A DNA stretch of 64,000 nucleotides from Streptantibioticus rubrisoli (GTDB taxonomy: Bacteria > Actinomycetota > Actinomycetes > Streptomycetales > Streptomycetaceae), in NCBI RefSeq assembly GCF_024436055.1, contig NZ_JANFNH010000002.1, forward strand, positions 62,001 through 126,000, given 5' to 3'. The position numbers and the translations under genes are program-made. How positions within the stretch are numbered: position 1 is the stretch's first letter; each line of letters starts with the position of its first letter. Positions 1 through 64,000 of the stretch are shown piece after piece. The notes beneath the pieces were generated by a model that had not been told where the DNA came from, did not search any database, and worked only from the letters and a program-made list of their open reading frames with translations.

Positions 1-748
1 TGGCCAGCCAGGGGCTGCCGCTGGTGCCCGAGGTGAAGCCGGGGCACTCGACGCGCAGTTGGTCCACCCCGCGGCGGGTCGCGGGGCGCGCCGTGCCGTC
101 GCAAGAGATCGCGTCGTCGGCGTTGCGCGGATAGCCGACCAGGCGGATCGGGCCGCTGTCCCGGCCGGTGGACAGCGGGTTGCCGCCCACCACGTCCTGG
201 ATGTTCCGCCCGTCCAGCGGATCGACCACCAGGAACGCCACATCGGCCGAGGTGTCGGTGGCGTTGGCCCACTCCGGCGCCACCAGGGCGCTGCGCACCC
301 GCCACAGCCCCGCCGGACTGCGCCCGTTGCGGTAGCCCGGTGCGAAACCGAGCCCGGTGCGGTAGCCGCCGCCCGCGCCGCCGTGCACACAGTGCGCCGC
401 GGTGATCACCAGATCGCGGTGCGGGCTGTCCACCACGCTGCCGGTGCAGTAGTGGTGCGGCTGGCCGTTGAGCGAGAAGACCGCGCCCACCCGGTAGTCG
501 GGCGGAAAGGTGCTGGTCGGCACCGGACTTGCCGCGCGCAGCACCGCCACCCTGTTCCGCGGTGCGGGGGTGCGCCGGGGGCGGTGCGGCGCGTGCGAGG
601 GGGAGCGGTGGGGCCTGGCCGGGGGGCGGGCGGCGGGGCCGCTGATGGCGGCCGACGAGAACAGGGCCGTGGCCAGACAGGCGAGTACGACGCCACCCGC
701 GCGCGCTGCCGCAGCCGTGCCGATCCGCTCCACCGCTGGCCCTCCCAT
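1..748 (-). CDS. Secreted trypsin-like serine protease, C-terminus cut by window edge
   Basis: Only the first 249 or so codons are in the window; the gene runs off its left edge. The ATG at 748 follows AGAGGT. Residues 10-35 form a hydrophobic Sec-type signal, followed by a Pro/Arg-rich linker to about residue 65. The chymotrypsin-fold triad is visible: His119 in ITAAHC, Asp169 in TSADVAFLVV, and Ser243 in GTSGSPW close to the edge. An extracellular endopeptidase of the S1 family is well supported; the substrate cannot be told. The Ser motif GTSGSP resembles glutamyl-endopeptidase-like S1B members more than classical GDSGGP trypsins. Confidence 0.85.
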   Translation of the reverse strand, partial: MGGPAVERIGTAAAARAGGVVLACLATALFSSAAISGPAARPPARPHRSPSHAPHRPRRTPAPRNRVAVLRAASPVPTSTFPPDYRVGAVFSLNGQPHHYCTGSVVDSPHRDLVITAAHCVHGGAGGGYRTGLGFAPGYRNGRSPAGLWRVRSALVAPEWANATDTSADVAFLVVDPLDGRNIQDVVGGNPLSTGRDSGPIRLVGYPRNADDAISCDGTARPATRRGVDQLRVECPGFTSGTSGSPWLA

Positions 749-888
749 GACCTCTGGTTAAGGCAGATGATCCGACGGTGTACGCCGCGGTCAGCGCTGG
801 ACACTCCAGAAGTCACCCGCACGGTGGAGATCGAAATCTCGTCCAGGTCACCCGAAGGCGGGCCGGGACGGGTAGGGGATGGCACCGG

Positions 889-983
889 CCGGGCTGGGTG
901 GGAAAGGCGCTGCGCTGGGTGGGTGGGAAAGACGCTGCGCTGGGTGGGTGGGAAAGACGCTGCGCTGGGCGGGTGGGAAAAGA
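889..983. repeat. 25-bp tandem repeat, about 3.7 copies, G-rich on plus strand
   Basis: The unit GCTGCGCTGGGTGGGTGGGA followed by AAGAC starts at 909, 934 and 959, preceded by a partial, diverged copy from about 889. Read as minus-strand RNA, that is, as the trailer of the gene ending at 985, the array is C-rich and G-poor with runs TTTCCCACCCACCC. It sits directly after that stop codon. The plus strand has many G3 runs and could form G-quadruplexes. A related C-rich tract with TTTCCCGCCCACCC lies at 44469-44570. Confidence 0.85.
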
Positions 984-984
984 A

Positions 985-2136
985 TCAGTACCGCAGGCTG
1001 AGGGCAAGCCCCGTGCCGTCCACGGCCCCCGACGGCACGAACGTGACCTCCCCGCCGTGCTCCAACTGCCGCTCGACCAGCTCGTCCACCGCGTCCTGGA
1101 CGACCGTCCCCCGCGCGTCCGGCCGGATCTCGCCCTCGTCCCCGGTGACGACGTTCACCCGCTCCCCGTCGACCCGTGCGGCCACGTGGTACGACTCGTC
1201 GACCACGAGGTGCCGGCCCCGGCCCTGGTTCACCAGGCTCCACGCCTCCTCCAGGCTGCCCGCGTACCGCTTCTCGCTGCGGGCGGCGTCCAGCGCGTCC
1301 AGCGCGGTACGGACCCGCTTGGCGTGCGCGCGCTCCCACGCCGTCCGCAGCGCCTCGGACAGCGCCGCGGCGGACGCCTTCTCGTACCCGGCCGCCTCGG
1401 TGTCCGTCTCGGGATCGGCCAGGGCGTCGCGGTGCCGGGTCAGCTCGCGCATCCGGCGCAGGTGCGCCTGCATGCCGACCAGGAACACCGGCCTGCGCCG
1501 ACGCTCCAGCGCCTGCCCCAGCGCGTCGTCCACCGCCCGGATGAACCGCTGCACCCGCTCCGTGCGGTAGGCCGCCCGCGGTTCGCTCGGGCGCACCGCG
1601 ACACCGCCCTTGAGCGGCGCCTCGCCCTCCGGTCCCTGCGCGCTGAGCGGGAAGCCGTACTCGGTCACCTCGTGCAGCCACAGCGGCGAGCCGTCCCACA
1701 GCCGGGTGGGCTTCTCGGCCAGCACCAGCGCCCAGTACGGCTCCAGCATGTTGGCGGCCGCCACCAGGTTGCGGGTGAGGAAGGTGGTGCCGAACACCAC
1801 CTGCTCGGTCACCGGCTGCGGCAGCACCCAGGTGTGGTGCTCGCCCGGCGCCACATGCAGCACCAGCCCCTCACCGGAGGTCTGCTCACGCTCCCACTCC
1901 AACTCCTCGACCGCGGAGTCCAACTGCTTTTGCAGGTCCGCGCGGCGGGAGTGGGTGATCTCCGGATCGTCATCGGCTTGTTTCCGGGCCTGTGCCACCA
2001 GGTTCCGCAGCCGGATCGGATCCTGTGCCTTCTCCGGCAGCGCCCGGTGGACGGGCAACACAAGGGAGACGGCGGGGTACTCACGTGGACGGCGCAGTTC
2101 CGCGAGGATCGAGGGGGTGACCCAGGAGACGTCCAT
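985..2136 (-). CDS. baeRF3-type (bacterial archaeo-eukaryotic release factor-like) protein
   Basis: A 383-residue cytoplasmic protein, sometimes labelled chemotaxis protein in actinobacteria. It starts MDVSWVTPSILAEL at ATG 2136 behind AGGGAGA. The arrangement (LRRPREYPAVSLVLPVHR near the start, a middle part with RVQRFIRAVDDAL and PVFLVG, and a C-terminal domain with GRGRHLVVDESYH, GTVVQDAVDELVE and an EHGGEV segment) matches the bacterial homologues of eRF1/Pelota-like release factors grouped as baeRF family 3. Their role is thought to be in ribosome-linked stress, but is not settled. The gene stands alone and is followed by the 25-bp C-rich repeat. Confidence 0.7.
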   Translation of the reverse strand: MDVSWVTPSILAELRRPREYPAVSLVLPVHRALPEKAQDPIRLRNLVAQARKQADDDPEITHSRRADLQKQLDSAVEELEWEREQTSGEGLVLHVAPGEHHTWVLPQPVTEQVVFGTTFLTRNLVAAANMLEPYWALVLAEKPTRLWDGSPLWLHEVTEYGFPLSAQGPEGEAPLKGGVAVRPSEPRAAYRTERVQRFIRAVDDALGQALERRRRPVFLVGMQAHLRRMRELTRHRDALADPETDTEAAGYEKASAAALSEALRTAWERAHAKRVRTALDALDAARSEKRYAGSLEEAWSLVNQGRGRHLVVDESYHVAARVDGERVNVVTGDEGEIRPDARGTVVQDAVDELVERQLEHGGEVTFVPSGAVDGTGLALSLRY

Positions 2137-2409
2137 CGGATTCTCCCTAACTCGTCGATCTGAGGCTCGTCGCGCTCAGCCCGTCGATGGCCTGGCGGCG
2201 CACGGGCGGCGTGCGCCCGCTGGCGGCGTTCTTCCATCCTCCGCGCAATGGCCGCCGATTGCGACTCGGCGGCGGGCCGTCGCCGTACCACCGACGGGCT
2301 ACGCCTCCGCGCGCGCCGCCTGGGGCTGTGGCCAGGGTGGGGAGGGGTACCCGGACGCATCCCGGGCAGAAGCGGGGCGAGTAGCACTCGCAAGGCGCTG
2401 GAGGACGTC

Positions 2410-2754
2410 ATGAAGCAGCACACCGCACGGCACCCCCTGCTCGCGCCCGACCCGACCGTGCGGCCCCTGACCCCACCGCGGACCCGGCAGCCCGCGGGGC
2501 CCGTGCCCGCCCCGCAGGCCCAGAAGGACCCCACCCCCCATCCCGATCCGGAACCCCCCTCGCCGACCCCGCCGCCGGGCCCCGGCCCCGTGCCCGGCCC
2601 GGTCCCGCCGGGCCCCACGCCGAACCCCATCCCCACCCCACCGCCCGAGCCCGCACCGGGCCCGGAACCGGAACCGGTGCCCTCGCCTCCGCCGCCTGGC
2701 CCCACACCCGGCCCGACACCCAGTCCGATACCGGACCCTGGGCCGCTGCGGTAG
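2410..2754 (+). CDS. Proline-rich small protein
   Basis: A 114-residue protein from ATG 2410, preceded by GGAGG with a 5-nt gap. From residue about 15 on it is almost wholly Pro, Gly, Glu and Thr in PGPxP and PEP-like repeats. No signal peptide or membrane segment is seen. Ten nucleotides separate its stop from the DUF1275 gene, so the two may be co-translated. Function unknown. The composition is so biased that the ORF might be maintained by GC content alone, but the good ribosome-binding site favours a real gene. Confidence 0.5.
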   Translation: MKQHTARHPLLAPDPTVRPLTPPRTRQPAGPVPAPQAQKDPTPHPDPEPPSPTPPPGPGPVPGPVPPGPTPNPIPTPPPEPAPGPEPEPVPSPPPPGPTPGPTPSPIPDPGPLR

Positions 2755-2763
2755 CGGCCGCCG

Positions 2764-3462
2764 TTGCCCGGTCGGCGCGGTCCCCGGACCGCCGAGTACA
2801 TCGCCCTGGTGCTGCTGGCGGCGGCCTCCGGGGCGGTGGACGCGTTGGCGTTCACCGTGCTCGGCCATGTCTTCGCCGGGGTCATGACCGGCAACCTGGC
2901 GCTGCTCGGCATCGCCCTCGCCTCCGGCCGCCCGGCCGATCTCACGGCGCCGCTGGTGGCCCTGGCCGGGTTCGTCGCGGGAACCTGGCTCAGCGCCCTG
3001 ATCTGCCGTGGCGTCGCCTCCGACGCGCGGCCGGGGTGGCCGACCCGGGTGCTGTTCTGCCTGGCGGGGGAGACCGGGCTGCTCGCCGCGCACGCCTCGC
3101 TGTGGGCGGGCAGCGGCGGGGTGCCGGGCGGCGGGCTGCGCGTGGTGCTGTTGTGCGTGGCGGCGGTGGCGATGGGCGGTCAGTCCGTGGCGATGCTCGC
3201 GGCGGGCGCTGGCGGCCGGCCCTCCACGTACTTCACCGGCACACTGGCCACGTACGTCGCCCGCAACGCCGGTGCCGCGGTCGGCGCCGAGGACCGGTGG
3301 GTGCCGGTACGGCTGGCGGCGCTGGTGGCGGGTGCCGCCGCGGCGGCGGTGCTGCACCACTGGGCCCCGGCCTGGGCGGCGTTGCCCGCCCCGGTGCTGG
3401 TCCTGGCGGCGGTGCTCGGGGCTACGTACCGGCCGCCGGAAGCACCGGAACGTAACGGGTAA
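2764..3462 (+). CDS. YoaK/DUF1275 family membrane protein
   Basis: A 232-residue integral membrane protein with about six hydrophobic segments. The family signature is clear: ASGAVDALAFTVLGHVFAGVMTGN near the N-terminus and GGRPSTYFTGTLATYV around residue 160, typical of DUF1275 (YoaK) proteins of unknown function. The start used is TTG 2764, since there is no better in-frame start after the preceding stop at 2754; translation probably depends on coupling to the upstream proline-rich gene. The long terminal helix ends in a short cytoplasmic tail. Confidence 0.8.
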   Translation: MPGRRGPRTAEYIALVLLAAASGAVDALAFTVLGHVFAGVMTGNLALLGIALASGRPADLTAPLVALAGFVAGTWLSALICRGVASDARPGWPTRVLFCLAGETGLLAAHASLWAGSGGVPGGGLRVVLLCVAAVAMGGQSVAMLAAGAGGRPSTYFTGTLATYVARNAGAAVGAEDRWVPVRLAALVAGAAAAAVLHHWAPAWAALPAPVLVLAAVLGATYRPPEAPERNG

Positions 3463-3513
3463 ATGCCAGCGCAGCGGGCACGCGACCCAGTGGCACCGTC
3501 CGAGGAGGAAGCC

Positions 3514-4905
3514 ATGGCCATCGCAACCGTGAATCCGGCGACGGGGGAGACCCTGAAGACCTTCGAGGCCCACGGCCCGGACGAGATCGAGGAGCGGCTG
3601 GCCCGCGCCGCCGCGGCCTTCCAGGAGTACCGCACCACCGACCTGGTCACCCGGGCCGAACTGCTGCGCGCCGCCGCCGACTTGCTGGAGCAGGAGCAGG
3701 ACGAGATCGCCCACACCATGACCACCGAGATGGGCAAGACCCTGGTCGCGGCCCGCGCCGAGGCGGCCAAGTGCGTCAAGGCGCTGCGCTGGTACGCGGA
3801 GAACGGCGAACGGCTGCTCGCCGACGAACACCCCTCAGCCGCCGACATCGAGGACTCCGGCGCGCGCACCGCTTACATCCGCTACCGGCCGCTGGGCCCG
3901 GTGCTCGCCGTGATGCCGTGGAACTTCCCGCTGTGGCAGGTGATCCGGTTCGCGGCGCCCGCGCTGATGGCGGGCAACGTCGGGCTGCTCAAACACGCGT
4001 CGAACGTCCCGCAGACCGCCTTGTACATCGGCGACCTCTTCCACCGCGCGGGTTTTCCCGAGGGATGCTTCCAGACGCTGCTGGTCGGCACGGACGCCGT
4101 GGAGAAGATCCTGCGCGACCCCCGGATCGCCGCCGCCACGCTCACCGGAAGCGAGCTCGCCGGGCGGTCGGTGGCCGCGATCGCCGGTGACGAGGTCAAA
4201 AAGACGGTGCTGGAACTCGGCGGCAGCGACCCGTACATCGTGATGCCGTCCGCCGACCTGGACCGCGCGGTCGGCACCGCCGTCACCGCCCGGGTGCAGA
4301 ACAACGGCCAGTCCTGCATCGCCGCCAAGCGCTTCATCGCGCACACCGACATCCACGACGCGTTCGCCGAACGGTTCACCGCGGCCATGGCGGCGCTGAC
4401 CGTCGGCGACCCGATGCTGGAGAGCACCGACGTGGGCCCGCTGTCCAGCGAGCGGGGCCGCGCCGACCTGGAGGAACTCGTGGGCGACGCCGTCGCGCAG
4501 GGCGCCACCGCACTGTGCGGTGGCCGACGCCCGCCGCACCACCGGGTGGGCTGGTTCTACGAGCCGACGGTGCTCACCGGCATCACCCCGACCATGCGCA
4601 TCCACCGTGAGGAGGCCTTCGGCCCGGTGGCCACGCTCTACCGGGCGGCGGACCTGGACGCGGCCGTGGAGCTCGCCAACGACGTTCCGTTCGGCCTCAG
4701 TTCCAATGTTTGGACCGGCGACGAAGCAGAACAGCGGCGTTTCGAGCGGGACTTGGCGGCGGGCGGTGTCTACTTCAACGGCATGACCGCCTCGCACCCC
4801 GCGATGCCGTTCGGCGGAGTGAAGCGCTCCGGGTACGGCCGCGAACTGTCCGGCCACGGAATGCGCGAGTTCTGCAACGTCACCACCATCTGGTACGGCG
4901 CCTGA
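3514..4905 (+). CDS. NAD(P)-dependent aldehyde dehydrogenase, succinate-semialdehyde type
   Basis: A 463-residue aldehyde dehydrogenase beginning MAIATVNPATGE at ATG 3514 behind GAGGAGG. Cofactor and catalytic motifs are in place: MPWNFPLWQ (Asn137 region), general base Glu234 in ELGGSDP, catalytic Cys268 in NNGQSC, and EEAFGPV near residue 365. Similarity is greatest to the GabD/Sad group, which oxidises succinate semialdehyde to succinate, but the substrate is inferred only. Its stop is 2 nt before the LigD-type polymerase gene, so both are probably on one mRNA although no functional link is obvious. Confidence 0.85.
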   Translation: MAIATVNPATGETLKTFEAHGPDEIEERLARAAAAFQEYRTTDLVTRAELLRAAADLLEQEQDEIAHTMTTEMGKTLVAARAEAAKCVKALRWYAENGERLLADEHPSAADIEDSGARTAYIRYRPLGPVLAVMPWNFPLWQVIRFAAPALMAGNVGLLKHASNVPQTALYIGDLFHRAGFPEGCFQTLLVGTDAVEKILRDPRIAAATLTGSELAGRSVAAIAGDEVKKTVLELGGSDPYIVMPSADLDRAVGTAVTARVQNNGQSCIAAKRFIAHTDIHDAFAERFTAAMAALTVGDPMLESTDVGPLSSERGRADLEELVGDAVAQGATALCGGRRPPHHRVGWFYEPTVLTGITPTMRIHREEAFGPVATLYRAADLDAAVELANDVPFGLSSNVWTGDEAEQRRFERDLAAGGVYFNGMTASHPAMPFGGVKRSGYGRELSGHGMREFCNVTTIWYGA

Positions 4906-4907
4906 AC

Positions 4908-5810
4908 ATGGCCGCCAAGACCGAGACCCGTACCGTGCGCGCCGGGCGGCACACCATCGAGCTGAGCCGCCCGGACAAGGTGCTGTTCCCCGACGACGGC
5001 CTCACCAAGGCCGATCTCGTGGACCACTACCGCACCGTCGCCCCGCGGATGCTGCCGCAACTGCGCGGCCGCCCACTGATGTTGGAGCGGCACCCGGACG
5101 GAATCGACGACGGCCGGTTCATGCAGAAGGACATACCCGACTACTACCCCGACTGGATCCGGCGCGCCGAACTGCCCAAGGAGGGCGGCACCGTCACCCA
5201 CGTGCTGTGCGAGGACACCGCCACCCTGGTCTACCTGGCCGACCAGGCGTGCCTCACCCTGCACCGCTTCCTGGCCAAGGCGGACCGGCCGCGCTGCCCG
5301 GACCGCATGGTCTTCGACCTCGATCCACCGGGCGAGGACTTCGCCCCGGTGCGCGAGGCGGCCCGGCGGCTGTGCGCCCTGCTGGACGAACTACGGCTGC
5401 CCGCCGCCCTGATGACCACCGGTTCGCGGGGGCTGCACGTGATCGTGCCACTGGACCGCAGGACGGACATCGACGAGGTACGGGACTTCGCCCGGCGCGT
5501 CGCGGACACCCTCGCCGACCGCCATCCCGGCCAACTCACCACCGCGCCACGCAAACAGGACCGCGGCGACCGGCTCTACCTGGACGTGCAGCGCAACGCC
5601 TACGCGCAGACCGCGGTCGCCCCGTACACCGTCCGCGCGCGGCCCGGCGCACCGGTCGCCACCCCCATCGACGGCTCCGAGCTGGACGATCCGCAACTGC
5701 ACGCCCAGCGCTGGACGTTGACCAACATCGCCGACCGCCTCACCGACGACCCCTGGCAGGACATCCTGCGCCGAGGGCGCTCGCTGCGCGCCGCGTGGCG
5801 GCGGATGTGA
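4908..5810 (+). CDS. LigD-type polymerase/primase domain protein (NHEJ)
   Basis: A 300-residue single-domain protein of the archaeo-eukaryotic primase superfamily, equal to the polymerase module of LigD used in bacterial non-homologous end joining. It shows RPDKVLFPDDGLTKADLV at the N-terminus, the metal-binding FDLDPP (residues about 138-143), TTGSRGLHV around 166, and the C-terminal QRWTLTNIADRL. No ligase or nuclease domain is attached and no ku gene is adjacent; separate Pol, ligase and Ku genes are usual in Streptomyces. ATG 4908 lies 2 nt after the aldehyde dehydrogenase stop. Confidence 0.9.
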   Translation: MAAKTETRTVRAGRHTIELSRPDKVLFPDDGLTKADLVDHYRTVAPRMLPQLRGRPLMLERHPDGIDDGRFMQKDIPDYYPDWIRRAELPKEGGTVTHVLCEDTATLVYLADQACLTLHRFLAKADRPRCPDRMVFDLDPPGEDFAPVREAARRLCALLDELRLPAALMTTGSRGLHVIVPLDRRTDIDEVRDFARRVADTLADRHPGQLTTAPRKQDRGDRLYLDVQRNAYAQTAVAPYTVRARPGAPVATPIDGSELDDPQLHAQRWTLTNIADRLTDDPWQDILRRGRSLRAAWRRM

Positions 5811-5854
5811 GAAGCCGCAGCGCCCCGCGGAACCCATCACCAGCCGGTGCGGTG

Positions 5855-6454
5855 CTATGGCAGCACGTTCCACGCCGTGATCACCGGACGGCCGTGTTCC
5901 GTCCCGATCCGGCTCACGGTGGCGGTGTCCAGCCGGAACAGCGCCCCACCGGAGCCAGGCAGCCCGAGCCGCCGGGCGGTCAGTACCCGCAGGAAGTGCG
6001 CGTGCGCCACCAGCGCCACGTCCTCGCCGTCCGCCGCCTCCGCCAGCGCCGCGTCCACCGCCTTGAGCACCCGGTCGGCGCGCTCGGCCACCTGCGCCGC
6101 GGACTCACCGGGATGCTCCGCCGGACCGGGCGCCACCCCATCGGTCCACAGGTCCCAGCCGGGGCGGGTGCGGTGGATCTCCTCGGTGGTGACGCCCTCG
6201 TAGCCGCCGTAGTCCCACTCCCGCATGTCGGGCTCGACGACCGGATCGCTCAGCCCGGCGAGCTGCGCGGTGCGCAGCGCACGCGCCATCGGGCTGCAGA
6301 ACGTGGCGGCGATCCGGCGGCCGCGCAGCAGCGGTGCGAGCGAGCGGGCCTGCTCCTCGCCACGGGCGGTGAGCGGCAGATCGGTCCAACTGGTGTGCTG
6401 CAACGCCCGGCTCCACTCGGTCTCGCCGTGCCGGATCAGGATCAGCTCGCCCAT
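5855..6454 (-). CDS. Histidine phosphatase family protein (phosphoglycerate mutase-like)
   Basis: A 199-residue protein starting MGELILIRHGETEW at ATG 6454. The RHG motif (phospho-accepting His at residue 9), the Arg in SPMARALRTAQ, the Glu in MREWDYGGYEG and the second catalytic His in VAHAHFLRVL define the histidine phosphatase superfamily, probably a small-molecule phosphatase such as an acid phosphatase or CobC-like enzyme. Substrate unknown. It is a single gene reading toward the LigD-type gene. Confidence 0.85.
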   Translation of the reverse strand: MGELILIRHGETEWSRALQHTSWTDLPLTARGEEQARSLAPLLRGRRIAATFCSPMARALRTAQLAGLSDPVVEPDMREWDYGGYEGVTTEEIHRTRPGWDLWTDGVAPGPAEHPGESAAQVAERADRVLKAVDAALAEAADGEDVALVAHAHFLRVLTARRLGLPGSGGALFRLDTATVSRIGTEHGRPVITAWNVLP

Positions 6455-6636
6455 GTGCGTCCTTATGTTGCGGCCTGCGTGCGTCGTCGGCCTTGGTCTT
6501 CCCGTACCGGCCATCCTCGCCGATCATCGAAGGCGGCCGGTCACCCGGGTGGACGGGGACACGGGCGGGCCGCCGCCGACCGCCCCAGGATGGGGCGAGG
6601 GCACCGTACGAGCCATACGCAGCGGGAGGCCGGATC

Positions 6637-8079
6637 GTGACCACCGAGACCCAGGAGTACGACGTCGTCGTGCTCGGCGCGGGACCCACCGGGGAGAACC
6701 TCGCCGACTACGCCCACTCCACCGGGCTGACGGTGGCGCTGGTGGAGAGCGAACTGGTCGGCGGCGAGTGCTCGTACTGGGCGTGCATGCCCAGCAAGGC
6801 CCTGCTGCGGCCGCCGACCGCGCTCGCCGACGCGCGCAGGTCACCGGGCGCCCGGCAGGCCGCGGGCGGCGCGCTGGACGCGGCGGCGGTGCTCGCCCAC
6901 CGCGACGAGTACGCCTCGTACTGGAAGGACGACGGGCAGGCCGCCTGGGTGGCGGACGCGGGCATCGACCTGGTGCGCGGCCATGGTCGGCTGGCCGGGG
7001 AGCGCCGGGTGGCGGTCGACGTGCCCGGGGGCGGGCGGCGCACGCTGACCGCCCGGCGCGCGGTCGCGGTGTGCACCGGCAGCCGGGCGGCGGTGCCCGA
7101 CCTTCCGGGGCTGGCCGAGGCCCGGCCGTGGACGAGCCGGGAGGCGACCAGCGCGCAGCGGGTGCCGGGGAGCCTGGCGGTGGTCGGTGGCGGGGTGGTC
7201 GCCGCGGAGATGGCCGCGGCGTGGCGGGCGCTCGGTGCCCGGGTGACCATGCTGGTGCGCGGTACGGGACTGCTGCCACGGATGGAGCCGTTCGCCGGTG
7301 AACTGGTGGCGGAGGGTCTCACGGCCGCCGGAGTGGAGATCCGTACCGGAGCCAACGTGTCCGCGGTGCGGCGACCGGAACCGTCGGGACCGGTGACGAT
7401 CACGCTGGCGGACGGCGGTGAACTCGTCGCCGACGAGGTGCTGTTCGCCACCGGACGGGCGCCGCGCACCGACGATCTCGGCCTGGAGACGGTGGGTTTG
7501 ACTCCGGGGCAGTGGCTGAGCGTTGACGACACCTGCCGGGTCACCGATGTGCCGGGCGGCTGGCTGTACGCGGCGGGCGACGTCAACCGGCGTGCGCTGC
7601 TTACCCATCAGGGCAAGTACCAGGCGCGGATCGCGGGCGCCGCGATCGGCGCACGGGCCAACGGCCAGCCGTTGGACACCGTCCGCTGGGGCAGCCACGC
7701 GGCTACCGCCGACATCGACGCGGTGCCGCAGGTGGTCTTCACCGACCCGGAGGCGGCCGCCGTCGGATGGACCGCGGAACAGGCGGAACGCGCGGGCCGC
7801 CGGATCCGCACCGTGGACCACGACATCAGCCAGGTCGCGGGCGCGGGCCTGTACGCGGACGGCTACCGGGGCCGGGCGCGCATGGTCGTGGACCTGGACC
7901 GGGGCCATCTGCTCGGCGCCACGTTCGTCGGCTACGGCGTCGCTGAACTCCTGCACTCGGCCACGGTGGCGGTGGTGGGCGAGGTCCCGCTCGACCGCCT
8001 CTGGCACGCGGTCCCCTCGTACCCGACCATCAGCGAGGTATGGCTGCGGCTGCTGGAGACGTACCGCTCGACGGCGTGA
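6637..8079 (+). CDS. Pyridine nucleotide-disulfide oxidoreductase (dihydrolipoamide dehydrogenase-like)
   Basis: A 480-residue FAD/NAD(P) flavoprotein from GTG 6637 behind GGGAGG. It has the FAD motif VVVLGAGPTGENLA, the redox-active cysteine pair in GGECSYWACMPSK (residues 45-50, CX4C spacing kept), a second Rossmann motif SLAVVGGGVVAAEMA, FATGRAPRTDDLGL, YAAGDVN, and the dimerisation domain ending in HAVPSYPTISE with the catalytic His. The residues around the disulfide differ from mercuric or lipoamide reductases (usually GGTCxNxGC), so the physiological disulfide substrate is unknown. Confidence 0.85.
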   Translation: MTTETQEYDVVVLGAGPTGENLADYAHSTGLTVALVESELVGGECSYWACMPSKALLRPPTALADARRSPGARQAAGGALDAAAVLAHRDEYASYWKDDGQAAWVADAGIDLVRGHGRLAGERRVAVDVPGGGRRTLTARRAVAVCTGSRAAVPDLPGLAEARPWTSREATSAQRVPGSLAVVGGGVVAAEMAAAWRALGARVTMLVRGTGLLPRMEPFAGELVAEGLTAAGVEIRTGANVSAVRRPEPSGPVTITLADGGELVADEVLFATGRAPRTDDLGLETVGLTPGQWLSVDDTCRVTDVPGGWLYAAGDVNRRALLTHQGKYQARIAGAAIGARANGQPLDTVRWGSHAATADIDAVPQVVFTDPEAAAVGWTAEQAERAGRRIRTVDHDISQVAGAGLYADGYRGRARMVVDLDRGHLLGATFVGYGVAELLHSATVAVVGEVPLDRLWHAVPSYPTISEVWLRLLETYRSTA

Positions 8080-8109
8080 CCGCCAGCGGGGTGGTCCAAC
8101 GGCCGGACG

Positions 8110-8138
8110 CGGGCGGCACGTTGGGTCCGTGCCGCCCG
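8110..8138. terminator. Bidirectional intrinsic terminator hairpin
   Basis: CGGGCGGCACG and CGTGCCGCCCG form an 11-bp perfect stem with a 7-nt loop. It lies between the convergent disulfide reductase (ends 8079) and chaplin (ends 8192) genes and could stop both. As is usual in high-GC actinobacteria, there is no clear U tract. Confidence 0.7.
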
Positions 8139-8191
8139 GGTCTGTGAATGAGGTTCCTGAGGACTTCGAAGCGTTGGGCGGTCAGCTGGGA

Positions 8192-8428
8192 TCAGCTGGA
8201 CTGACAGGTGTTGCCCGCCGCCGGGTTGAGGATTCCGATGATGTCGATGGAGTTCCCACAGACCTGGATGGGCAGGTTGACGGGGACCTGGATCACGTCG
8301 CCGGAGATGACTCCGGGCGACCCGACGGCAGACCCGTTGGCGCCCGACTGCGCGACAGCGGTGGTGGCGGTGGCCAGGGCGCCGGTCAGGGCCAGGGTGG
8401 CGGCGAGGGCAACACTTCGAACACGCAT
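8192..8428 (-). CDS. Short chaplin (hydrophobic aerial-hyphae surface protein)
   Basis: A 78-residue secreted protein from ATG 8428. Residues 1-27 are a Sec signal ending in AVA. The mature part carries one chaplin domain: GSAVGSPGVISGD, then CGNSIDIIGILNPAAGNTC with Cys57 and Cys75 able to form the intramolecular disulfide of Cys-bearing chaplins. Chaplins assemble into amyloid-like films that lower surface tension so aerial hyphae can emerge. The lack of a sorting signal makes it a short chaplin. This protein is the strongest single marker of a streptomycete host in the window. Confidence 0.92.
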   Translation of the reverse strand: MRVRSVALAATLALTGALATATTAVAQSGANGSAVGSPGVISGDVIQVPVNLPIQVCGNSIDIIGILNPAAGNTCQSS

Positions 8429-8842
8429 GGTCTCTCTCCCGAGGCGATCGACAAAAAACGGTGAGACGATCACACCGGTTGAGGTGTCCCATTCCTCCGC
8501 ATTCACCGGAGTGGCGGCGTGTCGGCCCGGCTGTTCTCCGGCACCGCGAAGCCCGCCGAGTCGCGCCTCCGCGAAGCCTCCAGCGCCGGGACGCCGCCCT
8601 TGGCGAAGCCGCACCCCTGAAGCCGCACCGCCGTTAGGCCGCACCCTGGTGAGGCCGCGTCCGCGTGAAGCCGCACCGGCGTTCGCCCAACAACCGCGTG
8701 CCGAACGCTCGTTGCGGGTAGTCTTGAGCCGGGGGAGCCCAACCCGGCGCATTAAGTACCCACCTGCGAACGAAACCCGCGGGACCCATGACACCAACCG
8801 GCCGGGCTCGGGTCGGATGGGGGGAAGAAGGGTGCGTGCCCG
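8429..8842. other. Intergenic 414 nt without a supported gene; degenerate short repeats
   Basis: The right-to-left promoter of the chaplin must lie near 8430-8500. At 8605-8676 a degenerate decamer GAAGCCGCAC occurs at 8605, 8619 and 8667 with two diverged copies (TAGGCCGCAC, GAGGCCGCGT) between. I see no convincing coding frame, RNA gene or terminator. Confidence 0.5.
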
Positions 8843-9103
8843 ATGAACCCCGGGCTCCTGTCCGCGGCGGCCGCGATCGTCTACGCCGCGACGGTCTCGT
8901 TGCTCGCCCTGACCGCCACCTTCGCCCGACGCGCGGTACGTCGGCGTGCGGCGCGGGACACCTTGCTGCTGCTCGTCCCACGACGGCACTTCGGCTGCCC
9001 GGCTGGCGGTGAGGAGACCAGCCGGGCAGCGGGGGTTGGCGCCGTCGGGCTCAGGCCCGCGGCCAGGTCGGAAGCGCCGAACGCCGCCAGGTCGCGTTGG
9101 TGA
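8843..9103 (+). CDS. Small hypothetical membrane protein
   Basis: An 86-residue frame from ATG 8843: MNPGLLSAAAAIVYAATVSL then LALTATFARRAVRRRAARDT, that is one N-terminal membrane helix followed by an Arg-rich stretch on the cytoplasmic side. Beyond residue about 50 the sequence looks like ordinary GC-rich filler and overlaps the 3' end of the acetate transporter on the other strand, which is odd. The first 45 residues look like a genuine small membrane protein; the frame may be extended by loss of an earlier stop. Function unknown. Confidence 0.4.
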   Translation: MNPGLLSAAAAIVYAATVSLLALTATFARRAVRRRAARDTLLLLVPRRHFGCPAGGEETSRAAGVGAVGLRPAARSEAPNAARSRW

Positions 9104-9674
9104 CCGCCGCGAACGACGCGTACCAGGCGACCACCGCGGTGACCAGGCCGGACCAACCACCCACCTTGGTGGTCACGGTGGACTGCGCGAACTCACCGGC
9201 CGACAGCAGGACGAACGTCAGTGACAGGAAGGCGAAGACGCCCAGCACCGCGCCGTTCGTCTTCAGTGCCGCCACCGTCATGTACACCGTGAACACCGCC
9301 CACACCAGCAGGTACAGGCCGGTCGCCTGGTGCGCGCTGGCCGCCGGAAGGTGCGGCGCCACAAACCTGACGTATCCCGCGAAGGACAGCCAGAAGGCGC
9401 CGAACGAGCCGAACGCCGTCGCGCCGAAGGTGTTGCCCCTGCGGAATTCCCACATCCCCGCGAGGAGTTGGACCAGCCCGCCGTAGAACAGCGCCAGTGG
9501 GAGCACGACGGCGGACAGGCTCGCGTCGAGCAGGTTGGCGTTGAAGCAGCTGAGGACGAAGGTGGTGCTGGCGAATCCGGCCAGGCCGAGCGGGCCGGGG
9601 TCGGCGGTCGAGTCGGGCGCGAGCTGCCGGGGTTGATCGAGCTGGGCGGTGGAGTCGGGGTTGGCTTCGGCCAT
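9051..9674 (-). CDS. satP: Acetate uptake transporter, GPR1/FUN34/SatP family
   Basis: A 207-residue six-helix membrane protein starting MAEANPDS at ATG 9674 behind AAGGAG. The family signature is seen as DPGPLGLAGFASTTFVLSCFNANLLD (variant of NPAPLGL), followed by FYGGLVQLLAGMWEFRRGNTFGATAFGSFGAFWL, both diagnostic of the acetate/succinate-proton symporter family. It would import acetate across the cytoplasmic membrane. It is a single gene; its last 53 nt overlap the small + strand frame ending at 9103. Confidence 0.92.
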   Translation of the reverse strand: MAEANPDSTAQLDQPRQLAPDSTADPGPLGLAGFASTTFVLSCFNANLLDASLSAVVLPLALFYGGLVQLLAGMWEFRRGNTFGATAFGSFGAFWLSFAGYVRFVAPHLPAASAHQATGLYLLVWAVFTVYMTVAALKTNGAVLGVFAFLSLTFVLLSAGEFAQSTVTTKVGGWSGLVTAVVAWYASFAAVTNATWRRSALPTWPRA

Positions 9675-10016
9675 GGTCGTACTCCTTGCTCTCGACGAGG
9701 CGGCCGGACAGGCCGGGATGCCGCGGATGCGAGGGTTTCGTCCTGCGTGGACCAGGTGTGTGCGCCGACGACCGGAGGACGCGCCTCCAGGATTCCCGTG
9801 CCCTGCCCACTTCACCCCTCCCACCGGCCGGGTTGACCACATTCGCCAGCCATTGGCGCGTACAACCGGCGCGCGACCTCCGTAAAGCGCTCCCCAGGTT
9901 GGGGTTTCACAGCGCAACGACCGCTCAGCGACGTGCCGTTGGCCTTCCCGGTCGGCAGCGGTGGGCGCCGCGTTACCATCCAGTGCCCGCAGCAACCGCA
10001 CGAAACGGACCGGAAC
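9675..10016. other. 342-nt divergent intergenic region
   Basis: This holds the promoters of the leftward acetate transporter and the rightward FhuF-like gene. I could not pick a convincing -35/-10 pair or operator in it, and no coding frame is supported. Confidence 0.4.
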
Positions 10017-10763
10017 GTGACGCCCACGCCCGACGACGACCTGCGCCAAGTCGCCGCCGTCGGCCCGTTCTTCGGCCTACGGACCGAGGCGGCCCCGGCC
10101 GGGCCGGGCGGCGAGGGGTACCGGCCGCTCGCCGACTTCTATGCCGGGCGCGGCCCGGATCCGCCGCTGGGGGAGCGGTTGGCCGTGGTGGCCGAGCGGT
10201 TGGCGACCGGAGAGCCGAGGGTCGCCGCGTCGCTGGTCTTCCAGGGGATCGCCGCCCGGCTGTGGTCGATCGCTTTCGGCTCGGCGGTGCTGTGCGGCCG
10301 TACTCCGTCGATGTCCCCGGATCGGCTGTGGTGGCACCCGGACCGGATGGCGCCGGAGGACCTCTGGCTCCCCGCGCCGGAGCCGCTCCCGGTCGCGGCG
10401 TCCGATGCGGCGCGGCGGCTGGCGGTGAGCGTGGTCGAGGACCACCTGGTGCCGCTGCACACCGCGGTCCGCGCGCTGTGCCCGGTCTCGCCGCGGCTGC
10501 TGTGGGGGAACGCGGGCTCGGCGCTGGCCGGTTCGCTGCGCGTACTGCACGGCTGGTGCCGCACCCAGGGCCGCCCCGACCAGGCACGGCACGCCCTGGA
10601 CCTGGCGGGGCGGATGCTCGCCGCCCCGCCGCTGCGCGGTACGGGCAGCCTGCGCACACCGCCCGGCGATCCGGACCCCGCCTTCACCCGGCGCAGCTGC
10701 TGCCTGTACTACCGGGTGCCCGGTGGCGGCCTGTGCGGCGACTGCGTACTGCGTCGGCGCTGA
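10017..10763 (+). CDS. FhuF-like (2Fe-2S)-binding ferric reductase protein
   Basis: A 248-residue protein from GTG 10017. The C-terminus carries CCLYYRVPGGGLCGDC, that is CC-X10-CXXC, the unusual 2Fe-2S ligand set of FhuF, which reduces iron in siderophores after uptake. The central segment LRVLHGWCR... and the Trp-rich LWWHP region fit the family. The preceding in-frame Met at 9933 has no ribosome-binding site. No siderophore genes are adjacent. The stop codon is part of the terminator stem shared with the convergent TetR gene. Confidence 0.75.
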   Translation: MTPTPDDDLRQVAAVGPFFGLRTEAAPAGPGGEGYRPLADFYAGRGPDPPLGERLAVVAERLATGEPRVAASLVFQGIAARLWSIAFGSAVLCGRTPSMSPDRLWWHPDRMAPEDLWLPAPEPLPVAASDAARRLAVSVVEDHLVPLHTAVRALCPVSPRLLWGNAGSALAGSLRVLHGWCRTQGRPDQARHALDLAGRMLAAPPLRGTGSLRTPPGDPDPAFTRRSCCLYYRVPGGGLCGDCVLRRR

Positions 10764-10804
10764 GCGGCCTCGGGGACGCGCCCGACACCCCCGGGGCCGC
10801 TCAG
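10760..10804. terminator. Bidirectional terminator overlapping both stop codons
   Basis: CTGAGCGGCC at 10760 and GGCCGCTCAG at 10795 form a perfect 10-bp stem, extended inside by a CGGGG/CCCCG pairing. The left arm holds the TGA of the FhuF-like gene and the right arm the TGA of the TetR gene, so one hairpin serves two convergent genes. Confidence 0.75.
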
Positions 10805-11451
10805 GCCCCGCTGGTCACCGTCGGCGCGGAGAGCCCGGCCAGTAGCCGGTCGAGCACCAGGCCTGCCTCCTGGCGGGCGCGCCCATGGTCCTCCGCGCGG
10901 GCGATGTAGAGGCTGGCCTCGGAGATCAGCGCGGCCAGCATCCTGGTCAGCGGGGCGAGCGGCAGCTCCTCGATCTGGTTGTCACGGATCGCCTCGGTGA
11001 GCGCCTCGGCCAGCAGCAGATAGCCGTGCTCCTCGACCAGCGCGTCCCAGGCGCTGTGCCCCAGCACGGCGGGCCCCTCGATCAGCACGATCCGCTGGAA
11101 GTCGGGATCGGTACAGGCGTCCAGGAAGGACTGGAAGCCGGTGCGCAGCAGCTGCCAGGCGTCGCCCGGTTGCTGTTCGGCCCGGCGGGTCTCCTGCTCG
11201 ACCAGCCGCTCGGCCATCTGCTGCGCGCACTCCGCCATCACCGCGCGGAACAGGTCGGACTTGTCGCGGAAGTGGTGGTAGAGCGCGCCTCGGGTGACCC
11301 GCGCCGCGCCGACGATGTCCTCTGTTCCGGTGGCGGCGTAGCCGCGCTCGGCGAACAGTTTCCTGGCCGCCTCCATCAGGGCGCGCCGGGTGTCGCTGAC
11401 GTGTTCCGCACGGCGGCTGCCGCGGCCTGCGGAAAATCGGGGGCCTTTCAT
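10801..11451 (-). CDS. TetR family transcriptional regulator
   Basis: A 216-residue repressor. The N-terminal helix-turn-helix is textbook TetR: ALMEAARKLFAERGYAATGTEDIVGAARVTRGALYHHFRDKSDLF. I use ATG 11451 (MKGPRFSAG) with AGGA upstream; a further in-frame ATG at 11469 overlaps the operator and lacks a ribosome-binding site. It is divergent from the HpnH gene with the perfect palindrome at 11467-11481 between them, so it probably represses both itself and hpnH. The C-terminal ligand domain gives no clue to the inducer. Confidence 0.85.
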   Translation of the reverse strand: MKGPRFSAGRGSRRAEHVSDTRRALMEAARKLFAERGYAATGTEDIVGAARVTRGALYHHFRDKSDLFRAVMAECAQQMAERLVEQETRRAEQQPGDAWQLLRTGFQSFLDACTDPDFQRIVLIEGPAVLGHSAWDALVEEHGYLLLAEALTEAIRDNQIEELPLAPLTRMLAALISEASLYIARAEDHGRARQEAGLVLDRLLAGLSAPTVTSGA

Positions 11452-11466
11452 ACGTACATCCTGTTC

Positions 11467-11481
11467 CATACAGACTGTATG
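11467..11481. promoter_or_regulatory. TetR operator palindrome
   Basis: CATACA-GAC-TGTATG is a perfect inverted repeat of 6-bp half-sites with a 3-bp centre, just upstream of the TetR start and about 80 nt upstream of the radical SAM gene. Size and place fit a TetR-family operator. Confidence 0.75.
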
Positions 11482-11561
11482 TTGGAAGGGGGCCGGACTT
11501 CAGCACCTGGCCGTCCCGGCTCAGGGTCAGCAGTAGAGGCTCGGGAACGGAGACATGGATC

Positions 11562-12566
11562 ATGGCACTCCCGCTCAACCTCACCGTCAAGATGGGCAGT
11601 TACCTGCTCAAGCAGAAGCTGCTGCGGCGCGAGAAGTTCCCGCTCATCGTGGAGGTGGAACCGCTTTTCGCCTGCAACCTGAAGTGCAACGGTTGCGGCA
11701 AGATCCAGCATCCGGCGGGCGTGCTCAAGCAGCGCATGCCGGTCGCCCAGGTGATAGGCGCGGTGGAGGAGTGCGGCGCGCCCATGGTGTCACTGGCGGG
11801 CGGCGAGCCGTTGATGCATCCGCACATCGACCTGATGACCCGCGAGCTGCTGGGGCGCGGCAAGTTCGTGGTGCTGTGCACCAACGCCGTGCTGCTGCCC
11901 AAGCACCTGCACAAGTTCGCCCCGCACCGCAATTTCGCGTGGATGGTGCACATCGACGGGCTGCGGGAGCGGCACGACGAGTCGGTGAGCAAGGACGGCG
12001 TGTTCGACCAGGCCGTGGAGGCGATCCGGCAGGCCAAGGCGGCCGGTTTCGCGGTCTACACCAACTCCACGTTCTTCAACAACGACAGCCCGCAGGACGT
12101 CATCGAGGTGATGGACTACCTCAACGACGAGCTGAAGGTGGACCGGATGGAGCTCTCGCCCGGTTACGCCTACGAGAAGGCGCCCGACCAGGACCGTTTC
12201 CTCGGGGTCGAGCAGACGCGGCAGCTGTTCCGCAAGGCGTTCGCCGACGGCCGTCGCCGCCGGTGGCGGTTGAACCACTCGGAGTTGTACCTGGACTTCC
12301 TTGAGGGACGCACCGACTTCGAGTGCACCCCGTGGGCGATCCCCTCGTACTCGCTGTTCGGCTGGCAGAAGCCCTGCTATCTGATGTCGGACGGCTACGC
12401 GGCGACGTACCAAGAGCTGCTGGAGACCACCGACTGGGACAAGTACGGCCGGGGCAAGGACCCGCGGTGCGACAACTGCATGGCGCACTGCGGATACGAG
12501 CCCACCGCGGTACTGGCCACCATGGGGTCGCTCAAGGAGTCACTGCGGGCGATCACGGCGGGCTGA
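11562..12566 (+). CDS. hpnH: HpnH, adenosyl-hopene transferase (radical SAM)
   Basis: A 334-residue radical SAM enzyme that joins a 5'-deoxyadenosyl radical to diploptene, the first step of C35 hopanoid side-chain synthesis. The cluster cysteines are Cys38, Cys42 and Cys45 in ACNLKCNGCGK. SLAGGEPLMHPHID is the GGE SAM motif, and the C-terminal DUF3463-like part has ELSPGYAYEKAPDQ and DPRCDNCMAHCGYEPTA with extra cysteines. Most streptomycete hpnH genes lie inside the hopanoid cluster; here none of its partners (shc, hpnC-G) is near, and the gene faces its own TetR regulator. Confidence 0.9.
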   Translation: MALPLNLTVKMGSYLLKQKLLRREKFPLIVEVEPLFACNLKCNGCGKIQHPAGVLKQRMPVAQVIGAVEECGAPMVSLAGGEPLMHPHIDLMTRELLGRGKFVVLCTNAVLLPKHLHKFAPHRNFAWMVHIDGLRERHDESVSKDGVFDQAVEAIRQAKAAGFAVYTNSTFFNNDSPQDVIEVMDYLNDELKVDRMELSPGYAYEKAPDQDRFLGVEQTRQLFRKAFADGRRRRWRLNHSELYLDFLEGRTDFECTPWAIPSYSLFGWQKPCYLMSDGYAATYQELLETTDWDKYGRGKDPRCDNCMAHCGYEPTAVLATMGSLKESLRAITAG

Positions 12567-12644
12567 ACCGGGCTCGTCCAGAGCTTGCCGGGCGCGATCA
12601 GGGGCCGCAGGTCGCGCCCGGCGAGACAGTCTCCGGACGCGGAG

Positions 12645-12674
12645 GAGGGGCCCGCCCAGGCGGGCGAGCCCCTC
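12645..12674. terminator. Terminator between hpnH and the small convergent gene
   Basis: GAGGGGC-CCGCC and GGCGG-GCGA-GCCCCTC pair as a 7-bp plus 5-bp stem with a 4-nt bulge and a short CA loop. It lies downstream of hpnH and of the convergent gene ending at 12696. Confidence 0.65.
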
Positions 12675-12695
12675 GTTCGAACGATGCGCCGTGGG

Positions 12696-12872
12696 CTATT
12701 TGTCCTCCGGCTTGTCCCTGAGGTCCTGCGTCTTGTTCGGTATCTCCTCCTGGGCCTGCTCGCCGCCCTCCCTGCCCTTCTCGGCGCGCTGGGCTTCGCG
12801 CTGCGCCCTGGCCTTCTCCGCCATCTCCTTGGCCCTGCGCTTGAAGTCTTCCCTGAAATCCTTGACGCCCAT
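12696..12872 (-). CDS. Small highly charged hypothetical protein
   Basis: A 58-residue protein starting MGVKDFREDFKRRAKEMAEK at ATG 12872, with an excellent AGGAGGT 6 nt upstream. It is almost entirely Lys, Arg, Glu, Gln and Ala and predicts as one continuous charged helix, ending in DLRDKPEDK. It has no Cys, signal or membrane part. Small CsbD-like or stress-associated helical proteins have this look, but the CsbD signature is not visible. Function unknown. Confidence 0.7.
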   Translation of the reverse strand: MGVKDFREDFKRRAKEMAEKARAQREAQRAEKGREGGEQAQEEIPNKTQDLRDKPEDK

Positions 12873-12995
12873 GTCGCACCTCCTGTGGATCCCTGGGTGC
12901 TCCCCAGGCTGGCACGCCGAACGCCGGTCTGCATGTCGGAGACCCACGACGCCGTACCCTCTCGTCAGGCGCGTCTCGACCCTGGGGAGGAAGCC

Positions 12996-13373
12996 GTGAG
13001 CACCCCCGCCCTGTCCGCCGCGGACCTGTGGCTCCCGGAGCCGGAGGAGCACGACTTTCCGGCGGCGGCCGACTACCTGGACCTGATCTTCGACGCGCAG
13101 CGGGTGCGGCGGATCGTCACCGCCCTGCGCCAGGCCCAGACGCTCACCAAGAAGGCCAAGGACGTCATGCGGGCCAGCCAACTGCCGCTGCTGCCCGCGG
13201 ACAACGTCCACGTCAAGCACAACATCCGCAAGGTCCACGCTGGCGGCAAGCTCAGCCCGGTCCTCCTGGTCCGCGGCCAGCCGCTGGTCATCGCCGACGG
13301 CTACCACCGGGTGTGTGCCGCCTACCACCTCACCGAAGACCTCGACATCCCCTGCCGGTTGGTCAACGGGTGA
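12996..13373 (+). CDS. ParB/sulfiredoxin-fold domain protein
   Basis: A 125-residue cytoplasmic protein from GTG 12996 behind GGGGAGG. The C-terminal half contains KLSPVLLVRGQPLVIADGYHRVCAAYHL, the ParB/Srx-fold motif in which GYHR replaces the GxRR/GERR loop of ParB. No helix-turn-helix is attached, so plasmid or chromosome partition is unlikely; stand-alone members of this fold may bind nucleotides or DNA. The Lys-rich segment TLTKKAKDVMRASQ precedes the fold. It is a single gene with no informative neighbour. Confidence 0.6.
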   Translation: MSTPALSAADLWLPEPEEHDFPAAADYLDLIFDAQRVRRIVTALRQAQTLTKKAKDVMRASQLPLLPADNVHVKHNIRKVHAGGKLSPVLLVRGQPLVIADGYHRVCAAYHLTEDLDIPCRLVNG

Positions 13374-13416
13374 ACCGACCCCTCGGCGAGTGAGGGCCGC
13401 GCCGGACGCGGCAGGG

Positions 13417-13764
13417 TCAGGACCTCGACGTGTCGGCGCTCTCGTCGCTGTCGGCTGTCTCGTCGAGGTGCTTGAGCGCCGCGCGGGCCGCGATCTGGTC
13501 GGCGCCGAGGGTCGACCAGAAGGGGTGAACGGTCACCGCGTGGGCCAGTTCCCGTTGCCGGGCCCACAGGGCGTCCACCGCCTGCCGCTCCTCCTCGGTC
13601 CAGGCGGGGGTCGCGGGATGTTCGACACCGTCCTCGTCCACGAACGCCTCGGTGCCCGCCGGGCGTGGCGGCAACTGGGCGTGCAGGGCGGTCAGCTCGT
13701 TTCGTACGGCGTGCAGCTCGCGCTGTAGGGAGCGGAGGTCGTCGGGGAAGGGAAAGGAAGGCAC
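13417..13764 (-). CDS. Hypothetical protein, coiled-coil-like
   Basis: A 115-residue protein. Using GTG 13764 it begins MPSFPFPDDLRSLQRELHAVRNELTALHAQL, a helical segment with heptad-like leucines, followed by a Pro-rich loop, TEEERQAVDALWARQRELAHAV and an acidic Ser-rich tail. The longer in-frame start at 13809 would nearly collide with the divergent S4 gene start (4 nt away) and would use the AT-rich stretch 13765-13812 that looks like that gene's promoter. Function unknown. Confidence 0.6.
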   Translation of the reverse strand: MPSFPFPDDLRSLQRELHAVRNELTALHAQLPPRPAGTEAFVDEDGVEHPATPAWTEEERQAVDALWARQRELAHAVTVHPFWSTLGADQIAARAALKHLDETADSDESADTSRS

Positions 13765-13812
13765 CCTCGAATAGTACCTCTGTTCGAATATGTTTCGCCG
13801 TAAAGTCATGGC

Positions 13813-14187
13813 ATGGCTTCAGACGAGGGGACCGTACGGGTCGACAGCTGGATCTGGTCGGTACGGCTCACCAAGACGCGCTCGCTCGCCGCCTCGGCGT
13901 GTCGCGGCGGCCATGTCCGCGTGAACGGGGAGCGCGTCAAGCCCGCGCACGTGGTGCGGCCCGGGGACGAGGTGCGGCTGCACCATGCCGGGCGGGAGCG
14001 GATCGTGGTCGTCACACGTGTGGTGCGCAAGCGGGTGGGGGCGGCGGTCGCCGCGGAGTGCTTCATCGACAACAGTCCGCCGCCGCCACCGCGCGAGGAG
14101 GTCGCCGTGGTCGGGGTGCGTGACCGAGGCGCCGGCCGCCCGACCAAGCGCGAGCGCCGCGACCTGGAACGCCTGCGGGGTCACTGA
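13813..14187 (+). CDS. S4-domain RNA-binding protein, Hsp15-like
   Basis: A 124-residue basic protein. Residues 8-60 form an S4 RNA-binding domain: VRVDSWIWSVRLTKTRSLA, GGHVRVNGERVKPAHVVRPGDEVRL. The tail DRGAGRPTKRERRDLERLRG is the usual C-terminal signature of bacterial Hsp15 (HslR)-like proteins, which recycle 50S subunits that still carry a nascent chain. The start at ATG 13813 is preceded by an unusually AT-rich promoter-like stretch but no strong ribosome-binding site, so a leaderless or near-leaderless mRNA is possible. Confidence 0.88.
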   Translation: MASDEGTVRVDSWIWSVRLTKTRSLAASACRGGHVRVNGERVKPAHVVRPGDEVRLHHAGRERIVVVTRVVRKRVGAAVAAECFIDNSPPPPPREEVAVVGVRDRGAGRPTKRERRDLERLRGH

Positions 14188-14432
14188 GTGCGGCATGGGG
14201 GCGGCGTCAACTGGGGTGAACTCGGGCCGCGTTCAGCGCCGCTCGGTGTCTTGGGCGGGCGGCGTTCCCCGCCGCGGCGGCACCGCCTTTCGCCGCCGCG
14301 ACGGTGAGGAGCCCAACGGCGTGGCCCGGCGGTGCCCCAGCGGCCGCGATCGCAGGGCCGTTGGGCATCCGCGGTCGCGGTCCTCGGACTGCCGGGCCAC
14401 GCCGTCGTGGTCGCTCGCCTCGCCGCGGCGGC
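14188..14432. terminator. Structured 245-nt intergenic region with competing long stems
   Basis: Between two convergent genes. A 10-bp stem can form between 14311-14320 (GCCCAACGGC) and 14357-14366 (GCCGTTGGGC). A 15-bp stem can form between 14316-14330 and 14391-14405. The two share ACGGC at 14316-14320 and exclude each other. A further 10-bp stem with one G-U pair joins 14344-14353 and 14371-14380. At least a strong bidirectional terminator; perhaps a structured RNA. Confidence 0.6.
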
Positions 14433-14855
14433 CTAACGGACTGTCACGTTGAAGACCTGGGAGGCCGTGCTGCCGCTGACGATGCGCAGGTCGTTCTTGC
14501 CCTTCAGGCCGAGCTTGACGCCCAGCGAGTAGGAGCCGTTGCGCGAGATGGGCGCGGAGGCGGGCAGCGTGACCCACTTGCCGTGCTGCATCTGCTGGAG
14601 CGTCACCTTGCTGCCCGCCTTCAGGCCGGTGGTCTTGCCGGTGACCCGGAACAGCTGCCAGGCGCGGACCGAGGACACCGACGGCGTGGCGGTGATGCTG
14701 GCCTTGGCGGCGACGGCCTTGTGCGCCGCGGCGACGGAGGGCGCGGTGTGCGCGGCCGGGGTGGCTGCCATCGCGGTGCCCGCCAGGGCGACGGAGGCCG
14801 CGCTGATGGCGCCGACCGCAGCGATGCGCAGGGATTGCCGCTTGGTGACGATCAT
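14433..14855 (-). CDS. Secreted hypothetical protein with beta-sandwich-like domain
   Basis: A 140-residue exported protein from ATG 14855. Residues 1-31 are a Sec signal (MIVTKRQSLRIAAVGAISAA ... AMAATP). After an Ala-rich linker comes a domain of about 85 residues with alternating hydrophobic strands, SITATPSVSSVRAWQLFRVTGK, LKAGSKVTLQQ, GKWVTLPASAPI, GSYSLGVKLG, ending NVTVR. This pattern resembles small Ig-like beta-sandwich modules found in secreted actinobacterial proteins. No enzyme motif. Function unknown, probably cell-surface. Confidence 0.75.
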   Translation of the reverse strand: MIVTKRQSLRIAAVGAISAASVALAGTAMAATPAAHTAPSVAAAHKAVAAKASITATPSVSSVRAWQLFRVTGKTTGLKAGSKVTLQQMQHGKWVTLPASAPISRNGSYSLGVKLGLKGKNDLRIVSGSTASQVFNVTVR

Positions 14856-15126
14856 AGATCTGTCCCTTTCGATGTGGAACTTAAGTCTTTGCGCCAAAGG
14901 CGATACAAGTGCGATTGGCGTGGTCTCACCAGAAAAGACGTTCCATCACACGAATGCGTTGTAGGCGCTTTGTCACTGTCTCGCAACAGCTGACTCAGAG
15001 CGGACTCAGCGCGGACTCAAGGGTTCCGCCAAGGTGGTGTCGAACTGACGTGAGAGGGCGTCCCGTCCCCGGGTGAACGCCGCTGGTGCGTTGTGACCGC
15101 GTGCCGGAGTCCGGCGTTGTCGGTAC

Positions 15127-15438
15127 ATGGCGACCGTGACAACGCACTGGGGCCTCCTCGGAGGCTTCTCCGTACGGCACGAACAACGGCACGGGCAACC
15201 GCGGTACGAAGAATCGGTTCCGCGAACCGCTGAGCCCCCTGACGCGCTGGCCGCCGAGGCGCCGATCTACGAGGCGCTGGCGCGCGGCTGGGTGCGCGCC
15301 GGACGCAGTGTGCCGGACCAGCACGACACGGAGTGGGCGGCGCTGGCCGAGCAGCCGCCGTGGCCCGCTGGCATCCGGCGGCGCGCCCTGTTTCCACTAA
15401 TGGGGCGGCGCAACTACACGGCGGTGCCCAGGACTTGA
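15127..15438 (+). CDS. Hypothetical protein
   Basis: A 103-residue protein beginning MATVTTHWGLLGGFSVRHEQRHGQ; the alternative GTG at 15136 would give VTTHWGLLG. The rest is Ala/Glu/Trp-rich (EALARGWVRAGRSVPDQHDTEWAALAEQPPWPAG). No membrane segment or known domain is seen. The wording of the C-terminus resembles short actinobacterial hypothetical proteins, but the support is limited. It runs toward the DinB-like gene with 10 nt between the stops. Confidence 0.45.
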   Translation: MATVTTHWGLLGGFSVRHEQRHGQPRYEESVPRTAEPPDALAAEAPIYEALARGWVRAGRSVPDQHDTEWAALAEQPPWPAGIRRRALFPLMGRRNYTAVPRT

Positions 15439-15448
15439 CAGGCGCGGG

Positions 15449-15964
15449 TCACACGCCGGTGGCCCCGTCGATCCGTTCGCGGATCAGGTCGGCGTGACCG
15501 TTGTGCCGGGCGTACTCCTCGATCATGTGGATGTAGATCCAGCGCAGGCTCACTTCCCTGCCGAGCAGCGTGCCGGTGTCCTGGAGCGAGCGGCCCGCCG
15601 CGTTCTCCCGGGCCTTGGCGACCTCCGCCTCCCATAGGGCGAACGCCTCCTTGGACGTGGTGTCCTCGGCCACCTCGAAGCCGCCGTCGGGCCCCTCCGC
15701 ATAACTCCTCGCGCCGAATATCGGTGCGACGTCCTCGCCCGTCAGGATCCGGCGGAACCAGTTGCGTTCCACCTCGGCCATGTGCTGCACGATCCCCAGC
15801 AGTGACATCGGCGAGGGCGGCGCCGAGCTCCGCCGCAGCTGGGCCTCGTCCAGACCACGGCACTTCATGGCGAGGGTGGTCCGATGGAAGTCGAGCCAAC
15901 TCTCCAGAGTGGCGCGCTCATCGGCGTTGAACGGCGGGATGGGGCGTTCCGGAGTCGACATCAT
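15449..15964 (-). CDS. DinB-like / DUF664 protein (putative thiol-dependent enzyme)
   Basis: A 171-residue protein of the DinB/YfiT four-helix superfamily. The family histidines are in place: [37 protein letters not shown] (first metal-binding His) and [21 protein letters not shown] (two more). Actinobacterial DUF664 members are thought to be mycothiol- or bacillithiol-dependent metal transferases; the substrate is unknown. Several in-frame starts exist (15973, 15964, 15961); 15964 has AGGA at a workable distance. Confidence 0.85.
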
Positions 15965-16089
15965 GGCCGTCATCCTGTCACCGGGGTCTGACAGCGCGGA
16001 ATGCTCTGCGCCGTCTCGTCCCGGCAACCTCCCGCCGTCGCGCGGTACTTGGCGATCTCTGGTGATGGTGCTTCAATGCCCCGGGTAAG

Positions 16090-16106
16090 TTAGGAAACTT
16101 TCCTAA
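16090..16106. promoter_or_regulatory. Chitosanase operator (CsnR-box-like palindrome)
   Basis: TTAGGAAA-C-TTTCCTAA is a perfect 8+8 palindrome centred on one base, ending 22 nt before the chitosanase start. It matches the type of conserved palindrome described upstream of actinobacterial GH46 genes and bound by the ROK-family repressor CsnR. Placement so close to the start implies that it overlaps or follows the promoter. Confidence 0.8.
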
Positions 16107-16128
16107 TCGCCCAAGGATGGAGAAGCGC

Positions 16129-17001
16129 ATGCGCCATCACCGCGCGGCACGCTCCCGCAAACGTCTGACCCTGCTGGTCACCGCCGGTGTGCTCGCGGCC
16201 ACGGCCACCCCGCTGGCCGTGGCCGCCGCTGGCAACGCCACCGAACCCGCCCCGACGGCCAGTCGCGCCGTCGCCGACAAGGCGTCAGGGGCCGGGCTGG
16301 ACGACCCGCACAAGAAGGAGATCGCGATGGAGCTGGTCTCCAGCGCCGAGAACTCCACGCTCGACTGGAAGGCCCAGTACAAGTACATCGAGGACATAGG
16401 CGACGGCCGCGGCTACACCGCGGGCCTCATCGGGTTCTGCTCCGGCACCGGCGACATGCTCGAACTGGTCACCGCCTACACCCGTGCCGAACCGGGCAAC
16501 GTGCTGGCCAAGTATCTACCCGCGCTGCGCAAGGTCAACGGCACGGACTCGCACGCGGGCCTCGACCCGGACTTCACCAAGGACTGGAAGAAGGCCGCCG
16601 CCGATCCGGTGTTCCAACAGGCGCAGAACAACGAGCGCGACCACGTCTACTTCAATCCGGCCGTCTCCCAGGCGAAAGCGGACGGGCTGGGCGCGCTCGG
16701 CCAGTTCATCTACTACGACGCGATCGTGATGCACGGCCCCGGCAACGACAAGTACAGCTTCGGCTGGATCCGCAGGACCGCGATGAGCAAAGCGAGGACA
16801 CCCGCACAGGGCGGCGACGAGGCCACGTACCTCAACGCCTACCTCGACGCGCGCAAGGTCGCCATGAAGTCGGAGGAGGCGCACAGCGACACCAGCCGGG
16901 TCGACACCGAACAGCGGGTCTTCCTGCGCGACGGCAACCTGAACCTGGACCCGCCGCTGCACTGGAAGGTGTACGGCGACAGCTACTCCATCGACCACTA
17001 G
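16129..17001 (+). CDS. csnA: Secreted GH46 chitosanase
   Basis: A 290-residue extracellular enzyme that cleaves chitosan by inversion. ATG 16129 has GGAG 6 nt upstream; the in-frame ATG at 16117 does not. Residues 1-50 include a basic twin-Arg-free signal and propeptide; the mature enzyme starts near AGLDDPHKKEIAMEL. The catalytic pair is Glu74 in SSAENSTLDW and Asp92 in IEDIGDGRGYTAG, equal to Glu22 and Asp40 of the Streptomyces N174 enzyme. Length and the whole sequence to DTSRVDTEQRVFLRDGNL follow that enzyme closely. A palindromic operator lies just upstream. Confidence 0.96.
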   Translation: MRHHRAARSRKRLTLLVTAGVLAATATPLAVAAAGNATEPAPTASRAVADKASGAGLDDPHKKEIAMELVSSAENSTLDWKAQYKYIEDIGDGRGYTAGLIGFCSGTGDMLELVTAYTRAEPGNVLAKYLPALRKVNGTDSHAGLDPDFTKDWKKAAADPVFQQAQNNERDHVYFNPAVSQAKADGLGALGQFIYYDAIVMHGPGNDKYSFGWIRRTAMSKARTPAQGGDEATYLNAYLDARKVAMKSEEAHSDTSRVDTEQRVFLRDGNLNLDPPLHWKVYGDSYSIDH

Positions 17002-17223
17002 GCGTCTCGGTTCAAGCCTTCGGCGCCCCTGGTCTTAGTGCCGTGCGGCTGATCAAACCTCGTGGGGCCGCACGCCCGTCTATCGCGTGAATCCGGTCGG
17101 CGTGTCCGCCTGGTCGGCGGTCGGGATGGACAAGCTGATCGCGGGGCGAGCCGGGCCACATCGCGGCCAGGGAGCGGTAGGGCCCGGCTCGCCGGGGGAA
17201 CGCGCGGGGTGAGGGAGAGGCTG

Positions 17224-17985
17224 ATGTTCGCGTGGAGCGCGGCCCGGGCCGCGGTCTCACCGGGAGGGCTCCGCCGATGGGCGCGCCGCCTGGCGGCCGT
17301 GCTGCTCGCGGGTGCGGCGGCGGTGGCGTGCGGCGGGGTGGGTTACGCCGTGGGCTGGCCGGTGGCGCCGGTGCCGGGGGTGAGCGCACATCTGCCGTCC
17401 GGCTGGGGAGTGCGGCCCCCGCCGGGGCTGCCGGGCTTCGGCCGATTCACCGCCCGGCACGTGTGGCCGTCGGGCCTGCCCGGCATACGCCGCCCGCTGC
17501 GCTGCCCGCACGGACTGGGCCGGGCGCTGCCCGCCCTGGGCCCCAGATCCTGCGAGAGGTCCGTGCGCGCCGCCGCCTGTGCCCCGCTGCGCTCCGTCGA
17601 CGTCTCGGGCAGCATCGCCACCGTACGCACCGCCGACAACGCACCGGTGCTGCGACGGCTCACCGCGATGGCCAGCCGTAGCTGCGGCGCGCCCGCACCA
17701 CGGCTGCCCGCCCCACCGCTGCCGGAACCGCCCACTCCACGGCCGCCGCAGCCACCCACGGAGCAGCCCGGCCCACCGCACACACCACCGCGCCTCAGCG
17801 TGCCCCCCGCGCTGTCCGTGAAGTCGGCCGCACCGCGCCCGGTGGCGTGGCCGCGCCACGCCCCGGACGCCGAGGTCGCCGCACCGGCCGGGCTGCCCAC
17901 CGCCACCGCGCTCTTCCTGGTGCTGCTCCCGGCCGTGGTGGCCGGGGTCGCGGCCGGTGCGCGGTCCGTCTCACGGGGGCGGTGA
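17224..17985 (+). CDS. Hypothetical Pro-rich membrane protein
   Basis: A 253-residue protein from ATG 17224 behind GGGAGAGG. One membrane helix lies at about residues 20-45 (LAAVLLAGAAAVACGGVGYAVGW) and one at the C-terminus (ALFLVLLPAVVAGVAAGA). Between them are a Cys-containing region (CPHGLGRALPALGPRSCERSVRAAACAPL, with five Cys that could form disulfides outside the cell) and a long Pro-rich spacer. No known family recognised. It reads toward the DUF4239 gene, 66 nt away. Confidence 0.6.
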   Translation: MFAWSAARAAVSPGGLRRWARRLAAVLLAGAAAVACGGVGYAVGWPVAPVPGVSAHLPSGWGVRPPPGLPGFGRFTARHVWPSGLPGIRRPLRCPHGLGRALPALGPRSCERSVRAAACAPLRSVDVSGSIATVRTADNAPVLRRLTAMASRSCGAPAPRLPAPPLPEPPTPRPPQPPTEQPGPPHTPPRLSVPPALSVKSAAPRPVAWPRHAPDAEVAAPAGLPTATALFLVLLPAVVAGVAAGARSVSRGR

Positions 17986-18051
17986 CCGGGACGGTGGTGC
18001 CAACGCCTGTCGCCAAGCCGGTTGTCCCGTACGGTAGTTGAGGAGGTTCGG

Positions 18052-18816
18052 TTGTTCGCTCTGCTCAGCATCCTGGGTATCGTCCTCGGCGGCGGCCTGG
18101 TCGCGGTGGCCTGTGTGGTGCTCAAGCACCGGGTCTTCCCGCCGAAGCCGGACGAGGAGCCGCGCGAGGCGCTCGCCGAGTACATCTCGATGATGGTCGG
18201 GGTGATCTACGCGCTGGTGCTGGGCCTCGCCCTGGTGTCGGTGTGGGACACCCACTCCAGCGCCGAGGCGCACGTGCAGAGCGAGGCGGGCGCCCTGCAC
18301 CAGGTCTATCTGCTCGCCGACGCCCTGCCGCCCGCCGCGGAACAGCAGGCCAGGGCCGCCGCGGTCTCCTACGCCCACCAGGTGACCAGCGACGAATGGT
18401 CCGAGATGACCCGCCGCGAGCCGCTCGGCCCGTCGGGTTGGCAGTTGCTCAACCGGCTGCGGGACACCTATGAGACGGCGCAACCCACCGGTGCCGCCCA
18501 GCAGAACGCCGGGCAGGAGGCCATGGCGCAGCTGTCGGTGCTGGACGAGGCGCGTCGCGGCCGGGAGGCGGACGCGCAGAGCCGGTTGTCCAGTGTGCTG
18601 TGGGCGGGGCTGCTCATCGGCGGGGTGCTGACGGTGGGCTTCATGTTCCTGTTCGGGGTCCAGCGCCGGACCAGTCATCTGGTGATGGTGATGGGCCTGA
18701 CCGGGTTCATCGTCTTCCTGATCGTGCTCATCCATCAGCTCGACATGCCGTTCGGCGGGGCGCTGGGCGTCGATGCCGAGGCGTTCACCCGGTACTTCCC
18801 GGGTTCGTCCGGTTGA
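18052..18816 (+). CDS. DUF4239/bestrophin-like membrane protein
   Basis: A 254-residue protein. The TTG at 18052 has AGGAGG 5 nt upstream and is chosen over upstream GTG/TTG codons that have none. It shows an N-terminal membrane helix, a second at EYISMMVGVIYALVLGLALVSVW, a central helical domain outside the membrane, and two further helices (VLWAGLLIGGVLTVGFMFLFG, MGLTGFIVFLIVLIHQLD). This two-plus-two layout and the end FGGALGVDAEAFTRY are those of DUF4239 proteins, relatives of bestrophin-like channels of unknown role. Confidence 0.75.
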   Translation: MFALLSILGIVLGGGLVAVACVVLKHRVFPPKPDEEPREALAEYISMMVGVIYALVLGLALVSVWDTHSSAEAHVQSEAGALHQVYLLADALPPAAEQQARAAAVSYAHQVTSDEWSEMTRREPLGPSGWQLLNRLRDTYETAQPTGAAQQNAGQEAMAQLSVLDEARRGREADAQSRLSSVLWAGLLIGGVLTVGFMFLFGVQRRTSHLVMVMGLTGFIVFLIVLIHQLDMPFGGALGVDAEAFTRYFPGSSG

Positions 18817-18835
18817 CGGCTGGCCTTTGACGGCC

Positions 18836-19621
18836 TCAGGGATGCTCGCTGATCACGGAGAACAGTCCGCCCTCCGAGTCGCGCAGTCCGGCGACCCGGC
18901 CGTACGCGGAGTCCTGGGGCTCGCCGGTGACCTCGCCGCCGAGTTTCAGCGCCTTCTCGACCGTGGCGTCGACGTTGTCCACCGAGAAGTAGACGTGCCA
19001 GCGGGGGCGGACCCGGGGGTCGATGGCCGCCTCCGTACCGCCGCCGGTGAGCGCCGCCACGCTGTGCCCGTCCACCCGTAGCACCACCCGGTCGTGCTCG
19101 TAGCGCACCTCGTAGCGCTTGGGGTCCTCCTGGTCCCAGCCGAACACCTGGCCGTAGAAGAGCGCCGACTCAAAGGCGTCCCGGGTGCGCAACTCGATCC
19201 ACACCGGAGAGCCGATCGGCCGCTCCCGCGACCGGGAGCTGGCCTTGCCCTCCCAGATGCCGAAGGATGCGCCCGCCGGATCCGAGGCCAGCGCCATCCG
19301 CCCGGCGTCGAACTCCAGCGGCCCCACCGCCACCGTGCCGCCGCGCTCCCTGATCGCGGCGGCGGTTGCGTTGGCGTCCTCGGTGCCGAAGTACGTCGTC
19401 CAGGTGACCGGCAGCTCCCAGCGCTTGGCGACGGCGCCTATTCCGGCGACCTCCCACCCGGCGGAGTACACCCGCAGATAGGGACCCCAGCGCTCCGGCC
19501 CCGGCTCGAAGCGCCAGCCGAGCAACGGCCCGTAGAAGCCGGTGGCCGCGCCCAGATCGCGGGCCATCAGACCGACCCAGCACGGAGCGCCGTACACACA
19601 CCCTTTCCGCATCACGGTCAC
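18836..19621 (-). CDS. VOC family protein with two glyoxalase-like domains
   Basis: A 261-residue cytoplasmic protein made of two vicinal-oxygen-chelate halves: residues about 15-125 (CWVGLMARDLGAATGFYGPLLGW ... ASDPAGASFGIW) and 140-255 (VWIELRTRDAFESALFYGQVFGW ... LRDSEGGLFSVI). The layout matches the streptomycete 27-kDa antigen/hydroxylase-like VOC proteins; metal ligands are not clearly kept, so it may bind rather than convert its ligand. GTG 19621 is chosen because GGAG precedes it by 5 nt. Confidence 0.8.
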   Translation of the reverse strand: MTVMRKGCVYGAPCWVGLMARDLGAATGFYGPLLGWRFEPGPERWGPYLRVYSAGWEVAGIGAVAKRWELPVTWTTYFGTEDANATAAAIRERGGTVAVGPLEFDAGRMALASDPAGASFGIWEGKASSRSRERPIGSPVWIELRTRDAFESALFYGQVFGWDQEDPKRYEVRYEHDRVVLRVDGHSVAALTGGGTEAAIDPRVRPRWHVYFSVDNVDATVEKALKLGGEVTGEPQDSAYGRVAGLRDSEGGLFSVISEHP

Positions 19622-19719
19622 GTTGACTCCCGCAGGGCAACAACACCTCACCGGCCCTCGCGGACCGCCCTCAGCTTATGCCCGGCGACCGGCCGCCGCG
19701 CGCCGCGCCGCGGGCGTGT

Positions 19720-20724
19720 TCAGGGCCGCCGCGCCGGAGTCTGCTGCTGGGTGATGGCCGGGTCGGTGACCGCGACCGGTGCCACGACCTCGTTGATCCG
19801 CGCCATCAGCTCGGGATCCAGCCGGACGCCGGAGGCCTTGGCGTTCTCCCCGACCTGCTCGGGGCGGGAGGCGCCGACGATCGCGGCGGACACGTTCGGG
19901 TTCTGCAGCACCCAGGCGATCGCGAGCTGGGCCAGGGACAGCCCGGCCTCGGCGGCCAGCGGCCGCAGCGCCTGCACCCGCTCCAGCACATCCTCGCGCA
20001 CGAACCGGCTGATGAAGTCCGCGCCGCCCTTGTCGTCCGTGGCCCGCGAACCCTGCGGCGGCCGCTGCCCCGGCTGGTACTTGCCGGTGAGCACGCCCTG
20101 GGCGATCGGCGACCAGACGATCTGTCCGATGCCGAGCTCCGCGCAGGCCGGAACCACCTCGGGTTCGATCACCCGCCACAGCATGGAGTACTGCGGCTGG
20201 CTGGAGACCAGCGGAATCCGCAGTTCCCGGGCGAGCGCGTGCGCCCGGCGGATCTGGTCGGCGGTCCACTCCGACACGCCGACGTAGTGCGCCTTGCCCC
20301 GGTGGACGACGTCCGCGAAGGCCTCCATGGTCTCCTCCAGCGGCGTGAACCGGTCGAAGCGGTGTGCCTGGTAGAGGTCGACATAGTCGGTCCGCAGCCT
20401 GCGCAGCGAGTTGTCGATCGACTCCAGGATGTGTTTGCGGGACAGTCCGCGGTCGTTGGGGCCGGGACCGGTGGGCCAGTAGACCTTGGTGAGGATCGCC
20501 AGCCCTTCACGCCGTTCGCCCTGCAGCGCGCGGCCCAGCACGGACTCGGCGCGGGTGTCGGCGTACACGTCGGCGGTGTCGAACGTGGTGATACCGGCGT
20601 CGAGGGCGGCGCGGACGCAGTCGGTCGCGGTGTCCTCCTCGACCTGGGAACCATGGGTGAGCCAGTTGCCGTAGGCGATCTCGCTGATCAGCAGGCCGCT
20701 GCGGCCCAGATGACGGTGTTCCAT
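19720..20724 (-). CDS. Aldo/keto reductase, AKR (YghZ/Tas-like)
   Basis: A 334-residue NADPH-dependent TIM-barrel oxidoreductase starting MEHRHLGRSGLLISEIAYGNW. The AKR tetrad is seen as Asp (FDTADVY), Tyr (ADVYADTRAE), Lys (AILTKVYW) and His (DLYQAHRFDR). The cofactor segment IVGASRPEQVGENAKAS is near the C-terminus. It resembles potassium-channel beta-subunit-type AKRs. Substrate unknown; single gene. Confidence 0.9.
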   Translation of the reverse strand: MEHRHLGRSGLLISEIAYGNWLTHGSQVEEDTATDCVRAALDAGITTFDTADVYADTRAESVLGRALQGERREGLAILTKVYWPTGPGPNDRGLSRKHILESIDNSLRRLRTDYVDLYQAHRFDRFTPLEETMEAFADVVHRGKAHYVGVSEWTADQIRRAHALARELRIPLVSSQPQYSMLWRVIEPEVVPACAELGIGQIVWSPIAQGVLTGKYQPGQRPPQGSRATDDKGGADFISRFVREDVLERVQALRPLAAEAGLSLAQLAIAWVLQNPNVSAAIVGASRPEQVGENAKASGVRLDPELMARINEVVAPVAVTDPAITQQQTPARRP

Positions 20725-20849
20725 GGAAGCCGAATCTAGTTGCGCCGCTCACCTGCGAGGGCCACCAACTTGCCCACGCAGGGTGGCGTTCCAGTTCGTC
20801 GTGCGCGACACGGCCACGCCGACCGGGTAGGTATTGCCATGGAGGAGCC

Positions 20850-21749
20850 ATGGTGACCATAGACAAGCCCGATGAACTGGGCATCCCGGTCGGGAACGGA
20901 ACCCTGCGCGTCCTGCGGTTCGGCACCGGCCCGCGGCTGGTGCTCGCGGTGCACGGAATCACCGGGTCAGCCATGGCGTTCCGGGCGATCGCCCGCCAAC
21001 TGCCCGTGGAGTACAGCCTGTTCGCCCCCGACCTGCGCGGCCGGGGCGGCAGCGCCGGGCTGCCCGGACCGTACGGCCTCGACCGGCACGCCAGCGATGT
21101 GCTCCGGGCGGCCGAACTCCTGGGCCGCGCGGGCCGGTTGACGCTGCTCGGTCACTCGATGGGCGCGTACGTCGCGCTACGGGCCGCGGCGGCGCGGTCG
21201 GCACTCTTCGACCGGCTGCTGCTGGTCGACGGCGGTCTGCCGCTGCCGACGCCGCCGGGCGCCGATCCGGAACGGGTGCTCGACAGCATGCTCGGCCCGA
21301 TGCTGGCCCGCCTTGACCGCACCTTCGACAGCGCCGCGGCCTACGTCGACCTGTTCCGCGCCCATCCCGCGCTCGGGCCGTACTGGAACGCGGACATCGA
21401 GGCGTATGTACGCGCCGACCTCACCGGACCCGACGGCGCGCTGCGCTCCCGGGTCAGCGCGGACGCGGTCCGCGCGGATGGACGGGACCTGCTGACCTCG
21501 ACGGCCCGCGTCGAGGCGGACCTCGAACGGCTGCGGCTTCCCGCGCTGTTGGTGTACGCGCCGCGGGGACTATTCGACCGGGAGCCGGGGCTGCTGCCGG
21601 TCGGGGTGGTGGCACGGTGGCGCGAGCGCTCCCCGTCGCTGCGCACCGAACTGCTGCCCGGCTGCAACCACTACACCATCGTGCTCGGTGAGCGGGCGCG
21701 GCTGGTCGCCCAACGGCTCACCGAGCCGCTCGGTGACTCGCCCTCGTAA
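20850..21749 (+). CDS. Alpha/beta hydrolase
   Basis: A 299-residue hydrolase from ATG 20850 with GGAGGAG upstream. The oxyanion-hole motif is HGITGS (residues 35-40), the nucleophile Ser103 lies in LGHSMGAY, an acidic residue is likely in LLVYAPRGLFDRE, and the catalytic His is in PGCNHYTIVLG near residue 275. An ester or amide hydrolase or lactonase is possible; the substrate is not predictable. A four-codon ATG frame overlaps the start but has no sign of use. Confidence 0.88.
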   Translation: MVTIDKPDELGIPVGNGTLRVLRFGTGPRLVLAVHGITGSAMAFRAIARQLPVEYSLFAPDLRGRGGSAGLPGPYGLDRHASDVLRAAELLGRAGRLTLLGHSMGAYVALRAAAARSALFDRLLLVDGGLPLPTPPGADPERVLDSMLGPMLARLDRTFDSAAAYVDLFRAHPALGPYWNADIEAYVRADLTGPDGALRSRVSADAVRADGRDLLTSTARVEADLERLRLPALLVYAPRGLFDREPGLLPVGVVARWRERSPSLRTELLPGCNHYTIVLGERARLVAQRLTEPLGDSPS

Positions 21750-21834
21750 CGGTGAAATGAGGCCGTCCCGCCACCGGGTCCACTACCACTGACCCCATGT
21801 CCACATTCCGAGGCGGAACCGTGGAGGGCGCCGC

Positions 21835-22107
21835 GTGACCGGCGGTGGGCCGACACGGCTGGTCGACGAGGTCACGGTGGGACCGAGCGGTGCGATGACC
21901 CGCGAGGGCGTCATCCTCACCGGCACGCTGACCGTCGCCACCACGGCGCTGCCCGCCAAACGGGCCCAGGTGACCCTGCGCGAGGCCGGGTCGACGGAGT
22001 GGCACACGCTCGCGGGCAGTCCGTTCCCGGTCCCGCCGGAGGGCATCGAGGCGCTGCACGCCATCGTGGTGGCCGCCATCGGCGCCGGATCCCGGCCGCC
22101 CGACTGA
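21835..22107 (+). CDS. Hypothetical protein
   Basis: A 90-residue protein from GTG 21835, MTGGGPTRLVDEVTVGPSGAM then TREGVILTGTLTVATTALPAKRAQVTLREAG. The alternating pattern suggests a small beta-rich fold; it ends in IVVAAIGAGSRPPD. No signal or known domain. It is 85 nt after the alpha/beta hydrolase and may be co-transcribed. Confidence 0.5.
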   Translation: MTGGGPTRLVDEVTVGPSGAMTREGVILTGTLTVATTALPAKRAQVTLREAGSTEWHTLAGSPFPVPPEGIEALHAIVVAAIGAGSRPPD

Positions 22108-22247
22108 ATGGACCGGCGGCGGCCGGGACGTGTGGTTCCAGGGCCGTCAGGGTGGATGCGAGGCGGGCGTGCGCGCGCCGATTGCGGGCCGGGAAGCGCC
22201 TGGGTTGACTCGTGCCCCATACGTTGCTCCCGTTCGAGAGGATTTCT

Positions 22248-22451
22248 GTGAACAACGTCCGCCGCATCACCGCGACCGTCACGGCAAGTGCCCTCCTCGC
22301 CCTGGGCGGCGCCGCACTGGCGACCCCTTCCCACGCGCAGACGCGCACCGTCTCGACCGGGGGCCGTGCGGCCACCGCCACCATGCAGAGCGCGCCAGCC
22401 GTGAGCCAGATTCTCCGGGGCGCCAGCTACCTCCTCAGCAAGCTTCTGTAA
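22248..22451 (+). CDS. Small secreted peptide
   Basis: A 67-residue pre-protein from GTG 22248 with GAGAGGA upstream. Residues 1-31 are a clear Sec signal (MNNVRRITATVTASALLALG ... ATPSHA) with cleavage after SHA. The mature peptide of about 35 residues (QTRTVSTGGRAATATMQSAP then AVSQILRGASYLLSKLL) ends in an amphipathic helix-like segment with no Cys. Function unknown; size and location suggest a cell-surface or signalling peptide. Confidence 0.65.
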   Translation: MNNVRRITATVTASALLALGGAALATPSHAQTRTVSTGGRAATATMQSAPAVSQILRGASYLLSKLL

Positions 22452-22548
22452 TCGCCGGGCCACAGCACCGGCGCCCCTCCTCCGGCTCGCCACCGAGGCC
22501 GGGCAGGCGCCAAGGCGGCGGCTCACGGCTGGTGCGCTGGCGGCCTGC

Positions 22549-23211
22549 TCATCCCTCCTGCTCGGCAAGGGTGTTCCAGAACATCGACTCGTACGCCTGC
22601 AGCAGCCGCCCGTAGCGGTGTGCCAGCCATGTGACGCGTCCGGCGTCCAGCCCGGCCTGTACCGCGGCCAGTGCCTGCTGTTCGAGTCGGGGTGCGGGTT
22701 CCGCGAAGAAGTCGAAGAAGCCGCACGCCTCGTCATCGAAGCCGTACCGTTCGCGCAGCGCCCGGCCCATCGTCCGGCAGTAGCCGCCCCACGCGGCGAA
22801 GTTGGCGGTCAGCGCGATCACCACGTCCACGGGTTCGGCGTTCAGCGCGAGCCAGGCCACATAGGCCGGATACGCCTGGCAGCCCGGCTTCGGGTGGTAG
22901 CCGTCCACGGACTCGTCGTCCAGACCGAGGGCGTCGGCGAGCGTGCCGAGCTTGTCGAGCGCGAGGTTCTCACCGTGCGCCAGGCTGGCGAAGAAGGTGG
23001 CGGCCGCCGGATCGGCGGAGCAGCGCTCGTTCAGGTACAGGAAGCTGCGCCGGTCGCTGGGGATGATGTGGTGCTGTTCCATCGCGAACGCCGCCAGCGT
23101 CTCCAGCGGCGCTTCGCCGCTGGCGATGCGGGGGACCAGGCGGTTGGCGCCGACGTCCGGGGCCAGTTCGCGAACGGCCCGCGCCAGGACGTCCTGTGCG
23201 GTACGGGTCAC
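22549..23211 (-). CDS. TenA/PqqC-like (heme oxygenase fold) protein
   Basis: A 220-residue all-helical protein from GTG 23211. The sequence LETLAAFAMEQHHIIPSDRRSFLYL, ATFFASLAHGENLALDKL and NFAAWGGYCRTMGRALRERYGFDDEACGFFDFFAEP has the pattern of the TenA/thiaminase-II superfamily, with the acidic and aromatic positions expected around the pocket. The catalytic Cys of true thiaminase II is not certain here. Many Streptomyces annotate it as a transcriptional regulator, but no DNA-binding domain is present. Role unknown. Confidence 0.75.
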   Translation of the reverse strand: MTRTAQDVLARAVRELAPDVGANRLVPRIASGEAPLETLAAFAMEQHHIIPSDRRSFLYLNERCSADPAAATFFASLAHGENLALDKLGTLADALGLDDESVDGYHPKPGCQAYPAYVAWLALNAEPVDVVIALTANFAAWGGYCRTMGRALRERYGFDDEACGFFDFFAEPAPRLEQQALAAVQAGLDAGRVTWLAHRYGRLLQAYESMFWNTLAEQEG

Positions 23212-23251
23212 CTTTCCGTCCTTCCTGCCGTGTTGGGGGTTCGCCGAGCGG

Positions 23252-23989
23252 TCAGGCACCGGCCCTGCCGAGCAGGACGCCCGCCGTGTACGTGACCGCC
23301 ATCGCCACCATCCCGCCCGCCGCGTTCCGCAGCAGTGCCCGCCGGGCCGGGGCGTTGCCGAGCCGGGCGCTGGCCCAACCGCACAGTACGAGCGCACACA
23401 GCACCGCGACCACCGTGACGGCCAGCCGTACCGATGCCGGGGGCAGCACGATCGCCAGCAGCGGAAGCAGCGCACCGCAGGTGAACGCGGCGAAGCTGGC
23501 CCAGGCGGCGTGCCACGGATTGGTCAACTCCTCCGGATTGATGCCCAGTTCGACCCGTGCGTGCGCACCCAGGGCGTCGCGTTCCGTGAGTTGTTCCGCC
23601 ACCTCGCGGGCCAGGTCGGGGCTGATGCCGCGACCTGCCAACAAGCCGGTCAGTTCGTCCAGTTCGGTCTGCGGGGCGGTGGCCAGCTCCTCGCGCTCCA
23701 GGGCGAGCGCGGCCCTCTCCGAGTCGCGCTGGGTGCTCACCGACACGTACTCGCCGGTGGCCATCGACAGCGAGCCCGCCAGCAGCCCGGCCAGTCCCGC
23801 GGTCAGCAGGGTCTGCCGGGACGTGGTGGCCCCGGCCACGCCGACCACCAGCCCGGCCGTGGACACCACGCCGTCGTTGGCGCCGAGCACCGCGGCGCGC
23901 AGCCAGTTGAGCCGGGTGCCCATATCACCGGCGTGCGGTTCGTGGGCGTGCGGGGCGGCCGGATCGCCGGGTGAGTCGTCCTTGTGCAC
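23252..23989 (-). CDS. VIT1/CCC1 family iron/manganese transporter
   Basis: A 245-residue membrane protein from GTG 23989. The first segment NWLRAAVLGANDGVVSTAGLVVGVAGA is the family hallmark, followed by SLSMATGEYVSVSTQRDSERAAL, an internal cytoplasmic helical domain (residues about 90-150) and three C-terminal helices ending VTYTAGVLLGRAGA. Relatives move Fe2+ or Mn2+ by proton antiport; here probably metal efflux. The His-rich N-terminus (APHAHEPHAGD) could bind metal. It is 40 nt downstream of the TenA-like start. Confidence 0.9.
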   Translation of the reverse strand: MHKDDSPGDPAAPHAHEPHAGDMGTRLNWLRAAVLGANDGVVSTAGLVVGVAGATTSRQTLLTAGLAGLLAGSLSMATGEYVSVSTQRDSERAALALEREELATAPQTELDELTGLLAGRGISPDLAREVAEQLTERDALGAHARVELGINPEELTNPWHAAWASFAAFTCGALLPLLAIVLPPASVRLAVTVVAVLCALVLCGWASARLGNAPARRALLRNAAGGMVAMAVTYTAGVLLGRAGA

Positions 23990-24242
23990 TCCGTGAGCAT
24001 CTCACCGACCGACCGTCAGCGAGCGGCATTTCGGGCGGGCTTCGCGGCACTTCTCACCCGGGCATCACGTTCGGCGGACTACAGGTGTAGTGCCGAGTGT
24101 CATGACGCCGAGTGACCGCGGTGGCGGCACCCAGCGTCGGCCGAGCGGTCCCGGGTCGGCCGGAGCCGTCCGGGATGCCGCAGGGGGTGATTGCGGGTGG
24201 AATGGACCCGTACCGGAACCGCCCGCGAGGAGGCCTACGGCC

Positions 24243-24695
24243 ATGACTGCTGCGACGCGCCTGCTCAGGGCCCTTCCGGCGGTGCACCGTGACCGCCTGA
24301 TGGAACTGGCCAAGGAGGTCTCCTTCGATCAGGACTCCCGGATCTTCGAGGAGCAGGGCACCGCCGACCGGTTCTGGGTCATCCGCTCCGGCGCGGTCAC
24401 CCTCGACCTGCGGATACCGGGGCGGCGCCCGGCCACCGTGGCCACTTTGGGCCCCGGCGACCTGCTCGGCTGGTCGTGGATGTTCCCGCCGTACACCTGG
24501 GACTTCGGGGCGGAGGCGCTGAGCCCGGTGCGCGCGTACGAGTTCGACGGGGCGCGGGTGCGCGCGCTGTGCGAGGAGGATCCGGTACTCGGCTACGCCC
24601 TGGTACGGGCCGTGGCGGAGGTCCTCGCGCATCGGCTCCAGATCGCCCGCTCGAAGCTGATGGAGCTGAGGGTGCAGCACGGCGGTTCCTGGTGA
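24243..24695 (+). CDS. Single cyclic-nucleotide-binding domain protein
   Basis: A 150-residue protein from ATG 24243 with GAGGAGG upstream. It is a bare Crp-type sensor domain: LLRALPAVHRDRLMELAKEV, FEEQGTADRFWVIRSGAVTLDLR, LGPGDLLGWSWMFPPY and the terminal long helix. The Arg of the phosphate-binding cassette is not obvious, so cAMP binding is doubtful. No helix-turn-helix or other output domain is attached; it must act through a partner or bind another ligand. Confidence 0.8.
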   Translation: MTAATRLLRALPAVHRDRLMELAKEVSFDQDSRIFEEQGTADRFWVIRSGAVTLDLRIPGRRPATVATLGPGDLLGWSWMFPPYTWDFGAEALSPVRAYEFDGARVRALCEEDPVLGYALVRAVAEVLAHRLQIARSKLMELRVQHGGSW

Positions 24696-25008
24696 GCGGC
24701 GAGTGAGCGGCGCCCGGTTTCACCCGTTCGGCCGACTGTGTTGAGCGCCGCACACGGGGCGGCGACGGTGCCCATAACCCGGCCGATGTGCTCTCGAATC
24801 CGGCCCCGCCTGGGTTACCGTCCAGTACAGACGAGGCTGTCCGGCGGGGGAGCAGTCAACTCCCTCGCAGCGGGCGGCACTTCGCCGCTGCCGCTCCCCG
24901 TCATGTCCCGGCACCCGGCGCCACCCGAGCACTGTTTAGTAGTGCTAAACCAAAACCGCTAGCAACTCTCGCTGGTGCTGAACGGTCGATGCACGTCAGT
25001 CTTGACGC
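24696..25008. other. 313-nt intergenic region upstream of lysE-type gene
   Basis: No gene is supported here. The only clear structure is the pair of overlapping inverted repeats at 24928-24950, listed separately, which probably regulate the LysE-type exporter. Confidence 0.5.
24928..24950. promoter_or_regulatory. Overlapping inverted repeats (operator candidate)
   Basis: AGCACT-N7-AGTGCT (24928-24946) overlaps GTTTAG-N5-CTAAAC (24934-24950). Both are perfect 6-bp inverted repeats and lie about 60-80 nt before the LysE-type start in an AT-richer stretch, suiting a dimeric regulator or two competing ones. Confidence 0.55.
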
Positions 25009-25653
25009 ATGATCACAACAGGCGCGGTCCTCGGTGTCTCGGCGGTGGCCCTGGGCATGGTGCTCACCCCGGGACCGAACATGATGTACCTGATATCGCG
25101 AAGCCTCACCCAGGGACGCAAGGCCGGTCTGGTCTCACTCGCCGGGGTCGGCGTCGGCTTCCTGTGCTACCTGAGCGCCGCCAACCTCGGTCTGTCGGTG
25201 GTGTTCGTCGCGGTGCCCGCGCTCTACGCCACCGTGAAGCTCGCGGGCGCCGGATATCTGGCCTACCTCGCCTGGCAGGCGCTCCGGCCCGGCGGCCAGT
25301 CGGTTTTCGCCCCAAGGGAGTTGGCGCCGGACTCCCGTCAACGGCTGTTCGCCATGGGGCTGGTGACCAGTCTGCTCAACCCGAAGATCGCGGTGATGTA
25401 CCTCTCGCTCATTCCGCAGTTCATCGATCCACGGGCGGGCCATGTGATGGTCCAGGGGTTCGTCTTCGGCGGCGTCCAGGTGGCGGTCAGTCTCGCGGTC
25501 AACTGCGCGATCGTCCTCGCCGCGGGAACCATCGCGCGCTTCCTGGAACGGCGTCCGACGTGGCTGCGGGTCCAGCGCTACTTCATGGGAACGGTGCTCG
25601 GCGCGCTCGCGGTCCGGCTCGCGGTGGACAACTCCAGTCCCGCACCGGCCTGA
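25009..25653 (+). CDS. LysE/RhtB family amino acid exporter
   Basis: A 214-residue inner-membrane protein with about six helices. The family start is visible as ALGMVLTPGPNMMYLISRSLTQGRKAGL, with further marks LAYLAWQALRPGG and GLVTSLLNPKIAVMYLSLIPQF. Such proteins export basic or hydroxy amino acids and related small solutes with proton exchange. Overlapping palindromes upstream suggest regulated expression. The substrate is not predictable from sequence. Confidence 0.92.
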   Translation: MITTGAVLGVSAVALGMVLTPGPNMMYLISRSLTQGRKAGLVSLAGVGVGFLCYLSAANLGLSVVFVAVPALYATVKLAGAGYLAYLAWQALRPGGQSVFAPRELAPDSRQRLFAMGLVTSLLNPKIAVMYLSLIPQFIDPRAGHVMVQGFVFGGVQVAVSLAVNCAIVLAAGTIARFLERRPTWLRVQRYFMGTVLGALAVRLAVDNSSPAPA

Positions 25654-25664
25654 CGGATCAGGGG

Positions 25665-25994
25665 TCAGTCCTCCCGCTGCCGATCCCGCCGTGCCCGGCG
25701 CCGGTCGCGCACCATGTCGACGGTGAGCACGAGTGTGAGCAGCCAGGTCGCGGCGACGGCCACGATCACCGCGGGGGCCAGCGAGGCGACGGCCAGCACC
25801 ATCAACGCCGTGGACGCCACCGTCACCAGGACGACCAGCAGCGGCCGCCAGTGCCGCAGCCAGCCCGTGATGTTGGGGATCCGCCGCAGGCGCATGGTCC
25901 GCAGTCGGCGGTCCAGCCCGTCGTCCTGCCGCAGCATCGTCTCGATCTGCTCCAGAGCCCGGCGCTCCTCGTCGGAGAGTCGATGTCCGTCCAT
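25665..25994 (-). CDS. DUF3040 membrane protein
   Basis: A 109-residue protein starting MDGHRLSDEERRALEQIETM at ATG 25994 with GGAGG upstream. LSDEERRALEQIE is the DUF3040 signature; two membrane helices follow (LLVVLVTVASTALMVLAVASL and VIVAVAATWLLTLVLTV) with a basic tail RDRRRARRDRQ. The family is restricted to actinobacteria and has no known function. Confidence 0.85.
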   Translation of the reverse strand: MDGHRLSDEERRALEQIETMLRQDDGLDRRLRTMRLRRIPNITGWLRHWRPLLVVLVTVASTALMVLAVASLAPAVIVAVAATWLLTLVLTVDMVRDRRRARRDRQRED

Positions 25995-26237
25995 CGCCGA
26001 CACCTCCGTGGCCGCTCCCGAAGGGCCTTTCCTTCCCACCTTCTACGGTAGCCGCAGCAGCGCCGTAGAGCGCTGGAGTTTCACAGTTGATCTGTTCCGG
26101 ATCCGGGGCCGGTGACCCCCGTGACGACGAGCGTTGCGCCATCCGTAGGCCGGTCCGTGTCGTGGGCCGCCGCACCGGGGACGTATGTGGCTCCCACGGC
26201 GCTGACCGGTGCGCACAGGAGAGGAACGGAGGGCGTG

Positions 26238-27095
26238 ATGGTACGTAGCCGGGCATGGGCCTGCGCGGCGGCGGCAGGGTTGGTCATTGCGGCTGGAATC
26301 GCTGGTTCCGCCGTCGCGGAGGATCCCAGCGCCGCGCCGAATGCGGCGGCCGGTCCCACACCGTCGAGCAGCCCCGCCGCCTCCGGCGCCCCCAGCCCGT
26401 CCAACAACTCCTCCGACTCCGCAACCCCGAGCACGTCGAGCAGCGCCAGCCCGTCCGACGGCAGCGCCAGCCCCTCGGACAGTGGGACGCCCACCGTCGG
26501 ACCCGGTGACGCCGCCTTCCTCGGCGCGCTGCACCAGGGCGACCTCGCGGAGGTCAGCTGGGGCCGGGACGCCGCGCCCCACGCCGCGGCGGCCTGCGTG
26601 ATGCGGGTGGGCGCGGCGCTGGTGCGGGACCGGGGCGCGATGGACAAGGCGGTCAGCGAGCTCAGCGGTCAGCTCAAGATCGGGCTGCCGCCGAGCCCCA
26701 CCCCCGCGCAGAACGACCAGCTCGCCCGGATCGGCAAGAGCGCGGGTACCTCCGGCTACGACACCCAGTGGCTGCGGGCCCGGTCGGCCGCGCACGCCGA
26801 GACCCTCAGGCTGATCGACCAGGAGATCGTCTCAAGCGGGCAGGGCGACCACGCCAAGGTGGTCGCCGCCGCCCAGTCCGCGCGTCCGGTGGTGGCGCAC
26901 CACCTCGCGATGGAGCACAACTGCCATCCCCTCGGCGCCTCGGGCGCACCGCAGCAGACGGCGTCGGGCGTCTGGAAGTCACCGCATGGCAGATGGAGCG
27001 CGACCCATGTCTCGGTGCTCGTGGTCGGTTCGCTGCTGGTGATCGCCGCGTCGGCGTGGGCCACCCGCAGATGGCACCGTGATCTGTCCCGCTGA
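26238..27095 (+). CDS. DUF4142 secreted/membrane protein
   Basis: A 285-residue exported protein from ATG 26238 behind GGAGG. It has a Sec signal to residue about 28 (AVAEDP), a Ser/Pro/Thr-rich low-complexity spacer to about 85, then a DUF4142 helical domain (DAAFLGALHQGDLAEVSWGR, VRDRGAMDKAVSELSGQLKI, YDTQWLRARSAAHAETLRLIDQEI) and a C-terminal membrane helix with basic tail. DUF4142 is a ferritin-like-looking helical domain of unknown function; here it would sit outside the cell, tethered at the C-terminus. Confidence 0.85.
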   Translation: MVRSRAWACAAAAGLVIAAGIAGSAVAEDPSAAPNAAAGPTPSSSPAASGAPSPSNNSSDSATPSTSSSASPSDGSASPSDSGTPTVGPGDAAFLGALHQGDLAEVSWGRDAAPHAAAACVMRVGAALVRDRGAMDKAVSELSGQLKIGLPPSPTPAQNDQLARIGKSAGTSGYDTQWLRARSAAHAETLRLIDQEIVSSGQGDHAKVVAAAQSARPVVAHHLAMEHNCHPLGASGAPQQTASGVWKSPHGRWSATHVSVLVVGSLLVIAASAWATRRWHRDLSR

Positions 27096-27142
27096 CCTCG
27101 GCAAGTGCCCTTCCTTCAAGGGGAGTTGGACGCGGTTCGAGC

Positions 27143-27529
27143 TCAGCCGCCGTTGCTGTGCGGGCGGGTGAGGATTTCCATGTTGTGCCCGCCCGGATCC
27201 TCGAAGTAGGTGCCACGGCCACCGTTACGGTGGTTGATGCTGCCCTTCTCGGTGTGCTGGGGATCGGCGTAGTAGGTGATGCCCGCCTGTTTGATGCGTT
27301 CGAAGATGGCATCGAACTCGTCCTCCGACACCAGGAACGCGTAGTGCTGCGGGGTGATGGTTTCCGAACGGCTGTCCGCGTAGTCCAACGTGACGCCGTT
27401 CCCCACCGTGACCGGGACGAACGGCCCGAAGGGCGCCCCGACTTCAAGTCCGAACAGCGAAGCCAGGAATCGCGCTGACGCCTCCTTGTCGTGCGCCGCG
27501 ACTATGGTGTGGTTGAGCTGGATCGTCAT
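27143..27529 (-). CDS. VOC family protein (glyoxalase/fosfomycin-resistance-like)
   Basis: A 128-residue single VOC domain starting MTIQLNHTIVAAHDKEASARFLASLFGLEVG. Metal-ligand positions are His7 in LNHT, His in TPQHYAFLV and Glu in GHNMEILTRP, so it may bind a divalent metal. It includes RGTYFEDPGGHNME, typical of the family. Substrate unknown. The start at ATG 27529 is used because the upstream extension is GC filler. Confidence 0.88.
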   Translation of the reverse strand: MTIQLNHTIVAAHDKEASARFLASLFGLEVGAPFGPFVPVTVGNGVTLDYADSRSETITPQHYAFLVSEDEFDAIFERIKQAGITYYADPQHTEKGSINHRNGGRGTYFEDPGGHNMEILTRPHSNGG

Positions 27530-27677
27530 GGCGAAAGCCTCCAAACACGGGCTGGCAGAAGCCCTACGAAAAGCGTAGGCCCACCCCACACCCGCCCGGC
27601 ACCCCGCCAGTGCCTCCCGGCCCGGGCACGCGGGGGCAGCCGTGGGCTCGCCCGGACATACCAAGAGAGAAATTCCA

Positions 27678-27705
27678 TGGTCAACTCCCGCCACGGCGGT
27701 ATAGC
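27678..27705 (+). promoter_or_regulatory. Probable promoter of the thrS leader
   Basis: TATAGC at 27700-27705 is a plausible -10, with a weak -35 (TGGTCA, 27678-27683) 16 nt upstream. The start of transcription would fall near 27712, that is only a few nt before or at the leader ATG at 27715. Confidence 0.4.
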
Positions 27706-27714
27706 CTTGGGAAC

Positions 27715-27765
27715 ATGAAGCGCGCTGCTGTGACGACGACGCCGGACCCCGTCCCGGCGCGCTGA
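27715..27765 (+). CDS. Threonine leader peptide (attenuator)
   Basis: ATG 27715 opens a 16-codon frame MKRAAVTTTPDPVPAR ending at TGA 27763. It contains three consecutive ACG threonine codons and lies 14 nt before a 13-bp terminator stem and 93 nt before a threonyl-tRNA synthetase gene. This is the layout of a ribosome-mediated attenuator: a shortage of Thr-tRNA stalls the ribosome on the Thr codons and changes downstream folding. A ribosome-binding site is poor (GGGA too close), which fits a leaderless start. AGCGCGC at 27719 and GCGCGCT at 27757 can pair, giving an early hairpin across the frame. Confidence 0.75.
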   Translation: MKRAAVTTTPDPVPAR

Positions 27766-27778
27766 CACCTGCCAGACA

Positions 27779-27808
27779 GAAGCCCCGGGGCGAGTGCCCC
27801 GGGGCTTC
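27779..27808 (+). terminator. Attenuator terminator hairpin upstream of thrS
   Basis: GAAGCCCCGGGGC, loop GAGT, GCCCCGGGGCTTC: a perfect 13-bp stem with a tetraloop, between the leader peptide and thrS. The CGGGG of its left arm could instead pair with CCCCG at 27747-27751 within the leader frame, a possible antiterminator. Confidence 0.8.
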
Positions 27809-27857
27809 GTCGCTTCGTCGCGGTCACTCGCACCGGCACCACCCCGAGGAGACCGCC

Positions 27858-29075
27858 ATGTACGACCACCGCAAGCTCGGCCGCGAGCTGGACCTGTTCG
27901 ACTCCGACCCGCTGATCGGCGCCGGGCTGCCGTACTGGCTGCCGGGCGGCGCCGCCGTACGGCACGCCCTGGAGGAGTACGTCCGGGAGGCCGAACGTCG
28001 CGCGGGCTACCGCCACGTCCACTCACCGGTGGTGGCCAAACGCGAACTGTACGAGATCTCCGGGCACTGGGCGCACTACCGCGACGACATGTTCCCCGCG
28101 ATGGAACTCGGCGGTGAACAGTTCGTCCTGCGCCCCAGCCTGTGTCCGCACCACGCGCTGATCTACCGCTCCCGGGAGCACAGCTACCGCGAACTGCCGC
28201 TGCGAATCGCCGAGTTGGGCGGGATGTTCCGCTCCGAACTGTCCGGCGTCCTCGGCGGGCTCACCCGGGTACGGGCGATCCAGCTCAACGACGCCCACAT
28301 TTTCTGCACCCTGGACCAGGCCGCCGACGAGGCGCGGGCGGCGCTCGAACTCATCGGGCGCGCCTACCGGGCCATGGGCATCCGTGCCGCGCGCTACCGC
28401 CTCTCGCTGCCCGGCCCCGGCGGCAAGTACGTGGCGGACGCCGCCATGTGGCAGCGCGCCGGAGCCCTGCTCACCGAGGTGCTCGACGCCATCGGGGCGC
28501 CGTACGAGGCGGAGGAGGGCGAGGCCGCCTTCTACGGGCCGAAGATCGACGTGCAGATCGCCGACGCCAGCGGCCGTGAGTCGACCCTGTCCACCGTTCA
28601 GGTCGACCTGTACCAGCCGCGCCAGTTCGGTCTGCACTACATCGGGCCCGACGGTGCCGAGCACCGACCGGTGATGGTGCACCGCAGCGTCATCGGCAGC
28701 GTGGAGCGCGCGGTGGCCCATCTGATCGACACCCACGGCGGGGCCTTCCCCGGCTGGTTGGCACCGGTACAGGTGGTGGTGCTCCCGGTGTCCGACGACG
28801 AACTGCCCGCTGCCGAGGCGCTGGTACGGCGGTGCGTCGAACAGGGCCTGCGCGCGGAGTTGGCCGCGCCGGACCGCGGCTCGCTCGGCGCACGGGTGCG
28901 CGCCGCGCGACTGGCGCCGTACCAGGCCGTGATCGGGCCGAAGGAGGCGGTGGACGACCGGGTGGCGCTTCGGCTGCGCGACGGCCGCCGGATCGGCCCG
29001 CTGCCGGTCTCCGAGATGGTGGCCCGGATCGCCGACCTGGTCGGCGGCAACTGCCTTGAGCTGTGGGACGAGTGA
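27858..29075 (+). CDS. thrS: Short threonyl-tRNA synthetase lacking the editing domain
   Basis: A 405-residue class II synthetase that would charge tRNA-Thr. It has only the catalytic core and anticodon-binding domain; the N-terminal TGS and editing domains of full-length ThrRS (about 640 residues) are absent. The Zn ligands are Cys96 (PSLCPHH), His147 (NDAHIFC) and His275 (VMVHRSVIGS); motif 2 is FRSE at 124-127 and motif 3 is GSVER. The C-terminal domain (VQVVVLPVSDDELPAAEALV ...) binds the anticodon. GAGGAG precedes ATG 27858. Such a second enzyme is probably a conditional or inhibitor-resistant copy, expressed on threonyl-tRNA shortage. Confidence 0.92.
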   Translation: MYDHRKLGRELDLFDSDPLIGAGLPYWLPGGAAVRHALEEYVREAERRAGYRHVHSPVVAKRELYEISGHWAHYRDDMFPAMELGGEQFVLRPSLCPHHALIYRSREHSYRELPLRIAELGGMFRSELSGVLGGLTRVRAIQLNDAHIFCTLDQAADEARAALELIGRAYRAMGIRAARYRLSLPGPGGKYVADAAMWQRAGALLTEVLDAIGAPYEAEEGEAAFYGPKIDVQIADASGRESTLSTVQVDLYQPRQFGLHYIGPDGAEHRPVMVHRSVIGSVERAVAHLIDTHGGAFPGWLAPVQVVVLPVSDDELPAAEALVRRCVEQGLRAELAAPDRGSLGARVRAARLAPYQAVIGPKEAVDDRVALRLRDGRRIGPLPVSEMVARIADLVGGNCLELWDE

Positions 29076-29079
29076 CGGC

Positions 29080-30099
29080 TCAGTCGGGCAGCAGTACGGC
29101 GACTCCGTTGACCTGACCGGCGGCCAGGTCGGCCAGCGCCCGGTCGGCCTGCGCCATGCCGTACCGCTGGACGTGCGCCCGTGGCCGGATCCGGGCCGCC
29201 TCCGCGAGGTAGGCTCGGCCGTCCGCACGGGTGTTGGCGGTGACGGAGCGCACGGTCCGCTCCTGGAACAGGTGTTGGGCGTAGTTCAGCGACGGGATGT
29301 CCGACAGATGGATGCCCGCGATGGACAGCGTGCCGCCCCGGTCGAGCGCCGCCAGCGCGACCGGCACCAGCTCACCGGCCGGTGCGAACAGGATCGCCGA
29401 GTCCAGCGGTTCCGGCGGGCTCACGGTCGCCGGGCCCGCCGACGCGGCGCCGAGTTCCAGGGCGAGCCGCCTGGCGTCCTCGCCACGGGTGAGGACGTGC
29501 ACGGTGGCGCCCTGGGCCACGGCCAGTTGTGCCGTCAGATGCGCGGAGGCGCCGTACCCGTACAGCCCGAGGCGGCCGCCCGGCGGCAGGTCGGCGCGCA
29601 GCAGCGCCCGGTAGCCGATGATGCCCGCGCACAGCAGGGGCGCGAGCTCCTCCTCCGGCCAGCCTTCGGGCAGCGGATAGGCGTAGCGCGCGTCCACCAC
29701 GGTGTGGCCCGCGTATCCGCCGTGGATGTCCCAGCCGGTGTAGCGCGACCGCGGGCACAGGTTCTCCCGTCCGGAACGGCAGTACGGGCAGGCACCGCAG
29801 GTGCCCGCCAGCCAGGCGGCGCCCACCCGGTCACCGGACCGGAAGCCCTGGGCGGCGCTCCCGGCGGCCAGTACCCGCCCGACGATCTCGTGACCGGGGG
29901 TGCACCGAGGGCGGCGCGGCGGCAGATCGCCCTCGGCGAGGTGCAGGTCGGTCCGGCACACCCCGCACGCGTGCACCTCGATCAGCAACTCGTCATCTCC
30001 GGGCGGTGCGACATCGCGCCGCACCCGGCGCAACGGCCCGGTCGACACCGGGCCAGGGGTGTCGACCACCCACGCCTGGGTCACGGTCTCACGCGTCAT
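29080..30099 (-). CDS. Zinc-dependent alcohol dehydrogenase
   Basis: A 339-residue medium-chain dehydrogenase. The catalytic Zn site is Cys46 region [12 protein letters not shown] plus GHEIVGRV, and the structural Zn site is [15 protein letters not shown]. The NAD(P) loop is [17 protein letters not shown]. It resembles the AdhA/AdhP-type zinc-binding alcohol dehydrogenases. Its start overlaps the aconitase stop by 11 nt, so it is the second gene of that operon and is translationally coupled, although a pathway joining the two is not known to me. Confidence 0.88.
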
Positions 30100-32077
30100 C
30101 GGCCGCTTCCTCCCGCGCCAGTGCCGGGATGACGCCGCCCGCGAGCACCGCCTCCCTGCGGCGTGGCGAGAGATGGTGGTGTACGCCGTACTCCTCGTCG
30201 CGGGTGATGTTGCGCACCCGGAGCCTCGGCTCCGCGTCCGCGGTGAGCGCGGCGTGCAGACCGGTCAACCGCAACCGGTCGCCGGGCTGGATGCGCCCGT
30301 AGTCCGCCGGATCGTCGAACTCCAGGGCCAGCACTCCGAAGTTGGCCAGGTTCTGCCAGTGGATCCGCGCGAAGGATTTGGCCACGACGGCCCGTAGCCC
30401 CAGGTAGCGCGGGGTGATCGCGGCGTGCTCACGCGACGAGCCCTGGCCGTAGTTGTCGCCGGCCACGATCAGGTGGCCGCCCTCCTCGCGGGTCTCGGCC
30501 GCGTGCTTCGGGTACTGCGGATCGAGCCGGGTGAGCGTGAACCGGGCGAGCATGGGGATGTTGGACCGGTACGGCAGCGCCCTGGCACCGGCGGGCGAGA
30601 TCTCGTCGGTGGACACGTTGTCACCCGCCTTCAACAGCACCGGACCCTCGATGGTGTCCGGCAGCGGTTCGAAGTCCGGCAGCGCGGAGATGTTCGGCCC
30701 GCGCTCCAGCTCGACCCGCGCCGCCTCGTTGGGCGGCAGCGGCGGTTCCAGCATCGCGGTGTTGACCGAGAAGTGCTCCGGGAGTTCCGGCGCCCGGTAC
30801 TCGACCCCGCGGTCCTCGGCCCAGTCGCGCGGGTCGGTGATCACCCCGGTCAGCGCCGAGGCCGCCGCGGTCTCCGGCGAGCACAGCCACACCGCGTCGT
30901 CCTCGGTGCCGGACCGGCCGGGGAAGTTGCGGGGAAACGTACGCAGCGAGTTGCGTCCGGCGGCCGGTGCCTGGCCCATGCCGATGCAGCCGAGGCAGCC
31001 CGACTGGTGGATCCTGGCGCCCGCCGCGATCAGGTCGAACGTGGCGCCCGAGCGGGTCAGGTCCTGGAGGATCTCCCGCGAGGTCGGATTGACGTCGAAA
31101 CTCACGCCCGGCGCCGTCTGCCGTCCCCGGACCATCGCCGCCGCCATCGCGAAGTCCCGCAGCCCCGGATTGGCCGAGGAGCCGATGACCGCCTGGTTGA
31201 CCACCTCACCGGCCACCTCCCGCACCGGCACCACGTTCCCCGGCGAGGTGGGTTTGGCGATCAGCGGCACCACAGCGCCGAGGTCGATCTCCTCCTCCAG
31301 GTCATAGCGCGCGCCCGGCTCCGCGGTGATCTCGGTGAAGTCCTCCTCGCGGCCCTCCGCGCGCAGGAACTCGCGCACCGCCGCGTCGGACGGGAACACA
31401 CTTGCCGTCGCGCCGAGTTCGGCCCCCATGTTGGCGATGACATGCCGGTCCATCGCGGTCAGCGACGCGAGCCCGGGACCGTGGTACTCCAGCACGCGGT
31501 TGACGCCACCGCGCACCCCGTGGCGGCGGAGCATCTCCAGGATCACGTCCTTGGCGCTCACCCACGGCGGCAACTCCCCGGTCAGCCGCACCCCCCAGAT
31601 CCGCGGCATCGTCACGTACAGGGGGCGGCCCGCCATGGCCAGCGCGACCTCCAGGCCGCCGGTGCCGATCGCCAGCATGCCCAGCGAACCGCCCGCGCAG
31701 GTGTGGGAGTCGGAGCCGATCAGCGTCTTGCCCGGCACCCCGAAGCGCTGCATGTGGGTGGGGTGCGACACGCCGTTGCCCGGCTTGGAGTACCAGACGC
31801 CGAACCGGCGCGCCGCGGACCGCAGGAAGTCATGGTCCTCCGCGTTGCGCTCGTCGGCCTGCAGCAGGTTGTGGTCGACGTACTGCACGCTGACCTCGGT
31901 GCGCACCCGGTCCAGGCCGAGTGCCTCCAGCTCCTGCATCACCAGGGTTCCGGTCGCGTCCTGGGTGAGGGTCTGGTCGACCCGCAGGGCGATCTCCTCG
32001 CCCGGTTCCATCCGCCCGGCCACCAGATGGGCGGCGATGAGCTGGTGGGCGACGGTCCCCTTGCCGGTGGTGTCCAT
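30089..32077 (-). CDS. Aconitate hydratase, short (Aquifex/mitochondrial-like) type
   Basis: A 662-residue aconitase superfamily enzyme from ATG 32077. The 4Fe-4S ligands are Cys127 (SDSHTCAGG), Cys361 and Cys364 (SGCLGCIG). The C-terminal swivelling domain has [13 protein letters not shown] and [14 protein letters not shown]. It is clearly shorter than the roughly 900-residue AcnA that serves the TCA cycle in Streptomyces, and belongs to the putative aconitase subgroup of about 650 residues. Homoaconitase-like or 2-methylaconitate-like activity cannot be excluded. It heads a two-gene operon with the alcohol dehydrogenase. Confidence 0.85.
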
Positions 32078-32211
32078 GGCTCCCTCTCCGTCGATCGGGG
32101 CGTGTGTCCAGCCTGGCGCGTTCCGACACGTCGCGCACGTGCGGACGGGGCGTATCGGATCGCACTGAGCGGGTACCCGAACTCTTAGGACACTGAATTG
32201 AGGTGACCCTG

Positions 32212-32562
32212 ATGTTCCTGTTGGGAATATTGCTGGTGGGAGCGACCGCCGCCTTCGTCGCCCTGGCGATCGTCGAGAACTTCTCCGGCGGTGGGCCCGG
32301 CTCCAGCGTGACCATGCTGGGACACACCATCGCGACACTCAACGCCCTGGAGACGTTCCTGGCCGGTATGGCGCTGGCCCTGGTCTTCTGCCTCGGCCTG
32401 GCGATGATGACCGGCAGCGTGCGCATCCATCGCCGCAGGCGCGCCCGTTACACGGCCCGGGGCGCGATGGCCGCTCGCGAGGGCGAGCCGATCGCCGGTG
32501 AGCCAGCGGCCGCGAGGGGCAAGCCACGGCACCGGCGCGGGCTGCACATCTTCGGGCACTGA
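32212..32562 (+). CDS. Small membrane protein with basic tail
   Basis: A 116-residue protein from ATG 32212 with GAGG 8 nt upstream. Two membrane helices are seen, MFLLGILLVGATAAFVALAI and ALETFLAGMALALVFCLGLAMM, separated by a short loop with VTMLGHTIATLN. A strongly basic C-terminal tail follows (IHRRRRARYTARG). It has no recognised domain; similar small two-helix proteins are common in Streptomyces. Confidence 0.7.
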   Translation: MFLLGILLVGATAAFVALAIVENFSGGGPGSSVTMLGHTIATLNALETFLAGMALALVFCLGLAMMTGSVRIHRRRRARYTARGAMAAREGEPIAGEPAAARGKPRHRRGLHIFGH

Positions 32563-32576
32563 ACAGCGCGGGCCGG

Positions 32577-32834
32577 TTACCCGCCCGCGCTGCCGTTGGT
32601 GTGGAACGCGTCGCACAGGCCGGTCAGTGAGTCCCGGGACACGATGCTGTCGCTGAGCGCCTGCTGGGCCAGCGGCAGGCCGCCGCAGTGCCGCTCGCCC
32701 TGCGCGCCGCTACCCAGTCGCGGCGCGGCGGCGCCCAGTGGCCCGGCCGACGCGGTTCCCGCGGCGGCCAGCAGCAGACCGGCGCCGAGCACGGCGGCGG
32801 CCGCGGACCGATGAGCCTTGGTGACGCTGGCCAT
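32577..32834 (-). CDS. Small secreted protein with two cysteines
   Basis: An 85-residue pre-protein starting MASVTKAHRSAAAAVLGAGL at ATG 32834, with GGAGAGGA upstream. Signal cleavage is likely after ASA near residue 30. The mature part contains RHCGGLPLAQQALSDSIVSR and LTGLCDAFHTNG, with two Cys that could form one disulfide. No family recognised, though the layout recalls small secreted developmental proteins of streptomycetes. Function unknown. Confidence 0.65.
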   Translation of the reverse strand: MASVTKAHRSAAAAVLGAGLLLAAAGTASAGPLGAAAPRLGSGAQGERHCGGLPLAQQALSDSIVSRDSLTGLCDAFHTNGSAGG

Positions 32835-32897
32835 GGGCGCATCCTCTCCTCGGTGAACACTTCTGCCCGGAAGAACGGAAAACTCCCGTAATGGTCA

Positions 32898-33221
32898 CTA
32901 TGAGGGCATCCCTGGCCCGCTCAGCGGAGTGAATTCCACGACCTCCGGCCGTCCGGTGAGCTTGCCCAGCACATCTTCGACGGTGAACTCCCGCTCCGGT
33001 GTCACGGCCGCCAGCGCGGCGTTGACGCTCTCCTGATCGGTCCACATCTCAATGACCCGCACCACGTCCGCGTCGTCCTTGTCACGGCAGATCACATACA
33101 TCTGACACCCCGGCGCGCCCTCCAGTACCGCCGCGACTTTCGACAGGACGTCAGCCAGCTCGCCTCCCTTACCGGGTTGCGCGCGCATGGTGACGAAACG
33201 GCCGATCGTAGGCGTGGACAT
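32898..33221 (-). CDS. Antibiotic biosynthesis monooxygenase (ABM) domain protein
   Basis: A 107-residue ferredoxin-like-fold protein. MRAQPGKGGELADVLSKVAA, GCQMYVICRDKDDADVVRVIEMWTDQESVNAAL are typical of the ABM/YgiN group, cofactor-free quinol monooxygenases and related dimers. No cluster context supports an antibiotic role; a quinone detoxification role would suit the oxidoreductases that follow. Confidence 0.85.
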   Translation of the reverse strand: MSTPTIGRFVTMRAQPGKGGELADVLSKVAAVLEGAPGCQMYVICRDKDDADVVRVIEMWTDQESVNAALAAVTPEREFTVEDVLGKLTGRPEVVEFTPLSGPGMPS

Positions 33222-33438
33222 ATCGGGAGGTTACCCAATAGCGCGGACGGTGTTCCGGACCGTACGTGTCGGCGGGCCGCCAGTAGGCGGTTCACGGGGC
33301 GTCAGAAGTCCGCGGCCCAGGGGAAAAGGCCGATGAACGAGCCCGTGGCGCGATGCCCAGCGGTCGGCAGCGGCCATCACTGCGCATCCACCTCTGTGGC
33401 AAAGGGGACCCTGGCGCGGTGTCGATGACGGCCGCGCC

Positions 33439-33475
33439 TTGACGCGAACGATGTTCGTAGATAGAACATTGTTCG
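33439..33475 (+). promoter_or_regulatory. Leaderless promoter with two GAAC-N3-GTTC operators
   Basis: -35 TTGACG (33439-33444), 17-nt spacer, -10 TAGAAC (33462-33467); transcription would begin at about the GTG at 33475. Two 11-bp palindromes, GAAC-GAT-GTTC (33446-33456) and GAAC-ATT-GTTC (33464-33474), are 18 bp apart and cover spacer and -10. The first extends to CGAAC-GAT-GTTCG, the same form as the site upstream of the TetR gene at 38394. Confidence 0.75.
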
Positions 33476-35034
33476 TGACGGTGAATGTGAACCAGGACGT
33501 AGACGTGACCGTGGTCGGAGCCGGGCCGGTGGGGCTCGTGCTCGCCGCGGAGCTGGCGCTCTGCGGGGCGACGGTGCAAGTGCTCGAGCGACGGGCCGAG
33601 CCGGACGAGTCGATGAAGGCGGGCGCGATCAACGTGCCGACGGCCGAGGCACTCGACCGCCGCGGCCTGTTGCCCGCTGCCGAAAGAGTGCAGCGGGAGA
33701 TGCTCGAGCGGGTGGGGTCGTTCGCTCGCCAGGCCGACGACCAACCACCCGGTGGTGGCCGGGGAGCGCGCGAGTCGCGATTCACCGGGCATTTCGCGGG
33801 GATCGTCCTCGACGCCGACCTTGTGGACTGGTCCGATCCCGAGCTCGCCGCGCACACCGCCGCCGCCGGAGCGAGGATGGTGCCGCAGCGTGAGCTGGAG
33901 AAGCTGCTGGCCGACCATGTCGCACGACTCGACATACCGGTGCACCGCGGGGTGGAGGTCACCGCGCTTGAGGACACCGGCGACGGCGTGCTCGTCGGCA
34001 CTACTGCCGGGACGGTGCGCACCGGGTGGCTGGTCGGGTGCGACGGCGGGCGCAGTACGGTGCGCCGCCTCGCGGGCTTCGACTTCCCCGGCACCGACCC
34101 CGAACTGACCGGACTCCTGGCGGTCGTCGATATCGCCGCCCCGCACAAGCTCGTGAACGGATGGGCGTGGTCGCCCCGGGGGGCGTACCGCTACGGGCCC
34201 CAACCTGGGCGGGTGGTCACCGTGGAGGCCGACGGCGCTCCCGCCGACCGCTCGGCGCCGGTCACCCTTGAGGAGGTGCAGACCACTTTGCGCCGGGTCT
34301 CGGGTACCGACGTCACGCTGACCGCGCTGCGCGGTACGGCGACCCGTTGGAGCGACAACGCCCGCCAGGCCGCGACCTATTGGTCGGGTCGGGTGCTGTT
34401 GGCCGGTGACGCCGCGCACGTGCACTCGCCGTTCAGCGGTCAGGGGCTCAATCTCGGGATCGGCGACGCGATGAACCTGGGCTGGAAGCTCGGAGCCGTG
34501 GTCGCCGGGTGGGCGCCCGAAGGGCTGCTCGACACCTACGACGCCGAGCGCCGTCCCCTTGGCGCCTGGGTGCTGGACTGGACGCGGGCCCAGACCGGGG
34601 TGATGCGAGGGGACGCCAAGTCGGCGGCGCTGCGCCGGATCGTCGCCGACTTGCTGAGCACTCGGGAGGGTGCGACCTACGCGGTCAAGAAGATCTCCGG
34701 CGTCACACAGCGCATCGACCTGCCCGGTGACCATCCGCTGGTCGGCCGGTTCGTCCCCGACCTATGGCTCAGGGACGGCTCCCGTCTGGTCGACCACGGG
34801 CACGGCGGCGGGTTCCTGCTGCTCGACCGCACTCCGGACGGCGCGTTCGCCCGCCTCGCCGCGGCCTGGGACGGGCGGGTGAGCAGCGTGACCGACGACC
34901 ACGCGACGCCGACCGGGGTGCTGGTACGCCCGGACGGGGTGGTCGCCTGGGCCTGCGACACCACCGACATCGCAGCCGCCACCGACCTCGAAGCCGCGTT
35001 GTACCGATGGGCTGGCGCGCCGACTGTCCCGTGA
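33475..35034 (+). CDS. FAD-dependent monooxygenase (aromatic hydroxylase / rifampicin monooxygenase-like)
   Basis: A 519-residue group A flavin hydroxylase. It has the FAD motif VTVVGAGPVGLVLAAELAL at residues 11-29, GCDGGRSTVRR around 180, and LAGDAAHVHSPFSGQGLNLG around 310, followed by a C-terminal thioredoxin-like domain. Relatives include polyketide hydroxylases and rifampicin monooxygenase. GTG 33475 is used because the promoter ends at this point, giving a leaderless mRNA. The two palindromes over the promoter match the site of the TetR regulator at 38.4 kb, suggesting drug- or phenol-induced expression. Confidence 0.85.
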   Translation: MTVNVNQDVDVTVVGAGPVGLVLAAELALCGATVQVLERRAEPDESMKAGAINVPTAEALDRRGLLPAAERVQREMLERVGSFARQADDQPPGGGRGARESRFTGHFAGIVLDADLVDWSDPELAAHTAAAGARMVPQRELEKLLADHVARLDIPVHRGVEVTALEDTGDGVLVGTTAGTVRTGWLVGCDGGRSTVRRLAGFDFPGTDPELTGLLAVVDIAAPHKLVNGWAWSPRGAYRYGPQPGRVVTVEADGAPADRSAPVTLEEVQTTLRRVSGTDVTLTALRGTATRWSDNARQAATYWSGRVLLAGDAAHVHSPFSGQGLNLGIGDAMNLGWKLGAVVAGWAPEGLLDTYDAERRPLGAWVLDWTRAQTGVMRGDAKSAALRRIVADLLSTREGATYAVKKISGVTQRIDLPGDHPLVGRFVPDLWLRDGSRLVDHGHGGGFLLLDRTPDGAFARLAAAWDGRVSSVTDDHATPTGVLVRPDGVVAWACDTTDIAAATDLEAALYRWAGAPTVP

Positions 35035-35093
35035 ACTCCCCATCAAGGGCTGCGAAGTCCCCGTGGACGCTTGCCGGTTCGGGCGAAGTGCGA

Positions 35094-35119
35094 ACAACCC
35101 CGGGTAGCCACCAGGGGTT
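35094..35119. terminator. Weak hairpin after the monooxygenase
   Basis: AACCCC and GGGGTT with flanking bases form a short stem around a 12-nt loop between the convergent monooxygenase and heme-binding genes. It is a possible terminator only. Confidence 0.35.
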
Positions 35120-35153
35120 CGCCTTCGCCTACTGGAACGGCATGAGCAGCCGA

Positions 35154-35597
35154 TCAAGCGGGCAGATCGAACCCGAGGGAGGTCAGGGCCGCCTCCGCGG
35201 CTTGCTGGTCCTGCTCGTACGTTCCCCCGGAGATGCCCAGACCACCGATGCACCGGCCATCCTCAAGTATCGAGTAGCCGCCGCCGACCGCCATCAGGCG
35301 CGGATGGTGGGCCAGCGGTGCGACCTTCGGGTCGGCCAGGTAGCCGTTCCAGACATGTGTTGCGGTACGGAAGGACACTGCGGTCCAGGCCTTGTCGAGG
35401 GCGACCTCGGCGGTGAGGAACGGCGTGCCGTCACCGCGCTCGAACGCCTTCAGGTGGCCTCCCGTATCGGTGACCGCGGCGGCCGCCTCGAAGCCGATCC
35501 GGGCCGCCGCCGCGTGTACCGCCGCGATCAGCGCGCCCGCCGCGGCCTGGGTGATCGAGGGCGCGGGGGATGACTTCGCGGGTGTGCCAGTGCTCAT
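35154..35597 (-). CDS. GlcG/HbpS family heme-binding-like protein
   Basis: A 147-residue protein starting MSTGTPAKSSPAPS at ATG 35597. AAAVTDTGGHLKAFERGDGTPFLTAEVALDKAWTAVSF and GGYSILEDGRCIGGLGISGGTYEQDQQAAEAAL are the DUF336 (GlcG/HbpS) pattern. Family members include the octameric HbpS redox/heme sensor of Streptomyces. No secretion signal is seen, so this one is probably cytoplasmic. It lies in a run of leftward redox genes. Confidence 0.88.
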   Translation of the reverse strand: MSTGTPAKSSPAPSITQAAAGALIAAVHAAAARIGFEAAAAVTDTGGHLKAFERGDGTPFLTAEVALDKAWTAVSFRTATHVWNGYLADPKVAPLAHHPRLMAVGGGYSILEDGRCIGGLGISGGTYEQDQQAAEAALTSLGFDLPA

Positions 35598-35741
35598 GGG
35601 GATTCCTTCACTTGCTGTGTCGCGGGGGTCTGATGTTCGGGGCGGCTGACGCATGGCAGCGCGGAACCGCGCTGCCATGCGTAGCCCGGTCGCGGCCCCC
35701 AGCGTCGGACGCAACGGACGCCGGGGACAGGGTGGTTGGGG

Positions 35742-36062
35742 TTACTGCAGTGGTGACGCGGGCGTGGGCGTGACGCGGGTGACGACGGACCTCTCGGGGA
35801 TGAGCAGTCCGTACACCACCGGGCCGATGTCGTTCTTCCAGCGGTCGCTGTCGTAGACGGCCGAGTACTGCGCTTCGCGCTGGGTCTCGTCGTCGAAGCG
35901 TCTGATCCACACATAGCCGTCCGGGTTCTGCTCGTCGGTGAACGAGGCGACGACCTTGACGCCCTTCGACGACTGGAACGGGATGACCACCTCCTCCATG
36001 AAACGGATCCACTCCTGGCGGCGTCCGGGCTGGCTCTGGTAGTAGCGGATCTCGTAGAACAC
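35742..36062 (-). CDS. NIPSNAP family protein
   Basis: A 106-residue ferredoxin-like protein, MFYEIRYYQSQPGRRQEWIR then FMEEVVIPFQSSKGVKVVASFTDEQNPDGYVWIRRFDDE. The start ExRxYxxxPG and the WIRRFDD segment define NIPSNAP domains, dimeric proteins of unknown biochemical role. It is 97 nt downstream of the quinone-oxidoreductase-type gene and may be co-transcribed with it. Confidence 0.85.
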   Translation of the reverse strand: MFYEIRYYQSQPGRRQEWIRFMEEVVIPFQSSKGVKVVASFTDEQNPDGYVWIRRFDDETQREAQYSAVYDSDRWKNDIGPVVYGLLIPERSVVTRVTPTPASPLQ

Positions 36063-36158
36063 GGGATCGCTGCTCCAATCTCTGGGGCTCTCAGGGCGAC
36101 ATGAGCGACACGAGACGGTCGGCCTGTCGTCGGGACAGCGGGAAAAAGGGGCGGTGGG

Positions 36159-37127
36159 TCAGGTGGTGACGCGCAGGACGAGCTTGCCGCGGGTGCGGCC
36201 GTTCTCACCGCGCATGTGCGCCTGGGCCGCTTGCTCCAGGGGGAAGACTTCTTCGACCTCGACCATGACTTCCCCGGTGTCGATGAGTTCGGCGATCCGG
36301 GCCAGGGCGGGGCCGTCCGGCTCGACGAGGAACGGGGTGACCCGTACCCCGCGGTAGTGTGCGGCGGCGGCCAGTTCGGGTGAGACACCGGCCGGGATGG
36401 CGACGAGCAGACCATCCGGGCGCAGGACTTCCAGCGAGCGCAGTGCGGTGTTGTCGTGGGTGTCGCCGACCAGGTCGATGACGATGTCGACATCGCGCGC
36501 GACGTCCTCGAAGCGGGTGGTGGTGTAGTCGATGACCTCGTCGGCGCCGAGTTCCTTCAGCCAGGTGTGGCGGGTGCTGCTGGCGGTGGCGGTGACGTGG
36601 GCGCCGAGGTGTTTGGCGAACTGGACCGCGAGGTGGCCGACGCCTCCGGCGGCGGCGTGGACGAGTACGTGTTGCCCTGGGCGTACGTGGGCGGTGTCCA
36701 CCAGGGCCTGCCAGGCGGTGAGGGCGGCCAGCGGGACGGCGGCGGCCCGTTCGTGGCCTACGGTGGCGGGCTTGCGGGCGAACTGGCGGGCGGGGGCGGT
36801 GACGTACTCGGCGTAGCCGCCCGCGGCGCGCGGGAACCACGGCATTCCGTACACCTGGTCGCCGACCTGGAGCGTGGTCACGCCGAAGCCGGTGGCCTCC
36901 ACCACGCCGGAGACGTCCCAGCCCAGCACGAAGGGCGGCTCGCCCAACACACCGGCCATGCCCGTGCCGCCCCGGGTCTTCCAGTCCACGGGATTGACAC
37001 CGGCCGCGTGCACGCGCACCAGTACCTCTGTCGGCAGTGGCTCGGGGCGGGGTACCTGCTGGGTTCGCAGCACCTCCGGGCCGCCGAAACGGTCCTGGAC
37101 CACCGCGCGCATCATGGCTGCGGACAT
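36159..37127 (-). CDS. NADPH:quinone oxidoreductase-like (zinc-free MDR) protein
   Basis: A 322-residue medium-chain reductase. It shows VRVHAAGVNPVDWKTRGG, GWDVSGVVEATG, and the NADP loop VLVHAAAGGVGHLAVQFAKHLGAHVTA, and lacks the Zn-binding cysteines, so it is of the quinone oxidoreductase/crotonyl reductase type. It is divergent from a cysteine-bearing HxlR regulator, an arrangement known for quinone-responsive QorR/qorA-like pairs. Likely role: reduction of quinones or enones. Confidence 0.88.
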   Translation of the reverse strand: MSAAMMRAVVQDRFGGPEVLRTQQVPRPEPLPTEVLVRVHAAGVNPVDWKTRGGTGMAGVLGEPPFVLGWDVSGVVEATGFGVTTLQVGDQVYGMPWFPRAAGGYAEYVTAPARQFARKPATVGHERAAAVPLAALTAWQALVDTAHVRPGQHVLVHAAAGGVGHLAVQFAKHLGAHVTATASSTRHTWLKELGADEVIDYTTTRFEDVARDVDIVIDLVGDTHDNTALRSLEVLRPDGLLVAIPAGVSPELAAAAHYRGVRVTPFLVEPDGPALARIAELIDTGEVMVEVEEVFPLEQAAQAHMRGENGRTRGKLVLRVTT

Positions 37128-37269
37128 GCGTCATCTCCTGGGAACGTGCCTGTGACGGAAGGCCGTCGGCGGCCTTCCTGCTGACGGGAGTGACGCTATC
37201 CGCGAGGGTGTAGTTACCATCAAGGGCTCCTACTTCCCATTGGAAAGCAACCTGGTGAGGAGAGTTCGG
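37128..37269. promoter_or_regulatory. Divergent promoter region of quinone reductase and HxlR regulator
   Basis: GGAAGGCCG-TCGG-CGGCCTTCC (37157-37178) is a 9-bp stem lying in the leader of the leftward gene. The stretch 37208-37233 has GTAGTTACCATC and TCCTAC segments that could be an HxlR binding site between the two promoters. Confidence 0.45.
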
Positions 37270-37650
37270 ATGACGACCAGCTGCCCGAGCGGACAGCACG
37301 CGCACCACGATGTCTACGCCGCCCAGTGCCCCTGCCGGGCTCTGCTCGACCTGCTCGCCAACAAGTGGTCGGCCCTGGCCATCGGCGCACTCGAACAGGG
37401 GCCGCAACGGTTCGGCGCACTCCAGCGCCGCCTGCAGGGCGTCAGCCCCAAAGTACTGACCCAGACCCTGCGCCGTCTCGAAGACTTCGGCCTGGTCGAC
37501 CGCACCGTCTACCCCGCCGTCCCCCTCCACGTCGAATACGCCCTCACCGCCCTCGGCAAGAGCGCCTCCGTACCCCTCAACGACCTACGCACCTGGGTCG
37601 AGCAGAACCTCGACAACACCGGCCCGCGGGAGCCGATCCCCGAGGCCTGA
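37270..37650 (+). CDS. HxlR family redox/quinone-sensing regulator
   Basis: A 126-residue winged-helix repressor from ATG 37270 with GAGGAGA upstream. The core LLANKWSALAIGALEQGPQRFGALQRRLQGVSPKVLTQTLRRLEDFGLVDR is the HxlR/DUF24 domain. Cysteines at residues 4, 20 and 22 (SCPSGQ, AAQCPCRALL) stand just before the DNA-binding helix, where YodB/QorR-type proteins carry their redox-active Cys. It probably represses itself and the divergent quinone reductase until oxidised or alkylated. Confidence 0.88.
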   Translation: MTTSCPSGQHAHHDVYAAQCPCRALLDLLANKWSALAIGALEQGPQRFGALQRRLQGVSPKVLTQTLRRLEDFGLVDRTVYPAVPLHVEYALTALGKSASVPLNDLRTWVEQNLDNTGPREPIPEA

Positions 37651-37773
37651 AGGCGAGCGGCCGAACGGCCTGACCCGAGGGTCACCCGGCCGTGGAGGTG
37701 GAGCGTGCCCCCAGATGGTCCGCTCGCTGGAGGCGAGCCCAGGCGGCGGGGACCACGCGGAGTGGGTGCGTTG

Positions 37774-38289
37774 CTACCAGTGTTGCCGGTGGACGACTTC
37801 GTCGAGGGGGCGTCGATCGGGTCGCTGGATGGGTCTGAGCGGACCACCGGCCGGGTGGCCCAGTGCGATGAGGTACGCGCACTCGCGGTCGGTGGGGAGG
37901 CCGAGTAGCCGCCGGGCCAGGTCCTGGTCGGCCACCGCGGCGTGGCCGCTGCCGATGCCGAGGTCCGCAGCGGCCAGCATGATGCTCATCGTGGCCTGAC
38001 CGAGGTCGTACTGGGCGCGTTCGCGTTGCCCGGCATCATCATGGACGCCGGTGACCAGCGCGATCGTGGCCGCGGAGCGGGCGACATGACTGGCTCCGCG
38101 CCACACGTTCGAAAGTTCGGCCAGGCGGCCGCGATCGGTGACAACCACGAAGTCCCAAGGCTGCCAGTTTCGCGACGACGGTGCGCGACGGCCCGCTTCG
38201 AGGATCCGGTTCAGATCCTCGTCGGGGATCGGCCGGTCCGCGTAGTCGCGCACGTTCCGCCGAGAGGTGATGGCGTCCCAGGTCTCCAT
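37774..38289 (-). CDS. Nitroreductase family protein
   Basis: A 171-residue FMN enzyme starting METWDAITSRRNVRDYADRPIP at ATG 38289. The FMN-binding SRRNVRDY, RAPSSRNWQPWDFVVV and the C-terminal CAYLIALGHPAGG are typical of the short nitroreductases that reduce nitro or ene groups with NAD(P)H. It is divergent from the TetR gene with that regulator's palindrome in the shared intergenic region, so it may be under the same control. Confidence 0.88.
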   Translation of the reverse strand: METWDAITSRRNVRDYADRPIPDEDLNRILEAGRRAPSSRNWQPWDFVVVTDRGRLAELSNVWRGASHVARSAATIALVTGVHDDAGQRERAQYDLGQATMSIMLAAADLGIGSGHAAVADQDLARRLLGLPTDRECAYLIALGHPAGGPLRPIQRPDRRPLDEVVHRQHW

Positions 38290-38393
38290 GCCACTCACCC
38301 TGCCCACACTCCGTGCACCTCGCGCCCGGTGCTGCTCCGTTCGCGGCGGGCGCGGCGGCCATGATGCCGCCGGGGGAGTCGTCGGCCACTCAT

Positions 38394-38419
38394 CGAACGG
38401 AGTTCGTCCTCGGTATGCT
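38394..38419 (+). promoter_or_regulatory. TetR gene promoter with CGAAC-N3-GTTCG operator
   Basis: CGAAC-GGA-GTTCG (38394-38406) is a perfect 5+5 palindrome directly before the -10 element TATGCT (38414-38419); the ATG at 38426 would then be at or near the transcript start. The same palindrome covers the promoter of the flavin monooxygenase at 33445-33457. Confidence 0.7.
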
Positions 38420-38425
38420 CGGAAC

Positions 38426-39139
38426 ATGCCACCGACTCCTCAGCAACGGCGTGCGGCGCGGCACCACCAGCCACTTCCTGATGCGACTGCGCCGCCGGCG
38501 CGTGTCCGGCGCTCGAAGCCGATCACGGTGGACGCCGTCATCGACGCAGCGCTCGACATCGTGGCGCGCGAGGGCTACGGAGCCCTGACCATGCGTCGCG
38601 TGGCAGCCGCTTTGGAGACCGGACCGGCGTCGCTGTACGCCCACGTTGTCAACAAAGAGGACCTGGACGAGCTGCTCATCGGCCGCCTGTGTGCCGAGAT
38701 CGACCTGCCCGAGCCGGACCCCGCCGCCTGGCGCGAGCAGATCACCAGCATTTGCTGTCAACTGCGCGACCAGTACCTGCGCTACCCCGGCCTCTCCCGG
38801 GCCGCACTCGCCGTCGCCCCCACCAATCAGGACACCCTGCGTCTCAGCGAGAGCATGCTCGCCATCCTGCTGGCCGCGGGCATCGCGCCGCAGACCGCCG
38901 CCTGGGGCATCGACTCCCTGACGCTCTACGTCAACGCCTACACACTTGAAGTCTCCCTGCTCCGCCACCCCGGCGACGAGTGGGTCGTCAGCCGGGACGA
39001 ACTACTGCGCCGCTTCTCCGCGCTGCCGGACACCTTCCCGCAGACCAAGCGCTATGCCGCCGAAATCACCTCGGGTATCGACCACGAACGCTTCGCCTTC
39101 ACCATCGAGCTGATGCTGGACGGCCTCGCGCGCTCCTGA
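38426..39139 (+). CDS. TetR family regulator with tetracycline-repressor-like C-terminal domain
   Basis: A 237-residue repressor. The DNA-binding domain is at residues about 32-80, ITVDAVIDAALDIVAREGYG then ALTMRRVAAALETGPASLYAHVVNKEDL. The C-terminal part (LSRAALAVAPTNQDTLRLSE, WGIDSLTLYVNAYTLEVSLL) resembles TetR_C_1 domains that bind drug-like ligands. CGAAC-N3-GTTCG overlaps its own promoter and recurs at the FAD monooxygenase promoter, so it probably controls itself, that gene 5 kb away and perhaps the divergent nitroreductase. Confidence 0.88.
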   Translation: MPPTPQQRRAARHHQPLPDATAPPARVRRSKPITVDAVIDAALDIVAREGYGALTMRRVAAALETGPASLYAHVVNKEDLDELLIGRLCAEIDLPEPDPAAWREQITSICCQLRDQYLRYPGLSRAALAVAPTNQDTLRLSESMLAILLAAGIAPQTAAWGIDSLTLYVNAYTLEVSLLRHPGDEWVVSRDELLRRFSALPDTFPQTKRYAAEITSGIDHERFAFTIELMLDGLARS

Positions 39140-39271
39140 CGCCAGTTCCGCCAGGCAGGCGGAGGGCATCAGGCAATCGCGCACAGCATTGCGGGCTGGT
39201 TGTGCCACAAGTCCGCCGACTTCGTGTCGGCTGGCCGGAGGCCGTCTGCCGAATCCCGCTACCGTCGATCC

Positions 39272-39775
39272 ATGCGCCTGCTGCTCACCTCGGACACTCA
39301 TCTGCCGAAACGCGCCAAGAAGCTCCCCGAGGAACTCCTGGCGCAGTTGGAGCTCGCCGATGTGGTGGTGCACGCCGGTGACTGGGTCGACCTCGCCACT
39401 GTCACCCTCTTCGCCTCACGTGCCCGGCGGCTGATCGGTGTGTACGGCAACAACGACGGCCCCGAGCTGCGCGCCCGGCTACCCGAGGTGGCCCGCGCCG
39501 AGTTGGACGGGCTGCGGTTCGGCGTCGTCCACGAGACCGGACCGACGCGCGGTCGCGACCAGCGCTGCGCGCGGCGGTTCCCGGATCTGGACGTACTGGT
39601 CTTCGGGCACAGTCACATCCCGTACGACTCCACCGCTCCCGGCGGACTCCGGCTGCTCAACCCCGGCTCGCCGACCGACCGTCGACGCCAGCCCTACTGC
39701 AGCTACATGACCGCGGCCACGGAGCCGGGACGCCTCGCCGAGGTCGTCCTGCACGCCCTGCCGCCCCGTCGATGA
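39272..39775 (+). CDS. YfcE-type metallophosphoesterase
   Basis: A 167-residue calcineurin-like phosphoesterase starting MRLLLTSDTHLPKRAKKL. Metal-binding motifs are in order: SDTH, VVHAGDWVD, VYGNNDGPELR, VVHET and FGHSHIPY. The size fits small YfcE/MJ0936-type enzymes acting on phosphodiesters; the natural substrate is unknown. ATG 39272 is chosen since homology begins there. Confidence 0.9.
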   Translation: MRLLLTSDTHLPKRAKKLPEELLAQLELADVVVHAGDWVDLATVTLFASRARRLIGVYGNNDGPELRARLPEVARAELDGLRFGVVHETGPTRGRDQRCARRFPDLDVLVFGHSHIPYDSTAPGGLRLLNPGSPTDRRRQPYCSYMTAATEPGRLAEVVLHALPPRR

Positions 39776-39815
39776 TCCGTTCTGCCCCTGGGGTGTCCGG
39801 TCCCGCGTACGTCGG

Positions 39816-40661
39816 CTACACCGGGCCGGGCAGTACCCGCTCCAGCGCTTCCCAACTGCTGTCCCGAGCCCGCTCGGCGGCTTCCGCACGTCCGCCGCCG
39901 CGCAACCCGAACAGGCGCTTGGCCACAAGGAGATAGACGACCACCGCCAGGTTGATCAACAGGGTGAGGACCTTCGTGGGGGTGACGCGCGAGCTCAGCT
40001 CGTAGACCTCCGGTACGAGGAGCACGGTGGTGGCCACGAACGTGAGGTACTCCGCCCAGCGCTTGGTGAGCCACAGCCCGACCGCCTCGACGCCCTCCAG
40101 CAACGCGTATCCGGCCAGTACCAGACCGATCAACCAGAGCGTGGAGGAACGGGCGGCGAACGCCTTGGCTAGGTCCCCGAGGAGGCCGTGCCGGGTGGTG
40201 CCGCTGGCGCCGCCGACGCCGTTCTGCAGCACGTCCATGATCCGGTAGAAGGGAGCCCTGAGGCTGGCGCGGGTGTCCGCGAAGACCAGTACGCTGACGG
40301 CGAGCACTCCCAGGACCAGGAAGTGCAGGAGCCGGTCGAGGGCGATCAGCCGCAGGACATAGCGGTCGCGCAGCGGCTTCCCCCGCAGTGGGAGGGTGAT
40401 CTCGTCGCGCTCGGGTGGGAACTCCCGCTCGGGCCTGGCTGGCGGCGGCAGCGGCAGCCAGGCGTCACAGCGCAGACAGCGGTGCCAGCGCAGCCCCTCC
40501 GCGAACTCGCGCACCAGCAGGGCGTCGTCGGGGCGCACCCGGCGCGCGCCGGTGCCCTCCAGGTGGTGGCCGTGCAGGCCGCACCCGAGGAGTTCATAGC
40601 GCAACCGGTGCTTCTCGGTGCCCGTCCCCGGGGCAGGTGCGAGACCGTTTCCCTCCGCCAT
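39816..40661 (-). CDS. DUF2127 membrane protein with Zn-ribbon-like N-terminus
   Basis: A 281-residue protein from ATG 40661. Residues 20-70 contain LLGCGLHGHHLEG and RWHRCLRCDAWLP, a Cys/His set that could bind Zn. From residue about 100 come four membrane helices with YALLEGVEAVGLWLTKRWAEYLTFVATTVLLVPEVYEL, the DUF2127 signature. The C-terminus is cytoplasmic. Function unknown. Confidence 0.82.
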   Translation of the reverse strand: MAEGNGLAPAPGTGTEKHRLRYELLGCGLHGHHLEGTGARRVRPDDALLVREFAEGLRWHRCLRCDAWLPLPPPARPEREFPPERDEITLPLRGKPLRDRYVLRLIALDRLLHFLVLGVLAVSVLVFADTRASLRAPFYRIMDVLQNGVGGASGTTRHGLLGDLAKAFAARSSTLWLIGLVLAGYALLEGVEAVGLWLTKRWAEYLTFVATTVLLVPEVYELSSRVTPTKVLTLLINLAVVVYLLVAKRLFGLRGGGRAEAAERARDSSWEALERVLPGPV

Positions 40662-40789
40662 GTCCGCCTCCCACGCGCCTGCTGCCGTCGTCTTCGTACG
40701 GCGCCGTCTCCACGGATCCGGCGCCGTCTTCAGTCTGTGCCACGCGCCCCCGCGATTCCGAGACCCGAAAGGTCGCGTCGCCGTACCGC

Positions 40790-41545
40790 TCAGGTCAGCA
40801 GCTGACCGATCGCCACCAGGCCCACCGCGACGATCACCACCCGCAGCACGGTGGACGAGAGCCTGCGGCCAAGACGGGCCCCCGCCTGGCCGCCAATCAC
40901 CGAACCGGCGGCGATCAGCAGCACCGCCGACCAGTCGAAGTGCGCGACGAAGAGGAAGACAACGGCCGCCACCCCGTTGACGAGCAGGGCCAGGACGTTC
41001 TTCACCGCGTTGATCCGCTGGAGGTCCTCGTGGAGCAAGGTACCGAGCAGCCCGATGAGCAGTACACCCTGTGCGGCGCCGAAGTAACCGCCGTACACCC
41101 CGGTGGCGAACACCCCGGCGACGAGTACCCAACTCGTCTTCTGCTGAGCCGCGTTACCGCGCCGCGCGGCCACCGCGCGGGCGATGCGCGGCTGCAGCAC
41201 CACCAGGACCAGTGCCGCCGCGATGAACACCGGAACGACCGTCGCGAAGATCCCCGCGGGCAGGGTGAGCAGCAGCAGCGCACCGACGAGTCCGCCGATC
41301 AGGGAAGCCGGACCCAGCCGGACCAGAGGCGCGCGCAGCCCCGCCAGCTCACGGCGATAGCCGATGACGGCGCTGACCGACCCGGGCACCAGGCCGAGGG
41401 TGTTGGAGACGTTGGCGGTAACGGGCGGCAGGCCCACGGCGAGCAGTACCGGAAAGGTGAGGAGCGTCCCGGAGCCGACGACAGCATTGATCGTTCCGGC
41501 CCCTACGCCCGCCGCGAAGACGGCGCACGCGTCCCATATCGTCAT
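40790..41545 (-). CDS. TauE/SafE family sulfite/organosulfonate exporter
   Basis: A 251-residue eight-helix membrane protein, with the repeated family pattern AAGVGAGTINAVVGSGTLLTFPVLLAVGLPPVTANVSNTLGLVPG at the start and GVYGGYFGAAQGVLLIGLLG in the second half. The family moves sulfur-containing organic anions outward. It is divergent from rho across 416 nt. No sulfur-metabolism gene is adjacent. Confidence 0.9.
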   Translation of the reverse strand: MTIWDACAVFAAGVGAGTINAVVGSGTLLTFPVLLAVGLPPVTANVSNTLGLVPGSVSAVIGYRRELAGLRAPLVRLGPASLIGGLVGALLLLTLPAGIFATVVPVFIAAALVLVVLQPRIARAVAARRGNAAQQKTSWVLVAGVFATGVYGGYFGAAQGVLLIGLLGTLLHEDLQRINAVKNVLALLVNGVAAVVFLFVAHFDWSAVLLIAAGSVIGGQAGARLGRRLSSTVLRVVIVAVGLVAIGQLLT

Positions 41546-41961
41546 GTGTTCATCCCGTCGACGTGTTCCGGTCCGATCTGGTACCGGTCACTTGGACAAA
41601 GCTGAAGAATGGTAACGGCCGGTCCCGCGACGGCGTTTCGGCTGGCGGACGCGCATCGCTCCAGGCGCTCTACGGAGCCCGTCGGCAGCCGTTCGCGGCC
41701 GATGGTGTTACGCTGCCCTCAGCACGCGAGTTCGCCCGACAGTGGCGCCGGTGCTCGTTCGTCTCACTCATCTCCCCGTCCCGGGCTCTGCCTTCTCGAC
41801 CGGCCCGCAGGGACGTCACACGGTCTCCCGCAACGACCGCCGGTGAGCACATCAGTCATCACGGCCGTCGCCCCTCGGGCAGCGAACGGGGCTCGCCCGA
41901 GCACGCGCCGCATTCCCGTCGCGGCTCCTTCCCCTCACTCCCGTGCCCAGAAAGGGCATCC
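41546..41961. other. 416-nt intergenic region between TauE-type gene and rho paralogue
   Basis: No convincing gene. It must carry both promoters and a long rho leader; bacterial rho genes often control themselves by Rho-dependent termination in such a leader. The part 41740-41960 is relatively C-rich and G-poor on the plus strand, which would suit that. Confidence 0.45.
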
Positions 41962-43146
41962 ATGACCACCACCATCGCACCACGTTCGCGACACGACCAC
42001 CGCAGCACCCCCGTCCCGGTCGCCGGTCTCTTCGACCGGATCGGCAACCACGGCCATCTCCGTGTCGACGGCTACCTGCCGGGACCACGGGACGTGCGCG
42101 TGACCACATCGCTGGAGCACCAACTCGGCCTGCGCAAAGGCGACTTCATCGAAGGACTGATGGACGCCGAGGCACCCGCGCAAGGCGACGGACAACGCGG
42201 CAGGCAGCGCGTGCTCGTTCGCGTCGAGCGCGTCAACGGCGTCGCGCCCGACCGGATTTCCAGGCGGCCGCACTTCGCCGATCTCACGCCGGTCCACCCC
42301 ACCGAGCGGCTTCGTATGGAAACGAGCCCGACGGTGCTGGCAACCCGCGTCATCGACCTGATCGCGCCCATCGGCAAGGGCACCCGCGGGCTGATCGTGG
42401 CACCGCCCAAGGCCGGGAAGACCATGCTCCTCAAAGCCGTCGCCGAGGCCGTGGCCCGCAACCATCCCAACTGCCACCTGATGGTCGTGCTGCTGGACGA
42501 GCGCCCCGAGGAAGTCACCGACATGCGGCGCTCGGTGCGCGGCGAGGTGGTCTCCTCCACCTTCGACCGCCCGGCAGCGGATCACGTCAGCACCGCCGAA
42601 CTGGCCGTGGAGCACGGCAAGCGCCTGGTCGAGCAGGGACGCGAGGTGGTGATCCTGCTCGACTCCATCACCCGCCTGTGCCGTGCCTACAACAACAGCG
42701 CCGCGGGCAAGGGCCGCACGCTCAGTGGTGGTGTTGACGCCGCGGCGCTCCACGGCCCCAAGCGCCTCTTCGGCGCGGCCCGCGCCATCGAGACGGGCGG
42801 GTCCCTGACGATGCTGGCCACGGCGTTGGTCGAGACCGGATCACGTGCTGACGACCACTACTTCGAGGAACTGAAGGGCACGGGCAACATGGAGTTGCGG
42901 CTCAGCCGCGCCCTCGCCGACAGCCGGACGTTTCCCGCCGTGGACATCAGCCTCTCGGGCACCCGCCGTGAGGAGATCCTCCTGGCAGCCGACGAACTGG
43001 CCGCCCTGCGCAGGCTGCGGCGTGTGCTGGGCGCCCGGGACGCCCACCAGTCCGCCGAGTTGCTCCTGGACCACCTGCGGCGCACCGCCGGGAACGCGGA
43101 GTTCATCCAGCACATCAACCAGAACGCCGCGCCCAACGGGCGTTGA
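41962..43146 (+). CDS. rho: Transcription termination factor Rho, short paralogue
   Basis: A 394-residue Rho from ATG 41962 with AAAGGG upstream. The RNA-binding cold-shock domain is [23 protein letters not shown]; the ATPase has Walker A APPKAGKT, Walker B VVLLDE, the conserved [12 protein letters not shown], the Q/R-loop region [21 protein letters not shown] and [11 protein letters not shown]. The long N-terminal insertion of the main actinobacterial Rho (over 650 residues in Streptomyces) is missing, so this is probably a second copy. Residues around the bicyclomycin pocket look mostly conserved. It lies just upstream of the hydroxyproline operon. Confidence 0.9.
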
Positions 43147-43158
43147 CCGCACGCGGAT

Positions 43159-43196
43159 GTTATGGAGCGAGGTCCATAACGCGGGTGTTATGGAGC
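43159..43196. promoter_or_regulatory. Operator of the hydroxyproline operon (three GTTATGGA half-sites)
   Basis: GTTATGGA-GCGAGG-TCCATAAC (43159-43180) is a perfect 8+8 inverted repeat; a third copy GTTATGGAGCG begins at 43187, 28 bp after the first GTTATGGAGCG. It lies 13 nt after the rho stop and about 100 nt before the first hydroxyproline gene. The GntR regulator at 49.8 kb is the likely binder. Confidence 0.75.
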
Positions 43197-43299
43197 GGCG
43201 GGATGTTCCCAACCGTCCTGGAGCCGCACAGCCTTGGGTGGCATGAAAACGTGAGCGCGGCCCCTGGCGGCTCCCAGTGAAATGTGAAATATTACTGAC

Positions 43300-44454
43300 G
43301 TGTCCATGGGAGACTCTTCCGACGTCATCGTCGTCGGGGCCGGAGTGGTCGGAGCGGCCTGCGCCTACTACGCCACCCGCTCCGGCCTGTCCGTCACCGT
43401 CATCGATCGCGGCCCCGTCGCGGGCGGCACCACGGGCGCGGGCGAAGGGAACCTTCTGGTCTCCGACAAGGAGCCGGGCCCCGAGCTGGAACTCGCCCTG
43501 CTCTCAACGCGGTTGTGGCGCGAGCTGGCCGAGCCGCTTCCCCTGCAGATCGAGTACGAGGCCAAGGGCGGCCTGGTCGTCGCCTCGGACCCGGCGGGCA
43601 TGGACACGCTGCGCGAGTTGGCCAGGGGGCAGGAGAAGGCGGGAGTGCTGGCGGAGGAGATCCCGGCCGACCGCCTGGCCGAGCTGGAGCCGCACCTCGC
43701 CCCCGATCTGGCGGGCGGCTTCCACTATCCCCAGGACGCCCAGGTCCAACCCGCGCTCGCCGCAGCCCACTTGCTGCGCGCCTCAGATGCGCGGATCCGC
43801 CTCGGTGAGGAGGTCACCGGCATCCTCACCGCCACGACCGGCGAGGTGACCGGGGTCCGAACGGCAACCGGAACCGTCCACGCCCCGCACGTGGTGAACG
43901 CCACCGGTACCTGGGGCGGCGAACTGGCCCAACGCGCGGGCACCGAGCTACCCGTGCTACCGCGCCGCGGCTTCGTCCTCGTCACCGAACCACTGCCACG
44001 CGTGGTGCGGCACAAGGTGTACGCGGCGGACTACGTCCGCGATGTGGCCAGCGATTCGGCGGCGCTGCAGACCTCACCGGTGGTCGAGGGCACCCCGGCG
44101 GGCCCGGTGTTGATCGGCGCCAGCCGGGAGCGGGTCGGCTTCGACCGCACGCTCTCGGTGGAGGCCCTGCGTCGACTGGCGGCCCAGGCCACGGCGCTGT
44201 TCCCGGTGTTGGCCGGAGTTCGGGCGGTGCGGGCGTACGCGGGCTTCCGCCCGTATCTGCCCGACCACCTGCCCGCGATCGGCCGTGACCCCCGCGTCCC
44301 CGGGCTGCTGCATGCCTGCGGCCACGAGGGCGCGGGGATCGGGCTCGCCCCGGCCACGGGGGCGCTGATCGCTGGGATGTTGAGCGGTGGCCCACTGCCG
44401 CTGGACCCTGCGCCGTTCAGCCCCGCGCGCTTCGTTGGTGGCGCGGCGCCGTAG
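43300..44454 (+). CDS. D-hydroxyproline dehydrogenase, FAD (DAO-type) subunit
   Basis: A 384-residue flavoprotein with the dinucleotide motif VIVVGAGVVGAACAYYATRSG, the DAO-fold segment GRDPRVPGLLHACGHEGAGIGLAPATG at the C-terminus, and homology to D-amino-acid dehydrogenases and HcnC. With the next two genes it should form a membrane-free alpha/beta/gamma dehydrogenase that oxidises cis-4-hydroxy-D-proline to 1-pyrroline-4-hydroxy-2-carboxylate. GTG 43300 and ATG 43306 are both possible starts, neither with a ribosome-binding site; a -10-like TATTAC at 43290 hints at a leaderless start. HcnABC cyanide synthase is the main alternative but the operon argues against it. Confidence 0.85.
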   Translation: MSMGDSSDVIVVGAGVVGAACAYYATRSGLSVTVIDRGPVAGGTTGAGEGNLLVSDKEPGPELELALLSTRLWRELAEPLPLQIEYEAKGGLVVASDPAGMDTLRELARGQEKAGVLAEEIPADRLAELEPHLAPDLAGGFHYPQDAQVQPALAAAHLLRASDARIRLGEEVTGILTATTGEVTGVRTATGTVHAPHVVNATGTWGGELAQRAGTELPVLPRRGFVLVTEPLPRVVRHKVYAADYVRDVASDSAALQTSPVVEGTPAGPVLIGASRERVGFDRTLSVEALRRLAAQATALFPVLAGVRAVRAYAGFRPYLPDHLPAIGRDPRVPGLLHACGHEGAGIGLAPATGALIAGMLSGGPLPLDPAPFSPARFVGGAAP

Positions 44455-44468
44455 GGGGTGCGGTGGAT

Positions 44469-44570
44469 TTTCCCGCCCACCCGCCCCTTCCTTCCGACCC
44501 GCCCACCCTTCTCTCCGACCCACCTGTCCTTTCCGTCCCGCCCGCCTCTTTTCGTTCCCGCCCCGCCGCA
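44469..44570 (+). repeat. C-rich, G-poor pyrimidine tract between dehydrogenase cistrons (rut-like)
   Basis: About 100 nt with repeated CCGACCC / TTTCC(G/C)CCC elements and very few G residues in the mRNA sense, striking in this genome. It begins right after the FAD-subunit stop at 44454. It shares TTTCCCGCCCACCC-type cores with the 889-983 repeat. C-rich, unstructured RNA is what Rho binds, so it may give Rho-dependent polarity within the operon. Confidence 0.6.
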
Positions 44571-44588
44571 TCTGGAAGGAGGCCCGCA

Positions 44589-44903
44589 GTGGCCCGTACC
44601 CCCAGCGAACTGGTCAGGGCTGAGCCCGGTCCGCCGTTCGAGATCACGGTCGACGGCAGGGCGATCACCGCCCTGCCCGGGCAGTCCATCGCCGCGGCCC
44701 TGTGGTGTGCTGGCGTACTCGCCTGGCGCTCCACCCGCGGTGGCGGTCGCCCGCGCGGCGCCTTCTGCGGTATCGGCCAGTGCTATGACTGCCTCGCCAC
44801 CGTCAACGGCGAACCCAACAGAAGGGCATGCCTGGTGCCCGCCCGACCCGGTGACGCGATCACCACCCAGGAGGGACACGGCCGTGCCGGACTCGGCGTC
44901 TGA
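44589..44903 (+). CDS. D-hydroxyproline dehydrogenase, 2Fe-2S subunit
   Basis: A 104-residue ferredoxin-like subunit from GTG 44589 behind GGAAGGAGG. The plant-type 2Fe-2S ligands are Cys60, Cys65, Cys68 and Cys81 in FCGIGQCYDC ... RRAC. EITVDGRAITALPGQSIAAAL is the usual beta-grasp start. It is the small electron-transfer subunit of HcnA/SoxA-like three-part dehydrogenases. The stop overlaps the next start by 20 nt. Confidence 0.88.
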   Translation: MARTPSELVRAEPGPPFEITVDGRAITALPGQSIAAALWCAGVLAWRSTRGGGRPRGAFCGIGQCYDCLATVNGEPNRRACLVPARPGDAITTQEGHGRAGLGV

Positions 44904-46365
44904 ACCCTACGACCTGGCGGTGATCGGCGCGGGCTGTGCCGGTCTGGCGGGTGCCGTCACCGCGTCCGAACTCGGCCTGCGGGTCTGCCTGCTGGACGGC
45001 TCGGGGCAGGTCGGCGGCCAGTTCTTCCGGCATCCCGCCCCAGCCCTCGGCGCGCTGCGGCCGCAGGCCCTGCACCATGACTGGCCCGCCTTCGCGGCAC
45101 TGCGCCAACGACTGGAGGCCAGCGACACCCGCCGTCTCCTGGGGCACCAGGTGTGGACCGTGACGCGGGGGAGCGGTGAACTGTGGACGGTGCACGCTCT
45201 CAGCGGCGTTGACGGCGGGGCCGAGCGCCCGGTGCGGGTGCACGCCCGCGCGGTCCTGCTCGCGACCGGTGCGTACGAGAGGCAACTGCCCTTCCCTGGC
45301 TGGACGTTGCCCGGAGTGGTGGCCGCCGGGGGCGCCCAGGCGATGCTCAAGTCCGGTCTGGCGCTGCCCGGTAAGCGGATCGTCGTCGCCGGAAGCGGGC
45401 CGCTGCTGCTCGCCGTCGCCTCCTCGCTCGCCGCCGCCGGGGCACAGGTGCCCGCCATCGTCGAGGCCTCCGGCTACCTCCGCTACGTGACCCACGCGCG
45501 CGCCCTGGTGGCCAACCCGCGCAAGGTACTTCAGGGCGCGGTGCACGGCGCGTCCCTGCTGCGGCACCGGGTGCGACCGCACAGCCGTAGTGCGGTCACC
45601 GCGGCGCACGGCACCGATCGGGTGGAGGCCGTGACCGTCTCCCGGCTCGACCAGGACTGGCGGCCGGTGCCGGGAACGGGCCGCCGCATCAGCTGCGACG
45701 CCCTGGCCGTCGGCCATGGACTGGTCCCGCAGATTGAACTGGCCACCGGACTGGGCTGCGCGACCCGGCGCACGCCCGACGGAACGCACGCCCTCGTCCT
45801 CGACGGCCGCCAGGAGACCTCCGTGCCGGGAGTGTGGGCGGCGGGTGAGACCGGCGGCGTCGGTGGCTGGGAACTCGCCCGCGTGGAGGGCGAGTTGGCG
45901 GGAAGGGCGGTGGCCTTCCGGCTGCGTGGGGTGCTCGTTGACCCGGCGCGCGTCCGGGAGCTTCGCCGCCGCCGCGACCGGATGCGCGCCTTCGCCGACG
46001 CCATGGCTGTCGCCCACGCGCCCCGCCCGGGCTGGACCCACTGGCTCGACGACGACACCGATGTCTGCCGGTGCGAGGAGGTGACGGCACGCCGCGTCCG
46101 GGAGGCGGCGGCCGAACTGGGCGCCAGGGATGCCCGCACCGTCAAACTCCTCACCCGGGCCGGAATGGGCTGGTGCCAGGGCCGCATGTGCGCCGCGGCC
46201 GTCGCCTGCCTGGCGGCGGGCGGAGGCGACGAGGGCGTACCGCCTTCACCTGAGCGCCGACCACTGGCCGTACCCGTGCCCCTCGGCCTGCTCGGCTCAC
46301 CGGCCGGGGCCGACGAAGCCGGGGCCGACGAAGCTGGGATCAACGAAGCCGGGGCCGACGAATAG
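44884..46365 (+). CDS. D-hydroxyproline dehydrogenase, NAD/FAD subunit
   Basis: A 493-residue HcnB-like pyridine nucleotide-disulfide-fold protein from GTG 44884. It has LAVIGAGCAGLAGAVTASEL, the second Rossmann motif RIVVAGSGPLLLAVASSLAAAGA, VWAAGETGGVGGWELARVEG, and a C-terminal Fe-S domain with CRCEE ... GMGWCQGRMCAAAVA, that is CXC plus CX4C, as in BFD-like domains. It carries electrons from the FAD/2Fe-2S subunits. The last 20 residues are an acidic tail of four 5-residue repeats (GADEA, GADEA, GINEA, GADE-stop). Confidence 0.85.
   Translation: MPDSASEPYDLAVIGAGCAGLAGAVTASELGLRVCLLDGSGQVGGQFFRHPAPALGALRPQALHHDWPAFAALRQRLEASDTRRLLGHQVWTVTRGSGELWTVHALSGVDGGAERPVRVHARAVLLATGAYERQLPFPGWTLPGVVAAGGAQAMLKSGLALPGKRIVVAGSGPLLLAVASSLAAAGAQVPAIVEASGYLRYVTHARALVANPRKVLQGAVHGASLLRHRVRPHSRSAVTAAHGTDRVEAVTVSRLDQDWRPVPGTGRRISCDALAVGHGLVPQIELATGLGCATRRTPDGTHALVLDGRQETSVPGVWAAGETGGVGGWELARVEGELAGRAVAFRLRGVLVDPARVRELRRRRDRMRAFADAMAVAHAPRPGWTHWLDDDTDVCRCEEVTARRVREAAAELGARDARTVKLLTRAGMGWCQGRMCAAAVACLAAGGGDEGVPPSPERRPLAVPVPLGLLGSPAGADEAGADEAGINEAGADE
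46306..46365 (+). repeat. 15-bp tandem repeat coding for an acidic tail
   Basis: Four units of GGGGCCGACGAAGCC-type sequence start at 46306, 46321, 46336 and 46351; the last carries the TAG stop. It encodes GADEA-like pentapeptides at the end of the NAD/FAD subunit and looks like a recent slippage expansion. Confidence 0.8.
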
Positions 46366-46407
46366 CTCCCCGCACGGCATCCCTCACGTTCACTGCCGTG
46401 CGCCACC

Positions 46408-46458
46408 GCACAACAACGATCGCTGCACAACAACGATCGCCGTACAACGGCGATCACT
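46408..46458. repeat. 17-bp tandem repeat, three copies, within the operon
   Basis: GCACAACAACGATCGCT (46408), GCACAACAACGATCGCC (46425) and GTACAACGGCGATCACT (46442) in the 127-nt gap between the dehydrogenase and deaminase genes. The block is AT-richer than its surroundings and could be a second regulator-binding site or internal promoter region. Confidence 0.75.
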
Positions 46459-46492
46459 GAAAATGTCACACACCATAGAAGGGCCGACTGGC

Positions 46493-47401
46493 ATGACCAC
46501 CAGTTCGTGGAATCCCGAACGTCCCTGGCGCGGCGTGATGGTCGCCACCGCGCTCCCCCTGCGCGAGGACCTCTCCGTCGACTACGACGCCTACGCCGAG
46601 CACGTCCACTGGCTGATCGAGAACGGTTGCGACGGCGTGGTCCCCAACGGGTCCCTCGGCGAGTACCAGACCCTCACCGCTGAGGAACGCGCCCAAGTGG
46701 TGCGTACCGCCGTCGAGGCGGCGGGAGACGGTGCCCGGGTGATGCCCGGGGTGGCCGCCTACGGCAGTGCGGAGGCGCGCCGGTGGACCGAGCAGGCGGC
46801 GGAGGCGGGCTGCGGCTGCGTGCTGCTGCTGCCGCCCAACGCCTACCGTGCCGACGAGGCCGCGATACGCGCCCACTTCGCCGAGGTGGCCAGGGCCAGA
46901 TTGCCGGTCGTCGCGTACAACAACCCCATCGACACCAAGGTCGACCTCGTTCCTGCCCTGCTGGCCCAACTCCACGCGGACGGAAGCGTGGTGGCGGTCA
47001 AGGAGTTCACCGGTGATGTGCGCCGGGCCTACGAGCTGGCCGAACTCGCCCCCGGGCTCGATCTGTTGATCGGGGCGGACGACGTGCTCGTCGAACTGGC
47101 CATGGCCGGTGCCGTCGGCTGGGTCGCGGGATACCCCAACGCGTTTCCGGCTACCTGCTGCGAGCTGTACCGCGGTGCCGTCGCGGGGGACCTTCAGGCG
47201 GCACTGCCCCTGTACCGGTCGCTCCATCCGCTGCTGCGCTGGGATTCGAAGACCGAGTTCGTGCAGGCCATCAAGGCATCCATGGACATCGTCGGTCGTC
47301 ATGGCGGACCCTGCCGCCCGCCGCGCTCGCCGCTCACCGCCCAGGTCGAGGCCGCCGTGCGCGCCGCCACCGAGAAAGCCGTCGCCGAGGGCCACCACTG
47401 A
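46493..47401 (+). CDS. hypD: 1-pyrroline-4-hydroxy-2-carboxylate deaminase (DapA family)
   Basis: A 302-residue TIM-barrel lyase of the dihydrodipicolinate synthase family. The Schiff-base Lys170 is in VVAVKEFTGD, Tyr142 in VAYNNP, and the GxxGE-like loop is NGSLGEYQTL. In hydroxyproline operons this enzyme deaminates and dehydrates the pyrroline to 2-oxoglutarate semialdehyde. ATG 46493 is preceded by AGAAGGG; the in-frame ATG 46463 has no ribosome-binding site. The gap upstream contains three 17-bp repeats. Confidence 0.85.
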   Translation: MTTSSWNPERPWRGVMVATALPLREDLSVDYDAYAEHVHWLIENGCDGVVPNGSLGEYQTLTAEERAQVVRTAVEAAGDGARVMPGVAAYGSAEARRWTEQAAEAGCGCVLLLPPNAYRADEAAIRAHFAEVARARLPVVAYNNPIDTKVDLVPALLAQLHADGSVVAVKEFTGDVRRAYELAELAPGLDLLIGADDVLVELAMAGAVGWVAGYPNAFPATCCELYRGAVAGDLQAALPLYRSLHPLLRWDSKTEFVQAIKASMDIVGRHGGPCRPPRSPLTAQVEAAVRAATEKAVAEGHH

Positions 47402-47426
47402 CCGCCCGACCCGCGAAAGGACGCCC

Positions 47427-48431
47427 GTGCGCACCCGTCATGTCTTCCACGCCGTCGACTCCCACACCGAGGGCATGCCAACCCGCGTCATCACCGGCGG
47501 CGTCGGGGTGATCCCCGGCGCCACGATGGCCGAACGCAGACTGCACTTCATCAAGCACCTGGACCACATCCGCACCCTGCTGATGTACGAGCCACGCGGC
47601 CACGCCTCCATGAGCGGTGCGATCCTGCAGCCCCCGACCAGATCGGACGCCGACTTCGGGGTGCTGTTCATCGAGGTCTCCGGTGTGCTGCCGATGTGCG
47701 GGCACGGCACCATCGGGGTCGCCACCGTCCTGGTGGAAACCGGCATGGTCGAGGTCCACGAGCCGATCACCACCGTGCGGCTGGAGACCCCGGCGGGCCT
47801 GGTCCACGCCGACGTACGCGTCGAGAACGGCGCGGCCAAGGCGGTCACGTTCACCAACGTGCCCGCGTTCTGCCTCGGCCTCGACCGGGAGGTCCAGGTG
47901 CCGGGGTACGGGACGGTGCGCTACGACCTGGCCTTCGGCGGCAACTTCTACGCCTTCGTCGAACTGGACGCGCTGCGGCTGCCGTTCGACCGCTCCCGCA
48001 AGGACGACCTGCTCACCGCGGGCCTTGCCGTCATGGACGCCGTCAACGCCTCGCCGAGCCGCCCGGTCCACCCCGAACGGCCGGAGATCAGCGGTCTCAA
48101 GCACGTCTACCTCGCCGCGCCCGGCTCCGACGCGCAGCGGTCCCGGCACGCCATGGCGATCCACCCCGGCTGGTTCGACCGGTCACCCTGCGGCACCGGC
48201 ACCTCCGCGCGCATGGCCCAGCTCCACGCGCGCGGCGAACTCCCGCTCCACCGCGACTTCGTCAACGAGTCGTTCATCGGTACCGAGTTCACCGGTCGGC
48301 TCGTCGAGGAGACCCGGGTCGGCGGCGTGCCCGCCGTCGTCCCCACCATCACCGGACGGGCCTGGATCACCGGCACCGCCCAGTACTTCCTCGACCCGGC
48401 CGACCCCTTCCCCGGAGGCTTCCTCCTGTGA
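47427..48431 (+). CDS. hypRE: 4-hydroxyproline 2-epimerase (proline racemase family)
   Basis: A 334-residue member of the proline racemase family from GTG 47427 behind AAAGGA. Both catalytic cysteines are present, Cys91 in PMCGHGTIG and Cys255 in SPCGTGTSA, which marks an epimerase; trans-3-hydroxyproline dehydratases have Thr at the second site. It should convert trans-4-hydroxy-L-proline to cis-4-hydroxy-D-proline, the first step of the pathway. The stop overlaps the next start by 4 nt. Confidence 0.9.
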   Translation: MRTRHVFHAVDSHTEGMPTRVITGGVGVIPGATMAERRLHFIKHLDHIRTLLMYEPRGHASMSGAILQPPTRSDADFGVLFIEVSGVLPMCGHGTIGVATVLVETGMVEVHEPITTVRLETPAGLVHADVRVENGAAKAVTFTNVPAFCLGLDREVQVPGYGTVRYDLAFGGNFYAFVELDALRLPFDRSRKDDLLTAGLAVMDAVNASPSRPVHPERPEISGLKHVYLAAPGSDAQRSRHAMAIHPGWFDRSPCGTGTSARMAQLHARGELPLHRDFVNESFIGTEFTGRLVEETRVGGVPAVVPTITGRAWITGTAQYFLDPADPFPGGFLL

Positions 48432-49807
48432 CCACGTCCTCGCTCGTCGTCTCACACAACCCAGCCGATCCGGCAGACCTCCTGCTGCGCGTCCCGGAGC
48501 CCGGTGCCGCCGCCGTGGCCGATGCCGTCACCAAGGCCCGCGCCGCCCAACCGGGGTGGCTGGCCGGTGGCGCGGGCGCCCGTGCGGCGGCCCTGGCCGC
48601 CATCGCCGAGGCCATCGAGGCCGCGGCAGCCGAGCTGGCCGCACTGGCCGTGCGCGAGGTGGGCAAGCCGCTCACCGAAGCCCGGGCCGAGGTGGCACGT
48701 ACCGCGGCCATCTGGCGGTACTACGCCCAGGCCCCCTACGACCCCACCGGCGCCGTCCACGAACCCTTCGGCGGGTCCGGGCTGTTGCTCACCCGCCGCC
48801 GCCCGCACGGAGTCGCGGGCCTGATCACCCCCTGGAACTTCCCCTTCGCCATCCCCAGTTGGAAGGCGGCCCCGGCACTGGCGGTCGGCAACACGGTGGT
48901 CCTCAAACCCGCGCCCGAGGCCACGGCATGCGCCCTGCGCCTCGCCGAGATCCTCCAACAGACGCTGCCGCGCGCGGTGTTCACCGTGGTTCCCGGCGGC
49001 GCGACCGAAGGCGGCGCCCTGATCGCGTCCTCGGACGCCGTTTCGTTCACCGGGTCCACAGCGGTCGGCAACGAGGTGGTGCGCACCGCGACCGCCCGTA
49101 ACATCCCGGTACAGGCCGAGATGGGCGGGGTCAACGCGGCGATCGTCCTACCCGACGCCGACATCGAACGGGCCGCCGCCCACATCGCCGCCGCGATCGC
49201 CGGATACGCCGGACAGAAGTGCACGGCCACCAGCCGGGTCATCCCGGTCGGCGCCGCCCACGGCCCGCTGCGCGAGGCCCTCGCCGCGGCGCTGGGGGAG
49301 TTGCGCACGGGCGACCCGGCCGACCCGGCCACCGTCTGCGGCCCGCTCATCAGCGAGCAGGCCCGAGAACGCGTCGGCCAGGCATGTCAGGGCCTGGCGG
49401 TACTGGCTGGCGGCACCACCCCCGACCGGCCCGGCTGGTACGCGGCTCCCACCCTGGTCGAGAAGCTGCCACCGGACCACGGACTGCTTCACGAGGAGGT
49501 CTTCGGCCCCGTCGCCGCGCTGCTGCCCGCGGACGACCTGGCCCACGCGGTACGGATGGCCAACTCCGTCCGGTACGGCCTGGTCACCTCGGTGCACACC
49601 GCTGACCTTGACGCGGTTCTGCACGGGCTCGACCATCTCGACACCGGCATGGTCCGCCTCAACGCCCCGTCCACCGGCGTCGACTTCCACCTGCCGTTCG
49701 GCGGCACCAAGGCCTCCAGCCACGGGGCCCGCGAGCAGGGGCGCGCCGCCCTTGACTTCTACACCCGCACCCGCACGTACACCCTGACCCCGGGCGCGGC
49801 CATGTGA
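48428..49807 (+). CDS. hypH: 2-oxoglutarate semialdehyde dehydrogenase
   Basis: A 459-residue aldehyde dehydrogenase from GTG 48428, sharing GTGA with the epimerase stop. Catalytic Cys265 is in GQKCTATSR, the general base Glu231 in AEMGGVNAA and the NAD-site Asn in TPWNFPFAIP. Given its neighbours it is taken as the last step of hydroxyproline breakdown, oxidising 2-oxoglutarate (2,5-dioxovalerate) semialdehyde to 2-oxoglutarate. Substrate is inferred from context; sequence alone fits several semialdehyde dehydrogenases. Confidence 0.87.
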   Translation: MTTSSLVVSHNPADPADLLLRVPEPGAAAVADAVTKARAAQPGWLAGGAGARAAALAAIAEAIEAAAAELAALAVREVGKPLTEARAEVARTAAIWRYYAQAPYDPTGAVHEPFGGSGLLLTRRRPHGVAGLITPWNFPFAIPSWKAAPALAVGNTVVLKPAPEATACALRLAEILQQTLPRAVFTVVPGGATEGGALIASSDAVSFTGSTAVGNEVVRTATARNIPVQAEMGGVNAAIVLPDADIERAAAHIAAAIAGYAGQKCTATSRVIPVGAAHGPLREALAAALGELRTGDPADPATVCGPLISEQARERVGQACQGLAVLAGGTTPDRPGWYAAPTLVEKLPPDHGLLHEEVFGPVAALLPADDLAHAVRMANSVRYGLVTSVHTADLDAVLHGLDHLDTGMVRLNAPSTGVDFHLPFGGTKASSHGAREQGRAALDFYTRTRTYTLTPGAAM

Positions 49808-49846
49808 CACCGTACGCTGAAGTCCGACTCGGAAACGGAGAGCGTC

Positions 49847-50527
49847 ATGGGGCACCTGAAATCGCGCAACCTCATCACCGCCCATGAGCGGTTGCGCGAC
49901 CAGGTCGCCCACGCCCTGCGCGCCGCGCTGATCTCCGGTGAACTCCGCCCCGGCGAGCTGTACTCGGCGCCGGGGCTCGCCGAGGACTTCGGCGTCTCCG
50001 CGACGCCGGTCCGCGAGGCGATGCTCGACCTGGCCCGCGAGGGGCTGGTCGAGCCGGTCCGCAACAAGGGCTTCAGGGTCACCGAGGTCAACGAACGCGA
50101 CCTCGACCAGTACACCGAGATCCGCACCCTGATCGAGGTCCCCACCGTCGGCCGGATAACATGCACCGCGTCCGCCGAGCAACTCCAGGCGCTGCGCCCG
50201 CTCGCCGAGGAGATCGTGAGCGCCGCGCGCCGCCACGACCTCATCGGCTACCTGGAAGCCGACCGCCAGTTCCACCTCGGCCTGCTGGCGCTCGCCGGCA
50301 ACGAACGACTCGTCGAGACCGTGGGCGATCTGCGCAAGCGCTCACGCCTGTACGGGCTGACCGCCCTCAACGAACGCGGCCAACTGCTCCCCTCCGCCGA
50401 GGAACACCTGGAACTGCTGGAGCTGATGCTGGCTGGTGACGCCGAGGGCGCCCAGAAGTGCATGACCCGCCACCTGGGACATGTCCGCTCCCTGTGGGCC
50501 AAGGGCGAGGGTCGGCAAGCCCGGTAG
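49847..50527 (+). CDS. GntR (FadR/FCD) regulator of hydroxyproline catabolism
   Basis: A 226-residue regulator. The winged helix (residues 15-80) has ALRAALISGELRPGELYSAPGLAEDFGVSATPVREAML, followed by GLVEPVRNKGFRV; the FCD ligand domain follows, with Asp/His metal positions in DRQFHLGLL, HLELLELMLAGD and MTRHLGHV. It ends the operon 39 nt after the dehydrogenase and probably binds the GTTATGGA repeats at 43159-43196, released by hydroxyproline or a pathway intermediate. Confidence 0.88.
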   Translation: MGHLKSRNLITAHERLRDQVAHALRAALISGELRPGELYSAPGLAEDFGVSATPVREAMLDLAREGLVEPVRNKGFRVTEVNERDLDQYTEIRTLIEVPTVGRITCTASAEQLQALRPLAEEIVSAARRHDLIGYLEADRQFHLGLLALAGNERLVETVGDLRKRSRLYGLTALNERGQLLPSAEEHLELLELMLAGDAEGAQKCMTRHLGHVRSLWAKGEGRQAR

Positions 50528-50595
50528 CGCGGGACCGGGGGGCGGTCAGGGCGCCCAGCGCGCAGCTGGCCCGGACTCGCGCGGACCAGGGTGAG

Positions 50596-51390
50596 TCAGG
50601 CGGGGCGGCGGCCCCAGCAGGTGATGAGCGGGGCGGTGGTGACGTCCAGTTCCTCGCTGTCGAGGTTGGCCAGGTGCTGGTCGATCTCCGACTCGGTGGC
50701 CAGCCGGTTCCCCACCAGCTGCTCGCGCAGCTGACGTACGGTGGCCGCCTCCAGCTCCCGGCAGTCTGGCGAGGTGACCGGGAAGTACCCTTCCGCTCGA
50801 ACATCGCGCAGCCCGGCACCGCGCAGCAGGGCGGGCAGCGTCCGGCCGAAGGAGAGGTCCACGCCCCGCTGGGCGAGCAGCGTACGGAACCCCCGACGGA
50901 TGCGGTTGGCCAGTTCCTCCACTGGACCGCGCTCGTGCAGGCAGGCCAGCGGCTGCAGCGCCGGGTCGGCGTCCTCCACCACCAGCCAGCCGCCAGGGCG
51001 CACCGCCGCGGCCAACCGCCGCAGCACCTCGGCCCGGGTGGGCAGATGCACCAGCACCAGGCGCGCGTGCACCAGGTCGAAGCCACCGCCCGGCGGTTCC
51101 TCCCGCACCACATCGTGCCGCCGCACCTCGACCGGGGCGGCCAGACCGGTCAGCCAGCAGGTGTCGATGTCCGTCGCCAGCACGAGCCCGGTGGTCCCCA
51201 CCCGTTCGGCGAGGGCGGTGGGCACCGAGGTCCCGCCCGCACCCACCTCCCAGCAGCGCCACCCGGCCGTCAGCCCCACCCGCTCCAGGTGGCCGAGCGT
51301 CCAGGGATCGAAGATCCCGGCGAAGGCATCGAACCGCCGACCGGCCTCACGTTGCCGGTTGTCCAGCAGATACCCGTTTTCTTGCGTCAT
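50596..51390 (-). CDS. Class I SAM-dependent methyltransferase
   Basis: A 264-residue methyltransferase starting MTQENGYLLDNRQREAGRRF at ATG 51390. The SAM motif is CWEVGAGGTSVPTALAERVG, motif II is LVLATDID, and FDLVHARLVLVHLPTRAEVLRRLAAAVRPGGWLVVEDAD is the motif III/post-III region. Substrate unknown; related to small-molecule methyltransferases in secondary metabolism. It lies immediately downstream of the LuxC/LuxE cluster on the same strand, so it could tailor that product, but the overlap chain ends before it. Confidence 0.85.
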   Translation of the reverse strand: MTQENGYLLDNRQREAGRRFDAFAGIFDPWTLGHLERVGLTAGWRCWEVGAGGTSVPTALAERVGTTGLVLATDIDTCWLTGLAAPVEVRRHDVVREEPPGGGFDLVHARLVLVHLPTRAEVLRRLAAAVRPGGWLVVEDADPALQPLACLHERGPVEELANRIRRGFRTLLAQRGVDLSFGRTLPALLRGAGLRDVRAEGYFPVTSPDCRELEAATVRQLREQLVGNRLATESEIDQHLANLDSEELDVTTAPLITCWGRRPA

Positions 51391-54300
51391 GCGGCCATCC
51401 TCGCGCACCGAGGATGCGCGGCCGACCAGGACATACGCTGCCGCGCGCTTACAGCGGCGGCACCTTGGGCAGCGGCCCGCCGCCACTGTCCAAACCGGTG
51501 CCGTCGGTGCGGCCGGTCAACCAGCCGACCAGGGCGTGGGCGGAGCCCGTGACCGTCAGCGGCGGGCCTTCCGGGCGGCCGGTGGGCCAACGCTGGCCGT
51601 CGTCGGTGACTAGGAGCAGGGCGGGCAGCCCGCCGTGCCCGGCGAACTTCACCGTTGCCAGGAAGCGCAGTTCGGCGTGGACGAACTCCGGCGGGAGCTG
51701 GTCGACGGTGTAGCCGACGTCGAGATCCACATGGTGCAGCTCGACCTCGGCCAGGCGGCGCAGCGCCAGCCGCTCCGCCCGTTCCACCACGCCGTTGCGC
51801 ATTTCGACCTGGTAGCCGAAGCGGTCGGGGGGCAGTGCGGCGGCGGCCGCGTCGAAGCGGGCGGCGGTGGCGCGCAGATCGGTCAGGTGCTCGGCCAGCG
51901 GCCGGTCGGCGTCGCGCTCGATGTCGGCCGCGCGTGCGTCGGCGCTGGCGTACATCGGGGTGCGGACGTCCGTACGCGCCCAGTTGAGCAGGTTGACCAG
52001 GGCGTCGGCGTTGCGTGCCAGGTGCGCCAGTACATGGCCGCGGGTCCAGCCGGGCAGCAGGGACGGCTCGCGGGCGGCCGCGTCGTCCAGCTTGCCGACG
52101 GACACGAGCAGGCGCTCGGTCGCCTCGTGGACGGCCGCCGCGCCATGCCGGAAATCGAACGGGGTGCCGGTCATGGGGCAAAGCTAGCGCGGCGGGCCCC
52201 CGCTTGGGGAGAGCACCGCGCAACTCCGCGCACCCGTCCAGGAACGCATCGCGTGCCGCCTGCGCCGACGGGGCGTAACGGCGGTCGAGGCGCAGCGTCA
52301 GGTGCTCACGGTCGGCCCCGCGGTCCAGCACCATCTGCAGCTCACCGCGGTAGGCCAACCGCTCCTCGGCGGTGCGGACGAACTGGCGGTAGTTGTAGAA
52401 GTAGGTGCCCACCCGCACCACATCGCCGTGCCGCCCGAGCAGTTCGACGCGCGGGGTGCGGCTGCCGCAACCGCACTCGCCCGGCACCGTGCGGCCCAGG
52501 TCGCCGATGTCGTACCGCTCAAGGCGCTGCCCCTGCCGCACCCGGCTGGTGAAGACCAGCCGACCGGGCTGCCCGTCCGGCACCGGGCGGTCGGCCTGCG
52601 GGTCGAGCACCTCCAGGATGTGCAGTTCGGTCAGCACATGGTGCACCGAGCCCTCGGCGTACGCGCACTGGTAGCCGAGCGGCCCGAGGTCGGTACTGCC
52701 GTAGGCGGCCGAGCGGATCACCTCTACCCCGAAGTCCGCCTCCAGCGTGCGGCGTTGCTCCGCGGTGAAGTGCTCACCGCCGTAGAACACCTTGCGTATC
52801 CCGCCGTACGGCCGGAGCAGGTCGGCCTGCGAGTGGAACAGCTGCCACAGGTACGACGGCATGCCGAAGACGGTGTTCACCCGGTACTCGATCAGCGCCT
52901 CGGCGATCGCCCGGTGGTCGGACCCCGCGGCGATCGGGATCTGGGTGGCGGTCAACCGCTCCAGGATGGAGAAGAAGCTGATGAAGCTGCCGTACATCCC
53001 ACCGCAGAAGAACAGGTTCGCCGCCCGGTCGTGCCGTGGATCGAACCCGGCGGCCAGCAGGCCGTGCGCACCGGCGCGCATCTGGGTGTCGTAGTCGTCG
53101 TGGGTGAAGACCGACAGCGCGGGCGTCCCCGTGGTGCCGCCGCTGCGGAAGTACAACTGCGCGTCGTCCGGGTCGATGTCGCGCAGCGCGCGCTGTACGC
53201 CCGCCTTGTCCAGCAGCGGTCCGCTCGGCGGCGCGGGCGGGATCACCGGGCGCACCAGGTCGTCCAGGCAGGCCACGTCGGCGAACCGGTCGTCCGCCTG
53301 CACGCTGACCCGGCGGCTGTAGCGCTGCAGCGCGTACACACCGTCGTGCGGTTCGCCGTGGTAGCTGTCCGGCATCGCGCCGACCGGGGTGACCCGCAGG
53401 ACCCCGGCCGCGATGGCGGCCCGGGACAGCACCGCGATGTCGGACCTGCCACCGCCGATCGCCGCGGTCTGCAGATAGCGGCGCATCGGCCGCAGCACGG
53501 AGGTCATCCGGGCGCGCGGCAGCGGCTTGACCCAGATGCTGCGGTGCAGCGGTGAGGCGGTCAACGCGGGCCGGGAGTCGGCCAGTACCCGCCAGGAACC
53601 GTCCTCGGCGGTGATGACCTGGGTCAGCCCCAGATGGCTCTCCAGCCGGGCGACCAGTTCCGTGGTGGTGATCTCGGCCCGGGCGGCCTCGTCGATCCGC
53701 GGCACCGGTCGCTCGGCCGACACCTCGCGGAGCACGGCGGCGAACCGCCGGGCGAAGTCAAAGACCTCCTGCGTGTCGTCGGTGTCGAGGTAGACCACCT
53801 GCGGGCTGGAGCAGGCCTGTTGCTCGAAGCGGCACACGTCCACCGCCAGCGCGGCCAGCGTCCGCGGATCGGCCCACACGTCGCGGGTCAGATAGCCGAA
53901 CGAGATCCTGTGGCCCCATTCGACCAGTCGGCAGCCCGCCGGAACGTGCGCGGCCACCCCCTCGACGGCCGCCTCGCCGCCCCAGACGGCCACCGCGTCC
54001 GCGGCGGCGCAGATGTCCCGCAGCCACTCCTGCCGCGACGACGGGAAGCGCAGCGCGATCAGCCGGGACGCGATGGCGCCGGTCGGGTCGGCGGCGGCCA
54101 GTTCGGCCAGCAGGAGTTGGGCGAGCGCGGTGTCACCGCTGCTGGTCTTGAGCACGTTGACGTTGCCCGCGAGCAGCCCCTCGATCACGCTCAGCGGGGC
54201 CACGCCCGCCGAGTTGCCCGGTGCGATGTGTACCACCAGGCCGACCGGCGCCCACGCCTCGAACACCGTGCTGCGCGCGTCCGGGCGGGTCAGCCGCTCC

Positions 54301-54890
54301 GGCGCGGGACCGCCCAACTCCCGGCGCAGCTTGCGGGTGAGCGCGGTACGGCTGACGGCCTCGGCGATCTCGGTGAGCACCGCGTCCGCCTCCGCGGCGT
54401 CCGTACCGGCGTCGAGCAGTGGCTGGGCCAGCCGGGCGCGTACGCCACGCGCCCGGTCGCGCAGCGCGGTGCTGAGCGCGTCGCAGGCGGCCAGCACGGT
54501 GTCGGTGTCCAACGGCTCGGCCAGCGCCGCCTCCACGACGGCCGGAAGGTCGACAAGTCGCTTGGCGGCTTCGTCGTCGCCGATGAACTCCCCCTGCCAG
54601 AAATGCACGTCGCCGGTCACAGCACCTTCTTGTTCGCTTCTCCGCCCGCGCGGCGTGGGTGCGGGCATCGATGTTTCCTGCGGCCCGGCGGCCGCGCGTG
54701 CGTCGCTCGCAGCGCCTTCTTGTTCGCTCCTCCGCCCGCGCGGCGTGGGTGCGGGCATCGTTGTTTTCTGCGGCCCCGCGGCCGCGCGTGCGTCGCTCGC
54801 AGCGCCTTCTTGTTCGCTTCTCCGCCCGCGCGGCGTGGGTGCGGGCATCGTTGTTTTCTGCGGCCCCGCGGCCGCGCGTGCGTCGCTCAC
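51387..54890 (-). CDS. LuxC-type acyl-CoA reductase fused to a PaaK-like adenylating domain
   Basis: As read, 1167 codons. Residues 1-90 are three 30-residue repeats (SDARAAAGPQ ... RRSEQEGA). Residues 100-520 are a LuxC reductase: VFEAWAPVGLVVHIAPGNSA, GNVNVLKTSSGD, and the acyl-accepting Cys360 in FEQQACSSPQ. Residues about 545-895 are an AMP-binding domain with FRSGGTTGTP at 581-590 and AYGSTDLGPLG. Such a protein could activate an acid and reduce it to an aldehyde. GTG 54890 shares GTGA with the LuxE stop and has AAGGGA; GTG 54620, after the repeats, is an alternative. Beyond residue 896 (C5 at 52197-52201) the sequence is Arg/Pro filler overlapping the isomerase gene; with one C fewer it would stop at TAG 52184-52186. 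Confidence 0.8.
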   Translation of the reverse strand: MSDARAAAGPQKTTMPAPTPRGRRSEQEGAASDARAAAGPQKTTMPAPTPRGRRSEQEGAASDARAAAGPQETSMPAPTPRGRRSEQEGAVTGDVHFWQGEFIGDDEAAKRLVDLPAVVEAALAEPLDTDTVLAACDALSTALRDRARGVRARLAQPLLDAGTDAAEADAVLTEIAEAVSRTALTRKLRRELGGPAPERLTRPDARSTVFEAWAPVGLVVHIAPGNSAGVAPLSVIEGLLAGNVNVLKTSSGDTALAQLLLAELAAADPTGAIASRLIALRFPSSRQEWLRDICAAADAVAVWGGEAAVEGVAAHVPAGCRLVEWGHRISFGYLTRDVWADPRTLAALAVDVCRFEQQACSSPQVVYLDTDDTQEVFDFARRFAAVLREVSAERPVPRIDEAARAEITTTELVARLESHLGLTQVITAEDGSWRVLADSRPALTASPLHRSIWVKPLPRARMTSVLRPMRRYLQTAAIGGGRSDIAVLSRAAIAAGVLRVTPVGAMPDSYHGEPHDGVYALQRYSRRVSVQADDRFADVACLDDLVRPVIPPAPPSGPLLDKAGVQRALRDIDPDDAQLYFRSGGTTGTPALSVFTHDDYDTQMRAGAHGLLAAGFDPRHDRAANLFFCGGMYGSFISFFSILERLTATQIPIAAGSDHRAIAEALIEYRVNTVFGMPSYLWQLFHSQADLLRPYGGIRKVFYGGEHFTAEQRRTLEADFGVEVIRSAAYGSTDLGPLGYQCAYAEGSVHHVLTELHILEVLDPQADRPVPDGQPGRLVFTSRVRQGQRLERYDIGDLGRTVPGECGCGSRTPRVELLGRHGDVVRVGTYFYNYRQFVRTAEERLAYRGELQMVLDRGADREHLTLRLDRRYAPSAQAARDAFLDGCAELRGALPKRGPAALALPHDRHPVRFPAWRGGRPRGDRAPARVRRQAGRRGRPRAVPAARLDPRPCTGAPGTQRRRPGQPAQLGAYGRPHPDVRQRRRTRGRHRARRRPAAGRAPDRSARHRRPLRRGRRRTAPRPLRLPGRNAQRRGGTGGAAGAAPPGRGRAAPCGSRRRLHRRPAPAGVRPRRTALPGNGEVRRARRAARPAPSHRRRPALAHRPPGRPAADGHGLRPRPGRLVDRPHRRHRFGQWRRAAAQGAAAVSARQRMSWSAAHPRCARMAA
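51449..52174 (-). CDS. Maleylpyruvate isomerase family mycothiol-dependent enzyme
   Basis: A 241-residue DinB-superfamily protein starting MTGTPFDFRHGAAAVHEATERL. The N-terminal mycothiol/metal domain has LLPGWTRGHVLAHLARNADAL (His ligand), the next His lies in VELHHVDLDVGY, and a C-terminal SCP2-like piece follows. Relatives isomerise maleylpyruvate with mycothiol; the real substrate here is unknown. The whole gene is overlapped in another frame by the open extension of the LuxC-fusion frame; this frame has the family signature and is the one to trust. Confidence 0.88.
   Translation of the reverse strand: MTGTPFDFRHGAAAVHEATERLLVSVGKLDDAAAREPSLLPGWTRGHVLAHLARNADALVNLLNWARTDVRTPMYASADARAADIERDADRPLAEHLTDLRATAARFDAAAAALPPDRFGYQVEMRNGVVERAERLALRRLAEVELHHVDLDVGYTVDQLPPEFVHAELRFLATVKFAGHGGLPALLLVTDDGQRWPTGRPEGPPLTVTGSAHALVGWLTGRTDGTGLDSGGGPLPKVPPL
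54621..54890 (-). repeat. 90-bp tandem repeat, three copies, in frame
   Basis: Units start at 54621, 54711 and 54801 and are nearly identical; unit 2 and 3 differ at about two positions and unit 1 at a few more. Each equals 30 codons in the frame of the LuxC fusion, and the block ends exactly at the overlap with the LuxE stop. The ribosome-binding-like AGAAGG(T/C)GCTG(T/C)G occurs at the end of each unit but only the last has GTG. Confidence 0.9.
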
Positions 54891-56041
54891 GCCATTCCCT
54901 TCAGCAGTTCCGCCGCCGCGACCGCGCAGCTGCGGTTGCGGCTCAGTCCGGCGCGCCCGTGGATGGTGAACCAGTCGGTGCCCAGCGGGCAGTCGCACGC
55001 CTCGCCGGGCTGGAGCGAGGCCAGGTCGCCCATCACGACGCTGTGCGCCGGAACGGAGGTGATGTACGGGGAGACCAGGTGCAGATATCCGCGCTGGCCG
55101 TACGGCAGTTGCTCCAGCGTCTCCGTGGAGCGCACGGCCGCCCGCGACCACACCGGGACGTGCAGCCGGTGGCGTTTGCACTCCACGTACGGCACGCAGT
55201 GCTCGACGGAACCGTAGGTGTCGCGGATCCGCTCGCCGGGGATGCCCAGTTGGTCGGTGACGGCCGCGTAGAACAGGTCCTTGGGGATCTGCCGGTCGGC
55301 ATGCCCCTTCCAGCCGCCGCCGAGCACCACCAGCGAGTCCTCGGGCAACCGCAGTGCGGGCAGGCCCAGTTCGCGCATCCGCTCCAGCGTGAAGTGCAAG
55401 AACGCGGGAAAGCCCAGGATCCGTACCGGCAGCCCTTCGTCCGCGTAGCGCTGGAGCGCGCCCAGCACACCGAAGACATCGAACTCATGGCCGCGGCCGG
55501 TGTGCTTCAGCGCGTACGTCACCTGCCGGGCGGGCGCGAAGTCACACAGGTAGTTGTCGGTGAACGAGGTGCCAAGGCGCATCTCAGGCGCCGGTTGGTA
55601 GCTGTACAGCAGGTAGTTGACCGGCTGGTCGGGGGTGATCCAGCCGTAGAAGTCGAAGATCCGGGCGACCATGCGCTGTGCCGCGCGGATGGTCCACTCG
55701 TCGAAGAACATCTGCGACTTCTGACCGCTGGTACCGGACGAGGTCAGATGGAGGAACACCTCCTCGCGCGGGATGGACAGCACCTCGTGCAGCTTGAAGA
55801 AGTTGGCGTGCACCAGCGGGGCGAGGTCGCCCGGCGGGGTGTCCGCGAGCAGCGAGCGGAAGAACGGCGAGCGCTCCGCGTGCCAGGCGTTGGCCTCGGC
55901 CATGGCGGTGGCGAACAACTCGTCGGCGTCCGTCGCGTACGGGTCGGCCAGGTCGCACAGCCGCTGTACGTGGGGCAGCGCCGCGGGGTCGGGGACCTCG
56001 ACGGGGGCCAGGTGCGGGTTCGGTGGATTGGCGGGGGTCAT
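54887..56041 (-). CDS. LuxE-like acyl-protein synthetase
   Basis: A 384-residue ANL-superfamily enzyme of the LuxE family. The nucleotide loop SSGTSGQKS is at 101-109, the family motif GGGWKGH at 241-247, and GSVEHCVPYVECKRHRLHVP follows. In luminous bacteria LuxE activates a fatty acid as acyl-AMP and hands it to LuxC for reduction to the aldehyde. Here it shares GTGA with the LuxC-fusion gene and ATGA with the upstream GNAT gene, so the pair probably acts as a fatty- or aryl-acid reductase. Luciferase genes are absent. Confidence 0.9.
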   Translation of the reverse strand: MTPANPPNPHLAPVEVPDPAALPHVQRLCDLADPYATDADELFATAMAEANAWHAERSPFFRSLLADTPPGDLAPLVHANFFKLHEVLSIPREEVFLHLTSSGTSGQKSQMFFDEWTIRAAQRMVARIFDFYGWITPDQPVNYLLYSYQPAPEMRLGTSFTDNYLCDFAPARQVTYALKHTGRGHEFDVFGVLGALQRYADEGLPVRILGFPAFLHFTLERMRELGLPALRLPEDSLVVLGGGWKGHADRQIPKDLFYAAVTDQLGIPGERIRDTYGSVEHCVPYVECKRHRLHVPVWSRAAVRSTETLEQLPYGQRGYLHLVSPYITSVPAHSVVMGDLASLQPGEACDCPLGTDWFTIHGRAGLSRNRSCAVAAAELLKGMA

Positions 56042-57183
56042 GAGACAACCTCGGGAAGGGGCAGATACGTCGAAGTCCAGGCCGTCAGATAGGCCGTGAG
56101 GTACGGCTGGAGCACACCGTCGGCCGTGACGTCGCGGAAGTCGATCTGGCGGCTGGTGCGGGAGAGCACCACATAGTCGTGGAACCGGTCAGCGGCCCGG
56201 CGCATCGCCGGATACACCGCGGCCGGAACGAATCCCTGGGCCAGGAAGGCGGCGAGACCGGCGGTGTCGGCCAGTGGAAGCAGCGCCTCCACATAGTCCG
56301 CACCGGCTCGTGCCACCGCGTCCATCAGCGGTTCCAGCGCGTCGGTGGCCGCGCCGAGGTGCGGATGCACCGCGAGCAGCGCGCAGCTTCCGGCCGCCCG
56401 GTCCAGCTGCGCGTACACCTCGAAGCGGCCGTCACCGGGCAGCAGTACGGCGTTCGGCGTGTGCAGCGGGAAGAACCGGCTGGCCGGGTCGGGGTAGAGC
56501 TCCAGGAACCGGCGCCGTACGAAACCGGGCGCGTCGAGCAGTTCGAAGTCGGCCCCCGAACGCCTGGTTCGACGCGGCGAGTTGGGCTCAGCCGGTGTGA
56601 CGGCCACCGTGCCGAAGCCGATGCCCGTGCTCTCCTCGCAGGCGCGCAGCAGTGGGCACAGCGCCCGCGGCACCTTCGCCACCGGCTCCCGGCGGCTGAG
56701 CACCCCGTCGGCGTAGCGGACGAACAGCGCCAGGCTCTCGCAGCCCTCCACCTCGGCCGCGTTGGGCATCAGGCCGACCGGCTGGAACCCGTTGCGCAGC
56801 ACCACGTTCCGCGGGCCTCGGGTGACCATGCGGACCGTGGCGTACACCGAGTCCACCGCGCCGCCGTCGAACGCCGCCGCGCACACCGATCCGGTCAGCT
56901 GTCCGGCGAGCCCGGCCTGGCGGTGCGCGGGGTGGACGGCGAGGCCGACGAGCTTGCCGACCCGGGTGCCGGGATCGGTCTGGACGACCGCGGAACCGGC
57001 CAGTTCGCCGGTGCCGGTACGGGCGGTGAGCCAGTGGGTGTCCGGGTCGGCGATCAGCCGCCGCATGACCGCCGGGTCGCTGCCGAGGGCGACCGGGTAG
57101 CCGTGCCCGTAGACGTCGAAGTACAGCTGCCGCAGCTCGGCGATGTCGCGCGGTGTCGCCGGGGTGAGCGTCATGGCCGTCAC
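56038..57183 (-). CDS. GNAT family N-acyltransferase, two-domain
   Basis: A 381-residue protein from GTG 57183. The N-terminal half (to residue about 165) is a GNAT fold with VGLAVHPAHRQAGLAGQLTGSV as the acyl-CoA-binding motif. The C-terminal half has a second, degenerate GNAT-like fold (RFEVYAQLDRAAGSCALLAV, LAAFLAQGFVPAAVYPAM). It could acylate an amine made by, or fed to, the cluster. It overlaps the MFS gene (GTGA) and the LuxE gene (ATGA), so it is part of one translational chain. Substrate unknown. Confidence 0.85.
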   Translation of the reverse strand: MTAMTLTPATPRDIAELRQLYFDVYGHGYPVALGSDPAVMRRLIADPDTHWLTARTGTGELAGSAVVQTDPGTRVGKLVGLAVHPAHRQAGLAGQLTGSVCAAAFDGGAVDSVYATVRMVTRGPRNVVLRNGFQPVGLMPNAAEVEGCESLALFVRYADGVLSRREPVAKVPRALCPLLRACEESTGIGFGTVAVTPAEPNSPRRTRRSGADFELLDAPGFVRRRFLELYPDPASRFFPLHTPNAVLLPGDGRFEVYAQLDRAAGSCALLAVHPHLGAATDALEPLMDAVARAGADYVEALLPLADTAGLAAFLAQGFVPAAVYPAMRRAADRFHDYVVLSRTSRQIDFRDVTADGVLQPYLTAYLTAWTSTYLPLPEVVS

Positions 57184-58463
57184 CGTTCACCCGCCAACGC
57201 CATGGCCGCCTCCAACGGCTGGTCGTCCTCGACGGGTTCCCCCTGCTGGCGGCCGCCCAGCAGCCACAGCGCGAGGGCCGCCGGGACCAGTCCGGCCGCC
57301 TGGACCAGGCACAGCGAGCGCGGCGAGAAGTGGTCGCCGAGGAAGCCGAACACCAGCGAGGAGACCGGGAACGTCGCACCGAGCAGGGCCTGCATGGCGG
57401 CGAAGAACACCGGCTTGTCCGCGGTGGGTACCAGCCGCTGGAACAGCGCCACGAAACGCACCCCGACCGCACCCACACACCATCCGGCCACCACCAGTGC
57501 GCCCGCGACCGCGCTCTGGCTCGCGATCGCGCCGGGCAGCCCCAGCGCGGCGGCCATCGCCACCAGGCACACGCCGCCGGTGGTCGCCGGACCGCCGGGC
57601 AGCCGTCGGCCGGTGAACGATCCCACCAACGCGCCGACGCCCAGGACGGATTCGAAGGTGGCGACCGTGCTGCCGTCGGAGTGCAGCACCGAGCGCGTGT
57701 AGAGCGGCATCACCACATAGACGGACGTCGTGAACAGGTTGGCCGCCGTCAGGCACAGCAACACCCAGCGCACCAGCGGGTGTCCGGTGAGCACCTGGCG
57801 CAACGTACGCCGCTCGACGGTGCCTTGCTCCTCGTCCGGCCCCGCCGCCACGGCTCCCGCGAAGCGGGCCAGGCCGAGCAGTGCGGCCGCCGCGAGATAC
57901 GCTCCGGCGCACCCGGCGAGCACCGCGGGGAAGCCCCCGGCGTCCACCACCAGCGGCCCCAGCAGACCGCCCGCGAGCCCGGCGAGCGACTGGGTGGACA
58001 ACTCGAACCCGGTGGCCGCCTCGATGTCCGCGTCGTCCACCAACTCCGGCACCGACGTGGTCAGACACGGGTCGAACAGGGCCTGGCAGGCCGCCAGCAC
58101 CAGCGCCGCCGCGTACGCCACCACCAGCGGCAGCGCGTGCAGCCAGGCCCATGCCGCCACACCCGCCGCGGCCACCCCCGCCACCGCCGCGGAAATCCGC
58201 AGCACCTCCCGGTGCGGGCACCGGGCGATCACCCGGGCCACCAGCGGGGCCAGCGCCACCGCGGGCAGGGTGCTCACCGCCAGGAAGGCGCCGGAGGCCA
58301 GCCCCCGGTCACCGCCGACGGCGTAGCCGACCAGCCACCACACGGCACCGACCTGGAACATCCGGTTCGCCGCCTGGGTGAGCACCTGGGCGGCCCACAC
58401 GGTGCCGAACGCCCGGTTGCGCAGCACCAGGGGCAGTCGCCGGGCGCTTGCCGTCGCCGTCAT
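57180..58463 (-). CDS. MFS transporter
   Basis: A 427-residue major facilitator with about 12 membrane segments, starting MTATASARRLPLVLRNRAFG. The segment RNRAFGTVWAAQVLTQAANRM and the middle loop of about 30 residues (AAGPDEEQGTVERRTLRQVL) suit a drug- or product-efflux MFS protein of the enterobactin exporter-like group. It lies within the overlapping cluster, so export of the cluster's product is the natural inference. Confidence 0.9.
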   Translation of the reverse strand: MTATASARRLPLVLRNRAFGTVWAAQVLTQAANRMFQVGAVWWLVGYAVGGDRGLASGAFLAVSTLPAVALAPLVARVIARCPHREVLRISAAVAGVAAAGVAAWAWLHALPLVVAYAAALVLAACQALFDPCLTTSVPELVDDADIEAATGFELSTQSLAGLAGGLLGPLVVDAGGFPAVLAGCAGAYLAAAALLGLARFAGAVAAGPDEEQGTVERRTLRQVLTGHPLVRWVLLCLTAANLFTTSVYVVMPLYTRSVLHSDGSTVATFESVLGVGALVGSFTGRRLPGGPATTGGVCLVAMAAALGLPGAIASQSAVAGALVVAGWCVGAVGVRFVALFQRLVPTADKPVFFAAMQALLGATFPVSSLVFGFLGDHFSPRSLCLVQAAGLVPAALALWLLGGRQQGEPVEDDQPLEAAMALAGER

Positions 58464-59722
58464 GACCGCGGCCTCTCGTCCAGCACCCGGATCAGCTTGC
58501 CGGAACGGGAGTTGACCGCCAGCTCGCCGATGCGGGCCCACTCGACGACCGGCGGATGGATGTGACCGGCCTGTACCGCCTGGCCGTACAGCGGACGGGC
58601 CGCGAGCAGCTCCTTGACGATCGCGGCGGCCAAATCCTCCAGCCCGGCGGCCTCCTGGTCGTACGCCAGCCGCAGCACCAGCTCGTCGCGGCCGTCCCGG
58701 CGGCGGGCCACCAGCTGCGTGCCGACCACCCGCCCGGCCAGGTCGGCGGCGCTGACGATGTCGTGCACGTCCTGCGTGTAGAGCGACACCGGGCCGATGC
58801 GCACGCCCTCCTCGGAGCGGCCGAGGATCCTGAAGTGCCCCGCGTCGGCGTCCACCCACTCGGCGCGGTCGCCGGCGGGGTAGCGAAGGATCGGCATCAG
58901 GCGCCGCCGCAGATCGGTCACCACGGCCCGGCCCGGTACACCGTTGACGGTGATCGGCTGGCCGGTGTGCTCGTCCAGGATCTCCATCACGGTGTACGGC
59001 GAGAACGGCCGGTGCACCCGGGGGTCGCCGCCGGGCACGGCGGCGCCGAGCAGCCCGGCGTCGACGCTGGCGTAACCGATGGAGCGCGGGAGGGCGTTGG
59101 GAAAGGCGCGCGCCAACAACCGGTGCTGGTCGGAGAAGAGGCTCTCGCCGCCGAAGAACAGCAGTTCCACGTGGTGGAGTTGGCGACCGGCGGCGATCAG
59201 ATGGTCGGCCAGTGAGCACAGGGTGGTCGGCGTACCGGCCACCACGTCGACCTCGAACTCCTCCAGGGTGTGCGCGGTCGACTCCAGCGGCGCCGCGCCG
59301 CCGATGGGCAGCCGGACGTTGTCGACGGGGGAGTGCTGGAGAGAGTCCAGGATGAAGGTGTAACTGGCGTACAGCTCGCCCGCGTAGAACAGGTCGGCGA
59401 CCCGGTGCCCGGGACGCAGCCCGGCCCCGACCAGGTTCTCGCCGAACGCGGTGGTGAATTCTCGCCACTCGTCACGCGTGTAGAAGGAGAATTTCGGCGC
59501 CCCGGTGGTGCCACCGCTTTTGAAGACCACCGCTTCCGTGAGCGCCCCGGTCAACAGGCGATTGCCGCGTGGTGAGTTGGCTCGCCAGAACTCGGCCTGC
59601 GGCACCACCGGCAGGTCCGTCAGCTCGGCCACCCGATCCGGCAGACCGGCGTAGAGCTCGGAGTAGAACGGTGAGTTGTGACGCGCGAAGCGTATGAGTT
59701 CCGTTGTTTGTTGAACGGGCAT
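58460..59722 (-). CDS. PaaK-like AMP-dependent synthetase/ligase
   Basis: A 420-residue adenylate-forming enzyme and first gene of the cluster, from ATG 59722 with AGGA upstream. The P-loop is VVFKSGGTTGAPKFSFYT (residues about 68-85), with IGYASVDAGLLGAAVPGG and LRYPAGDRAEWVD further on. It resembles phenylacetate-CoA ligases rather than NRPS adenylation domains, and carries no carrier protein. It probably activates a carboxylic acid, either for the GNAT step or for reduction by LuxE/LuxC. Confidence 0.88.
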   Translation of the reverse strand: MPVQQTTELIRFARHNSPFYSELYAGLPDRVAELTDLPVVPQAEFWRANSPRGNRLLTGALTEAVVFKSGGTTGAPKFSFYTRDEWREFTTAFGENLVGAGLRPGHRVADLFYAGELYASYTFILDSLQHSPVDNVRLPIGGAAPLESTAHTLEEFEVDVVAGTPTTLCSLADHLIAAGRQLHHVELLFFGGESLFSDQHRLLARAFPNALPRSIGYASVDAGLLGAAVPGGDPRVHRPFSPYTVMEILDEHTGQPITVNGVPGRAVVTDLRRRLMPILRYPAGDRAEWVDADAGHFRILGRSEEGVRIGPVSLYTQDVHDIVSAADLAGRVVGTQLVARRRDGRDELVLRLAYDQEAAGLEDLAAAIVKELLAARPLYGQAVQAGHIHPPVVEWARIGELAVNSRSGKLIRVLDERPRS

Positions 59723-60169
59723 CGATTCCTGCTTTGTGGCATGCGAAGGAGAGTGACCTCACATGGTTGAGAGATCACTTGACGGATTGCGGTGCCGCCG
59801 TACGGGCCGCCTCACACCGGTGGCAGCGGTCCGTCTCCCGTGTTTCGGGAGTATTTCCGGCGGGTGGGGAGCACGCTAGCTGTAGCCGAGGTGACCCCGG
59901 CAGGCGAGCAGGCGATTTCCAGCCGGTCGGAGCTGGAAGGAATGCGCCAGGTAAAAGGTTGAATTCTGGCCAACTCGCGGTACGCGCGGGCCGTTTGATG
60001 TCCCCACAGTGCAATAACGGTACCACCCCTTCCGGTCCCATTCCGCACTGCGGCCGTGGGCTGCGGGTATACCGCTGTCCCGGAACCGTGGTATGAGCGG
60101 GGCCTGCCGGAAAGCCCTCCGGCCCGCCCCGAATGAACGGGACGGGCCGGAGGGGGACGGGCAGTTGGA
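59723..60169. other. 447-nt region carrying the cluster promoter and glucoamylase terminator
   Basis: No gene is supported. The leftward promoter of the LuxC/LuxE cluster should lie between 59740 and 60000; I could not fix a -35/-10. CTCCCG-TGTTT-CGGGAG (59835-59851) is a small hairpin that would be in its leader. The AT-richer stretch 59930-59980 may hold the promoter. Confidence 0.45.
60115..60154 (-). terminator. Glucoamylase terminator
   Basis: CCCTCCGGCCCG (60115-60126) and CGGGCCGGAGGG (60143-60154) form a perfect 12-bp stem 16 nt after the glucoamylase stop; on the minus strand it is followed by CTTTCC. Confidence 0.8.
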
Positions 60170-62701
60170 TCAGCGCCAGGTGTCGTTCAGCGTGACCGAT
60201 GATCCCGAAGCGCCGGTCGTGTACGAGCGGTTGGGATCGCTTTCCCAGGTGACGCTGCCGTCCGGGTTCTTCTTGATGTACTTGTACTGGACAGTGGTGT
60301 TCGCCGGAAGCGGGACCGTGCCGCTCCACACCGGATAGGACGCCGAGGACAGCGCCACCGACTTGGCCGGGTCCCAGGAGCCCAGCGCCGGAACGGAGCC
60401 CACGACGAACACGTTCTGGCCCCAGTACGTGGTGGCGTTCTCGTCGAAGGTGACCGAGACCTGGTTCGGCGGGCCGCCGCCCGCGTACCGCTGGGCCACG
60501 ACCGCCGGGGTGTCCACCGTCTTGCCCGCCGAGATGTCGACGGCCAGCCGCACGTACTGCGCCATGGTCCACATCAGCGGGGTCGCGGAGTTGTCCGGCT
60601 GCCCCTGGGTGAAGCCGTCCGCGCTGGCACCGGGCCAGATCTGCTCGGAGATCTGGTAGCCGGTGTTGGCCGCGTTGGCCATCGAGCCCAACATGGCCTG
60701 GGCGCCCGCCAGATCACCGGTCTGCACGTCGTACTCGCCGCGCTCCCCGCTGAGCACCGGCCACGGCCGCCCGAGGCCCGCGCCCGTGTAGTCGCCACCG
60801 GACGAGGTCTCCCCGTAGCCGTCGTGGTTGTAGCGGCCCCAGTAGGTGCCGTAGCCGGGGACGGCCGTCTTGATAGTGGCGTCGACGGCCGCCAGCGAGT
60901 TGGTGATCTGCTGCGACGACGCGGGCTTCACCCCGAGCCGGGACAACTCCAGGAAGCCCTGGTCGACGACGGCCCGTTCGTCGTAGGTGCCACCGTTGTT
61001 GGAGATGGTGACGGTGTCGCCGTTGTTGGGATTGCCGTTCGGGGTGATCCGTACGTAGTACGAGCCACCGGCGATCGAGCCCGTGGTGGTGTACGTGTCG
61101 GAGTCCACCGCTGTCTGGAAGGCGTCGGCCTTGGCCAGATAGGTGGCCGCGTCCGAGGAGTCCCCGTTGGCGGTGGCTAGCTGCGCGGCACACACCAGAC
61201 CGGCCACCTCGGCGGCCATCGTGGACGGGGAGTAGCCGCCGTTCTCCTCCCACCGCTCCTGGCCGGTGGCCGGGCCGTTGCTGACGAGGTAGTCGGCGAG
61301 CAGCTTCACCTTGGACCACGTGGCGGCGTCGGTCCTGCCCAACTGGTAGGCGAGCACGATGGGGAAGGCGACCTGGTCCTCCTGGACCCCGCCCCACTCC
61401 TGGGTGCCGTCCAGCCAGCTGTTCTGCTTCACATAACCGCTGGACGTCTCTTCGTAGTTGAGGACGTAGCTCAGCGCGTCGTTGGCGTCGGCGGTGTCAC
61501 CGGCCGCCAGCAGGGCGGTGGCCATCTGGTACTCGTCGCGGGTCCACACCAGGTGGTAGCCGTGCGCCCCCGCGCTGTTGGCGCTCACGCTCCCGCCCCA
61601 CGGGGTGAGCGGCGCCGCGACGAAGCCGCCGACGTGGGTCTTGTCCTCGTCCGCCTTCACCTCCATCAGCGAGACCTCGTACTGCTGCTTGAGCTTGGTG
61701 TCCGAAGCCACCGACGCGGGCGGTGCGTTGAGGCCGCCGAGCCAGTTGTGCCAGCCGGACCGAAAGCCGCTCTCGGCCGTGTCGAAGCCCGCGCCCAGCG
61801 AGGCGGAGGCGTCGCTGACCGCCGCACCGGTGCTGGTGTCGAAGGCCAGGGCGAGGGTGAAGGTGGTGCTGCCGCTGGCGGCCACCGGGATCTGGGCGGT
61901 CTGCGCGATGTGTCCCGCGGTCGGCGCGCTCTGCCCCGGTGTGGTGAGTTGGTGACTGGCGGTCAGCTCGCTGGCGCCGTCGCTGGTGGTGCCCGCGTAG
62001 CCGGTGGAGGACGCGGTGAAACCGGTGGACGACGCCAGCGCGCTCGCCACCGAGCCGTTCGCCGCCGTCAGATCACCACTGGTGTCGGTGGACCCCGTGT
62101 TGCCCATGCCCTCGTTGCCCAGCGCCGGGTTGTACTGCGCGTACAGCGACAACGGGCTGCTGGAGAGGTTCTGGAACGTGGTGCGCACCAGGACGACCGA
62201 ACGGTCCGGGTCGGCGACATACGTCTTTGTGATCTTGTACTTGCCGTTGGTCGCGGTGTTGGTCTGTTGCCACTCCAATGACGTGGGATCGACGAGCGAG
62301 ACCGCGTGGCTGGTGTTCGCCACCTCGTTGTCGGTGAACGACGAGCCGTCCGTGACGTAGTACTGGAGCCCGAAGGTGTCCGGGGTGTCGGGCTGCGGAT
62401 AGAACACGTTCTGCAACTCGCCGTCGCCGATGGTGTACCAGATCTTCGACTGGGCGGACAGCGCGTTGGCGAAGCCCTGCACGTGCGGCTCGTTCCAGTA
62501 CGCGTTCGCACCGGGTGCGCCGGGCGCCGGTGCGGCGACCGCGCTGCCCGCGGAACCGGCGAGCACGGCGGCGGCCAGCGTGACCGCGGCGGTGAGCAGT
62601 GACGTTCTGCGCGGCAGCGGGGCGCTACGCGGCCGGGACGGTGATCTGCCGGGTGGTCTGGTGGGCTGGCGGGGTGGCCGCTTGCTCGACTTGTCGAACA
62701 T
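60170..62701 (-). CDS. Secreted GH15 glucoamylase with C-terminal CBM20
   Basis: An 843-residue exo-enzyme releasing glucose from starch or related alpha-glucans. A basic, Pro-rich N-terminus with PLPRRTSLLTAAVTLAAAVL could be a Tat-type signal ending in AVAAPAPG. A glucodextranase-like beta-sandwich (about 65-330) precedes the (alpha/alpha)6 barrel (about 340-730) with HLVWTRDEYQMATALLAAGD, the general acid Glu in EWGGVQEDQVAF and the base in LSGERGEYDV. Residues about 748-843 are a CBM20 starch-binding domain (VFVVGSVPALGSWDPAKSV, YKYIKKNPDGSVTWESDPN). ATG 62701 lacks a good ribosome-binding site. Confidence 0.93.
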   Translation of the reverse strand: MFDKSSKRPPRQPTRPPGRSPSRPRSAPLPRRTSLLTAAVTLAAAVLAGSAGSAVAAPAPGAPGANAYWNEPHVQGFANALSAQSKIWYTIGDGELQNVFYPQPDTPDTFGLQYYVTDGSSFTDNEVANTSHAVSLVDPTSLEWQQTNTATNGKYKITKTYVADPDRSVVLVRTTFQNLSSSPLSLYAQYNPALGNEGMGNTGSTDTSGDLTAANGSVASALASSTGFTASSTGYAGTTSDGASELTASHQLTTPGQSAPTAGHIAQTAQIPVAASGSTTFTLALAFDTSTGAAVSDASASLGAGFDTAESGFRSGWHNWLGGLNAPPASVASDTKLKQQYEVSLMEVKADEDKTHVGGFVAAPLTPWGGSVSANSAGAHGYHLVWTRDEYQMATALLAAGDTADANDALSYVLNYEETSSGYVKQNSWLDGTQEWGGVQEDQVAFPIVLAYQLGRTDAATWSKVKLLADYLVSNGPATGQERWEENGGYSPSTMAAEVAGLVCAAQLATANGDSSDAATYLAKADAFQTAVDSDTYTTTGSIAGGSYYVRITPNGNPNNGDTVTISNNGGTYDERAVVDQGFLELSRLGVKPASSQQITNSLAAVDATIKTAVPGYGTYWGRYNHDGYGETSSGGDYTGAGLGRPWPVLSGERGEYDVQTGDLAGAQAMLGSMANAANTGYQISEQIWPGASADGFTQGQPDNSATPLMWTMAQYVRLAVDISAGKTVDTPAVVAQRYAGGGPPNQVSVTFDENATTYWGQNVFVVGSVPALGSWDPAKSVALSSASYPVWSGTVPLPANTTVQYKYIKKNPDGSVTWESDPNRSYTTGASGSSVTLNDTWR

Positions 62702-62970
62702 ATCGCTGCACTTATGCCTTTCGGTCGCCAGGGGTGGGGGACCTCGCACGACGTCAAACGTGATCGAGGCGCCGCAGGGCGCGCCACCGCCCCAAGGGTG
62801 CTGGAACGGGCGCTGTGTGAGCCTCCTTCGACGACGCGTACCTGTCAAGATTTCAAACAGTGGTCGTCTGGGCGCGGTTGCGGTGTTCAAGCGGTGAAGA
62901 CGGCGTCGGTCGTCACCGAAGTGGCGGCCTCCCGGGTGCGGGGCGGCAGGGTGCCACTTAGTGTGACGGC
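62702..62970. promoter_or_regulatory. Divergent promoter region, glucoamylase and peptidase
   Basis: On the minus strand TTGACA (plus 62846-62851, TGTCAA) is a perfect -35 for the glucoamylase, about 17-18 nt before a GGCTCA-type -10. Next to it TTTGAAATCTTGACA has an AT-rich half-site pattern of the kind used by carbohydrate regulators. The rightward peptidase has no clear ribosome-binding site. Confidence 0.45.
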
Positions 62971-64000
62971 ATGGGTCCCGTCCGGTCACGATCACCGCTG
63001 TCCGGCATGCTGGCACGGCGCGGACCGGGCGGCGTCTGGATCATCGTGCTGGCCGTGCTCGCCGTGGTGGCGCTGGTGCTCGCCGCGCTCGCGTACGCGG
63101 CCACCCTGCCGTACGCGCCGTACGACCCGCCCTCCGACTCCCGCGACCCCCGGCCCGACCTGCGCCGCTACTACCAGCAGACACTCAGCTGGACGCACTG
63201 CGGCCGACACGGGGTGAGCGGCGGCGTGCGAACGCCTGCCGCCGTCTCCGCCATGCGGTGCGCCCGGCTGAAGGTGCCGCTGGACTACTCCGCCCCGGCC
63301 AAGGGCACCCTCACGCTCGCGGTGAGCCGCTTCGGGGCCAGCGGCGGACGGCACCGGCTGGGCTCGCTGGTGTTCGGCTTCGGCGGCCCCGGCGGATCGG
63401 GTGTGGACCAACTCGCCGCTCACATCGGCGGTTTGGCCCGGCTGCGGCAGTCGTACGACCTCATCGGCCTGGACCCGCGCGGCTGGGGCCGCAGCCACCC
63501 GCTCACCTGCACTGACCCGCGAGGCGCGGCCCCCGTCGCGGCATCGGCCGACACGGCCGCGCCGGGCGACGCCGACCCGGTGGACGACGCGGCGGTGCAA
63601 CTGCGCACCGAAGCACAGCAGTACGCGGATCACGCCCGCGACTGCGCGCGGCTGTCCGGTCCGATGCTGCCCTACGTCGGAACCACCAACATCGCCCGCG
63701 ACCTGGACGTGCTGCGGCAGGCCCTGGGCGACCGCAAGCTCAACTACTTCGGAACGTCCTACGGTTCGCAACTCGGCGCCGTCTACGCCCACCAGTTCCC
63801 GCACCACACCGGCCGCTTCGTGCTCGACGGCATCGTCGACCCCACCTCGGACACCAAGCGGACGGCGCTCGCCAGGGCCAACGAGGACGAACGCGGCATC
63901 CGTGACTTCCTCACCGACTGCCTGCGGCGACACGGTGCCGAGTGCCCCTTCCACGGCACGGTGGACACCGCCGAGGCCCGGCTGCGCCGCGCTTACGACG
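62971..64000 (+). CDS. Secreted alpha/beta hydrolase, SlpD/E-type tripeptidyl aminopeptidase, cut by window edge
   Basis: The first 343 codons are present; the C-terminus lies outside. A membrane anchor or signal occupies residues 22-46. The pattern FGFGGPGGSGVDQLA (oxyanion region), DLIGLDPRGWGRSHPLTC and the nucleophile Ser263 in FGTSYGSQLG are those of the S33 family mycelium-associated peptidases of Streptomyces (SlpD/SlpE, tripeptidyl aminopeptidase). The Asp and His of the triad and the TAP-like C-terminal domain would be beyond the edge. Confidence 0.88.
   Translation, partial: MGPVRSRSPLSGMLARRGPGGVWIIVLAVLAVVALVLAALAYAATLPYAPYDPPSDSRDPRPDLRRYYQQTLSWTHCGRHGVSGGVRTPAAVSAMRCARLKVPLDYSAPAKGTLTLAVSRFGASGGRHRLGSLVFGFGGPGGSGVDQLAAHIGGLARLRQSYDLIGLDPRGWGRSHPLTCTDPRGAAPVAASADTAAPGDADPVDDAAVQLRTEAQQYADHARDCARLSGPMLPYVGTTNIARDLDVLRQALGDRKLNYFGTSYGSQLGAVYAHQFPHHTGRFVLDGIVDPTSDTKRTALARANEDERGIRDFLTDCLRRHGAECPFHGTVDTAEARLRRAYD

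Follow-up and report, generated by a model that had tools for sequence, protein, structure and literature searches.

Five leftward genes occupy positions 51387-59722 of the 64-kb stretch of DNA analysed here (the window), and Pfam and NCBIfam searches across it bore out the domains that an earlier note had named for them. From right to left, all on the minus strand, these are a PaaK-like AMP-forming ligase (58460-59722; NCBIfam PaaK-type models, below their cut-offs), an MFS transporter (57180-58463; PF07690, E 9e-21), a GNAT acyltransferase (56038-57183; PF00583, E 1e-8), a LuxE acyl-protein synthetase (54887-56041; PF04443, E 2.8e-23), and a fusion of a LuxC reductase to a second PaaK-like ligase, whose homologous part spans 52213-54620 (PF05893, E 1.4e-85; PF00501, E 1.6e-14). 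Condensation, carrier and reductase-domain NRPS signatures were absent from all five genes in the Pfam/NCBIfam domain search. The reading as a small-molecule cluster free of NRPS and PKS holds; a LuxD-type gene is likewise absent among the five. At each joint the start codon overlaps the preceding stop by 4 nt, in frame, through ATGA or GTGA (TTGA in a few relatives), as had been noticed before. Across the loci compared below, such an overlap is found at the GNAT/LuxE and LuxE/fusion joints in 41 of 41, at the MFS/GNAT joint in 26 of 26, and at the ligase/MFS joint in 25 of 26, each count recording that an in-frame start is available at the joint, since the gene caller chose a later start in some loci.

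Flanking gene families are seldom common among the Streptomycetaceae loci fetched. A GH15 glucodextranase gene (60170-63016) stands upstream of the five genes and was dropped as a pathway member, having relatives only in two same-genus loci. The methyltransferase said to lie just downstream is real, but an MDMPI-type gene (51449-52174) intervenes between it and the fusion gene, and a relative of the MDMPI gene is found in just 1 of 40 other loci, the same-genus locus L033. Both genes are therefore probably outside the module; with relatives only in L033, they too were dropped from the pathway.

The open reading frame of the fusion (51387-55181) cannot be taken as a single clean gene. For its first ~97 codons it runs within luxE, and for a further 90 it crosses a 90-bp repeat in three tandem copies (54620-54890, minus strand), which separate luxE from the fusion gene. 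Because this repeat stands between genes elsewhere, once as frame-breaking 89-bp units, the GTG at 54620 is the likely start, and on the same evidence the GTGA overlap between luxE and the fusion frame in the window is probably accidental. At the other end, the frame leaves homology after about 52213-52219. Relative to L033, 223 bp are missing, with a 7-bp microhomology at the junction (52213-52219). Past the junction the reading continues across the MDMPI-type gene in the wrong frame, a tail (51387-52212, minus strand) that is not homologous coding sequence, and the deletion leaves the window gene without its C-terminal ~40 codons. The fusion that the earlier note described is thus real, but the first part of its frame belongs to luxE and the repeat, and its end is truncated out of frame.

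The loss is peculiar to the window. None of 42 other LuxC-ligase sequences (from 40 Streptomycetaceae loci, Klebsiella and Salmonella) lacks the C-terminal end. The Gly-Lys pair lost with it is invariant in those 42, and a [S/T]GK motif near the end of the fusion occurs in all 40 other Streptomycetaceae loci. Of 162 columns invariant among the 42 other sequences the window keeps 158, its four departures all being gaps within the lost end. Among the 12 sequences that depart most, those other than the window show 0 to 11 departures (Salmonella 11, Klebsiella 6, L069 4), all of them substitutions apart from a single gap in L033, at its called start. The 223-bp deletion could be an assembly error.

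The earlier note knew of no described pathway with this gene set, and took a match to a characterised cluster of known product as what would overturn its reading. The leupeptin locus leupABCD, reportedly described by Li et al. in 2020 (doi 10.1002/anie.202005506) from Klebsiella michiganensis, Xenorhabdus and Photorhabdus, is such a match and supersedes that statement. Primers for leupA and leupB of the leupeptin cluster have been published with a 1,235-bp amplicon (PMC8283571). The leupA_f primer gave an exact match in one genome of the GTDB collection, K. michiganensis DSM 25444, and leupB_r matched exactly at 3904, giving the published 1,235-bp product. The gene order there is MFS, LuxE (leupA), LuxC-ligase fusion (leupB), PaaK-like ligase (leupC) and GNAT (leupD), the letters A-D being assigned to the Klebsiella genes by primer position and order. 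The letters of the leupA primer had suggested an ATP-grasp ligase, mistakenly, since the primer sits within luxE in a different reading frame.

The window proteins match their counterparts to graded extents. LuxE is 57% identical to LeupA over 373 aa, the fusion 41% to LeupB over 729 aa, and the stand-alone ligase 38% to LeupC over 416 aa. The GNAT protein is 28% identical to its counterpart LeupD over 122 aa at a BLAST E of 0.001, a value that refers to a set of some twenty proteins. Its matches to the GNAT proteins of Salmonella (E 2e-4) and of L091 (1.5e-5) are weak as well. The relation to LeupD is clear only by profile: HHalign gave a probability of 96.5% over 143 columns for the GNAT domains of the window and LeupD, a comparison that covers the GNAT domain only. 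An MFS-type transporter is adjacent in both loci; between the two transporters there was no sequence match by BLAST, and profile comparison gave 0.3%. For scale, Klebsiella and another Enterobacterales quartet share 65, 51, 49 and 41% identity in LuxE, fusion, ligase and GNAT. Searched against the genome of the window, Klebsiella LeupC had its best hit in the window ligase (275 bits), followed by a paralogue on contig C16 (258 bits).

The two loci have in common LuxE, the LuxC-ligase fusion, the PaaK-like ligase, a protein of the GNAT type, an adjacent MFS gene and the lack of any NRPS, Klebsiella being the member of the leup group whose sequences were compared. They differ in order (ligase-MFS-GNAT-LuxE-fusion in the window, MFS-LuxE-fusion-ligase-GNAT in Klebsiella), in the distant GNAT protein (381 aa against 305 aa), in their unmatched transporters, in a lysine-to-alanine change in the P-loop of the window fusion, and in the truncation of the window copy. 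Judged by homology, the five genes are very probably a leupeptin-type cluster of a Streptomyces relative. Identities of 38-57% leave the choice of amino acids unfixed.

To see how widely the set occurs, 297 Streptomycetaceae genomes were searched with the fusion protein, and 66 gave matches. By identity alone, 41 of the 297 carry a lineage A (67-100%) and 20 a lineage B (56-60%; genome G190 has a match split in two, with 54% in one part), while 8 of the 66 matching genomes have a PaaK-like match only. The two lineages occur together in three genomes, those of the window and its two same-genus relatives. For lineage A, 20-kb surroundings were fetched at 25 of the 40 places besides the window, and for lineage B at 15 of 20. 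The gene order is conserved in other genomes: all 26 lineage-A loci, the window included, have ligase-MFS-GNAT-LuxE-fusion on one strand in that order, with the MFS gene in the same place in every one and the ligase of L042 called as a fragment only. GNAT-LuxE-fusion is found in 15 of 15 lineage-B loci, so that GNAT is present in all 41. The lineage-B ligase lies next, on either strand, with one or more gene calls intervening in L063 and L064, and a relative of the window MFS was found in none of these 15 loci.

The ligase half of the fusion also separates the lineages. Its SGGxxGxPK motif has alanine for lysine in 26 of 26 lineage-A fusions, and the lysine is kept in the 15 lineage-B and 2 enterobacterial fusions. 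Since the substituted residue is the P-loop lysine, the lineage-A ligase half may work differently. In a LuxE tree the enterobacterial genes fell outside A and B, support for A plus B was modest (84/56), and long outgroup branches were flagged. The tree did not settle how A, B and the enterobacterial genes branch from one another, and lineage A is therefore not demonstrably the closer leup orthologue.

In the genome of the window, lineage B is represented by a second, full-length leup-type set on contig C16 (L053, G000:C16:497001-517000, genes at 5610-11788), with GNAT, LuxE, LuxC-ligase and a convergent ligase, and without an MFS gene. A PAS/GAF/SpoIIE-domain gene (2703-5126) stands upstream of this set.

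At E 1e-40, LuxE was found in 3 of 396 sampled genomes of the phylum, two of them Streptomycetaceae. Among 394 Enterobacterales genomes, LuxE of the leup kind was found in three, one of them Klebsiella, and the whole homologous quartet in 2 of the 393 other sampled Enterobacterales genomes. LuxE matches turned up in 38 plasmid records; leaving Streptomycetaceae aside, the closest were on two Salmonella plasmids (53.5%). One of them, Salmonella enterica plasmid CP054717.1 (L074), carries LuxE, LuxC-ligase, PaaK-ligase and GNAT at 7995-13753, a quartet homologous to leup. This plasmid was typed as conjugative, and a Tn3-family transposase lies within the same 17-kb stretch. On the second Salmonella plasmid (L075), GNAT is not annotated beside the leup-type genes.

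The cysteine aligned with Cys360 of luxE and that aligned with Cys288 of LuxC are each conserved, in 44 of 44 LuxE and 44 of 44 LuxC sequences; in the lux enzymes these two residues are the acyl-transfer cysteines. Leupeptin is described as made first as a peptide acid, which a 'leupeptin acid reductase' then reduces with NADH and ATP (PMC7714073). An adenylating LuxE working with LuxC fits such an enzyme. In Xenorhabdus bovienii, according to one account, the amide bonds of leupeptin are made by separate AMP-dependent ligases, and a reductase takes part as well (PMC11212599).

By homology, a pathway may be proposed in which GNAT would use acetyl-CoA to make N-acetyl-leucine, the stand-alone ligase would adenylate Ac-Leu and join leucine, and the ligase half of the fusion would adenylate Ac-Leu-Leu and join arginine. 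LuxE would then adenylate the finished peptide acid and bind it to its C-terminal cysteine as a thioester; the LuxC half would take the acyl group onto its own cysteine and, with NAD(P)H as reductant, convert it to the aldehyde, which the MFS protein would export. No LuxD-type thioesterase would be needed, because the substrate is a free acid. The number of adenylating modules, three (the ligase, the ligase half of the fusion and LuxE), equals that of the ATP-requiring steps, a pair of amide bonds plus the reduction, and which ligase forms which bond is a guess. As the fusion gene of the window lacks the end of its ligase half, the arginine-joining step may fail in this strain unless the intact C16 cluster covers it. 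About half of the earlier chemical outline holds up: activation of an acid and its reduction to an aldehyde by LuxE and LuxC, action of GNAT on an amine, and the presence of an exporter. The suggestion that GNAT attaches a second, ligase-activated acid fares less well; by analogy with leup, it is more likely that GNAT acetylates leucine with acetyl-CoA and that the two ligases form peptide bonds.

A phenotype can be set beside the genes in one strain. Streptantibioticus (Streptomyces) cattleyicolor NRRL 8057, which is DSM 46488, carries all five genes at full length on its megaplasmid (L103, identical to part of L069), with 73, 67, 64, 77 and 69% identity to the window ligase, MFS, GNAT, LuxE and fusion, and its fusion keeps the GK end. 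LC-MS networking annotated the leupeptin family in S. cattleya DSM 46488 (PMC12235219). The molecules named for this strain are acetylleucylleucine, Ac-hLeu-hLeu-Arg-al and arglecin, which arises by degradation of leupeptin. For two Streptomyces strains jointly, the paper also names LVR, lysinal and propionyl analogues, the other leupeptin-positive strain being S. griseochromogenes (DSM 40499). Leupeptins are also reported from another isolate called S. cattleya (PMC5511137). Free Ac-Leu-Leu is what stepwise ligation predicts, and it could also be a breakdown product. The link between cluster and leupeptins is a correlation in one strain, S. cattleya DSM 46488.

The leupeptins of S. cattleya could in principle have another source, because its genome has NRPSs; we counted 31 condensation-domain places, 29 of them over the cut-off. 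Thioester-reductase matches over the TIGR01746 cut-off numbered zero in this genome, in a search whose set of genomes contained no positive control with a known NRPS reductase domain. Eight weaker matches were found, none in a frame longer than 644 aa, the two best being a protein with NAD_binding_4 and DUF6230 and a stand-alone NAD_binding_4 protein. Such weak matches also occurred in 14 of 14 control genomes. An NRPS source is weakened by this lack of an NRPS-sized thioester-reductase frame.

We consider it highly probable that the five genes form an NRPS-free cluster of the leup type for an acyl-peptide aldehyde of the leupeptin family, most likely Ac-Leu-Leu-argininal. Three other readings were weighed. 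The same chemistry might build a different N-acylated di- or tripeptide aldehyde, one of other residues for instance, and not leupeptin itself; this is suggested by the identities between window and Klebsiella (57, 41, 38 and 28%) falling below those between Klebsiella and the Enterobacterales quartet, by the P-loop change in lineage A, and by the two lineages in three genomes, which suggest two products. We hold it unlikely, in view of the report of leupeptin-family molecules from S. cattleya DSM 46488, where the lineage-A cluster is intact (PMC12235219). Very improbable is a LuxCE-type reductase cluster for fatty or aryl acids, yielding a lipid or aryl aldehyde. Although LuxC and LuxE are matched by Pfam, the NCBIfam long-chain models gave 71.4 bits for LuxC and 66 for LuxE against cut-offs of 750 and 550, LuxD is absent among the five genes, and the nearest characterised relatives found, LeupA and LeupB, come with the same enzyme set. 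Precedents for aryl-acid reduction are GriC/GriD and EhpF/EhpG. Readings modelled on these pairs or on luxCDE were dropped on the low LuxC and LuxE scores and the leup match.

The third reading is compatible with a leup identity of the family and concerns only this strain: the window copy would be a decaying remnant that makes nothing, and only the C16 paralogue would work. We regard it as a serious possibility, although somewhat doubtful. The 223-bp deletion takes away ~40 C-terminal codons, including a Gly-Lys pair that 42 other fusion sequences hold invariant, and joins the frame to the next gene out of frame; yet the remaining 158 of 162 invariant columns are kept, the other four genes have lengths seen in relatives, and the deletion could have arisen in assembly. 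Under the leup reading that we prefer, the window cluster is a streptomycete member of the leup kind whose fusion gene is truncated in this strain.

Leupeptin is a common laboratory protease inhibitor. It was first reported from actinomycetes in 1969 (a reference cited in PMC11212599). A 2023 paper still places Streptomyces leupeptin among NRPS products (PMC10548850), and the Streptomyces enzyme that reduces the peptide acid is said in one article to be not commercially available (PMC7714073). A link of these genes in Streptomyces to leupeptin was not found in the open-licence literature searched, and the 2020 paper of Li et al. may already mention actinomycete homologues. Opinion could go either way on the broader reading, in which the classical leupeptins of Streptomyces would generally come from the leup module and not from an NRPS, LuxE and LuxC would be the long-known 'leupeptin acid reductase' that has had no gene, and lineage B would make another family of peptide aldehydes, as yet undescribed, in ~7% of the Streptomycetaceae sampled (20 of 297). 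What the comparison provides is a candidate gene for each leupeptin step in Streptomycetaceae, its frequency in 297 genomes, and a second lineage marked out. A mining approach built on NRPS cores would probably overlook both lineages.

Several known systems resemble the window in part. The luxCDE system shares a LuxE acyl-protein synthetase and a LuxC reductase with conserved aligned cysteines; the window differs in lacking LuxD and luciferase, in the fusion of LuxC to a ligase, and in scores far below the equivalog cut-offs. The antipain, flavopeptin and livipeptin clusters also make protease inhibitors that are C-terminal peptide aldehydes, but by NRPSs, or proteins resembling them, that carry a reductase domain (PMC10548850); the window has free-standing ligases with LuxE and LuxC. 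Streptomyces europaeiscabiei plasmid NZ_CP109155.1 (L076) has a LuxE 50% and a LuxC 46% identical to those of the window; there LuxC is unfused, and GNAT and a second ligase are not annotated in the 17-kb stretch. At 2061-10519 of L076, LuxE-LuxC directly follows genes for an MBL-fold protein, a short ORF and a DUF692 protein, and the opposite strand carries a YcaO gene. This looks like a RiPP locus, in which the end of the RiPP could be reduced to an aldehyde. An overlapping LuxE-LuxC pair lies at 7824-10225 of the Chloroflexota plasmid CP069395.1 (L078), with luciferase not annotated in the 17-kb stretch. On the linear plasmid of Streptomyces sp. NBC_00158 (L077), three genes annotated as peptidase inhibitor family I36 (11470-12837) lie one gene from a leup-type cluster.

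The three repeat copies between luxE and the fusion gene are outside the pathway. They belong to a dispersed, GC-rich element of ~85-90 bp that stands mostly between co-directional genes (window, L095-L102, L104-L123). One copy is present in the same-genus locus L033, and none was found in L034. Folding of five copies as RNA was no better than that of shuffles (z -1.2 to +1.3), and Rfam at gathering thresholds gave no match in 49000-64000. With genes around the repeats called by a simple GC-frame script, the stop codon of the gene upstream coincides exactly with bases 2-4 of the repeat (TGA) in 16 of 28 loci, or 17 of 29 when the window is counted, and the next gene begins within 300 nt in 26 of 28, always on the strand of the repeat. 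The element occurs at at least seven other places in the genome of the window, at one of which (L095) its 89-bp units are unable to keep a frame. It was found in 7 of 21 genomes searched, that of the window included, and one of these, from another genus, has 18 matches.
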